Assembly: GCA_021775615.1 (NCBI GenBank)
Contig: JAJFHL010000177.1
Span: forward strand, 1-35,734
Length of the DNA stretch: 35,734 bases
From: Hyphomicrobiales bacterium
GTDB lineage: Bacteria; Pseudomonadota; Alphaproteobacteria; Rhizobiales; JAJFHB01
Direction: 5' to 3'
Every line of letters starts with the position of its first letter. Position 1 is the stretch's first letter. A model generated the notes under the pieces. It ran no database searches, was not told the DNA's origin, and saw nothing but the letters and a program-made list of their open reading frames with translations. Both the position numbers and the translations under genes were made by a program. Below, piece by piece: positions 1 through 35,734 of the stretch.

Positions 1-72
1 ATCGAAATTTTCGACGCCATCAAAGCGCAGTTTTGGCGTCAATCGGCATTTTTTTCGCCTCATCAACTTTTT

Positions 73-88
73 TGTGATGTGAATCACA
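73..88. promoter_or_regulatory. CRP/FNR-family operator, perfect TGTGA-N6-TCACA
   Basis: The sequence reads TGTGATGTGAATCACA, an exact match to the CRP half-sites with the standard 6-nt spacer. It lies about 85 nt upstream of the start codon of the acidic secreted protein. A possible -10 element (TATCTT, 109-114) would place the operator centre near -41, the spacing of class II CRP activation. The site is seen directly; which CRP/FNR-family protein binds it is inference. Confidence 0.7.
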
Positions 89-172
89 TTGAATTTCAAA
101 TCTCGCATTATCTTTATCAACATGTGGAGCAACGGCCTGCATACGGGGCCATTATCAAAAGCAGGAAACATC

Positions 173-907
173 ATGATTAAACTCAGGAAATCCCTCACGG
201 TGAGCTTTGCAGCCGCATTGATGCTCACCACCAGCGCGACGGCATTCGCAGTTCCGTCCGACAACAATTTCCCGATTCCCGGCGTCAACACCGGCATCGA
301 TCAGGTTGTCGAAAATCTCATTCCCGGCAGCGATATCATCGAAGATGAAGATGTGGATGTCGCCGAAATCGACGAGGATGCCGAAGATTTCGATGATGAA
401 GTGTCGGACGAAGAGGACGATGACGACGAAATCGCCGGTATCGATGACGAGGGCGACGACGAAGACGGCGAAGAAGAGGTCGCCGACGAAGACGATGATG
501 ATGCCGATGACAACGAAGAGGACTTCGCCGACTCCGAGGACGAGGATCTCGAAGACGACGTCGCCGAAGCCGACGAAGACGGCGATGATGTTGAAGGCGA
601 TGAAGAGATCGAAGGTATTGCCGAGGGCGACGATGACGAGGCGGACGAGGACGACATCTATGACGTCACCGCGAAGTACGAGTGCGACACCTACAATTGC
701 GGTGGACTGGAGCTGCGCGACGAGGACGGCAACGTTGTCTACTCGAGCGACGTCTACTTTGATCCGGACTTCGCGGAATATGCGACCCCCTCGGAGCTGA
801 CCTTTGCCAACACCCATGTCGGCTGCAAGATTCGCGGCTATTTCGAGCCCATCGAGGGCGCCGATGGCCTCGTTCAGTACAGCTTCTATGTGGAAGAGTT
901 CCTGTAG
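173..907 (+). CDS. Secreted, extremely acidic Asp/Glu-rich protein of unknown function
   Basis: The product is 244 aa from an ATG at 173, preceded by AGGAAA. A longer reading from a TTG at 89 is possible, but that codon abuts the CRP-type site and the ATG gives a clean signal peptide (KLRK, a hydrophobic stretch, then a TAFA cleavage region). Residues about 45-165 are almost all Asp and Glu, with scattered Ala, Val and Gly. The C-terminal 75 residues are more ordinary and hold three cysteines (YECDTYNCGG and HVGCKI). I recognise no family. The acidic tract could bind calcium or other cations outside the cytoplasm, but this is inference. The gene ends one base before the convergent MocR gene, so there is no room for a separate terminator. 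Confidence 0.8.
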   Translation: MIKLRKSLTVSFAAALMLTTSATAFAVPSDNNFPIPGVNTGIDQVVENLIPGSDIIEDEDVDVAEIDEDAEDFDDEVSDEEDDDDEIAGIDDEGDDEDGEEEVADEDDDDADDNEEDFADSEDEDLEDDVAEADEDGDDVEGDEEIEGIAEGDDDEADEDDIYDVTAKYECDTYNCGGLELRDEDGNVVYSSDVYFDPDFAEYATPSELTFANTHVGCKIRGYFEPIEGADGLVQYSFYVEEFL

Positions 908-908
908 G

Positions 909-2384
909 TTATTTCAGAACCTGCGCCATCCGCAGCACCGCGGCGCGGATCTCATCCGGCGCGAATGCCGCGAAGCCCAGCAGCAGACCCTGCCTGGGCT
1001 TCATCTCCTTGTAGTGCGGCGACAGCGGCTCAGCGGTCACGTCGGCGCCGGCCAGCAACACGCGGGCCTGCGTGTCGGAAATCCGTGCCGCCAGTTCCTT
1101 TGAGAAGAACACCGGCAGATGCATGCCGGCACTCTGTCGCGGAACCTCGAGGAGGCCCGCGAGCTCGGTGTCCAGCGCCTCGCGCAGCGACTGCTGGCGC
1201 TCGGAGTAGATCCGGCGCATTCTCCTGATATGGGCTGCGAACTGCCCCGACGCGATGAACTCGGCGAGCGCCGGCTGGGCATTCGCCGATGCGCTCGTGC
1301 CCAATGTGTAAAGTGTGTCACGCGCCCGGTCGATCAGCGCCAGCGGCAGAATGATGAATCCAAGCCGCAAGGACTTGAACATGGACTTTGAGAAACTCCC
1401 CACATAGATAACCCGGCCGCTGCGATCCAGGCTCATGAGCGCCGAAAGCGGTCGCCCGACATAGCGGTACTCGGAATCATAGTCGTCCTCGATGATCCAG
1501 GTGCCGGTTGCCTCCGCCCAGTTCAGGACCTCGAGCCGGCGGGCAAGCGGCATTGTCATGCCCAGCGGATACTGCCGCGACGGGGTGATGATTGCGGCGC
1601 TCGGCGCCGGGGAGGGACGATCGTAGTCTGGAACCGTAAAGCCTTGAGCGTCGACGGGAGTTGCAACCGTTGCGGCGCCAAGGTCTTCAAGGGCGCGGTA
1701 GATTGTCGGATAGCCCGGATCCTCGACGAATACGGTGTCGCCGCGGCCGAGCAGGGTTCTCATCAGGAACGATACCGACTGCGCGGCGCTCGACGTAATG
1801 ACAACCTGGGCGGCAGTGCATTCCACTCCGCGCAACTCGCGCAGGTGGGCGGCAATCGCGCGTCGCAGGGGCAGGTGACCGAAACCGCGTTGCTGGTGCA
1901 GGAGTTCCGGTCGCGGCGAGCGCCAGGACTTGGCCAGCAGGCGGCTCCATTCGGCAAACGGAAACAGCCGGACATCCTGGCCGCTGGAATTGAACGGCAG
2001 GATCTGGGTTTTTTCTTCGCGGTCGTCGATGCCGTCCAGGGCCTGGGCATTGAACGCCACCCCGTCGCTCCGGGTGCGCACCAGCAGAAGATCTTCCGGC
2101 AGCATTGCGGCCACATAGGCGCCGGACCCCTCGCGGCCCTCGATATAGCCCTCGCTCATCAACTGCTCATAGGCGGCAAGTGTCGTGGTGCGCGAGACGT
2201 TGAGATCCTTCGCCAGCGCCCGTGTGGACGGCAGCCGCTGGCGCGGCTTGAGACGGCCGGACAGGATCAGGTCGCGCACCTGTTCGAACAGCTGCACATA
2301 GAGCGGCGGCGCCTGGGCGGCATCCAGGGCGACAGACACGAGCGTTGCATTCTGTGCAGCAGGCACGGCGAAGGTCTCTCTCAA
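909..2384 (-). CDS. MocR/PdxR-type GntR-family regulator with aminotransferase-like domain
   Basis: This 491-aa transcription factor has an N-terminal GntR winged helix (residues about 28-92, including RLPSTRALAKDLNVSRTT) joined to a fold type I PLP aminotransferase-like domain. The domain shows EDDYDSEYRY (299-308) and the PLP lysine motif GSFSKSMFKSLRLGF, with Lys333 as the likely Schiff-base residue. MocR proteins normally sense PLP or an amino compound and control a divergent neighbour. Here that neighbour is a pair of FMN split-barrel genes. The start is uncertain: 2384 is a TTG without a clear ribosome site, and a GTG at 2366 with GAGAGAG upstream is a fair alternative. The family call is firm; the effector is unknown. 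Confidence 0.9.
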   Translation of the reverse strand: MRETFAVPAAQNATLVSVALDAAQAPPLYVQLFEQVRDLILSGRLKPRQRLPSTRALAKDLNVSRTTTLAAYEQLMSEGYIEGREGSGAYVAAMLPEDLLLVRTRSDGVAFNAQALDGIDDREEKTQILPFNSSGQDVRLFPFAEWSRLLAKSWRSPRPELLHQQRGFGHLPLRRAIAAHLRELRGVECTAAQVVITSSAAQSVSFLMRTLLGRGDTVFVEDPGYPTIYRALEDLGAATVATPVDAQGFTVPDYDRPSPAPSAAIITPSRQYPLGMTMPLARRLEVLNWAEATGTWIIEDDYDSEYRYVGRPLSALMSLDRSGRVIYVGSFSKSMFKSLRLGFIILPLALIDRARDTLYTLGTSASANAQPALAEFIASGQFAAHIRRMRRIYSERQQSLREALDTELAGLLEVPRQSAGMHLPVFFSKELAARISDTQARVLLAGADVTAEPLSPHYKEMKPRQGLLLGFAAFAPDEIRAAVLRMAQVLK

Positions 2385-2481
2385 GTGGTATTTTCAAATA
2401 TACAGGAATTGGCACTTTTTGAATAGCCAGTTGGATCTATATGGAGCACCAGTCAAACCAGCAACCGTGGAGACCCGCACC
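2385..2481. promoter_or_regulatory. Divergent MocR / PPOX-like promoter region
   Basis: This 97-nt AT-richer gap between the divergent mocR and split-barrel genes holds two similar stretches in the same orientation: TGGTATTTTCAAATA around 2386-2400 and TGGCACTTTTTGAATA around 2411-2426. Paired direct repeats are a usual form of MocR operator, so these are the best candidates for autoregulation and for control of the downstream flavoproteins. No clean -35/-10 pair could be fixed by eye. Confidence 0.4.
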
Positions 2482-3135
2482 ATGACCGCCGAAGCCCCGA
2501 GTGACCGCACCAGACTGCGCCGGATGCACCAGCGCGGTGCCCATGACCGGGCGGCAATCGACCCTATCCTCGATGCCGGATATCTCTGCCATGTCGGCTA
2601 CACAATTGACGGCAGCCCCTATGTGACGCCGACCCTCTACTGGCGCGAGGGCGATCATGTGTACTGGCACGGCTCGTCGGCCAGCCGGATGCTGCGCAAG
2701 TCAGAGGGCGCCGAAGTCTGCCTGACGGTGACCCATATGGATGGCTTCGTTCTGGCCCGCTCCGGGTTCCATCATTCCATCAACTACCGCTCGGTCATGC
2801 TGTTCGGCACGGCGCGGAAGGTCGAGGGCGATGGTGACAAGCTGGAGCGGCTCAAGGTCTTTACCGATGGCCTGTTTCCGGGGCGCTGGGACGAATTGCG
2901 CCCCGTGACTGATCAGGAACTCAAAGCGACGACGCTTCTGTCCATGCCGATTGCGGAAGCCTCGGCCAAGATCCGCAGCGGTCCGCCTGGCGATGATGAG
3001 GAAGATTATGCATTGTCGGTGTGGGCCGGCGTGCTGCCTGTCGTCCCGCAATTCGGCGCTCCGGTACCTTGTCCCAGGCTGAACGGTGGAACGCCGTTGC
3101 CGGCGCATGTTACAGATCTTGCCCGCAGCACCTAA
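2482..3135 (+). CDS. Pyridoxamine 5'-phosphate oxidase / NimA-like split-barrel flavoprotein
   Basis: The product is 217 aa from the ATG at 2482 (MTAEAPSDRTRLRRMHQRGAHD), with GGAG nine bases upstream; an earlier ATG at 2419 lacks a ribosome site. The pattern DRAAIDPILDAGYLCHVGYTIDGSPYVTPTLYWREGDHVYWHGS is that of the Pyridox_ox_2/NimA group: small FMN (sometimes heme or F420) binding split barrels, some of which reduce nitro compounds. HGSSASRM is the expected cofactor-binding segment. The gene is divergent from mocR and 27 nt ahead of a second split-barrel gene, so the two are probably co-transcribed. True vitamin B6 oxidase activity is not implied; the physiological substrate cannot be read from the sequence. 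Confidence 0.82.
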   Translation: MTAEAPSDRTRLRRMHQRGAHDRAAIDPILDAGYLCHVGYTIDGSPYVTPTLYWREGDHVYWHGSSASRMLRKSEGAEVCLTVTHMDGFVLARSGFHHSINYRSVMLFGTARKVEGDGDKLERLKVFTDGLFPGRWDELRPVTDQELKATTLLSMPIAEASAKIRSGPPGDDEEDYALSVWAGVLPVVPQFGAPVPCPRLNGGTPLPAHVTDLARST

Positions 3136-3162
3136 AACGGCGTGCTCCTTACCGGATTGTCC

Positions 3163-3804
3163 ATGTACATTCATCCCGCGTTCAAGATTGAGACACCTCA
3201 GGCCGTCGACCTGCTGAAAGACCGTGGCTTTGGCCTGCTGGTGGTGCCGGCGCCCGATGCGCCCTTCGGCGTTCACGTCCCGTTTCTTCTGGAGGAGAGG
3301 GCGGATGCGAAACTCTATGCGGAGTTTCATGTTGCCCGGGTGAATCCCGCCCACAAACATATCGGCGAGGGCTGCAAGGCCTTGCTGGTCTGCCAGGGGC
3401 CGGATGCCTATATCAGTCCGGACTGGTACACCGTAGCCGATCAGGTTCCGACCTGGGCCTATACGGCGGTTCATCTGAAAGGCCGGGCACGGGTACTGCC
3501 GCAATCTGGCACACTGGGCCATGTCGACCGGCTTTCCGCCGTCTTCGAAGAACGCCTCCTGCCCAAGCAGCCCTGGACCAGCGCCAAGATGAACCCCAGG
3601 AAGCTCAGCGCCATGACCACTGCAATCGTCGTCATCGGCCTGGAGGTCGAAAGCGTTGAAGCGCAGGTGAAGGTGAGCCAGCACAAGGGCCAAACCGAAC
3701 GCCGCGGCGCCGTTGAAGGCCTGACAGGCCGCGGCGATGCGGGCTCGCTCGCCATTGCGGACCTGATCCGCCGGACCCTGGACGAACTACCGGACGCGCC
3801 CTGA
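3163..3804 (+). CDS. PaiB-like FMN-binding protein
   Basis: This 213-aa protein starts at the ATG at 3163 (MYIHPAFKIETP), the conserved start of the PaiB/FMN_bind_2 family. Other family marks are HVPFLLEE, ARVNPAHKH, QGPDAYISPDWY and VPTWAYTAVHLKG. Most PaiB proteins have VPTWNY, so the Asn is Ala here. PaiB was first described in Bacillus as a negative regulator of sporulation and protease genes, but the fold is an FMN-binding split barrel and most homologues are uncharacterised. It follows the NimA-like gene by 27 nt on the same strand, probably in one MocR-controlled unit. An enzymatic or redox-sensing role is as likely as transcriptional repression. Confidence 0.85.
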   Translation: MYIHPAFKIETPQAVDLLKDRGFGLLVVPAPDAPFGVHVPFLLEERADAKLYAEFHVARVNPAHKHIGEGCKALLVCQGPDAYISPDWYTVADQVPTWAYTAVHLKGRARVLPQSGTLGHVDRLSAVFEERLLPKQPWTSAKMNPRKLSAMTTAIVVIGLEVESVEAQVKVSQHKGQTERRGAVEGLTGRGDAGSLAIADLIRRTLDELPDAP

Positions 3805-3869
3805 GCGTTCCGGGTCGCTGCGTCCGAAATTTAACCAAACGGAAACCATAACCAGCGCTGCCGGCTCTC

Positions 3870-3882
3870 GAACCGCCGGTTC
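3870..3882. promoter_or_regulatory. 13-bp perfect palindrome abutting the sigma-54 promoter
   Basis: GAACCG-C-CGGTTC is a perfect inverted repeat ending exactly where the -24 element begins. A protein bound here would contact or block the polymerase, so repression is more likely than enhancer action. No regulator is identified. Confidence 0.4.
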
Positions 3883-3897
3883 GGCACGCCGCTTGCT
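3883..3897 (+). promoter_or_regulatory. Sigma-54 (RpoN) promoter for the tadG-like gene
   Basis: GGCACG-CCGC-TTGCT matches the -24/-12 consensus (TGGCACG-N4-TTGC) at every conserved position except that C replaces T just before the GG. The GG to GC spacing is the required 10 nt. Transcription should start near 3908, giving a leader of about 74 nt to the ATG at 3982. The match is seen directly; use by RpoN is inferred. Confidence 0.7.
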
Positions 3898-3981
3898 CCT
3901 TACCCCGTAGATGCCAACGGCCTGTTTCGCAATAGCACGAAATCAGGCTCACAAGATGCGGTAATAGGAGGCGGTAAGATC

Positions 3982-5235
3982 ATGTTCAAAAAGGGATTTC
4001 TCAACTCTCTTGCGAACCGTTTCAAAGCGGACACCTGCGGTAACGTTGCGATTATCTTCGCTCTGGCAACTGTCCCGCTCCTCATCGCAGCCGGTTCCGC
4101 CGTCGATATGGCCCGCGCCCATATCGTCCAGACCCGCCTTCAGGCCGCTCTTGATGCCGGCGCCCTGGCCGCGGCCTCGTCTCCCGGACTGACAGACGAG
4201 GAACGCATCAAAGCGGGCAAGACCGTCTTTAACGCGAATTATCCTGAAGAGAAGCTTGGAACACCGGCGACGCCGATCTTTGACATCGAAGACGGCAAGG
4301 TCATTGCCAGTGTCGACGCCAATCTCCCCACCACCATCATGAACGTGGCCGGCATCGAAAAGCTCGACGTGTCCACTTCGACGGAAATCACCATTCCTTC
4401 GCTCAAGGACGGCGAAGTTGTGCTGGTTCTGGATTATTCGGGGTCGATGAACTCGAAGGGCAAGTACCAGACGATGCGCGACTCGGCCATCAAACTGATC
4501 GAAACCCTGACCGAAGAAGGTGAGAACGAAGAGGTCAAATTCGGCCTCGTGCCATTCTCGCATCACGTCTATACGACGCTGCCGAAGAACTATGTCGCCA
4601 ATCAGACCGGCTCGGGCAGCTGGACCGGCTGCACCTACGACCGCCTGTATCCTCTCAACACAAAGTCCACAACGCCGAATGTCGAAGATGACGACACCAA
4701 GTGGGGCATTGAGGTCGATGATCCGCACAATGACTGGGGCTGCAACGGCTACATCTCCCGTGGTCTTGAGGTTCGTCCCCTGACCGACGATCACTTCGGT
4801 ACGATCGCGCAACTCAATGACATGAGCCCCTACGCCTGGACCAACATCGCCCTCGGCATGGAATTCGGCTGGCACCTGCTTACGCCCAACGCGCCCTATA
4901 CCCAGGCCACCTCCGGCAACGATGAAGTGGTCAAGGCCATCGTGCTTCTCACCGACGGCCGTCAGACCCAGAAGTCCTGGGGCCCGAACGGCTCGCGCAC
5001 TGTCGCCAACGGCGAGGAGAACCTCGAAACCATGTGCACCAGCATCAAGAACGAAGGCATCCTGGTCATCACCGTCGCCTTCGATCTGCAGGACGAGGAC
5101 ACCGAAGACCGGCTGCGCGACTGCGCAACGAATCCAGATGAGTTTTTCTACATCGCCGAAACCAACGCCCAGCTGGTGTCGTCCTTCGACGCCATCACCA
5201 AGCAACTGGCCAAAGCTGTGTACATATCAAAATAA
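3982..5235 (+). CDS. TadG-like pilus-assembly / von Willebrand factor A domain protein
   Basis: This 417-aa protein has the TadE/TadG N-terminus: a short basic cytoplasmic segment, a membrane helix at about residues 22-42 (NVAIIFALATVPLLIAAGSAVDMARA), then a long periplasmic part. A VWA domain follows with a complete MIDAS metal site: DYSGS at 151-155, the Thr of WTNIALG, and VLLTDGR. Two WxGC/DxGC cysteine segments and LRDCATNPD near the end are typical of TadG proteins. TadG helps build Flp/Tad adhesive pili at the envelope. No other tad gene is adjacent, so this is a lone copy; such copies are common in alphaproteobacteria. A near-perfect sigma-54 promoter lies upstream and a strong terminator downstream, making it a single-gene unit. 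A GGAGG-like ribosome site precedes the ATG. Confidence 0.88.
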   Translation: MFKKGFLNSLANRFKADTCGNVAIIFALATVPLLIAAGSAVDMARAHIVQTRLQAALDAGALAAASSPGLTDEERIKAGKTVFNANYPEEKLGTPATPIFDIEDGKVIASVDANLPTTIMNVAGIEKLDVSTSTEITIPSLKDGEVVLVLDYSGSMNSKGKYQTMRDSAIKLIETLTEEGENEEVKFGLVPFSHHVYTTLPKNYVANQTGSGSWTGCTYDRLYPLNTKSTTPNVEDDDTKWGIEVDDPHNDWGCNGYISRGLEVRPLTDDHFGTIAQLNDMSPYAWTNIALGMEFGWHLLTPNAPYTQATSGNDEVVKAIVLLTDGRQTQKSWGPNGSRTVANGEENLETMCTSIKNEGILVITVAFDLQDEDTEDRLRDCATNPDEFFYIAETNAQLVSSFDAITKQLAKAVYISK

Positions 5236-5312
5236 GCGAGGCACCGGCCTGAGACCCCCGCGTCCCACGGACCGTAAGCCAGCACTGGTTGCCTCAAGAG
5301 GTAACCAAACTC

Positions 5313-5341
5313 GCCGCGGAGTAACCTCCGCGGCCTTTTTC
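5313..5341 (+). terminator. Rho-independent terminator after tadG-like gene
   Basis: A perfect 9-bp stem (GCCGCGGAG / CTCCGCGGC) with a TAAC loop is followed directly by CTTTTTC. It lies 78 nt after the stop codon. A second GC-rich stem (CCGCGG 5346-5351 and 5357-5362) follows without a T run. Confidence 0.9.
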
Positions 5342-5451
5342 TGTGCCGCGGCCGGGCCGCGGAGGCTAGGCAGGCATCTGCAACACTTCATTTTCGAACA
5401 TTATCGCGGCGGCCGGCTTTGGGTCCGTGACCGACCATTCAAGAGCAGCGT

Positions 5452-5530
5452 GTCCCGCACTTGATGCGGGACCCAGGGCCAGGTGGCATGGCAGTGCCGG
5501 AACACCCTGGACCCCGCATCAGGTGCGGGG
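5452..5530. repeat. Nested palindromic intergenic repeat
   Basis: Two small palindromes, TCCCGCA-CTTGA-TGCGGGA (5453-5471) and CCCCGCA-TCAGG-TGCGGGG (5512-5530), are also near-complements of each other, including the flanking ACCCAGGG and CCCTGGA. The whole element can therefore fold as two hairpins or as one long stem. Elements of this kind (CCCGCACTTGATGCGGG...) recur in many alphaproteobacterial intergenic regions, from memory. The rest of the 5236-5574 gap shows only the terminator upstream and no gene I can support. Confidence 0.6.
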
Positions 5531-5574
5531 ATTGCGATTCTATTTTAAGGCATTCGCGTCAGCCGGTCAGCCGG

Positions 5575-6687
5575 TCAACCACCCAGCATACGGTCGAGGT
5601 AGCTGCGGAACTCCTTAACATAGACCTCGAGCGACGAATGGAGGAAGCCCGGCTCGCTGGCGCCGAAAGCGGCGCCGTCCTGAACCCGTGCGACGATATC
5701 CTTGTCTTCCTCGGTGGCGATGGCGATGGTCTCGCGCACGGCTTCGGCATAGCCGTCCGGATCCTTCATGCCCCGCATCGCAAGCGGTGAGAACGAAAGC
5801 CCCCAGTGGGAATTGGTGCGGTCGATCGCTTCCGGCTCGAGCATCATCCACCAGACGAAGTTGGGATCCACCGCAACGAGCAAATTCGGGTAGACACCGA
5901 TCACATGCAGATAGCTTCGCTCGTTCTCATCAAGGTCCTGATTGTGGATTTCGGGCATGTCGTCTGGACCATATGGGTTGTAGTGCACCGAAAAGTGGTC
6001 GTGGTTCTGCGGTCCCTGTTCGGCGAGGCTGGTCGGATTGGTCGGACCGATGGAACGCTTGTGCGCGTGGGTTACGTGATAGCACTCGACGAAGTTCTCA
6101 AACACCAGTTTCCAGTTGCCGGCCCAAACCTCCTCGTGGAAGGCGTACCGGTCCTCGCAGGCCGACAGATCGTAGTGCACAAGGTGATCGGCCAGGGCGC
6201 CGAGCCGTGAAGCCACGGGTTCCAGATCGCGATTGCGCGACACGAACACGAAGCCAAGCCAGACCTCGCAGCTGAGTTCCTGAAGACCGAGATCCGCCTT
6301 GTCCACGTCGGCAAAGCCTTCACGCTCGCTGACCCCGATCAGCGCGCCGGACATGTCATAGGTCCACGAGTGATAGGGGCATACGATACGTTTGGCGCTG
6401 CCGCATCCGTCCAGCAGTCTGGCATATCGGTGCAGGCAGAAATTGGCGAAGGCCCGGATCGAGCCGTCCTTCTGCCGGACGATGAAGACGGGCCGCCGGC
6501 CGACTTTTGCGGTGAGATAATCGCCGGCGTCCGGCACCGCTCCGGCCCGGGCGATGAACACCCAGTCGCGGTCGAAAATCGCCGCCTGTTCCTCGTCCAG
6601 GAGAGCGGCATCGGTATAAACGCTCTGCGGTGCGGCGCGCAGGCGCTCTTGGTTGCCGCTTGTCGCGCGGCCGGAGTCGATCGTCAT
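5575..6687 (-). CDS. Rieske non-heme iron oxygenase, alpha subunit
   Basis: The 370-aa product starts at the ATG at 6687, overlapping the livM-like stop as ATGA; an ATG further upstream would sit deep inside that gene. The Rieske [2Fe-2S] ligands are Cys84-x-His86 and Cys103-x2-His106 (FCLHRYARLLDGCG...CPYHSWTYD). The mononuclear iron site is NFVECYHVTHAH, with His204 and His208. The residue bridging the two metal centres is Glu201 rather than the Asp of classic aromatic dioxygenases. Glu there is known in carnitine oxygenase CntA, so a quaternary-amine substrate is plausible. No ferredoxin or Rieske reductase lies next to it, so electrons must come from elsewhere. It is the last gene of the Liv-type importer operon, which suggests that it oxidises the imported compound. 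Confidence 0.88.
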   Translation of the reverse strand: MTIDSGRATSGNQERLRAAPQSVYTDAALLDEEQAAIFDRDWVFIARAGAVPDAGDYLTAKVGRRPVFIVRQKDGSIRAFANFCLHRYARLLDGCGSAKRIVCPYHSWTYDMSGALIGVSEREGFADVDKADLGLQELSCEVWLGFVFVSRNRDLEPVASRLGALADHLVHYDLSACEDRYAFHEEVWAGNWKLVFENFVECYHVTHAHKRSIGPTNPTSLAEQGPQNHDHFSVHYNPYGPDDMPEIHNQDLDENERSYLHVIGVYPNLLVAVDPNFVWWMMLEPEAIDRTNSHWGLSFSPLAMRGMKDPDGYAEAVRETIAIATEEDKDIVARVQDGAAFGASEPGFLHSSLEVYVKEFRSYLDRMLGG

Positions 6688-7697
6688 TGCTTGGCCCTCG
6701 TCTTGCGCCAAAGGCGCTGAAAGTTTTCGCGCAGGGATACAATCCCGCTCGGCAGCAGCAGCACGGTCAGCACCACGGCCAGGCCGAGCAGGAGCAGCCG
6801 CATGTTGCCCGCACTGCGCAGCAGCTCGTTGGCGATGGTCACGATGAAGGCGCCCAGCACGGCGCCCGGGAAGCGCCCGATCCCGCCTATGGCCAGCATC
6901 ACCATGGCGAGCAGGAAGAACTCGTTACCGAGGATCTTCGGGGTCACGACGGTCGTGTAATGGGCATAGAGCGCGCCTGCCAGGCCGGTGATGAGCGCCG
7001 AGGACATGAACGCGAGCAATTTGTAACGGAAGTCGCTGACGCCGAGCGAGCGCGCAAAGTCTTCTGAGTCGCGCAATGCGACGAACGCCTTTCCCATGCG
7101 CCGGCGCAGGACAATGAAATAGATGATGTAGATGGCGACAGACGCCACCGCCAGGGTCAGATAGAACCACGCCAGTTTGTCGCGCGGGCCGATTGTGAAC
7201 CCAAAAAGGTCAATCGGCGGAATGCCCAGAAGTCCGGTGTTGCCGCCTGTTCCCCAATGCTTGGTCTTGAGGATCAGGGGCGGCATCGCGAGATGAACCG
7301 CGAAGGTGAAGAGTGCGATGTACTCGCCGCGCAGTCTCAGGCAGGGCAGGGCGATCAGCAGCCCCATGAACCCGGCGAATATGCCGCCAAGCGGGATCGC
7401 GACGATCGGAGACACGCCGAGCTTGGCGGCCAGCATGCCCGAACCGTAGGCGCCGGCGGCGAAGAAGACGAGCTGGGCGTAGTTGTAGATGCCGGCATAT
7501 CCGAGCACCAGATCCCATCCCGCGGCAACGATGGCCCACAGGAAGCACAGGATCAGCACGTGCTGCATGTAGGGGTCGTCCACGAACATGCCGAGCACCG
7601 CGAGACCGCCGACGATTGCCCAGAAGGTCAGGCTGCTGAACGCGGATGGCTGGCGCCTGGTCATCTGGTTCGCCGTTGCGGCGGTCTGGTCTTTCAT
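6684..7697 (-). CDS. livM: Branched-chain amino acid-type ABC permease (LivM-like)
   Basis: This 337-aa polytopic membrane protein belongs to the BPD_transp_2 family. It shows many hydrophobic segments, LGYAGIYNYAQLVFFAAGAYGSGMLAAKLG near residue 70, and the EAA-like loop FVALRDSEDFARSLGVSDFRYKLLAFMSSALITGLAGALYAHY that docks the ATPases. The C-terminus carries NEFFLLAMVMLAIGGIGRFPGAVLGAF, typical of LivM. It pairs with the LivH-like permease 10 nt upstream, and its stop overlaps the Rieske gene start by 4 nt, indicating translational coupling. Substrates of this importer family include amino acids, urea, amides and aromatic acids, so the symbol shows family, not substrate. Confidence 0.9.
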   Translation of the reverse strand: MKDQTAATANQMTRRQPSAFSSLTFWAIVGGLAVLGMFVDDPYMQHVLILCFLWAIVAAGWDLVLGYAGIYNYAQLVFFAAGAYGSGMLAAKLGVSPIVAIPLGGIFAGFMGLLIALPCLRLRGEYIALFTFAVHLAMPPLILKTKHWGTGGNTGLLGIPPIDLFGFTIGPRDKLAWFYLTLAVASVAIYIIYFIVLRRRMGKAFVALRDSEDFARSLGVSDFRYKLLAFMSSALITGLAGALYAHYTTVVTPKILGNEFFLLAMVMLAIGGIGRFPGAVLGAFIVTIANELLRSAGNMRLLLLGLAVVLTVLLLPSGIVSLRENFQRLWRKTRAKQ

Positions 7698-7707
7698 CGG
7701 CTCCGCC

Positions 7708-8580
7708 TTACTTTTCCCATACGCCCATCAGGCCCTGGGGCCGGATCATCAGCACCACGAGCAGGGTGACGAGCCAGATCGGCAATGTCCATGACGCACC
7801 GACATGATGCACCACGAATGCTTCGATCAGGCCCAGTGTGAACGCGGCGATCACCGCGCCTCTCGTGCTGCCCAACCCGCCGAACACGACGATGACGAAC
7901 GCCTTGAGAAAAAGCACCCATCCGCCAAGCGGGGATATCAGGTAGATCGGCGCCAGCAGGAAACCGGCGAGGCCGGTGAGGACCACCGAAAGGCCGAAGG
8001 TGAAGCCGAAGATGATGTTGACGTCGATGCCGACCTGGGCGGCGCCCTGTGTGTCCTGGGAGACAGCGCGCACCGCCTGGCCGAACCGGGTGGTCTGCAG
8101 GAAGATCTCCAGGGCCGCGAGCACCGCAAGGGCGATGCCGAGCACTGCGAGGCGATAGCTGGAAATGATGGCGCCGAAAATGGTCACCGTGCCGTCGATA
8201 AACGCCGGCATCGGCTTGGCAACCGGCCCGAAGATCAGGAGATTCGCATTGTCGAGCACGAAGGCGAGGCCGAGCGTCACCATCATGGTGCTCATTTTCC
8301 AGTCGCGCAGAGACCGCAGAGGCCGCACGACCACCCGTTCAAGGGCGGCGCCCGCCGTGAACAGAATGACGATCAGCAGAGGAACCGCCAGGACGAGGGG
8401 CAGGCCGAGCCCGCCCACGGTGAGAACCCAGGCGACGTATGCACCGGTTGTATAGAGCGAGCCATGCGCGAAATTGAGGATCCGCGCCGTGCCGTAGATG
8501 AGCGACAGGCCAAAGGCCATGATGCAGTAAACCGCTGACTGTGCGATTCCGCCGATGAAGATTTCGATATATTGCTGCAT
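7708..8580 (-). CDS. livH: Branched-chain amino acid-type ABC permease (LivH-like)
   Basis: The 290-aa inner-membrane permease begins MQQYIEIFIGGIAQSAVYCIMAFGLSLIYGTARILNFAHGSLYTTGAYVAW, the hallmark N-terminus of LivH proteins. The central loop RFGQAVRAVSQDTQGAAQVGIDVN and FVIVVFGGLGSTRGAVIAAFTLGLIEAF are also family features. It sits 12 nt after livF and 10 nt before livM in one leftward operon. It should form the translocation pore with the LivM-like subunit. Confidence 0.92.
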   Translation of the reverse strand: MQQYIEIFIGGIAQSAVYCIMAFGLSLIYGTARILNFAHGSLYTTGAYVAWVLTVGGLGLPLVLAVPLLIVILFTAGAALERVVVRPLRSLRDWKMSTMMVTLGLAFVLDNANLLIFGPVAKPMPAFIDGTVTIFGAIISSYRLAVLGIALAVLAALEIFLQTTRFGQAVRAVSQDTQGAAQVGIDVNIIFGFTFGLSVVLTGLAGFLLAPIYLISPLGGWVLFLKAFVIVVFGGLGSTRGAVIAAFTLGLIEAFVVHHVGASWTLPIWLVTLLVVLMIRPQGLMGVWEK

Positions 8581-9259
8581 CGCGGTTCGCCGTCAGCCCG
8601 CCGGTTTCGCGGACTGTGCCGCGTCTTCGGAAATGACGCCTTCTTCAAGCATGTAGATCCGGTCGACCACGCCTTCGATGAGCGCCAGGCTCTGCTCGAC
8701 GAGCAGCACGGTCATGCCGTCTTCCTTCAGTTGGCGAATGGTCTGAAGCATGTTGTCGACCAGGTTGGGCGCCAGCCCGAGCGAGGGTTCGTCGATAGCG
8801 ATGAGGTCGGGTGCGGACATCAGCCCGCGTCCAAGCGCCAGCATTTGCGATTCACCGCCGCTCAGGGTACGCGCCAGCTGCTTCTCGCGTTCGCGAAGCC
8901 GGGGATAAAGCTCGTAAACATGGGCCAGCGTCTTGTCCTGGCGCTCGCGCCCGCGTTTGAGAAACGCGCCGAGCAGAAGGTTCTCTTTCACGGTCATGTC
9001 GGGAAACAGCCGGCGATCCTCCGCCACATACACCAGCCCGCGCTCAACCAGCTGCGGCGCATTGCGGCCACGTGTATTTTCGCCGGCATAGACGATGTCT
9101 CCGTCGGCGGCCGGAACCAGTCCGCAAACGGCTTTCAGAAGGGTGCTCTTGCCGTGTCCGTTGGCGCCGATGACGGCAACCAGTTCACCCTTGCCGACTT
9201 CGAGCGACACCCCGTGCAGGACGTGAAAATCGCCGTAAAACACATTGATGTCGCGGACG

Positions 9260-10027
<768 letters not shown>

Positions 10028-10049
10028 AAGGCGCTCTTCAGAGGCGGCC

Positions 10050-10086
10050 GCGTGGCGGCGGAGCGTGCTGCGCCCCGCCGCCACGC
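10050..10086 (-). promoter_or_regulatory. Intercistronic stem-loop between binding-protein and livG genes
   Basis: A perfect 12-bp GC-rich stem (arms 10050-10061 and 10075-10086, GCGTGGCGGCGG and its complement) with a 13-nt loop fills most of the gap. No T run follows in the leftward direction, so this is more likely a 3' stabilising or processing hairpin than a full terminator. It would favour binding-protein mRNA. Confidence 0.65.
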
Positions 10087-10094
10087 CACGTGGT

Positions 10095-11318
10095 TTATTG
10101 CGCCCAGGACGGGGTGATGAAGTCGCCGATCTTCTTCGTCCCCAGCATGACGGGCTTCAACTGCTTGTCCTGCACCTGTAGCAGAAACGCCGGCTGGGTG
10201 TCGTCGTTGGTCGGGATCATGTAGCGGTCGTTGATGGCGAGCACACCGGTGAGGCCCTTGTGGTTCAGACCCTGAATCGCCTTGTTCACCGCCATGTGGT
10301 CGGATGCGTTGCCGACCTTTTTGACCGCGTCCGCCCACATGTAGACACCGTCGTAAAGAACCGCTGCAATACTCCAGGGCGGGGTTTCGCCATAGGCCGT
10401 GTGCCATTTCTCGACAAAGGCATCGCCCTCGGCGCCGGGAAGCTGGGCGGAAAGCGTCATGCCGAGAACGCCGTCCACATCGCCTTGTTTGACAACCTCA
10501 CCGAAGGCCGGAATGCTGGCGGCATAGCCGGCGTTGATCAGAGCGCCCTTGACCGGGTTCTGGCGGTACTGCTGGATGAAGGTGTTGGTGAGAGACGGAT
10601 CAAGCATCTCGATGTGGATGAGCCCTGGGGCGGCGTTGCGGATCTTGCTCAGGATGCCCGGCCACTGCGCGCTCTCATAAGGCACTTCTTCCTGCAGGAC
10701 GACTTCCCAGCCCGCGGCAACGGCCTTGTCGGCCAGCGCCTGGGTAAGGCCCGCTTCCCATTCGTAGGGACCGTGAACGATTGCGAGTTTCTTGGCCGGG
10801 AACGCATGGCCAAGCGCCGAAATCTGATCGAAGATCACCCGGCCATAGGCCGCCTCGATGTCGGAGATGTTGAAGATGTTGGTGCAGCCCATGCTGTTCA
10901 TCAGATCGACGACGCTGGAGAACGCATCGAGGTGGATGAACGGTACGTCATGCGGGCAGAACGCGGGAATGTCCGGGCCGAAACCACCGTAGCCGGTGAT
11001 GACCATATCCGCCTTGTTTCGGTCGATCAGGTTGGCGGCCGCCGCCTGCAGCTTGTCGGGCGTCAGGTCGCCGATATCGAAGTAGAGAACCTCGAGCTGC
11101 TTGCCGAGCAACCCGCCGTTCTTGTTGATCTCGTCGACCGCGAGCTTGATGGCCTTTTCCATGACGACGCCGTCACTTGCGAACGGGCCCGTCTGGGGAA
11201 CCGGTGCGCCGACCTTGATCGTATCGGCGGATGCGGACCCCACCACAAACAGCGTCAATGCAAAGGCCAGGGCGCCGACGCAACGGCCGATGCCCGAAAG
11301 CCAGGATCTGATGCTCAT
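10095..11318 (-). CDS. Periplasmic binding protein of Liv-type ABC importer
   Basis: The 407-aa protein starts at the ATG at 11318, with GGGAGGAA well placed upstream; a longer reading to 11429 is not supported. It has a signal peptide (GRCVGALAFALTLFVVGSASA) and then DTIKVGAPVPQTGPFASDGVVMEKAIKLAVDEINKNGGLLGKQLEVLYFD, the start of a Peripla_BP_6 amino-acid/urea/amide binding protein. It is the first gene of the leftward importer operon. The proposed LuxR-type box lies about 180 nt upstream. The family covers many substrates. Context with ureohydrolases and a CntA-like oxygenase makes a guanidino or quaternary-amine compound more likely than leucine. Confidence 0.88.
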   Translation of the reverse strand: MSIRSWLSGIGRCVGALAFALTLFVVGSASADTIKVGAPVPQTGPFASDGVVMEKAIKLAVDEINKNGGLLGKQLEVLYFDIGDLTPDKLQAAAANLIDRNKADMVITGYGGFGPDIPAFCPHDVPFIHLDAFSSVVDLMNSMGCTNIFNISDIEAAYGRVIFDQISALGHAFPAKKLAIVHGPYEWEAGLTQALADKAVAAGWEVVLQEEVPYESAQWPGILSKIRNAAPGLIHIEMLDPSLTNTFIQQYRQNPVKGALINAGYAASIPAFGEVVKQGDVDGVLGMTLSAQLPGAEGDAFVEKWHTAYGETPPWSIAAVLYDGVYMWADAVKKVGNASDHMAVNKAIQGLNHKGLTGVLAINDRYMIPTNDDTQPAFLLQVQDKQLKPVMLGTKKIGDFITPSWAQ

Positions 11319-11498
11319 ATTCCAATTCCTCCCGTTGGTTATTGTTATTGCACGCCAAAGGCGCACCGTGTCTGTGGAGGTTGCGACCGTGTCCCAGCCT
11401 CCGAACGAGCCCCCGTGAGAAGCAAGCAACGATCATCATCCCATGCCGATGACCTTTGAGGTTTTACCCAGTTTAAAGTAATGACGAAAACCGAACCG

Positions 11499-11524
11499 GG
11501 AACAATGGTGACGGCAGTTACCAT
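11499..11524. promoter_or_regulatory. LuxR-type operator, copy A
   Basis: The 20-bp palindrome ATGGTGACGGCAGTTACCAT (11505-11524; 8-bp arms with one mismatch, GGCA centre) lies in a 26-bp stretch identical to copy B at 12677-12702. Similarity continues upstream (GAAAACCGA and GAAAAACCGA). It stands about 180 nt before the binding-protein gene. The size and symmetry fit a lux-box. The link to the LuxR protein is inference from position. Confidence 0.75.
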
Positions 11525-11591
11525 AGCATGTCCACGTGTGTTTCGGCGGTCTGACGCCGAAACGCACGGGCAACAGGCAAGCGGGCCTGCA

Positions 11592-12569
11592 TCAGGCGGA
11601 CTTGCCCATGACATTGCCCGCCAGAGCTTCCAGGATCAGCCGAACCGCGAGCCGTGAGGTGATGCCGTCGTGGTCCCAGGACGGTGACACCTCGACCAGA
11701 TCGAGCCCCTGGATCCCCGCTTTCGACAGTTCGCGGATCATCATGATCGCCTCGCGCGATGTAAATCCGCCCGGAGAGGGCACCCCGGTGCCCGGCGCAT
11801 AGGCCGCATCGATACAATCTATGTCGTAGGTGAGATAGAAGCCGTCAGTTCCGTTGTTGGCCACCGCGGCGGCTTTGTCGGCGGCCGCCTTGATCCCCAT
11901 TTCCAGCACTTCTTCCTGGGTGATCAGGGTGATGCCCTGATCCTGAATGTACTTCAGCTCGGATTTCGGGTTCATCCATCCCGATGTGCCGACGATGGCG
12001 ATGTTCTTCGGATTGAAGCCGGCGTCGACGGCGCGCGGGATCGGGCAGCAATGGCTGAGTTCCTCGCCGCCCAGATCGATGGCGGTATCGAAATGCATGT
12101 CGACCAGAACCAGACCGGGGTTCTTGTATTTCTTGGCGAAGGCACGGACGCAGGCGATGGTGATTGAATGGTCGCCGCCGATGGTGATCGGCATGACGCC
12201 GCCGTCCAGGATGGAGGTAACCATGGCTTCGGCCCGGTCCATCGTGGTCACGCCGCTGCCCGGCACCACCGGCACGTCACCGCAGTCGGCCATCTTGTAG
12301 TGATCGTTGAGGTCGAGGCCGTAAGAGGCGTTGTAGAAAGAAAACTGGTCTGACGCGTCTCGGATGGCGCGGGGGCCGTAGTTGGTCCCCGTGCGGCTGA
12401 TGCACATGGCGTCCCAGGGGAAGCCGAGCACCGCGGCGTCGATGTTCTCATCTTTCAGGGCATCCGGACTAGCGGGCATCGCGGGCAGCCGCATGAAGGT
12501 GCCATGTATTCCGGCATGCAACAGGCCGGTGAAGGCATTTTCGTCAAAGGTGGTGGCGCCGCTGCTCAT
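11592..12569 (-). CDS. Ureohydrolase (agmatinase/arginase family) 1
   Basis: The 325-aa enzyme is read from the ATG at 12569 (MSSGATTFDEN), with GGGAGA upstream. Ureohydrolases split a guanidino group into urea and an amine using two Mn (or Ni) ions. The metal motifs are present: GGDHS with His134, DMHFD (Asp157, His159, Asp161) and YDIDCID (Asp249, Asp251). The SHCCPIPRA segment keeps the His that aligns with the catalytic HGT/HGQ of agmatinase and arginase. The substrate could be agmatine, guanidinobutyrate, guanidinopropionate or guanidine; motifs alone cannot decide. It lies alone on the minus strand, divergent from luxR, with the shared palindrome between them. Its downstream neighbour is the importer operon, 273 nt away. 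Confidence 0.88.
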   Translation of the reverse strand: MSSGATTFDENAFTGLLHAGIHGTFMRLPAMPASPDALKDENIDAAVLGFPWDAMCISRTGTNYGPRAIRDASDQFSFYNASYGLDLNDHYKMADCGDVPVVPGSGVTTMDRAEAMVTSILDGGVMPITIGGDHSITIACVRAFAKKYKNPGLVLVDMHFDTAIDLGGEELSHCCPIPRAVDAGFNPKNIAIVGTSGWMNPKSELKYIQDQGITLITQEEVLEMGIKAAADKAAAVANNGTDGFYLTYDIDCIDAAYAPGTGVPSPGGFTSREAIMMIRELSKAGIQGLDLVEVSPSWDHDGITSRLAVRLILEALAGNVMGKSA

Positions 12570-12676
12570 GTTTCGGTCTCCCTGTTTCGTCGTACTGCGG
12601 ACGAGCGATGGTCTTTGTCCTTGCGAGACGCTGCTCGCGGTTTGTCCAGCGGGGAGTAACGCGGAAAAACCGATAC

Positions 12677-12702
12677 GGAACAATGGTGACGGCAGTTACC
12701 AT
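12677..12702. promoter_or_regulatory. LuxR-type operator, copy B (ureohydrolase / luxR divergent promoter)
   Basis: This stretch contains ATGGTGACGGCAGTTACCAT at 12683-12702 and matches copy A over 26 bp. It lies 108 nt from the ureohydrolase start and 68-83 nt from the luxR start, so one site could serve both directions and allow autoregulation. Confidence 0.78.
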
Positions 12703-12769
12703 TGGGCGGCGGGGCCCGATAGCGGCTATTTACCAGCCTTTGCAAAAGGATGGTCAACCGCCGCCGCAG

Positions 12770-13915
12770 ATGTATAGTGTCGCGATGCATGTGGGGTACG
12801 CGGAAAATGCAGGCGCGACTCTCGCGCTTGACTCAACAGAATACAATCTTGCGCTCGCCGAAGTCGTGCAGAACGCGGGCGCGGCGGCCTTTTACCAGAA
12901 TCTTGCGGCACTCCTGGCCCGTCTGACCGGCTGCCGCGACCATCTGGTCATGCGCTACACGCCTTTCGGAAAGCCGTCGTTCCTTGTCAACGAGGCCATG
13001 ACCGATGACAGCGTTCAGCTTTATCTCGACAGTCTCTATGCGCTGGACCCACTCCGGAAACTGACACGGGAAACGCGCCAGCCATGCGTCGTGAGTTTGC
13101 GCTCTCTGGGCGCGGGTGCGCCTGCCGATGAACGCTACATGGTAGAACTTTTCAAGTCGGCATTCATCTTCGATGAACTCGCCATCCTGTTGCCCGCACC
13201 GGGCGGTGTTTCCATCGCCGTGTGCTGCGAACGGCGCTCGGTTCGGTTCCGCCGCGCCGATCGCGGGACTATCGAAAAAATCCTTCCCGTGGTCGCGTCA
13301 CTTCACAAACTGCATGTGGACCGGGCCTTCGCCCAGGCGTCCGCGCGCGGCGACAGCGAATTGGCGGGCGGGCAAAATGCCTTTCTGATCCTCGATCAGT
13401 TTGGACGCGTCGTGCATGAGAGCTCCTATTGGCGGCAACTGGATCTGTCGACGGCCCAGTACCGGAGGCTCCTGAACAGCGCTTCGGGAAACACCCAGGG
13501 CGAGGTCGCCCTGCTGGACGACTTTGTCGCCCACTGGGAGGGCCTTGCCGCGGATTTTCCCCTGGCTCCTGCGGGCAAGATCCTCACAGTCGAATACCGT
13601 GGTGCCGGCGCATTGCAGCTCACGCTGGAGGACGGACTGGAGATCTTTCGCAACCGCTGGAACCTGACCGAGCGCGAAACCGATATCGTGCGTCTGATCC
13701 TGGTGGGATACCCGAATGCGCATATTGCCCGTGATCTCGGTATCGGCGCCGGAACAGTGAGGAACCATCGCCACCGGCTTTACTACAAGCTGGACATCAC
13801 CACGGAGCGGGAACTCTTTTCCATGTTCCTGTCGCAGATTATCGGCAAGGAGATCGCAGCACCAAGCCCCACGACCGAGCCACAAGCCGCCCAACGCGGC
13901 GAAGTCCTGGCCTGA
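12770..13915 (+). CDS. LuxR-family transcriptional regulator
   Basis: The C-terminal 65 residues form a LuxR/FixJ-type helix-turn-helix: NLTERETDIVRLILVGYPNAHIARDLGIGAGTVRNHRHRLYYKLDITTERELFSMFL. The first 300 residues match no domain I can name; they are not a receiver domain and lack an obvious autoinducer-binding pattern, so the ligand is unknown. The start is uncertain: ATG at 12770 (MYSVAMHVG, 381 aa) or ATG at 12785 (376 aa), neither with a strong ribosome site. An open frame to 12608 would include the palindromic operator and is unlikely. The gene is divergent from ureohydrolase 1 and precedes the SnoaL-like gene by 9 nt. It is the natural candidate to bind the palindromes nearby. Confidence 0.85.
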   Translation: MYSVAMHVGYAENAGATLALDSTEYNLALAEVVQNAGAAAFYQNLAALLARLTGCRDHLVMRYTPFGKPSFLVNEAMTDDSVQLYLDSLYALDPLRKLTRETRQPCVVSLRSLGAGAPADERYMVELFKSAFIFDELAILLPAPGGVSIAVCCERRSVRFRRADRGTIEKILPVVASLHKLHVDRAFAQASARGDSELAGGQNAFLILDQFGRVVHESSYWRQLDLSTAQYRRLLNSASGNTQGEVALLDDFVAHWEGLAADFPLAPAGKILTVEYRGAGALQLTLEDGLEIFRNRWNLTERETDIVRLILVGYPNAHIARDLGIGAGTVRNHRHRLYYKLDITTERELFSMFLSQIIGKEIAAPSPTTEPQAAQRGEVLA

Positions 13916-13924
13916 CGGGCGGTT

Positions 13925-14353
13925 ATGTCACTCGAAGCAAACAAGGCGCTGATGCGCCGTTTCTATGAGGAGTTCTGGTGCAGGGGCAATGCGGATGCAG
14001 CTGATGAACTGGTGACGCCGGGCTTTGTCGATCACCAGCTTCCCGACGGTTGGCCACAGGGACGCGATGGCTTCAAGCGGCTGGTTCGTGAGTGGCGCGC
14101 AGGCTTTCCCGACATGCATGAGGACATTGAAGACCTGATCGCCGAGGGCGACAGGGTAACGGGGCGTTTTGTCCTGACTGGCACCCATGAAGGAGCATTC
14201 CTGAACATCGAGCCGACCGGACGCAGGGTGCGGCTGACCGGGATTGATATCGTCCGTGTAGAGGATGGCCGCATCTCCGAGTGGTGGTACAACGAAGACA
14301 CGATGGGTCTGTTGCGGCAACTGGGGCAGTTGCCGCCGGGGAGCCCCTGGTAG
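13925..14353 (+). CDS. SnoaL-like / ester cyclase family protein
   Basis: This 142-aa protein has the SnoaL/NTF2-like cone fold pattern: KALMRRFYEEFWCRGNADAADELVTPGFVDHQLPDGWPQGRDGFKRLVREWRAGFPDMHEDIEDLIAEGDRVTGRFVLTGTHEG, ending in VRVEDGRISEWWYNEDTMGLLRQLG. Family members include polyketide cyclases, isomerases, hydrolases and many proteins with no assigned role. It starts 9 nt after luxR, so the two are co-transcribed. A role in binding or isomerising the pathway compound, or a metabolite sensed by LuxR, is possible but unproven. Confidence 0.82.
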   Translation: MSLEANKALMRRFYEEFWCRGNADAADELVTPGFVDHQLPDGWPQGRDGFKRLVREWRAGFPDMHEDIEDLIAEGDRVTGRFVLTGTHEGAFLNIEPTGRRVRLTGIDIVRVEDGRISEWWYNEDTMGLLRQLGQLPPGSPW

Positions 14354-14370
14354 TGACTGCCGTCATCCTT
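14351..14370. promoter_or_regulatory. Degenerate LuxR-type operator, copy C
   Basis: GTGACTGCCGTCAT at 14353-14366 with its flanks matches the reverse complement of copies A and B at 15 of 20 positions and keeps the central TGCC with TGAC/GTCA arms. It lies about 85 nt before the flavin reductase. Its orientation relative to that gene is the same as copies A and B have to theirs. Confidence 0.5.
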
Positions 14371-14450
14371 CAGACGCTCCGAATGCTCTGATAGGGTCGG
14401 CGCTGAAGTGGAAGGATGGGGGCGAACACACAGGGGTTGGTATCAATCAT

Positions 14451-15167
14451 ATGACTGATCAAAAACATGCAACGCTGCCGGCATGGTCCGGCAACGGCCG
14501 GCGGCGTCTTCTTGTGCTCAGCTCCAGCCCTCGTTCCGACGGCAACTCGCGGGCGCTTTCCGATGCCATGGCCGAGGGCGCGAGAGAGCAGGGGCACGAC
14601 GCGGTCGTCGTCGACCTCAACGACCATGTCACGCATATGCTGCGCGACTGCCGCAAGTGCAGGTCCGGCGAAACCGGCAAATGCACCATCGAGGACACGC
14701 ACGGGCCCCTCTTCTCCGACCTTTATCTGTCGGCGGACGGGGTTGCCTATGCGACCCCGATCTGGTGGTACGGCATGTCCGCCCAGTTGAAGGCTTTTAT
14801 CGACCGGATCTTCTGTTTCATCTCCGACAGCGAGCCCACCGTTGAAGACGTTCTGGCACGGCTTCCCAAGAAACGTGCCGCCCTGATCCTGAGCGCCGAA
14901 GAGAGCAATTTCGCGGCCCGGTTGGCGATCGTGCAGCATATGTCCGAACTCTGCCGCTACCTGCATCACGATTTTGTCGGGGTTGTCACCGGTGTCGGCA
15001 ACAAACGCGGCGAAGTCGCCAGCGATCCCGCCGACCCGCTTGCCGCCGCGAGGCGTCTCGGGGCGCAGTTCTTTGACATTGCGCCAACCGACTACAAACT
15101 CGACACCGACCGGGCGGGAACTGTTTGGGGCCAGGCCAACGGGGAACTGCCGGCAATGTGGAGGTAG
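14451..15167 (+). CDS. NADPH-dependent FMN reductase / flavodoxin-fold oxidoreductase
   Basis: The 238-aa product is read from the ATG at 14451 (MTDQKHATLPAWSG). LLVLSSSPRSDGNSRALSDAMAEGAREQGHDAVVVDLNDH is the FMN phosphate-binding loop of the NADPH_dep_FMN_red / iron-sulfur flavoprotein group. ADGVAYATPIWWYGMSAQLKAFIDRIFCF is the second flavin-contact segment. MLRDCRKCRSGETGKCTIED holds three closely spaced cysteines, as in members that may carry a cluster or disulphide. It could reduce free FMN or a quinone, or supply electrons to a nearby oxygenase. It lies 97 nt after the SnoaL-like gene, with a degenerate LuxR-type box between, and 7 nt before ureohydrolase 2. Confidence 0.85.
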   Translation: MTDQKHATLPAWSGNGRRRLLVLSSSPRSDGNSRALSDAMAEGAREQGHDAVVVDLNDHVTHMLRDCRKCRSGETGKCTIEDTHGPLFSDLYLSADGVAYATPIWWYGMSAQLKAFIDRIFCFISDSEPTVEDVLARLPKKRAALILSAEESNFAARLAIVQHMSELCRYLHHDFVGVVTGVGNKRGEVASDPADPLAAARRLGAQFFDIAPTDYKLDTDRAGTVWGQANGELPAMWR

Positions 15168-15174
15168 GGCGAAG

Positions 15175-16245
15175 ATGGGCGGACTGTCGGCGGATAAGCG
15201 CGAAAGACTGAAGGCGCTGGCCAAAGGCGACTTCCTGCAAAGCTCGGATCCGGCCATCGATGCGTTCCTGAAGCGCATGGAGTCCGAGGGCGCGCCGGTT
15301 TTCTCCGACGTCTATAGCGGAGAAATGAGCTTTTACAACGCGCCGCGAAAGTCGGAATTGGCCGACATGGACGTTGCCGTCGTCGGTGTGCCGTTCGAGG
15401 CCAGCGCTCCGGTGCGCGCCGGCACGCGGCTCGGCCCGCGGTCGTTCCGCGAGTGGTCGAAAGTGCGTGGACCCATCCACGATGCCTGGAACACCATTCC
15501 CTTCGATCTGTGCAGTGTTGCCGATCATGGCGACGTTGTCTTCGACAGCCCGCATGACGTGGACGCGTGCATCGCCCGTATCGCCGACGTCTATGCGGGT
15601 TTTCGCGGCGCCGGTGTCGCGCCGCTTTCGGTCGGCGGCGTGCACACCATGACCCATCCCATTCTGAAGGGGCTGGCCGCCGGCGAACCGGTCGGTCTGG
15701 TCCAGATCGATGCCCATGCCGACACCGCGCGCGGCAGCTTCCAGGGCAACCTCCTGAATGATTGCTCGGTGTTCCTCAATGCGGCGCTCGACGAGGCGAT
15801 CGATCCCGAGCGCACGATCCAGATCGGCATTCGAGGATCACTGAGCGCCTATTGGGATTTCTCACGTGAATCCGGCATGCGTGTCATGCCGATGGCCGAA
15901 GTGTACGAAGCGGGTGTCTCCGGCGTTCTTGACGAAATCAGGCGCGTGATCGGTGATGGACCGTTTTACCTGACCCTCGACACCGATGGTATTGACGCGA
16001 CGTATCTGCCCGGGACCCAGTTGCCCGAACCGTTCGGCCTCACCACCCGCGAGGTGCTGCTCATTCTGCGCGGTCTGAGGGGCATGGACATGGTTGGCGC
16101 CGACATCGTCGAGCTTTGCCCGCCCTACGATCCGAACGGCATTTCCGCCAACACCAGCGCGGCGCTGGGATTTGAAATGTTGTGCCTGCTGGCGGAGGCG
16201 CATGTCGGGCGCCACGGCGAGAACCGCAAAACCCATTGGACGTGA
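15175..16245 (+). CDS. Divergent ureohydrolase (agmatinase family) 2
   Basis: The 356-aa protein is read from the ATG at 15175, with GAGG and GGGCGAAG upstream. It has the ureohydrolase fold signatures DAHAD (Asp179, His181, Asp183), LDTDGIDATYLPGTQLPEPFGLT (Asp269, Asp271) and GADIVELCPPYDPNGISANTSAALGFEML. Two normally fixed positions differ. GGDHS is GGVHT (Val156, with ligand His157 kept). The GNLHGQP/HGT segment that carries the catalytic His in arginase and agmatinase reads GNLLNDCS, without His. The metal site looks intact but the acid/base residue is missing or replaced, so substrate or chemistry may differ from ureohydrolase 1. It has an N-terminal extension of about 60 residues. Likely co-transcribed with the flavin reductase. 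Confidence 0.83.
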   Translation: MGGLSADKRERLKALAKGDFLQSSDPAIDAFLKRMESEGAPVFSDVYSGEMSFYNAPRKSELADMDVAVVGVPFEASAPVRAGTRLGPRSFREWSKVRGPIHDAWNTIPFDLCSVADHGDVVFDSPHDVDACIARIADVYAGFRGAGVAPLSVGGVHTMTHPILKGLAAGEPVGLVQIDAHADTARGSFQGNLLNDCSVFLNAALDEAIDPERTIQIGIRGSLSAYWDFSRESGMRVMPMAEVYEAGVSGVLDEIRRVIGDGPFYLTLDTDGIDATYLPGTQLPEPFGLTTREVLLILRGLRGMDMVGADIVELCPPYDPNGISANTSAALGFEMLCLLAEAHVGRHGENRKTHWT

Positions 16246-16301
16246 AGACCGGTCGGTCAGCCTGAGCGGCTGTCGAAGGTTCAGAACAGGATAAAAACAC
16301 A

Positions 16302-17345
<1,044 letters not shown>

Positions 17346-17454
17346 TCACGGAAGCCTGCACCGCCTGTGGCTCTCGCGCGTCGATGAGGATATCATGGTC
17401 TGCCCGGTGACGGTTGTGTGCCGTCGGGCCGGGGAATGACGGGAGCCAGGTTGC

Positions 17455-19101
17455 ATGCTGAAGACCGCGACAGACACCGGACAAGGATCATCGTCCAGCT
17501 TCGATGTGATCGTCGTTGGCGCCGGATTTGCCGGCATGTACATGCTGCATCGTCTGCGTGCACAGGGGTTCTCGGTGAAGGTGCTGGAGGCGGCCGGCGA
17601 TGTCGGTGGCACCTGGTACTGGAACCGCTATCCCGGCGCCCGCTGTGACGTGGAAAGCATGTCCTACTCCTTTTCCTTCGACGACGACCTGCAGCAGGAA
17701 TGGAGCTGGAGCCAGCGTTACGCGCTGCAACCGGAAATTCTCGACTATGCCCGGCATGTTGCTGACCGTTTCGATCTCAGGCGCGACATCCAGTTCGACA
17801 CGCGAGTGTCCTCGGCCACCTTCGACGAGGCCGCGGGTCGGTGGGCCATCACCACCGACGGCGGCGAGACGCTCGACGCGGCGTTCTGCGTCATGGCGAC
17901 CGGATGTCTCTCGACGCCAAAGCTCCCGGAGGTGGACGGCATCAAGAATTTTAAGGGGCACTGCGTCCACACCGGCGACTGGCCGCACGAGGGCGTCGAC
18001 TTTGCAGGCAAACGGGTTGCTCTCATCGGCACCGGTGCCTCGGGTCTTCAGGCGATCCCGGTCATTGCCGAAGTGGCCGGCCATCTGACGGTCTTCCAGC
18101 GCACCGCCAATTTTTCCGTTCCCGCCTGGAACCGCCCGCTGACGGATGAGGAGGAGGCGGACTGGAAGAGCCGATACGACTACTGGCGCGGACGTGAGCG
18201 GCGCACCCATTCGGGCTTTCACAACGAGGGCGGACACCCTTCCGCCGCCGACCTCACGCACGACGAGCGCATTGCCGTTCTCGAAGAGCAGTGGAACAAG
18301 GGCGGCCTGCTCATGTGGAATGTCTTCTCCGACCTCATGATGAGCCGCGAGGCCAACGAAACCGCCGCCGAGTTCGTGCGCGACAAGATCCGCGCCACCG
18401 TCGAGGACCCTGACGTTGCCGAACTCCTGTGTCCGAAGACCCACCCCATGGGATCGAAGCGCCTGTGTGTCGATTCCAACTACTACGAGACCTTCAACCG
18501 CGACAATGTCGAACTGGTCGACATTTCCGAGCAACCGGTGGAGCGGATAACCGGACAGGGCCTTGTGCAGGGCGGCCGCGAGCACGGCTTCGACGTCATC
18601 GTCTTCGCGACAGGTTTCGACGCCATGACCGGCACCTTGCTCAAAATGGACATTCGCGGCCGCGGCGGGGAGGCGTTGCGGCAGAAGTGGCAGGACGGGC
18701 CGGTCAGTTATCTCGGCATTGCGATGGCCGGTTTTCCGAACCTCTTCACCATCACCGGACCCGGTAGTCCGTCGGTCATGAGCCACGTCCTCATGTCCCT
18801 GGAACTTCACGTCGACTGGATCACCGATTGTCTCGTGCACATGCGCGAAGCGGGCGTGGACGTGATCGAGGCGAGCGAAGAGGACGAGACACGATGGACC
18901 GACCACCTCAACGACGTGGTGGCGGGCACCTTCTATGTCGAAGCGGACTCCTGGTACATGGGCGCCAACGTTGAGGGCAAGCCGCGCGGGTTCATGCCCT
19001 ATATCGGCGGCGCCGGCAAATACCGCGAGATCTGCACCGACGTGGCGGCCGAGGGCTATCGCGGTTTCCGTTTTTCCAAAGCCTCCCAAGCCGTGGCCTA
19101 A
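17455..19101 (+). CDS. Type I Baeyer-Villiger / flavin-containing monooxygenase
   Basis: The 548-aa flavoenzyme has an FAD Rossmann motif GAGFAG at about residue 22, GDVGGTWYWNRYPGARCDVESMSYSFSF as in cyclohexanone and acetone monooxygenases, the Baeyer-Villiger fingerprint FKGHCVHTGDWP at about 166-177, and a second (NADPH) Rossmann motif GTGASG. DVIVFATGFDAMTG and ITGPGSPSVMSH complete the family pattern. It inserts oxygen into a ketone or aldehyde (or oxidises a heteroatom) with NADPH and O2. It lies 109 nt after the alcohol dehydrogenase, so an alcohol to ketone to ester route is plausible. It ends at a terminator shared with the convergent pot operon. Confidence 0.92.
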   Translation: MLKTATDTGQGSSSSFDVIVVGAGFAGMYMLHRLRAQGFSVKVLEAAGDVGGTWYWNRYPGARCDVESMSYSFSFDDDLQQEWSWSQRYALQPEILDYARHVADRFDLRRDIQFDTRVSSATFDEAAGRWAITTDGGETLDAAFCVMATGCLSTPKLPEVDGIKNFKGHCVHTGDWPHEGVDFAGKRVALIGTGASGLQAIPVIAEVAGHLTVFQRTANFSVPAWNRPLTDEEEADWKSRYDYWRGRERRTHSGFHNEGGHPSAADLTHDERIAVLEEQWNKGGLLMWNVFSDLMMSREANETAAEFVRDKIRATVEDPDVAELLCPKTHPMGSKRLCVDSNYYETFNRDNVELVDISEQPVERITGQGLVQGGREHGFDVIVFATGFDAMTGTLLKMDIRGRGGEALRQKWQDGPVSYLGIAMAGFPNLFTITGPGSPSVMSHVLMSLELHVDWITDCLVHMREAGVDVIEASEEDETRWTDHLNDVVAGTFYVEADSWYMGANVEGKPRGFMPYIGGAGKYREICTDVAAEGYRGFRFSKASQAVA

Positions 19102-19118
19102 CGTTCATTCCAGGCTGT

Positions 19119-19151
19119 GCCGGGAACGGTTGAGACAGTCCCGGCTATTTT
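19119..19151. terminator. Bidirectional terminator between BVMO and potC-like gene
   Basis: GCCGGGA (19119-19125) pairs with TCCCGGC (19139-19145), followed by TATTTT on the + strand. The hairpin overlaps the stop codon of the convergent permease gene. The + strand T tract is the better one. Confidence 0.6.
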
Positions 19152-19990
19152 CTCTCAGGCTCGTGCAACAGCCAGACCGAGATCACGATCAATACCAGCG
19201 ACACCAGGATGATGAGCGTGCCGACTGCATTGATTTCCGGCGTAATGCCGCGCCTGAGCGTCGACCAGATATACATCGGCAGGGTGTTCTCTCGGCCGGT
19301 CAGGAAGAATGTCACCGGGATTTCGTCGAACGACAGGGTGAAGCAGATCAGAGCGGTGCCGACAATTGCCGCCTTGATATTCGGCAGGGTGACGAAGAAG
19401 AACGTCTGAATCGGGTTGGCCCCGAGGTCGGCTGACGCCTCTTCCATGGAGCGCGGCAGCCTTTGCAGGCGGGCGAAGATCTGGGTGACCGTCACCGCCA
19501 GAAGCGCGGTGGCATGTCCGAGGATCACCGTCTCCAGGCTGAGATTGATGCCCATAATCCGGAACAGGTTGAGCATTGAAATGCCGGTAATGACGCCGGG
19601 CAGGGCGATCGGCATCAAGATCATCCGCCGGAACACGGTCTTTCCCGGAAAGTTGAGCCGGTCGAGGGCGAACGCCGCGGGAATGCCGATCACCAGGGTG
19701 ACCAGAACCGCGAAAGTGGCGACATAGATGGAGTTGCCAATGGCGTTCAACAGATCCGTGTTGTTCGCGACTTTCTCGTACCAATCGAGGGTGAAGCCGG
19801 TGAGCGGCAGGGTGAGGGTGCGGCTGTCATTGAAGCTGAAGACAACCAGCACCGCGATCGGCAGGTAGAGGAACGCCAGTACACAGCACGCCAGCGTGAC
19901 CAGAAAGCCCGAGCCTCCCCGTTCCGAAATCCGGTCGGCGAGTGTGAGTTTCGAGCCGCTCACTGCATCGATGTTTTCAACAACAGCCAT
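19145..19990 (-). CDS. potC: Pot-type ABC permease (PotC/PotI-like)
   Basis: This 281-aa inner-membrane permease shows FSFNDSRTLTLPLTGFTLDWYEKVANNTDLLNAIGNSIYVA near the N-terminus and the EAA loop EASADLGANPIQTFFFVTLPNIKAAIVGTALICFTLSFDEIPVTFFLTG, characteristic of PotC. It is the last gene of the leftward operon, 10 nt after potB. The family imports putrescine, spermidine and related cations, so the symbol marks family rather than proven substrate. Confidence 0.9.
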   Translation of the reverse strand: MAVVENIDAVSGSKLTLADRISERGGSGFLVTLACCVLAFLYLPIAVLVVFSFNDSRTLTLPLTGFTLDWYEKVANNTDLLNAIGNSIYVATFAVLVTLVIGIPAAFALDRLNFPGKTVFRRMILMPIALPGVITGISMLNLFRIMGINLSLETVILGHATALLAVTVTQIFARLQRLPRSMEEASADLGANPIQTFFFVTLPNIKAAIVGTALICFTLSFDEIPVTFFLTGRENTLPMYIWSTLRRGITPEINAVGTLIILVSLVLIVISVWLLHEPERK

Positions 19991-20000
19991 TGGTCAATCC

Positions 20001-20870
20001 TCACGCAATCTCAAGTTTGCCGGACCGCTGCAGCCGGTCGGAGAGGGAAATGATGGTCAAGACGACAACCAGCATTACAATCGAAAGGGCAGCGCCCAGG
20101 GGCCAGTTCAATGCCGCACCGAACTGGGCGGTGATGACGTTGGCGATCATGAAGCCATCCGGTCCGCCGACCAGGATCGGCGCGATGAAGTCGCCGAAGG
20201 TGAGGCAGAACGATATCGTCATGCCCGCCGCAATTCCCGGCGTCGACAGGGGCAGGGTGATCGACCAGAAGGTTCTAAGCGGTCTGACGCCCAGGTCCTT
20301 CGACGCTTCGATCAGGTTGCGCGGGATTTTCTCAAGCGACGCGTAGGCCGGCATCACGATGAACGGCACATAGATATAGGTGAGCGTCAGCACCATGGAG
20401 AACTGGTTGTAGAGGAAGATATCCGTCGGTTTGTCGAGAATTCCGGTCGTCACAAGGAACGAGTTGAGTATGCCCTCGCTGCCAAGAATGGTTTTCCACG
20501 TGTAGGCGCGCAGCAGATAGGACACCCACAAGGGCACGATGACGGCCATGTAGAGCAGGGCACGCATCCGGTTCGACCTGATCTTGAACACCAGGAAATA
20601 GGCGAACGGATAGCCCAGCAACGCGGAGAAGATCGCCACCATGATGGAGATTTTCGCAGTCCGCAGAAGCACCTGGTAGTACTGGGGATCGAGCAGCAGT
20701 TGCGCGTAATTACCGAACTGGAAGGCCGCTTCGAAGGTCGGAAACTTCTTCAGATAGAAGCTGTAGGTGAACATGATCAGATAGGGGATGAACAGGAACA
20801 CCAGCGCCCACAGGAGCGGCGGCGACAGAACCCCTATGGCGGCCAGCCGTTTGCGCGTTTGCAGCCTCAT
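20001..20870 (-). CDS. potB: Pot-type ABC permease (PotB/PotH-like)
   Basis: The 289-aa permease has a hydrophobic start (LLWALVFLFIPYLIMFTYSFYLKKFPTFEAAFQFGNYAQLLLDPQYYQVLLRTAKIS), the YLLRAYTWKTILGSEGILNSFL segment typical of PotB, and the coupling loop EASKDLGVRPLRTFWSITLPLSTPGIAAGMTISFCLTFGDFIAPILVGG. Its start overlaps the potA stop by 4 nt (ATGA), indicating coupled translation. Confidence 0.92.
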   Translation of the reverse strand: MRLQTRKRLAAIGVLSPPLLWALVFLFIPYLIMFTYSFYLKKFPTFEAAFQFGNYAQLLLDPQYYQVLLRTAKISIMVAIFSALLGYPFAYFLVFKIRSNRMRALLYMAVIVPLWVSYLLRAYTWKTILGSEGILNSFLVTTGILDKPTDIFLYNQFSMVLTLTYIYVPFIVMPAYASLEKIPRNLIEASKDLGVRPLRTFWSITLPLSTPGIAAGMTISFCLTFGDFIAPILVGGPDGFMIANVITAQFGAALNWPLGAALSIVMLVVVLTIISLSDRLQRSGKLEIA

Positions 20871-21973
20871 CGTGCTGCCTCATCCGCGAAGGTGTTGACG
20901 TTCGCCGGGTCCACCGCGACGGTCACCGCCGTGCCCCGCACCGGCAGGTCCGACTGGGCCGCCGTATTCGGTAGCATGAGGTCGACCATGAACGTGTCGC
21001 CGGAAGCGAGATCGACCGTCACCCGGGCGCTGTTGCCGTGAAACAGGGTCTCGCCCACGGTGCCTTTCAGGAGATTGGCCTTGGCATCGGATTTCTTGCC
21101 CGCCAGCAGTCGTGCTTTTTCCGGGCGGATCGTCATGCAGATCGCATCGCCGTCCGCATAGGCGGCACCGTTGCGCACCGCTTTGAGATGATCGGCGCCG
21201 TAATTGATGGTGATGTCTTTCGCGCCGCTGGCGGCAACATGGCCGCGCAGCACGTTTGAAGTGCCGATGAAACTTGCCACATAGGTGCTCGATGGGTGGT
21301 CGTAGAGTTCGGCCGGCGTGCCGCTCTGGGCAACCCTGCCGGCTTCCATCACCACCACCCGGTCCGACATCACAAGGGCTTCGGTCTGGTCATGGGTGAC
21401 CATGACGAATGTCAGACCGAGCCGCTGGTGCAGGTGGCGCAGCTCGACCCGCATGGCTTCGCGCAGGTTGGCGTCGAGAGCGGAGAGGGGCTCGTCGAGA
21501 AGCAACACCTGCGGCTCGCGGATGATCGCCCGGGTCAGCGCCACCCGCTGGCGCTCGCCTCCGGAAAGCTCATGCGGCTGCCGTTCGCCCTTGTCGCTCA
21601 TCTCGACAAGGTCGAGCGCCTTGCGGACCTTGTCGGCGATTTCGGCTTTCGGCATGCCGGCAATGCGCAGGCCGTATCCGACATTCTGCGACACGGTCAT
21701 GTGCGGAAACAGCGCGTAGTCCTGAAACACCATGTTGACCTGACGCCGATAGGGCGGCAGCTCGGTCACGTTCTGTCCGGCGAGGTAGATCGAACCTGCA
21801 TCTGGGCTCTCGAAGCCGGCCACCGTGCGCAGCACCGTTGTCTTGCCGCAGCCAGATGGCCCGAGCAGCGTGACGTACTCGCCCTCTTCGATGTCCAGGC
21901 TGACATCGTCCACCGCGACCACGCCGCCGGGGAAGGTCTTCCTCAATCTGTCCAGTTGAATAATGCTGCCCAT
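20867..21973 (-). CDS. potA: Pot-type ABC importer ATPase (PotA-like)
   Basis: The 368-aa ATPase is read from the ATG at 21973 (MGSIIQLDRLRKTF), with AAGGTG upstream; a longer frame to 22021 crosses the terminator and is not supported. Walker A is GPSGCGKTT, the Q-loop is VFQDYALFPHMTV, the signature is LSGGERQRVALTRAI, Walker B is VLLLDEPLSALD and the switch His lies in VTHDQTEA; all are canonical. A TOBE-type regulatory domain fills residues about 240-368 (MTIRPEKARLL...GTVGETLFHGNSARVTVDL). It energises import by PotB and PotC, and lies downstream of the binding protein across an intrinsic terminator. Confidence 0.93.
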   Translation of the reverse strand: MGSIIQLDRLRKTFPGGVVAVDDVSLDIEEGEYVTLLGPSGCGKTTVLRTVAGFESPDAGSIYLAGQNVTELPPYRRQVNMVFQDYALFPHMTVSQNVGYGLRIAGMPKAEIADKVRKALDLVEMSDKGERQPHELSGGERQRVALTRAIIREPQVLLLDEPLSALDANLREAMRVELRHLHQRLGLTFVMVTHDQTEALVMSDRVVVMEAGRVAQSGTPAELYDHPSSTYVASFIGTSNVLRGHVAASGAKDITINYGADHLKAVRNGAAYADGDAICMTIRPEKARLLAGKKSDAKANLLKGTVGETLFHGNSARVTVDLASGDTFMVDLMLPNTAAQSDLPVRGTAVTVAVDPANVNTFADEAAR

Positions 21974-21992
21974 GGCGTTCAAGTCACCTTTT

Positions 21993-22042
21993 GATCGAAA
22001 AAGTGGTGCCGGACGGGGCACTAAGGCCTTCCGTCCGGCACC
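21993..22042 (-). terminator. Intercistronic terminator between potD- and potA-like genes
   Basis: A perfect 12-bp stem (GGTGCCGGACGG at 22005-22016 with CCGTCCGGCACC at 22031-22042) and a 14-nt loop are followed, in the leftward direction of transcription, by ACTTTTTCG. This is a complete intrinsic terminator placed 11 nt after the potD stop. Partial read-through would give more binding protein than transporter. Confidence 0.82.
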
Positions 22043-22052
22043 CTCGGGAGTG

Positions 22053-23123
22053 TTAGTTGGCGGACTTAACCGCGTTCCAGGCGTTGGTGTAATGCTCGAG
22101 CCGTGCGCCGAGATTCACCCACAGGAGCAGGCTGTCCAGATAGTCCGGATCGTCCTGGTGCAGTTTGGTGAACTGCTCTGGGGACATGCACTTCTTGGCC
22201 GCCACCGGGTTGGACGAGGAGTATCCATTGTAGTTGGACATGCCGCACTGGCCGTGCTCGGAAATCGCCATGTTGAGGAACTTGTAGACGCATTCCGTGT
22301 TGGCGGTGCCCTTGACGACCATCCAGGAGTCCATCCAGCCTTCCGCGCCTTCTTCGGGAATGAACTCCTTGACCGGAATGTTCTTCTCGGCCAGCAGGTT
22401 CGACTGATAGCCGCCCCATGTGTTGGAGATCCACACCTCGCCACCGGCATAGAGGTCGACCAGTTCGCCGGCGGTCGACCAGTATTTGCGGACCAGCGGT
22501 TTCTGCTCGATCAGCTTGGCCTTTGCCGCGTCCAACTCGGTATCATTCAGTTCGTAGATGTTCATCGTGCCCATGACGCGGGCCGCGACATAGAGCGAAC
22601 TCTTGTCGTCCCAAAGCGAGATCTTGCCCTTGTATTTCGGATCCCAAAGAGCTTTCAGCGATGTCGGCGCATCGGCTTCTGAGATCTTGTCGGTCCGGTA
22701 CATGAACGGGATCGATCCCCACGAGAATGGAACGCCATAGACCTTGCCGTCGTGGTTGATGCCATCGGCCGTGCTGAATTTCTCGTAGATTTCACTGAAG
22801 CGCGGAACCTTCGACGTATCGATTTCTTCGACGAAGCCGGCTTCGATCATGATCTTGGTGGTATCGATGGACGGCGAGATCATGTCGTAGACGCCGCCGC
22901 CGGCAGCAAGCTTCGGCGCGAAATCGTCGTTCGATCCGACATAGGTGGCGGAGACTTCACAGCCGGACTCTTCTTCGAACTGTTTGACGAAGCTGTCATC
23001 CGCATAACCTTCCCAGGTCAGCAGATTGACCTGGCCGGCGCTCCACGCGCTGGAGGCAAAAATGCAGCTTGCAGCGGTCATCGCCACTGTCGATTTAAGA
23101 AGTTTTTTCACGCGATTACTCAT
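22053..23123 (-). CDS. potD: Periplasmic binding protein, spermidine/putrescine (PotD/PotF) type
   Basis: This 356-aa exported protein has a signal peptide (LLKSTVAMTAASCIFASSAWSA) and the PotD-type start GQVNLLTWEGYADDSFVKQFEEESGCEVSATYVGSNDDFAPKLAAGGGVYDMISPS. GVPFSWGSIPFMYRTDKI and EVWISNTWGGYQSNLLAEKNIPVKEFIPEEGAEGWMDSWMVVKG are further family segments. A strong GGGAGA ribosome site precedes the ATG at 23123. It is first of the pot genes and 136 nt after the sigma-54 activator. I found no good sigma-54 promoter in that gap, so it is either read through from the ligase operon or has an unseen sigma-70 promoter. Confidence 0.9.
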   Translation of the reverse strand: MSNRVKKLLKSTVAMTAASCIFASSAWSAGQVNLLTWEGYADDSFVKQFEEESGCEVSATYVGSNDDFAPKLAAGGGVYDMISPSIDTTKIMIEAGFVEEIDTSKVPRFSEIYEKFSTADGINHDGKVYGVPFSWGSIPFMYRTDKISEADAPTSLKALWDPKYKGKISLWDDKSSLYVAARVMGTMNIYELNDTELDAAKAKLIEQKPLVRKYWSTAGELVDLYAGGEVWISNTWGGYQSNLLAEKNIPVKEFIPEEGAEGWMDSWMVVKGTANTECVYKFLNMAISEHGQCGMSNYNGYSSSNPVAAKKCMSPEQFTKLHQDDPDYLDSLLLWVNLGARLEHYTNAWNAVKSAN

Positions 23124-23259
23124 TTCATTTTCTCCCTTTTCAAGAGTTGCGTCCGCTGCCTTGTGGCATGCTTTCTTTTCGCTCTTGCCCCGTTGGAAAC
23201 CACCCCTTGCCTATGCAGACGCTGAACAATAGACCCGGCACCCCGCGGTTTCGGTTGGA

Positions 23260-24747
23260 TCAGTCTTTCGTCGTTGATTGCTCCTGTCGTTGTTGTGTCT
23301 TGCGCACGATCGTTCCGATATCCACGCCCAGCGCCTTGGCGGCTTTTCGTTTCGAGCCGTGGTGCGATATCGCCGCGTCGATGATCCGGCCTTCATAGCC
23401 TTTGACCAGCTCTTTCAGGGTCGCATCGTTGTTCTGTGACCATGCTTCGGGCGGCACTGTCGGCTTCGAAACCTTCGCTCCCGATGGCGCCGTCGCCGTC
23501 CTTGCTGTGTCCAGTATGTGCGGCGGCAAATGCGACGGGTCGGCTTCCTGATCGGCCATCACTGCCAGACCCTGGACGATGTTGGACAGCTCACGGATGT
23601 TGCCGGGATACTGGTAGGCGTTGAGCGCCGCGCGGCAGGCTTCGTTGACGCCAATGGGACGCTTGCGCGCCCTGGCGCAGCGGGCGGCGAAATAGTCGAT
23701 CAGGTGATCGATCAGCCCGGGCTGCTCGCGCAACGGCGGCACTTCAAGCGTGATTACGCTCAACCGGTAGAACAGGTCGCGGCGGAACCGGCCGCTGTCG
23801 ACCATTTCCAGAAGATCCCGGTTGGTCGCCGCGATGACACAGGTTTCGATATGCTGGGATGTGTGCGATCCGATCTTCTGCACCATCCCGTCTTCCAGGA
23901 ACCGCAACAGCTTGGCCTGCGACAGAGGCGGGATTTCGCCCACTTCATCGAGGAACAGTATTCCGCCGCGTGCCGCCTGGATGAGGCCCTTCTTGCCCGA
24001 CGACACGGCGCCGGTGAAGGCGCCGCGCTCATAGCCGAACATTTCCGATTCAAACAGGTTTTCCGGGATCGACCCGCAGTTCACATGAATGAACGGTGCG
24101 GTCTTGTTCTGGGTCACCTGGTGGAAGTGTTTGGCGAGTTCGGTCTTGCCGGTGCCGGATTCGCCGATCAGCAGGATGCGAGCTCCATTGCGGATCGCGC
24201 GACAGCCGTTTACCAGCAGCCCTCCAATCGCGGGTGACAGGCGGGACTGAGTGGTGAAGTCAGGGGTGGTTTCGGCGTCGGCGGCGAATTTGAACACGCC
24301 GCGTGCCGACGGAGCTTCGGCGACCTGCCGCTGGTGATCCAGAAGCTCCAGATCCCTGTGCACGAAGACCGTGAAACAGGGCTGGTGCTGGGCGTCGCGC
24401 ACGAACCGCACCGAGGTGAGCACCGCCTGCCGGCTCTGGCCGAGGGTCAGGCAGTCCTTGCGCTTGCGGTCATGGAACGCATCGGTCATCGCGGTCCAGT
24501 CGATGCTGCTGCGCTTGGCCAGCGCACCGAGCGAGAGGCCGGTGATCTGCTCGCGGCGGATGCCGTTGATGGTTTCGGCGGCGGTATTGGAAAACACCAC
24601 CGTTCCCGATGGGTCCGCCAGAATGATGCCGTCGGGCAGGGCATCTAGGAGCGCGAGTCCTGCCGGGTCCTTGAGCAGGGTCGCAAGACCCGCCTCGTCA
24701 ATCGTGGTGAGGCCCGAAGATCTGTCGGTGGCGCTAAATCGCATCAT
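23260..24747 (-). CDS. Sigma-54-dependent activator: PAS, AAA+, Fis-type HTH
   Basis: The 495-aa activator has an N-terminal PAS domain (about residues 33-140, DALPDGIILADPSGTVVFSNTAAETINGI), a AAA+ domain with Walker A GESGTGKT (195-202), the sigma-54 contact loop GAFTGA (242-247) and Walker B LFLDE (264-268), and a C-terminal Fis-type helix-turn-helix (HHGSKRKAAKALGVDIGTIVRKTQ). There is no receiver domain, so it responds to a ligand or partner protein rather than a sensor kinase. GGAGG precedes the ATG at 24747; the start overlaps the end of the PAS-only gene by 14 nt. It probably drives the sigma-54 promoter at 29747-29761 in front of its own operon. Confidence 0.92.
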   Translation of the reverse strand: MMRFSATDRSSGLTTIDEAGLATLLKDPAGLALLDALPDGIILADPSGTVVFSNTAAETINGIRREQITGLSLGALAKRSSIDWTAMTDAFHDRKRKDCLTLGQSRQAVLTSVRFVRDAQHQPCFTVFVHRDLELLDHQRQVAEAPSARGVFKFAADAETTPDFTTQSRLSPAIGGLLVNGCRAIRNGARILLIGESGTGKTELAKHFHQVTQNKTAPFIHVNCGSIPENLFESEMFGYERGAFTGAVSSGKKGLIQAARGGILFLDEVGEIPPLSQAKLLRFLEDGMVQKIGSHTSQHIETCVIAATNRDLLEMVDSGRFRRDLFYRLSVITLEVPPLREQPGLIDHLIDYFAARCARARKRPIGVNEACRAALNAYQYPGNIRELSNIVQGLAVMADQEADPSHLPPHILDTARTATAPSGAKVSKPTVPPEAWSQNNDATLKELVKGYEGRIIDAAISHHGSKRKAAKALGVDIGTIVRKTQQRQEQSTTKD

Positions 24748-25903
24748 GCGCGCCTCCGTTCACCGGATCGGTGCGCACCCGCAGCGTCATGACGGCGCGC
24801 ATGTCGTTTCCCTCGTTGCCGAGCGCGGCTATGCGCGCGTCGCAGGTTCTGACCGATCCGTTCGCGCAGGTCACCTGCAACGCGGAGTCCGCTGCCGATG
24901 AAGCAAGCCGCATGTCGCTGACCATGGCGGCAACCGGCTTGTCGCCGCGGACAATCGCCGAGATGTCGCGGCCGAGTTGGCTGTCGACGGGCCAGCCGAA
25001 GCACCACTCGAAGGCGGGATTGGCAGCCTCGAGCACGCCGTCCTCGCGCAGCACCAGGATCGGATCGGGTGCGGCGCTCAGAATGTCGCGCATGGCATCG
25101 AGGCGGTCGGAGAGTTCTTTCTCCTTGCGCTTATGGCCGGAGAGGTCGCGCACATTGCCCCACATGCGCAACAGATGCCCGTTTTCGATCTGGCCGCGCA
25201 CGTCGTTCTCGGCATGGATCTCGGTGCCGTCATAAAGATAGTCGAGCGAGGGCGCGCCATCGATGTTGAACCGGGCATCGAGCAGAATGCGCACGAAGTC
25301 CTCGTTCTCCGTGTTGCGGCGGAACACTTCGCGGACGTCCTGCTCGTTGAATTCGACGCCTGAGGGGTATTCGTACAATCTCGCCATCGCGTCATTGCAC
25401 AGACGCCAACTGCACTGGTTCTCGAACATCTGGCGGATCACTTCGTCTTCAGGTGCGGTGAGGTCGACCGGCTCGAAGAACTCGATGCACCAGCAGGCAT
25501 CGCGGGCCGGCTGCACAAAGCCGCGCAACACCTCGTTGTCGCGCTCGAGCTGATGCAGCCGCTGGAACACACCGCCAAGGCGTGTCTTCACCGTGCACAA
25601 TCCGCTTTCCCTGCCCTCGGTGGAGACGCTGCCGGTGTTGGCGGTGACGTCGAGAAGGCTCCCGTCGCGGTGGCGCATCTGCAGCACCATGTCCTGCGAG
25701 GCGCCGTCCGCCGGACACCTGGCAACAAGGTCGCGCAGGGTCTCCGCCGAACGGGTCGTGTAGATCTGCTCGATGCTGGCGCCCACCAGATCGCGATCGC
25801 CATAGCCCAGCAGTTCTGACTGGGTGCGGTTGCACACCTCAACCCTGCCGTCATGCCCGATCACGTCATAAAGAACGGGGGCGGTATCCCAGTGATGGTC
25901 CAT
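24734..25903 (-). CDS. PAS-domain protein without output domain
   Basis: The 389-aa protein is read from the ATG at 25903 (MDHHWDTAPVLYDVIGHDGRVEVCN); the frame stays open further upstream only inside the PhyH gene. A first PAS domain covers residues about 1-110 (NRTQSELLGYGDRDLVGASIEQIYTTRSAETLRDLV, then RHRDGSLLDVTAN). A middle PAS-like segment ends in GNVRDLSGHKRKEKELSDRLDAM, a typical PAC plus coiled linker. A last PAS covers about 260-385 (ILSAAPDPILVLREDGVLEAANPAFEWCFGWP). No kinase, cyclase, EAL or DNA-binding domain follows. Because it overlaps the sigma-54 activator gene, it is likely a partner sensor that acts on that activator by protein contact; this is inference. Confidence 0.82.
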   Translation of the reverse strand: MDHHWDTAPVLYDVIGHDGRVEVCNRTQSELLGYGDRDLVGASIEQIYTTRSAETLRDLVARCPADGASQDMVLQMRHRDGSLLDVTANTGSVSTEGRESGLCTVKTRLGGVFQRLHQLERDNEVLRGFVQPARDACWCIEFFEPVDLTAPEDEVIRQMFENQCSWRLCNDAMARLYEYPSGVEFNEQDVREVFRRNTENEDFVRILLDARFNIDGAPSLDYLYDGTEIHAENDVRGQIENGHLLRMWGNVRDLSGHKRKEKELSDRLDAMRDILSAAPDPILVLREDGVLEAANPAFEWCFGWPVDSQLGRDISAIVRGDKPVAAMVSDMRLASSAADSALQVTCANGSVRTCDARIAALGNEGNDMRAVMTLRVRTDPVNGGAHDAI

Positions 25904-25931
25904 CAAGCGCCTGTCTTGCTCCCTCTCAAAA

Positions 25932-26792
25932 TCATGCCGCGGCGCAATAGTCGTCGAGACTGGCGGTGCGGCGGCCGTCCCGGGCCCAGATGATCGGGAA
26001 ATGGTTCTCGTCGATGGTGTTGTCGCCAAGGCGCCGGTAGCGGCTGTAGATCGGCCCGGTGGCGTGGCCGAATTTCTCCGGCACATATTCCACATCCGAC
26101 GACATGGCATGCAGCACCAGCGAACGGCGCGGGTTGGTGCCCTTGTTGGGGCCCGAACCATGCCAGGTCCAGCCATGATGGATCGAGCCGCCGCCCTTGG
26201 GCACGGCGACGTGGACGATGTCCGGTTCGACACCCTCGCGCTCCGCCGCGTTGAGCATCGGGCGGCGGTAGTCTTCGGGACCATGAAACTCGCCCTCGGG
26301 CAGCGAGTGCTGCCATTTGTGCGAGCCCCGGACAAGTTCCATCGCGCCGGCCTCTGGAGCGACGTCGTCCATCGACATCCACAGGCTGCACAGGTGCCCG
26401 GGCTTGAACCAGTGCAGATAGGCGTTGTCCTGATGGAACCCCAAAGAGCGCGCGCCGACGGGCTTCCACAGCACATTGTCGATCATCACCCGTGTGCCCG
26501 GCCAGTCCATGCATTCGGCGATGGCGCGGCCATATTCCGGCCGGCACAGGATCCGCGCCAGGGTGCGGTCGGCCTTCCAGCCGTTGCAGATCTGGCGGGT
26601 GAGGGAGGGATCGGATGTGCCCTCCTGCCAGTTCACTTCGTCGGGAAGAACTCCGGTTTCGAACTCGCCGCGGAACAGGCACTCGTAACGCGCCCTGAGC
26701 GCCTCCACGTCCTCGTCGCCCAGAACATTCTCGACGATGAGCAATCCGTCATCGCGAAACTGATCGATCTGGCTTGCGGTGAGTTCAAACAT
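25932..26792 (-). CDS. Phytanoyl-CoA dioxygenase (PhyH) family Fe/2-oxoglutarate oxygenase
   Basis: This 286-aa enzyme has the PhyH iron ligands His120-x-Asp122 (GFHQDNAY) and the distal His in HHGWTWHGSG (His211), followed by Arg222/223, which should bind the 2-oxoglutarate carboxylate. DDGLLIVENVL and SLWMSMDDVAPEAGAMELVRGSHKW are family segments. It should hydroxylate a substrate while turning 2-oxoglutarate and O2 into succinate and CO2. It lies between two glutamine-synthetase-like genes and the PAS sensor, with gaps under 30 nt, so its substrate is probably the amine handled by this operon or its gamma-glutamyl derivative. Lipid substrates as in human PhyH are unlikely in this setting. 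Confidence 0.88.
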   Translation of the reverse strand: MFELTASQIDQFRDDGLLIVENVLGDEDVEALRARYECLFRGEFETGVLPDEVNWQEGTSDPSLTRQICNGWKADRTLARILCRPEYGRAIAECMDWPGTRVMIDNVLWKPVGARSLGFHQDNAYLHWFKPGHLCSLWMSMDDVAPEAGAMELVRGSHKWQHSLPEGEFHGPEDYRRPMLNAAEREGVEPDIVHVAVPKGGGSIHHGWTWHGSGPNKGTNPRRSLVLHAMSSDVEYVPEKFGHATGPIYSRYRRLGDNTIDENHFPIIWARDGRRTASLDDYCAAA

Positions 26793-26818
26793 TGTCCTGA
26801 TATCTCCTCAAGCGGTTG

Positions 26819-28285
26819 TTACGGCAAACAATCCAGATACATCTTCACGTCCCAGTCCGAGACCTCCCAGATGAACTTGTCCCACTCGTCGCGCTTGTAC
26901 CATTCGTAGATCGAGTAGAGGTTCCCTGGCATTGCCGAGCGGATGACCTCGTCGTCGGCGAGCGCATCGAGCGCGCCGGCCAGCGTGTTGGGGATGCGGT
27001 TGACGTCTTCGCCCGCCATCATAAGCTCGGCGATGTTCTTTTCCTGCGGCTCGCCTGGATCGATCTTGTTCTTGATGCCGTCGTCGAAGGCTTTGTAGAG
27101 CGTCGCCTGCATCAGATAGGGGTTCACCATTGAATCGACGGCGCGGAACTCGAAGCGGTCGGGGCTTGAGACGCGCACTGCGCAGGACCGATTCTGCAGG
27201 CCCCAGCTCGCTCCCACCGGCGCCCACATGCCGAGATCGTTGAGCCGGCGATAGGAATTGACCGTCGACGATCCGATTGCGGTGAGCGCATTGAGATGGG
27301 TGAGCATGCCGCCCAGCGCATAACGGCCGACATCGGCCGGCAGCCAGAGTTCCTCAGGGTTGCGGAACTCGTTGGTGCCGCCTTTAGAATAGGTGAACAC
27401 CTCGTCCATGCCGGGCAGGGGATCGCCGACAAGGTCCTGAACCTTGCCTTCGCCGCCGCTCCACACCGAAATGTTGTGATGGCAGCCATTCGCCGGCATG
27501 CCCATATAGGGCTTCGACATGAAGACCGCGATGAGCCCGAACTCGCGCGCCACCTGGGCGCAGATCTGCCGGTAGGTGGTGAGCCGGTCCGACGTGCGCA
27601 TGGCGTTGTCGTAGGTGTAGTTGAGCTCCACCTGTCCCGGCGCGTCCTCGTGGTCGCCCTGGATGATGTCGATGCCCATGGCAATCGAATAGTCATAGGC
27701 CCGAAGCCAGACATCCGAGAGCTGTTCGAACTGGTCGATGTGATAGGCGTAGGGCTTGGTGGTGCCGAGATAGGGCTCGTTGCCTTCGCCCGGTTTCAGC
27801 CACAACATCTCCGGCTCGCAGCCGACCCGCATATGCATGCCGTTGTGGTCGGCGGCGAATTGCTCCTCGACACGCCGCAGGTTGCCGCGGGTGTCCGAGT
27901 CGAGATACTCCTCGGCATGCTCGGGGTCCTCGCGGCTCCAGAACACCGTGCAGAACACCCGCCCCATGCGCTTGTTCCACGGCAGCTGGCAGAAGGTTTC
28001 TGGGTCGGGCAGAGCCAGAAGCTCCGATGCATTGGGCGGAAAGCCGATCAGGTTGCCGTGCCGGTCGGCGAACACGTTGGCAACGCCGCCGAGCCAGGTC
28101 TGCAGCCCGTCTTCGGCGGTGCTTTCCCAGTGCCGCGCCGGGATCGCCTTGCCCATGATGCGGCCGGTGATCGAGATGTATTGGTAATAGATATAGTCGA
28201 CGCCAAGCTCGTCGATCTTCTTGCGCACTGCCTTGATGGCCTCGGAGCGGCCCTTTTGATTGAGATAGTCCTGAAGATCTGACAC
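26819..28285 (-). CDS. Glutamine synthetase-like gamma-glutamyl-amine ligase 1
   Basis: The 488-aa protein starts at a GTG at 28285 preceded by AAGGGAAA. It keeps the glutamine synthetase metal and substrate residues: Glu157/Glu159 (CEPE), Glu213 and Glu220 (HEDAPGQVELN), His269/His270 (NGCHHNIS), Arg346/347 (NSYRRL), Arg366 (QNRSCAVRV), Glu379 and Arg381 (FEFRAVDSMVNPYL). The adenylylation loop of housekeeping GlnA was not seen. Together with the amine importer this suggests a PuuA, GMAS or IpuC-like ligase that joins glutamate to an amine using ATP, rather than nitrogen assimilation. It lies 45 nt after the second ligase gene and 26 nt before phyH. Confidence 0.88.
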   Translation of the reverse strand: MSDLQDYLNQKGRSEAIKAVRKKIDELGVDYIYYQYISITGRIMGKAIPARHWESTAEDGLQTWLGGVANVFADRHGNLIGFPPNASELLALPDPETFCQLPWNKRMGRVFCTVFWSREDPEHAEEYLDSDTRGNLRRVEEQFAADHNGMHMRVGCEPEMLWLKPGEGNEPYLGTTKPYAYHIDQFEQLSDVWLRAYDYSIAMGIDIIQGDHEDAPGQVELNYTYDNAMRTSDRLTTYRQICAQVAREFGLIAVFMSKPYMGMPANGCHHNISVWSGGEGKVQDLVGDPLPGMDEVFTYSKGGTNEFRNPEELWLPADVGRYALGGMLTHLNALTAIGSSTVNSYRRLNDLGMWAPVGASWGLQNRSCAVRVSSPDRFEFRAVDSMVNPYLMQATLYKAFDDGIKNKIDPGEPQEKNIAELMMAGEDVNRIPNTLAGALDALADDEVIRSAMPGNLYSIYEWYKRDEWDKFIWEVSDWDVKMYLDCLP

Positions 28286-28330
28286 CGATTTCCCTTTCCT
28301 AGAGGTTCTTGTTCTTCGCCGAGGCCGGCC

Positions 28331-29686
28331 TCATATGGCTTCCAGATAGCGTGCCCGCTCAAAGCCGCTCACGTGTTTTCGAAGTGCTGTCTCCTCGTGC
28401 ATCCGGCTCGCCACGAAATGGTCGATGAACTCATCACCGAAGAGCGCCCGGGCTGTTTCACTGGCATTGAGCCGCTCCGCCGCCTCGAAGAGATCATGCG
28501 GCAATGTCGGCACGCCTTCAGGCGTCTCGTCCGGGCCGCCGCCATCCATGGAGGCGGGCAGGGGTGTTTCGTTCTCGATGCCATGGAGGCCGGCGGCAAT
28601 GATCATCGCCAGCGTCAGATAGGGATTGGTGTCGGAAGCCGACAGCCGGTACTCCATACGGGTGACCGGTTCGGGGCCCGGCACCACGCGGACGGCCGAA
28701 GCATAGTTCTGCACCGCCCATGTGGCGGATCGCGGCGCCCAGTTGCCCGGCGTCAGGCGGCGATAGGCATTGACCGTGTGGGCGGGCAGCGCCAGCAGTT
28801 CCGGCGTCAGGGCGGTGACGCCGCCAACAAAGTGGCGGAATGCCGCGCTCATGGTGTTCGGTTCCGCGGCGTCGAAAAACAGATTTCGGCCGCCGCCGTC
28901 GCAGAGCGAAAGATGCAGATGGCCGGACAGTCCCGGCGAGTCGGCGCCGAGCTGCGCCATGAAGGATGCGGTGAGGTCGCGCGTCCGGCAGAACGCCTTG
29001 GTGTAGAGCCGGAAGAGGGCGGCTTCGTCCGCCGCCGCCATCGGCGTCGTTGCCGAAAGCGTCGCCTCCAGGCAGCCGGGGCCAAGCTCCATGCCGAGTG
29101 CCTCGACGCCAATCCCGCCGGCCGTCAGCGCCGCATCAAGGCCGGCAACCAGTTCGCTGTGGATTGCCGCGCTCTGGCCCGACCAGCATTTGTTGTCCGG
29201 CGCAAACAGGTCGAGATTGTCGAAGTTCTTCGCCCGGAGCGTTTCCGGCGTTTCCGCCAGCAAGATGAATTCGAACTCGAAGGCCGCCGTGATCTCGAAG
29301 CCTTTGTCCCGTGCCTTGTCGATCTGGCCACGCAAGAGTTCGCGCGCCGAGGTTTCGCGCGACGGCCCGGCATAGTCGGCCAGCAGCATTGCGGCGTTGG
29401 GCTCGAACGGGTAGGGGCGAGCACTTTGCGGGTCGGCGGCGATCGCCTCGCCGATAAACGGGCCCGGCGCGGTCACCGCGTCGGAGACATCCCATTTGTG
29501 AATGACATTGACGAAGGTCGGGTCGTTGAGGAGATAGCGGCGCGCCTGTTCCATGCGGAAGCGGCGTTCGCGCAGCACGCAGTCGAGATCGAAGATACCG
29601 AGGTGGACGACCTCGACGCCATCGGCCTCAAGCTCAGCCAGCAGCTGCTCGGTCGATTGCCCCCCGGCGCTCGTCCCCTTCGCCAC
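28331..29686 (-). CDS. Glutamine synthetase-like gamma-glutamyl-amine ligase 2
   Basis: The 451-aa protein starts at a GTG at 29686 with GGGAGA upstream. It has FEFEF (Glu137, Glu139), GMELGPGCLEATL (Glu200, Glu207), SGHLHLSL (His256), NAYRRLTPGNWAP (Arg309/310), AVRV (Arg333) and MEYRLSASDTNPYL (Glu345, Arg347). Where ligase 1 and most synthetases have Asn-Arg (NRS), this one has Asn-Tyr (QNYAS, Tyr328), a change near the phosphate-transfer site. It is clearly diverged from ligase 1, so the two are not a recent duplication. They may act on different amines or form a mixed complex. It is the first gene after the sigma-54 promoter and thus leads the operon. Confidence 0.87.
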   Translation of the reverse strand: MAKGTSAGGQSTEQLLAELEADGVEVVHLGIFDLDCVLRERRFRMEQARRYLLNDPTFVNVIHKWDVSDAVTAPGPFIGEAIAADPQSARPYPFEPNAAMLLADYAGPSRETSARELLRGQIDKARDKGFEITAAFEFEFILLAETPETLRAKNFDNLDLFAPDNKCWSGQSAAIHSELVAGLDAALTAGGIGVEALGMELGPGCLEATLSATTPMAAADEAALFRLYTKAFCRTRDLTASFMAQLGADSPGLSGHLHLSLCDGGGRNLFFDAAEPNTMSAAFRHFVGGVTALTPELLALPAHTVNAYRRLTPGNWAPRSATWAVQNYASAVRVVPGPEPVTRMEYRLSASDTNPYLTLAMIIAAGLHGIENETPLPASMDGGGPDETPEGVPTLPHDLFEAAERLNASETARALFGDEFIDHFVASRMHEETALRKHVSGFERARYLEAI

Positions 29687-29746
29687 GCGTGTGGTCTCCC
29701 CGTCTTTACGCCTCGAGCTTGTGCGCGCCCGATTGCGTAACAGTCC

Positions 29747-29761
29747 GCAAGCCCCGTGCCA
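29747..29761 (-). promoter_or_regulatory. Sigma-54 (RpoN) promoter of the ligase-PhyH-sensor operon
   Basis: Read on the minus strand this is TGGCACG-GGGC-TTGC, an exact match to the consensus TGGCACG-N4-TTGC with the required spacing. The start should lie near 29735, leaving a leader of about 48 nt before the GTG of ligase 2. The operon it would control encodes a sigma-54 activator. Confidence 0.82.
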
Positions 29762-29773
29762 AACAACCGAATT

Positions 29774-29895
29774 TCACGTTTCTTTCGTGATTTCAAAGGT
29801 TTGGCGCCGCTTGGTTCACATTTCCGCAAACCGCTCGCGACACCGGGGCGGCTTGACTGCTGCAGATTGTCAGCATTCGATGATATTTTGCAGCA
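29774..29895. promoter_or_regulatory. Inverted repeats in the ligase / glpV-like divergent region
   Basis: The 324-nt divergent gap 29687-30010 contains, besides the sigma-54 promoter, TCACG-N7-CGTGA (29774-29790) and TGCTGCA-N24-TGCAGCA (arms 29858-29864 and 29889-29895). The second is centred about 140 nt upstream of the predicted sigma-54 start, the usual enhancer distance. The first is too close to the promoter for a normal enhancer and may serve another regulator or the rightward genes. No clear sigma-70 promoter for the rightward operon was found. Confidence 0.4.
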
Positions 29896-30010
29896 CTCGT
29901 CAATAGGTTTCCCGTTACGCTGGGCGACCTGTACGCGATCCTTCGACCTCCAATTGCAATCGCTCCGAAAAGCCGCGATACTTGCCGGGTAGTAACCGGG
30001 AGGTACCCCA

Positions 30011-31753
30011 ATGAAAAGCCGAGTACTGGCTGCCGTCGCGGCGGCGGCGATGCTGTCTGTGTCACCCGCCGCATTTGCCGGAATGGATGAAGCAAAGACG
30101 TGGATCGAGGGTGAGTTCCAGCCGTCGACCCTTTCCAAAGACGACCAGATGAAGGAAATGGAGTGGTTCATCAAGGCCGCCGAACCCTTCAAGGGCATGG
30201 AGATCAACGTCCTGTCGGAAACCATCCCGACCCATGAATATGAATCGAAGACGCTGACCAAGGCGTTCGAGGAAATCACCGGCATCAAGGTCAATCACCA
30301 ACTGCTTGGCGAGGGCGAGGTGGTCCAGGCCGTGCAGACGCAGATGCAGACGAAACGCAATCTCTATGATGCCTATATCAACGACTCCGATCTGATCGGC
30401 ACCCATTCGCGCCTGCAGCTCGCGGTCAATCTGACCGACTGGATGGCCGGCGACGGCAAGGACGTCACCAACCCGATGCTCGATGTCGACGACTTCATGG
30501 GCAAGTCGTTCACCACGGGTCCCGACGGCAAGCTCTACCAGCTGCCCGATCAGCAGTTCGCCAATCTCTACTGGTTCCGGCACGACTGGTTCCAGCGCCC
30601 GGAACTCAAGTCCAGGTTCAAGGAGATGTACGGCTATGAACTCGGCGTGCCGGTCAACTGGTCGGCCTATGAGGACATCGCCGAATTCTTCTCCGTCCAC
30701 GTCAAGGAAATCGACGGCGTGCGCGTGTACGGCCATATGGACTATGGCAAGCGGGCGCCCGATCTCGGCTGGCGCATGACCGATGCCTGGCTCTCCATGG
30801 CAGGCGCCGGTTCCAAGGGGCTGCCCAACGGCCGCCCGGTCGACGAATGGGGCATCCGCATGGAAGACGGCTCGTGCAACCCGGCCGGCGCGTCGGTGGC
30901 GCGCGGCGGTGCCGCCAACGGCCCGGCCGCGGTCTATGCCATCCGCAAGTGGGACGAATGGCTGCGCAAGTATGCCCCTCCGGGCGCCGCCAGCTATGAC
31001 TTCTACCAGTCGCTTCCCGCCCTCTCCACGGGCAACGTGGCGCAGCAGATCTTCTGGTATACCGCCTTCACCTCCTCCATGGTTGCGCCCAAGAGCGAAG
31101 GCAACAACACCGTCGACGACGATGGCAACCCGTTGTGGCGCATGGCGCCGTCGCCGCACGGGCCTTATTGGGAAGACGGCCAGAAGCTCGGTTATCAGGA
31201 TGCCGGCTCGTGGACGCTCTTCAAGTCGACGCCGGTCGACCGCCGCAAGGCGGCCTGGCTCTACGCCCAGTTCGTGGTCGCCAAGACGGTGTCGCTCAAG
31301 AAGACCCATGTCGGCCTGACGCCGATCCGCGACAGCGACATCCGTCATGAGTCCTTCACCGAACGCGCGCCGAAGCTTGGCGGGCTGGTCGAGTTCTACC
31401 GCTCGCCCGACCGCGTGCGCTGGTCGCCGACCGGCGTCAACGTGCCGGATTATCCCAAGCTGGCGCAGATCTGGTGGCAGCAGATCGGTGATGTGAACTC
31501 CGGCGCGTTCACGCCGCAGGAAGCCATGGACCGCCTCGCCTCGGAGATGGACCAGACCATGGCCCGCATGCAGTCGGCCGATGAGAAGGCGGGCACCTAT
31601 GGCGGTTGCGGTCCGCGGCTCAATGAGCCGACCGATCCCGCCGAATGGCTCAACAAACCGGGGTCGCCCAAGGCCAAGCTCGACAACGAGAAGCCCCAGG
31701 GCGAGACCATCGACTACAACGAACTGGTCAAGCGGTGGCAGGACGCGGGCTGA
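30011..31753 (+). CDS. glpV: Binding protein of GlpVSTPQU-type ABC importer
   Basis: The 580-aa exported protein has a signal peptide (SRVLAAVAAAAMLSVSPAAFA) and GGGAGG upstream of the ATG. The length, the start MDEAKTWIEGEFQPSTLSKDDQMKEMEWFIKAAEPFKGMEINVLSETIPTHEYESKTL and the following gene order match the large binding proteins of rhizobial glycerol-type importers (GlpV), as I recall the family. In Rhizobium leguminosarum GlpV lies at the operon end with glpD; here it comes first and no glpD or glpK is in the window. Glycerol is therefore a default guess and another polyol or small molecule is possible. It is divergent from the ligase operon across 324 nt. Confidence 0.82.
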   Translation: MKSRVLAAVAAAAMLSVSPAAFAGMDEAKTWIEGEFQPSTLSKDDQMKEMEWFIKAAEPFKGMEINVLSETIPTHEYESKTLTKAFEEITGIKVNHQLLGEGEVVQAVQTQMQTKRNLYDAYINDSDLIGTHSRLQLAVNLTDWMAGDGKDVTNPMLDVDDFMGKSFTTGPDGKLYQLPDQQFANLYWFRHDWFQRPELKSRFKEMYGYELGVPVNWSAYEDIAEFFSVHVKEIDGVRVYGHMDYGKRAPDLGWRMTDAWLSMAGAGSKGLPNGRPVDEWGIRMEDGSCNPAGASVARGGAANGPAAVYAIRKWDEWLRKYAPPGAASYDFYQSLPALSTGNVAQQIFWYTAFTSSMVAPKSEGNNTVDDDGNPLWRMAPSPHGPYWEDGQKLGYQDAGSWTLFKSTPVDRRKAAWLYAQFVVAKTVSLKKTHVGLTPIRDSDIRHESFTERAPKLGGLVEFYRSPDRVRWSPTGVNVPDYPKLAQIWWQQIGDVNSGAFTPQEAMDRLASEMDQTMARMQSADEKAGTYGGCGPRLNEPTDPAEWLNKPGSPKAKLDNEKPQGETIDYNELVKRWQDAG

Positions 31754-31783
31754 CGTCTGCGCGCGCCAAACCGGTCGCAACGG

Positions 31784-31808
31784 CCCGGGTGTGCACGGCG
31801 CACCCGGG
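31784..31808 (+). promoter_or_regulatory. Intercistronic stem-loop between glpV- and glpS-like genes
   Basis: CCCGGGTG (31784-31791) and CACCCGGG (31801-31808) form a perfect 8-bp stem, which inner G-C pairs can extend. There is no T run, so it is best read as an mRNA-stabilising or processing hairpin that raises the relative level of binding-protein message. Confidence 0.6.
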
Positions 31809-31832
31809 AGCGCGCCTTGCCGGAGGAGGACC

Positions 31833-32900
31833 ATGACGCTTGAACTGAGGAACGTCGTCAAGCGGGTCGGCCTGGAGACCCATATTCACGACACCTCTTT
31901 GACTTTGAAGGAAGGCGGCTTCAACATCCTGCTCGGCACCACCTTGTCGGGCAAGACAACGCTGATGCAGCTGATGGCCGGCCTTGAGCGGCCGACGGCA
32001 GGGCAGATCTGGTTCAACGGCGCCGATGTTACCGGCGTTGCGGTGCGCAAGCGTAATGTCGCCATGGTGCACCAGCAGTTTATCAACTATCCCCACCTCT
32101 CGGTTTTCGAGAACATCGCCTCGCCTCTCCGGGTGGCGGGCGTCAGGGGTGGTGAAGTTACCGAGCGGGTGGGCAAGGTGGCGGACCTCCTGAAGCTCAC
32201 CCCCATGCTCACCCGCCGGCCCGGCGAACTTTCCGGCGGGCAGCAGCAGCGCACCGCGCTGGCGCGCGCGTTGGTCAAGGATGCCGGTCTGGTGCTGCTC
32301 GATGAGCCGCTGGCCAATCTCGACTTCAAGCTGCGCGAGGAACTGCGCGACGAACTGCCGAAGCTGTTCGAAGGCCATGGCCGCACGGTGGTCTACGCCA
32401 CCAGCGAGCCGGTCGAGGCCCTGCTGCTTGGCGGACACTGCGCGACACTGCACGAAGGACGGGTAACCCAGTTCGGCGAAACCGCGAAAGTCTACCGCGC
32501 GCCGCAGGATCTGCGTACCGCGCAGGTGTTTTCGGACCCACCGATAAACATCGCCGAGATCATCAAGCGCGGCGGCAAACTGGTGCTCAGCGATGAGGTC
32601 AGCTGGCCCGCCGGCGAACGCGCCGCCGCACTGCCGGACGGAACCTACACTCTGGGGATTCGTCCGCACCATGTCAGCCCCGCAGCCCACGAGCCCGGCG
32701 AGGTTTCTGTCGAGGGGAGGGTTCTGGTCACCGAGCTCTCAGGCTCGGAAAGCGTCATTCACTTCGAACTCGGTGGGCGCACCTGGGTTTCCCAGTCGCA
32801 TGGTATTCACCCCTTCAGGGTCGGCGATGCCGCGCGCTTCGATGTGGCCATGGAGCAATGTCTGTATTTCGGCCAGGACGGGGAGCTTTTCGCGGCATGA
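31833..32900 (+). CDS. glpS: ABC importer ATPase, GlpS-like (degenerate switch His)
   Basis: The 355-aa ATPase is read from the ATG at 31833, with a GGAGGAGGA ribosome site. Walker A is GTTLSGKT (35-42), the Q-loop is MVHQQFINYP, the signature LSGGQQQR (133-140) is canonical, and Walker B is VLLDEPLANLD. The switch region reads VVYATSEPVEALLLG, so Ser191 stands where nearly all ABC ATPases have His. A TOBE-like C-terminal domain follows (GIRPHHVSPA...VTELSGSESVIHFEL). The N-terminus MTLELRNVVKRVG and NVAMVHQQFINYPHLSVFENIASPLR are GlpS hallmarks as I recall them. It should pair with the GlpT-like ATPase downstream. Confidence 0.87.
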   Translation: MTLELRNVVKRVGLETHIHDTSLTLKEGGFNILLGTTLSGKTTLMQLMAGLERPTAGQIWFNGADVTGVAVRKRNVAMVHQQFINYPHLSVFENIASPLRVAGVRGGEVTERVGKVADLLKLTPMLTRRPGELSGGQQQRTALARALVKDAGLVLLDEPLANLDFKLREELRDELPKLFEGHGRTVVYATSEPVEALLLGGHCATLHEGRVTQFGETAKVYRAPQDLRTAQVFSDPPINIAEIIKRGGKLVLSDEVSWPAGERAAALPDGTYTLGIRPHHVSPAAHEPGEVSVEGRVLVTELSGSESVIHFELGGRTWVSQSHGIHPFRVGDAARFDVAMEQCLYFGQDGELFAA

Positions 32901-32944
32901 TCGCCCACCCGATGACCGTCGACCCGATGGGCGCCGCGTACTGA
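32897..32944 (+). other. 15-codon minicistron bridging glpS and glpT
   Basis: An ATG overlaps the glpS stop (ATGA), runs 15 codons (MIAHPMTVDPMGAAY) and stops at TGA, whose last base starts the glpT ATG (TGATG). No good ribosome site precedes glpT, so ribosomes may be handed across by this short frame. Whether it is translated is unknown. Confidence 0.3.
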
Positions 32945-34011
32945 TGTCGCAGATCAGCCTCAAGGATCTCAGGCACAGCTATGTGGCGCAACCCGCCGGC
33001 GATGACGACTGGGCGCTCAAAAGGCTCAACATCGACTGGTCGGACGGCGGCGCCTATGCGTTGCTGGGGCCATCCGGCTGCGGCAAGACCACATTGCTCA
33101 ACATCATTTCAGGACTGCTTGCGCCCACCGAGGGCAGCGTCTGGTTCGGCGACAAGGACGTCACGAACATCGCGCCCGACCTGCGCAACATCGCCCAGGT
33201 GTTTCAGTTCCCGGTCGTGTACGACACCATGAGCCTTTTCGACAATCTGGCCTTTCCGCTGCGCAACAGAGGTGTGCCGGAGCCCCAGGTCGATGCCAAG
33301 GTGCGCGAGATTGCCGAAATGCTGGATCTCACCGGCATGCTGCAGGACCGGGCATCGGGCCTGACCGCTGACGCCAAGCAGAAGATCTCGCTCGGCCGCG
33401 CACTGGTGCGCACGGATGTCAACGTCATCATGTTCGATGAGCCGTTGACGGTCATCGATCCGCATCTGAAATGGATCCTGCGCTCCAAGTTGAAAGAGCT
33501 GCATCAGGCGATCGGCACCACCATGATCTACGTCACTCACGACCAGACCGAGGCGCTCACCTTTGCCGATCAGGTGGTGGTGATGCATGAAGGAACGGTT
33601 GTGCAGACCGGCACGCCCGTCGAGTTGTTCGAGAAACCGCGCCACACTTTCGTCGGCCACTTCATCGGATCGCCGGGCATGAACGTGCTGCCGTGTGCGG
33701 TGGCGAACGGGGTTCCAATGTTTGCCGGAACGCAGGTGCCGACCGATCATCCGGTGGCGGGCGCGGAATCTGCCGCCCGCCTCGAAATCGGTGTCCGGCC
33801 GGAATTTGTCAGCTTTGCCGAGGATGGTATCCCGGTGAACATCGTCAAGGTCGCCGACGCCGGGCGCTACCGCATCGTCGATGCACGCCATGGCGAGACA
33901 GTGATCAGGCTGTTGGTTTCCGATGGCGAGCAAGTACCGTCCGACGGCGCCCGCGTGCGTTTCGATCCGGCCCACACTCAGGTCTATGCCGACGGCTGGA
34001 TGATCACATGA
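32944..34011 (+). CDS. glpT: ABC importer ATPase, GlpT-like (degenerate signature motif)
   Basis: The 355-aa ATPase is read from the ATG at 32944 (MSQISLKDLRHSY). Walker A GPSGCGKTT (42-50), Q-loop VFQFPVVYDTMS, Walker B VIMFDEPLTVID and switch His199 (VTHDQTEA) are all canonical. The ABC signature is not: LSGGQ is replaced by LTADA (140-144, GLTADAKQKISLGRAL). A TOBE-type domain forms the C-terminus (GVRPEFVSFA...VIRLLVSDGEQVPSDGARVRFD). It has the same length as GlpS and follows it after 43 nt. Together they should form a heterodimer with one functional and one degenerate ATP site. Confidence 0.88.
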   Translation: MSQISLKDLRHSYVAQPAGDDDWALKRLNIDWSDGGAYALLGPSGCGKTTLLNIISGLLAPTEGSVWFGDKDVTNIAPDLRNIAQVFQFPVVYDTMSLFDNLAFPLRNRGVPEPQVDAKVREIAEMLDLTGMLQDRASGLTADAKQKISLGRALVRTDVNVIMFDEPLTVIDPHLKWILRSKLKELHQAIGTTMIYVTHDQTEALTFADQVVVMHEGTVVQTGTPVELFEKPRHTFVGHFIGSPGMNVLPCAVANGVPMFAGTQVPTDHPVAGAESAARLEIGVRPEFVSFAEDGIPVNIVKVADAGRYRIVDARHGETVIRLLVSDGEQVPSDGARVRFDPAHTQVYADGWMIT

Positions 34012-34035
34012 AGACTCCGGCATGAGCACTCCGAC

Positions 34036-34901
<866 letters not shown>

Positions 34902-34902
<1 letters not shown>

Positions 34903-35702
34903 TGAGACGTCTGACCTGGCTCGTGCCCACCCTCTACATCTTTTTCCTGATGCTGCCGATCTATTGGCTTTTGAATATGTCGTTCAAGACAACCAACGAG
35001 ATCCTCGGCACCTTCACTTTGTGGCCGCAGGAATTCACGCTCGATAATTACGTCAAGATCTTCACCGACCCGACCTGGTATCGCGGCTATTTCAATTCGA
35101 TCACTTATGTGGTGATCAACACGGCGATTTCGGTCACCGTGGCCCTGCCTGCGGCCTATGCATTCTCGCGCTACCGCTTCCTCGGCGACAAGCACCTGTT
35201 CTTCTGGCTGCTCACCAACCGTATGGCGCCACCGGCGGTGTTCGCCCTGCCGTTCTTCCAGCTCTATTCCTCGGTCGAACTGTTCGACACGCCCATCGCC
35301 GTGGCGCTGGCCCACTGCCTGTTCAACATTCCCCTGGCGGTGTGGATTCTTGAGGGCTTCATGTCGTCGGTGCCGAAGGAGCTCGACGACACCGCCTATG
35401 TGGACGGCTATTCGTTTCCGCACTTCTTCGTGAAGATCTTCATCCCCACCATCGCCGCTGGCATCGGCGTTGCCGCGTTTTTCTGCTTCATGTTCTCCTG
35501 GGTCGAGCTGCTGCTGGCTAAGACCCTCACATCGGTCGCCGCCAAACCGATCGCCGCCACCATGACCCGCACCGCCAGCACCGCGGGCTATGAACTCGGC
35601 CTTCTGGCAGCCGCCGGAACGCTCACCATCGTACCCGGCGCCTTCGTCATCTATTTCGTGCGCAACTACATCGCCAAGGGCTTCGCCCTCGGGCGGGTTT
35701 AG
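34902..35702 (+). CDS. glpQ: ABC importer permease, GlpQ-like
   Basis: The 266-aa permease is read from the ATG at 34902, overlapping the glpP stop (TGATG), with GAGGAG upstream; a GTG at 34899 would add one residue. It shows MSFKTTNEILGTFTLWPQEFTLDNYVKIFTDPTWYRGYFNSITYV, the conserved NRMAPPAVFALPFFQLYSSVELFDTPIAVALAHCLFNIPLAVWILEGFMSSVPKELDDTAYVDGYSFPHFFVKIFIPTIAAGIGVAAFFCFMFSWVELLLA and a basic C-terminus. It follows the MalG-type pattern. It should form the pore with GlpP. Confidence 0.9.
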
Positions 35703-35711
35703 GAGGGATAC

Positions 35712-35734
35712 ATGCTCGATCTCTCCTGGATGGC
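35712..35734 (+). CDS. glpU: Start of GlpU-like (DUF2160) small membrane protein, cut by window end
   Basis: AGGAGG at 35702-35707 precedes ATG at 35712, and the visible residues are MLDLSWM. GlpU/DUF2160 proteins, small membrane partners of this transporter class, begin in a similar way and follow glpQ in rhizobia, as I recall. Only seven codons are visible, so the call rests mainly on gene order. Confidence 0.55.

Follow-up and report, generated by a model that had tools for sequence, protein, structure and literature searches.

A palindrome that recurs beside genes for LuxR-type regulators: a candidate operator of importer and ureohydrolase genes in a Hyphomicrobiales bacterium

Which protein reads a 20-bp palindrome that stands before three different transcription units in a Hyphomicrobiales bacterium, and what would it do there? 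The preliminary description of this DNA had proposed a LuxR regulon. We analyzed the palindrome in the whole stretch of 35,734 nucleotides, here called the window, in its genome of origin and at loci related to its luxR gene. Features are collected in Table 1, where the three copies are listed as candidate operators 1–3.

Table 1. Candidate operators, -10-like hexamers and neighboring genes in the window
Feature	Position	Strand	Details
Candidate operator 1	11503..11526 (20-bp core 11505-11524)	-	Upstream of Liv-type importer operon; livK start 186 bp away
Candidate operator 2	12681..12704 (core 12683-12702)	.	24-bp dyad CAATGGTGACGGCAGTTACCATTG; divergent ureohydrolase 1/luxR promoter
Candidate operator 3, degenerate	14350..14369	+	5 mismatches; 10.1 bits; overlaps SnoaL stop codon; flavin reductase 81 bp downstream
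-10-like hexamer ATTACT	11477..11482	-	22 bp past operator 1; weak alone, 4.0 of 8.5
-10-like hexamer GTTACT	12655..12660	-	22 bp past operator 2 towards ureohydrolase 1; weak alone, 4.0 of 8.5
-10-like hexamer TAGGGT	14392..14397	+	22 bp past operator 3; weak alone, 5.5 of 8.5
Rieske oxygenase	5575..6711	-	End of importer operon; PF00355, PF00848; ORF overlaps livM
livG, livF, livH, livM	6684..10084	-	Importer genes; ORFs, same strand
LivK-like periplasmic binding protein	10095..11318	-	Part of importer; PF13458
Ureohydrolase 1	11592..12569	-	Arginase family; nearest solved structures guanidine hydrolases 7esr/7oi1 and 9fek
LuxR-type regulator	12785..13915	+	376 aa; VqsR-like N-terminal sensor region, middle region, GerE helix-turn-helix
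SnoaL-like protein	13925..14353	+	Downstream of luxR; PF07366
Flavodoxin-like/FMN reductase	14451..15167	+	First gene after operator 3; PF02525, PF03358
Ureohydrolase 2	15175..16245	+	Nearest solved structure 3-guanidinopropionase 3nip

The palindrome in the window and in its genome

Two exact copies, within 26 identical bases, were confirmed where the preliminary description had placed them; no such pair of 20-mers is expected by chance (0/100 dinucleotide shuffles). The third copy does match at 15 of 20 positions, but one base before the place first given, 14351–14370, where only 6 of 20 agree. As had been described, the copies precede different units (livK, ureohydrolase 1/luxR, and the flavin reductase), and their common orientation holds because all three share the inner ACTGCCGTCA, read towards the target genes. 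Beyond the 20-mer, 19 of the next 33 bases on the target strand agree between the exact copies, six of them within the 26-bp identity. The 20-mer pairs at 8 of 10 positions, an inverted repeat of about 20 bp as in the lux box; over 24 bases, dyad pairs number 10/12 at operator 2, 9/12 at operator 1 and 5/12 at the third copy. The core of operator 2 lies 113 bp upstream of ureohydrolase 1 and 82 bp upstream of the luxR start used here. The livG, livF, livH and livM genes, and livK too, match genes that carry this transporter annotation in a Sulfitobacter dubius locus.

Operator 3 is weak, scoring below the 16 bits used for other loci, and a further match with five mismatches occurs at 17307, within a dehydrogenase gene. 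Operator 3 is supported by locus L011, since a better box (16.9 bits) lies there at the same place, across the SnoaL stop codon. L011 has kept this site despite a truncated luxR with a stop codon, which counts against reading the palindrome as the LuxR operator.

The palindrome is rare in its own genome (6.26 Mb, 96.65% complete, 392 contigs). We did not find it scattered without link to these genes, the outcome that the preliminary description had set against its proposal: three places carry it at ≤3 mismatches, and the single one outside the window is inside a 313-aa ORF, reading MVTAITM in frame. A 17-base degenerate core, composed to fit all three window copies, matched with zero mismatches at four places in the 6.26 Mb, namely these copies and a fourth place, C381, within a long ORF; at ≤1 mismatch it gave 20 rows, 14 of them with one mismatch, vs 9 for a reversed control pattern. 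The outer 12 bases alone occur at 53 places at ≤1 mismatch in this genome and match perfectly in 172/297 order-level genomes. They are thus not diagnostic, and inner bases and promoter position are needed. A similar box is present at the second LuxR homologue of this genome (C222), so cross-recognition is possible.

Recurrence of the box beside LuxR homologues

A scan of the whole collection for relatives of the LuxR protein gave L011 alone, and we therefore built the comparison on genome homology searches and plasmid records (14 of 172 matching records taken: H1–H8, H12–H16 and H19). We enumerated 61,440 half-site/spacer patterns de novo in 21 loci taken by LuxR homology, leaving out the window. 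ATGGTG-N8-CACCAT ranked first, occurring in 10/21 loci vs 4 for the next best; without the near relatives L044 and L036, the counts were 8/19 and 4.

We also scored 33 loci, several of them orthologous operons and hence non-independent, with leave-one-out matrices that excluded each locus from its own test, the sites of the first matrix having been chosen by inspecting these loci. At ≥16 bits, one of five thresholds tried, 19/33 loci had a box within 2.5 kb of luxR, compared with a mean of 0.19 and a maximum of 2 loci for 300 column-permuted matrices. At 12 bits the count was 21/33, with a permuted mean of 1.57 and one permuted matrix also at 21. Region-wise p was ≤0.05 in 23/33 loci, leaving ten with no significant box (L032, L033, L043, L035, L036, L028, L054, L056, L059 and L061); L035 and L036 do hold a perfect box, but within a 731-aa ORF. 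L051 and L052 have their top match about 2.2 kb away from luxR; for the box adjoining the gene the scores are 17.4 and 16.0. Loci with the site share a LuxR homologue through the way they were selected; their remaining genes vary (amidase, SDR/FMO, amino acid permease, polyamine-type ABC). The proposed regulon marked by the palindrome is thus well supported by comparison, with the box found beside homologues whose neighbor genes differ.

In a tree whose alignment left out L011, L036, L037 and L050–L061, the operator was present in 5/5 members of the window's own group and also in the other main branch. Box presence takes five changes on this tree, a number equalled by 100/500 label shuffles.

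The palindrome also stands upstream of orthologues elsewhere, 72–116 bp before the ureohydrolase 1 start in 6/8 loci (window included), and in four aligned ureohydrolase 1 promoters it is the sole long conserved block. A locus of the same genus (G003) is a natural control for the tie between operator and luxR: its ureohydrolase 1, 88% identical, lies behind potI, and the 4-kb locus has neither luxR nor operator. Counting against this tie, a ureohydrolase 1 relative on contig C5 of genome G480 lacks the box, even with a LuxR homologue at a distance of about 5 kb.

Position of the box and the predicted mode of control

Across the family, in 35 box/gene pairs with pairs and directions chosen by hand, -10-like hexamers peaked 22 bp past the box (0/1000 rotations), and the peak remained at 22 bp without the window's sites. 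A sigma-70 scan found nothing at the window's predicted -10 positions; it gave a candidate at 12751–12778, upstream of luxR (2 found in all vs 0.9 expected). With this fixed spacing of 22 bp, the box would overlap the -35 region, the arrangement of class II activation, although a box so placed could block RNA polymerase too.

We consider it likely, from these sequence comparisons, that the palindrome is the operator of the LuxR protein encoded in the window, acting as a class II activator. A LuxR dimer would bind CAATGGTG-N8-CACCATTG-like dyads centered about 44 bp before the start point. From the two exact sites it would activate the Liv importer/Rieske operon and ureohydrolase 1, and probably luxR too; activation of the flavin reductase/ureohydrolase 2 unit would be weaker and is less sure. 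The ligand we infer is probably a guanidino- or amide-type compound that is imported, or one of its products, and not an acyl-homoserine lactone (AHL). The LuxR protein would then probably be a local, substrate-sensing activator of a regulon for uptake and hydrolysis of guanidino/amide compounds.

That the LuxR protein binds the palindrome but mainly represses, with the ligand releasing, is unlikely: the divergent gene layout and the lack of a consensus core promoter at the predicted places would suit such a role, whereas the fixed distance to the -10-like hexamer is that of class II activation. We find it very unlikely that the LuxR protein is a bystander and the palindrome is bound by another regulator, be it the MocR/GntR protein at 909–2384, the sigma-54 activator at 23260–24747 or one encoded elsewhere. 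The first two do lie in the window, and binding by the LuxR protein is what we infer; against this, the box was recovered in loci picked solely by LuxR homology, with mostly different neighbors.

The LuxR-type protein and its relation to known systems

The window LuxR matches PF00196 at 44.3 bits (E 1.4e-11; gathering cut-off 23.5), and 19/19 family members match this domain at an E limit of 10. No match to the autoinducer-binding domain PF03472 was listed for the window LuxR within E 10, with HMMER's own filters removing most hits beyond about 0.1; 2/19 family members matched it weakly (best E 0.0025). Positions 14–179 of the family profile align to residues 11–182 of the VqsR chain in PDB 5XHX (E 3.2e-11), pointing to a homologous N-terminal sensor domain; with the window LuxR alone as query, 5xhx was not listed at E 0.01. 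A single-sequence AlphaFold model of the window LuxR had a mean pLDDT of 36.

We give only a slim chance to a true lux box read by the LuxR protein as an AHL quorum receptor or AHL-responding solo. The resemblance noted in the preliminary description stands as regards length and symmetry, with a 20-bp dyad close to luxR and a GerE helix-turn-helix, and the sensor domain is a distant relative of the one in VqsR, which the available account places in the quorum network of P. aeruginosa. The resemblance fails in the half-site, which on direct view reads GG-N12-CC and not the CT-N12-AG signature of the lux box. A search for luxI (PF00765) gave 0 matches in the genome, at its 96.65% completeness over 392 contigs, and the same search picks one on a Mesorhizobium plasmid. 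The protein's 376 aa, counted from the start used here, fall outside the 230–270 aa given for AHL LuxRs in the available text of PMC10134790. With a different half-site, no PF03472 and luxI not found, kinship with quorum sensing is therefore unsupported. That the repeat arose by chance or belongs to a mobile element, or is an RNA hairpin or terminator, has hardly any probability: the symmetry allows a hairpin and copy 1 lies 67 bp beyond the ureohydrolase 1 stop codon, but the genome holds just two exact copies, 26 bp identical, copy 2 sits between divergent genes, the terminator-like list for 11200–14600 lacks the repeat, and conservation of the box but not its flanks across species contradicts this whole reading. 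A riboswitch was rejected, as no Rfam family reached its gathering threshold in the window.

VqsR has a GerE helix-turn-helix and reportedly recognizes inverted half-sites set 8 bases apart (TCGCC-N8-GGCGA). The window operator has another half-site, and in the window protein about 110 residues separate the helix-turn-helix from the matched sensor region. The window protein is encoded beside catabolic and importer genes, whereas for VqsR of Pseudomonas aeruginosa, a LuxR homologue (PMC4286720, in the text available), the described targets are quorum sensing and qscR. In gene layout, the window resembles PipR/OryR-type LuxR solos. According to the available text on PipR of Pseudomonas sp. GM79 (PMC4981722), this LuxR homologue has ABC importer and hydrolase genes as neighbors on its flanks and activates a flanking hydrolase gene upon imported compounds, not AHLs, with an OryR-like inverted repeat centered 71.5 bp before the hydrolase start codon. 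LuxR solos are defined by PF03472 in the text available (PMC10134790); that domain was not found in the window LuxR within the limit above, and operator sequence and genes differ from those described for such solos. Ureohydrolase 1, whose substrate we approached through nearest solved structures, finds these in the guanidine hydrolase/metformin hydrolase branch (7OI1/7ESR, 9FEK and 8SNF). To our knowledge, guanidine/metformin hydrolase systems include no such importer, Rieske oxygenase or LuxR control. A literature search on LuxR with an ATGGTG palindrome did not find the operator, titles on LuxR with CACCAT included none about such a regulator, and nothing was found on LuxR, ureohydrolase and Rieske together.

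The chances seem to us evenly balanced that an undescribed alphaproteobacterial LuxR-type family (VqsR-like sensor, extra middle region, GerE helix-turn-helix) reads CAATGGTG-N8-CACCATTG at a fixed class II position and that its sensor serves nitrogenous substrates (guanidino, amide, polyamine-type), not cell-to-cell signals. The analysis yields a candidate operator and position rule for a LuxR group annotated, among the records examined, as "helix-turn-helix transcriptional regulator," "LuxR C-terminal-related transcriptional regulator" or "hypothetical protein." Such a rule would allow sequence-based prediction of regulons in several families; importer and hydrolase genes under each box hint at candidate ligands. 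It would set these proteins apart from quorum sensing, for which "LuxR" often serves as shorthand. If true, sensing of nitrogenous substrates by a VqsR-type sensor would suggest a kind of ligand for VqsR itself.

Palindrome copies and gene layout in the window

The preliminary description had proposed a LuxR regulon marked by a repeated 20-bp palindrome, the putative site of the LuxR-type protein encoded in the window (contig C87 of its genome, G000; 6.26 Mb, 392 contigs). Both exact copies were located where it had placed them, and the degenerate third copy is also present, its best fit lying one base further left than claimed. The dyad of operator 2 reaches 24 bp (CAATGGTGACGGCAGTTACCATTG, 10 of 12 pairs); as 24-mers, operator 1 pairs at 9/12 positions and the third copy at 5/12. 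The three operators were the best three matrix scores in the window (26.2, 26.2 and 10.1 bits), with none before potF. With ureohydrolase 1 on one side of operator 2 and luxR on the other, we infer that luxR is likely autoregulated.

Features of the window, with distances from each operator to the genes it precedes
Feature	Position	Strand	Remark
Operator 1	11505-11524		exact ATGGTGACGGCAGTTACCAT; 186 bp to livK start codon
Operator 2	12683-12702		exact ATGGTGACGGCAGTTACCAT; 113 bp to ureohydrolase 1 start codon, 82 bp to luxR start (start used here)
Operator 3	14350-14369		degenerate; 81 bp to FMN reductase start codon
Ureohydrolase 1	11592-12569	minus	
livK, livG, livF, livH, livM, then Rieske oxygenase	11318 down to 5575	minus	after ureohydrolase 1
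LuxR-type gene	12785-13915	plus	
SnoaL-like, FMN reductase-like, ureohydrolase 2, alcohol dehydrogenase, flavin monooxygenase genes		plus	after luxR
Pot-like importer, sigma-54 activator, PAS protein, dioxygenase-like gene, two glutamine-synthetase-like genes	19145-29686		names mostly our own reading of the sequence
272-aa ORF	89-907		product with a very long aspartate/glutamate-rich stretch

Throughout G000, only three places lay within three mismatches of the palindrome, the third being in-frame codons (MVTAITM) within a 313-aa ORF, and two matches were reached in 0 of 100 shuffles. A degenerate 17-base core, composed to fit all three copies and hence circular for those sites (only the scarcity of further places is informative), matched perfectly at four places, namely the three operators plus a place within a long ORF, which we take to be a peptide-synthetase gene. 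Allowing one mismatch gave 20 rows, 14 of them with that mismatch, vs 9 for a reversed control pattern. By themselves the outer 12 bases occur often, with 53 places in G000 at ≤1 mismatch and perfect matches in 172 of the 297 genomes of the order.

Association of the box with LuxR homologues

LuxR homologues were found in 3/4 genomes of the family, 13/297 of the order and, in the class, 2/385 at E 1e-40 (4/385 with a profile), counts that include G000 itself. Plasmid records yielded 172 matches to LuxR, 14 of which were fetched for comparison. Comparison loci were chosen by LuxR similarity alone, and a LuxR homologue is thus common to all box-bearing loci by design. We enumerated de novo every 6-base half-site at spacers 0-14 (61,440 patterns) in 21 LuxR loci, excluding the window and including L026, the second LuxR locus of G000. 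ATGGTG-N8-CACCAT ranked first, occurring in 10 loci vs 4 for the runner-up (8/19 vs 4 with two near relatives dropped), and this half-site pair was found at spacer 8 only. Two of the ten boxes (L035, L036), both inside a 731-aa ORF, could be there by chance.

Leave-one-out matrix scans, with 300 column-permuted palindromic matrices as control, placed a site of ≥16 bits within 2.5 kb of luxR in 19 of 33 loci, which are not independent (close groups L050-L053 with L055, L037 with L044, and L058 with L060); permuted matrices averaged 0.19 and never exceeded 2. Other thresholds gave 21/33 at 12 bits (for permuted matrices, 1.57 on average and 21 at most), 19/33 at 14 (0.56, 8), 12/33 at 18 (0.08, 2) and 10/33 at 20 (0.02, 1). 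Locus-wise Markov resampling (200 each) gave p≤0.05 in 23 of the 33 loci and no significant box in the other ten (L032, L033, L043, L035, L036, L028, L054, L056, L059, L061). In L051 and L052 the top-scoring place is ~2.2 kb from luxR, and the luxR-amidase gap also carries a box (17.4 and 16.0 bits); the L051 gene behind luxR is unannotated. Neighbours in box-bearing loci include amidases, SDR/FMO enzymes, an amino-acid permease, and polyamine-type or Liv-type importers.

On a tree of 19 homologues (midpoint root, for drawing), the operator is present in all five homologues of the group to which the window's protein belongs (support 84/92) and is found in the second main branch as well. Its presence is not strongly clustered, because the 5 changes required were matched by 100/500 label shuffles. 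The second LuxR homologue of G000 (C222, locus L026), of the same family, has its own near-perfect box at 5456, which leaves room for cross-recognition or for paralogous regulons. Two other loci (L039 388-2489, L040 6860-9072) hold two homologues of this family in tandem with one box before the first. At L011 luxR (1610-2257) is 5'-truncated with an in-frame stop and adjoins a DUF1989 (PF09347) gene; an operator of the third type persists over the SnoaL stop codon despite the damaged luxR, and the gene behind this operator, presumably RraA-like by our reading, differs from the window's.

Ureohydrolase 1 promoters and promoter geometry

Eight ureohydrolase 1 loci were available, the window included: six places in 5/297 genomes of the order and 2/72,556 plasmid records; a search of 298 class genomes returned the window itself only. 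The palindrome that the preliminary description tied to these genes stands upstream of ureohydrolase 1 in six of the eight and is missing at G003 and G480-C5. Its distance to the start ranges from 72 to 116 bp (window 113 bp, G002 116, G480-C11 72, G534 ~86, Sulfitobacter dubius 94, Paracoccus seriniphilus 97; all but the window's computed by hand). In aligned upstream regions of the window, G002, G480 and S. dubius, the operator was the only long conserved block. The P. seriniphilus enzyme is 48% identical, and luxR there is ~7.6 kb away from the box.

G003, of the window's own genus, provides a natural control: its 4-kb locus has neither luxR nor operator, its ureohydrolase 1 is 88% identical, and no LuxR homologue was found at E 1e-20 in this 61% complete assembly. 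There the gene (C35, L063, 1498-2472) directly follows potI of a potFGHI-like importer, a pointer to a polyamine/guanidino-type substrate. At G480-C5, where ureohydrolase 1 lacks a box, a LuxR homologue ~5 kb away has a box, which lies 3' of that homologue.

G002 carries ureohydrolase 1, luxR, pot, sigma-54 activator and PAS genes as an uninterrupted row, in the order given; ~5 kb of other genes separates luxR from pot in the window. A second perfect box, ATGGTGGCTCTGGTCACCAT, precedes potF in G002 (L024 16282-16301), so the pot importer may be part of the regulon there. On the S. dubius plasmid (L041), a dihydropyrimidinase/N-carbamoyl-amino-acid hydrolase/TRAP importer cluster (14491-20975) adjoins the liv-speB-luxR cluster, beyond an insertion sequence.

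Reading downstream of the box in 35 hand-picked box/gene pairs (27 groups of related sequences), we found a TATAAT-like hexamer peak exactly 22 bp past it (mean score 3.62, against 1.85 on average over the profile, sd 0.36). This was reached by 0/1000 rotations (largest 3.05) and stayed at 22 bp (3.49) with the window's sites removed. The hexamer is not universal, several pairs scoring 0-1 there, and the window's own are mediocre (4.0-5.5 of 8.5). A sigma-70 consensus scan listed none at the window's predicted hexamer places; it listed 12751-12778 before luxR and one other (0.9 expected). If the hexamer is a -10 element, the box would be centred at about -44.5 and cover the -35 region, in the manner of class II activators.

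The LuxR-type protein and the candidate substrate of the proposed regulon

GerE (PF00196) was the sole domain above cut-off in the 376-aa window protein; the autoinducer-binding domain PF03472 was not listed for it (limit E 10) and appeared weakly in 2/19 family members. A search for luxI-family genes returned none from G000 and was positive on a Mesorhizobium plasmid used as control. AHL LuxRs are described as 230-270 aa long with pfam03472 (PMC10134790). Because of its length, the unlisted PF03472 and the luxI search, we do not class the protein among quorum-sensing LuxRs or LuxR solos. The family profile matched the sensor domain of PDB 5XHX (E 3.2e-11), identified as VqsR of Pseudomonas aeruginosa (PMC9144697); it was not listed when the window sequence alone was the query. 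PipR, a LuxR homologue whose gene is flanked by those of an ABC importer and peptidases, is described as answering imported peptides or plant compounds rather than AHLs (PMC4981722). The window LuxR probably works like PipR.

Ureohydrolase 1 is nearest to 7ESR/7OI1 and 9FEK, identified as guanidine hydrolases (PMC11410670), and to metformin hydrolase A. Ureohydrolase 2 is nearest to 3-guanidinopropionase. The regulon's substrate may be a guanidino or amide compound, though this is no more than a reasonable guess. Ureohydrolase 2 (15175-16245) reads GGVHT instead of the GGDHS usual in arginase-family enzymes, which may point to an uncommon substrate or activity.

Searching the open-licence literature by operator letters and gene setting, at listing level, we found neither the operator nor the regulon described. 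Local activators of LuxR type are already known; the present family, with its operator and the promoter geometry that its members share, looks like a new form of them.
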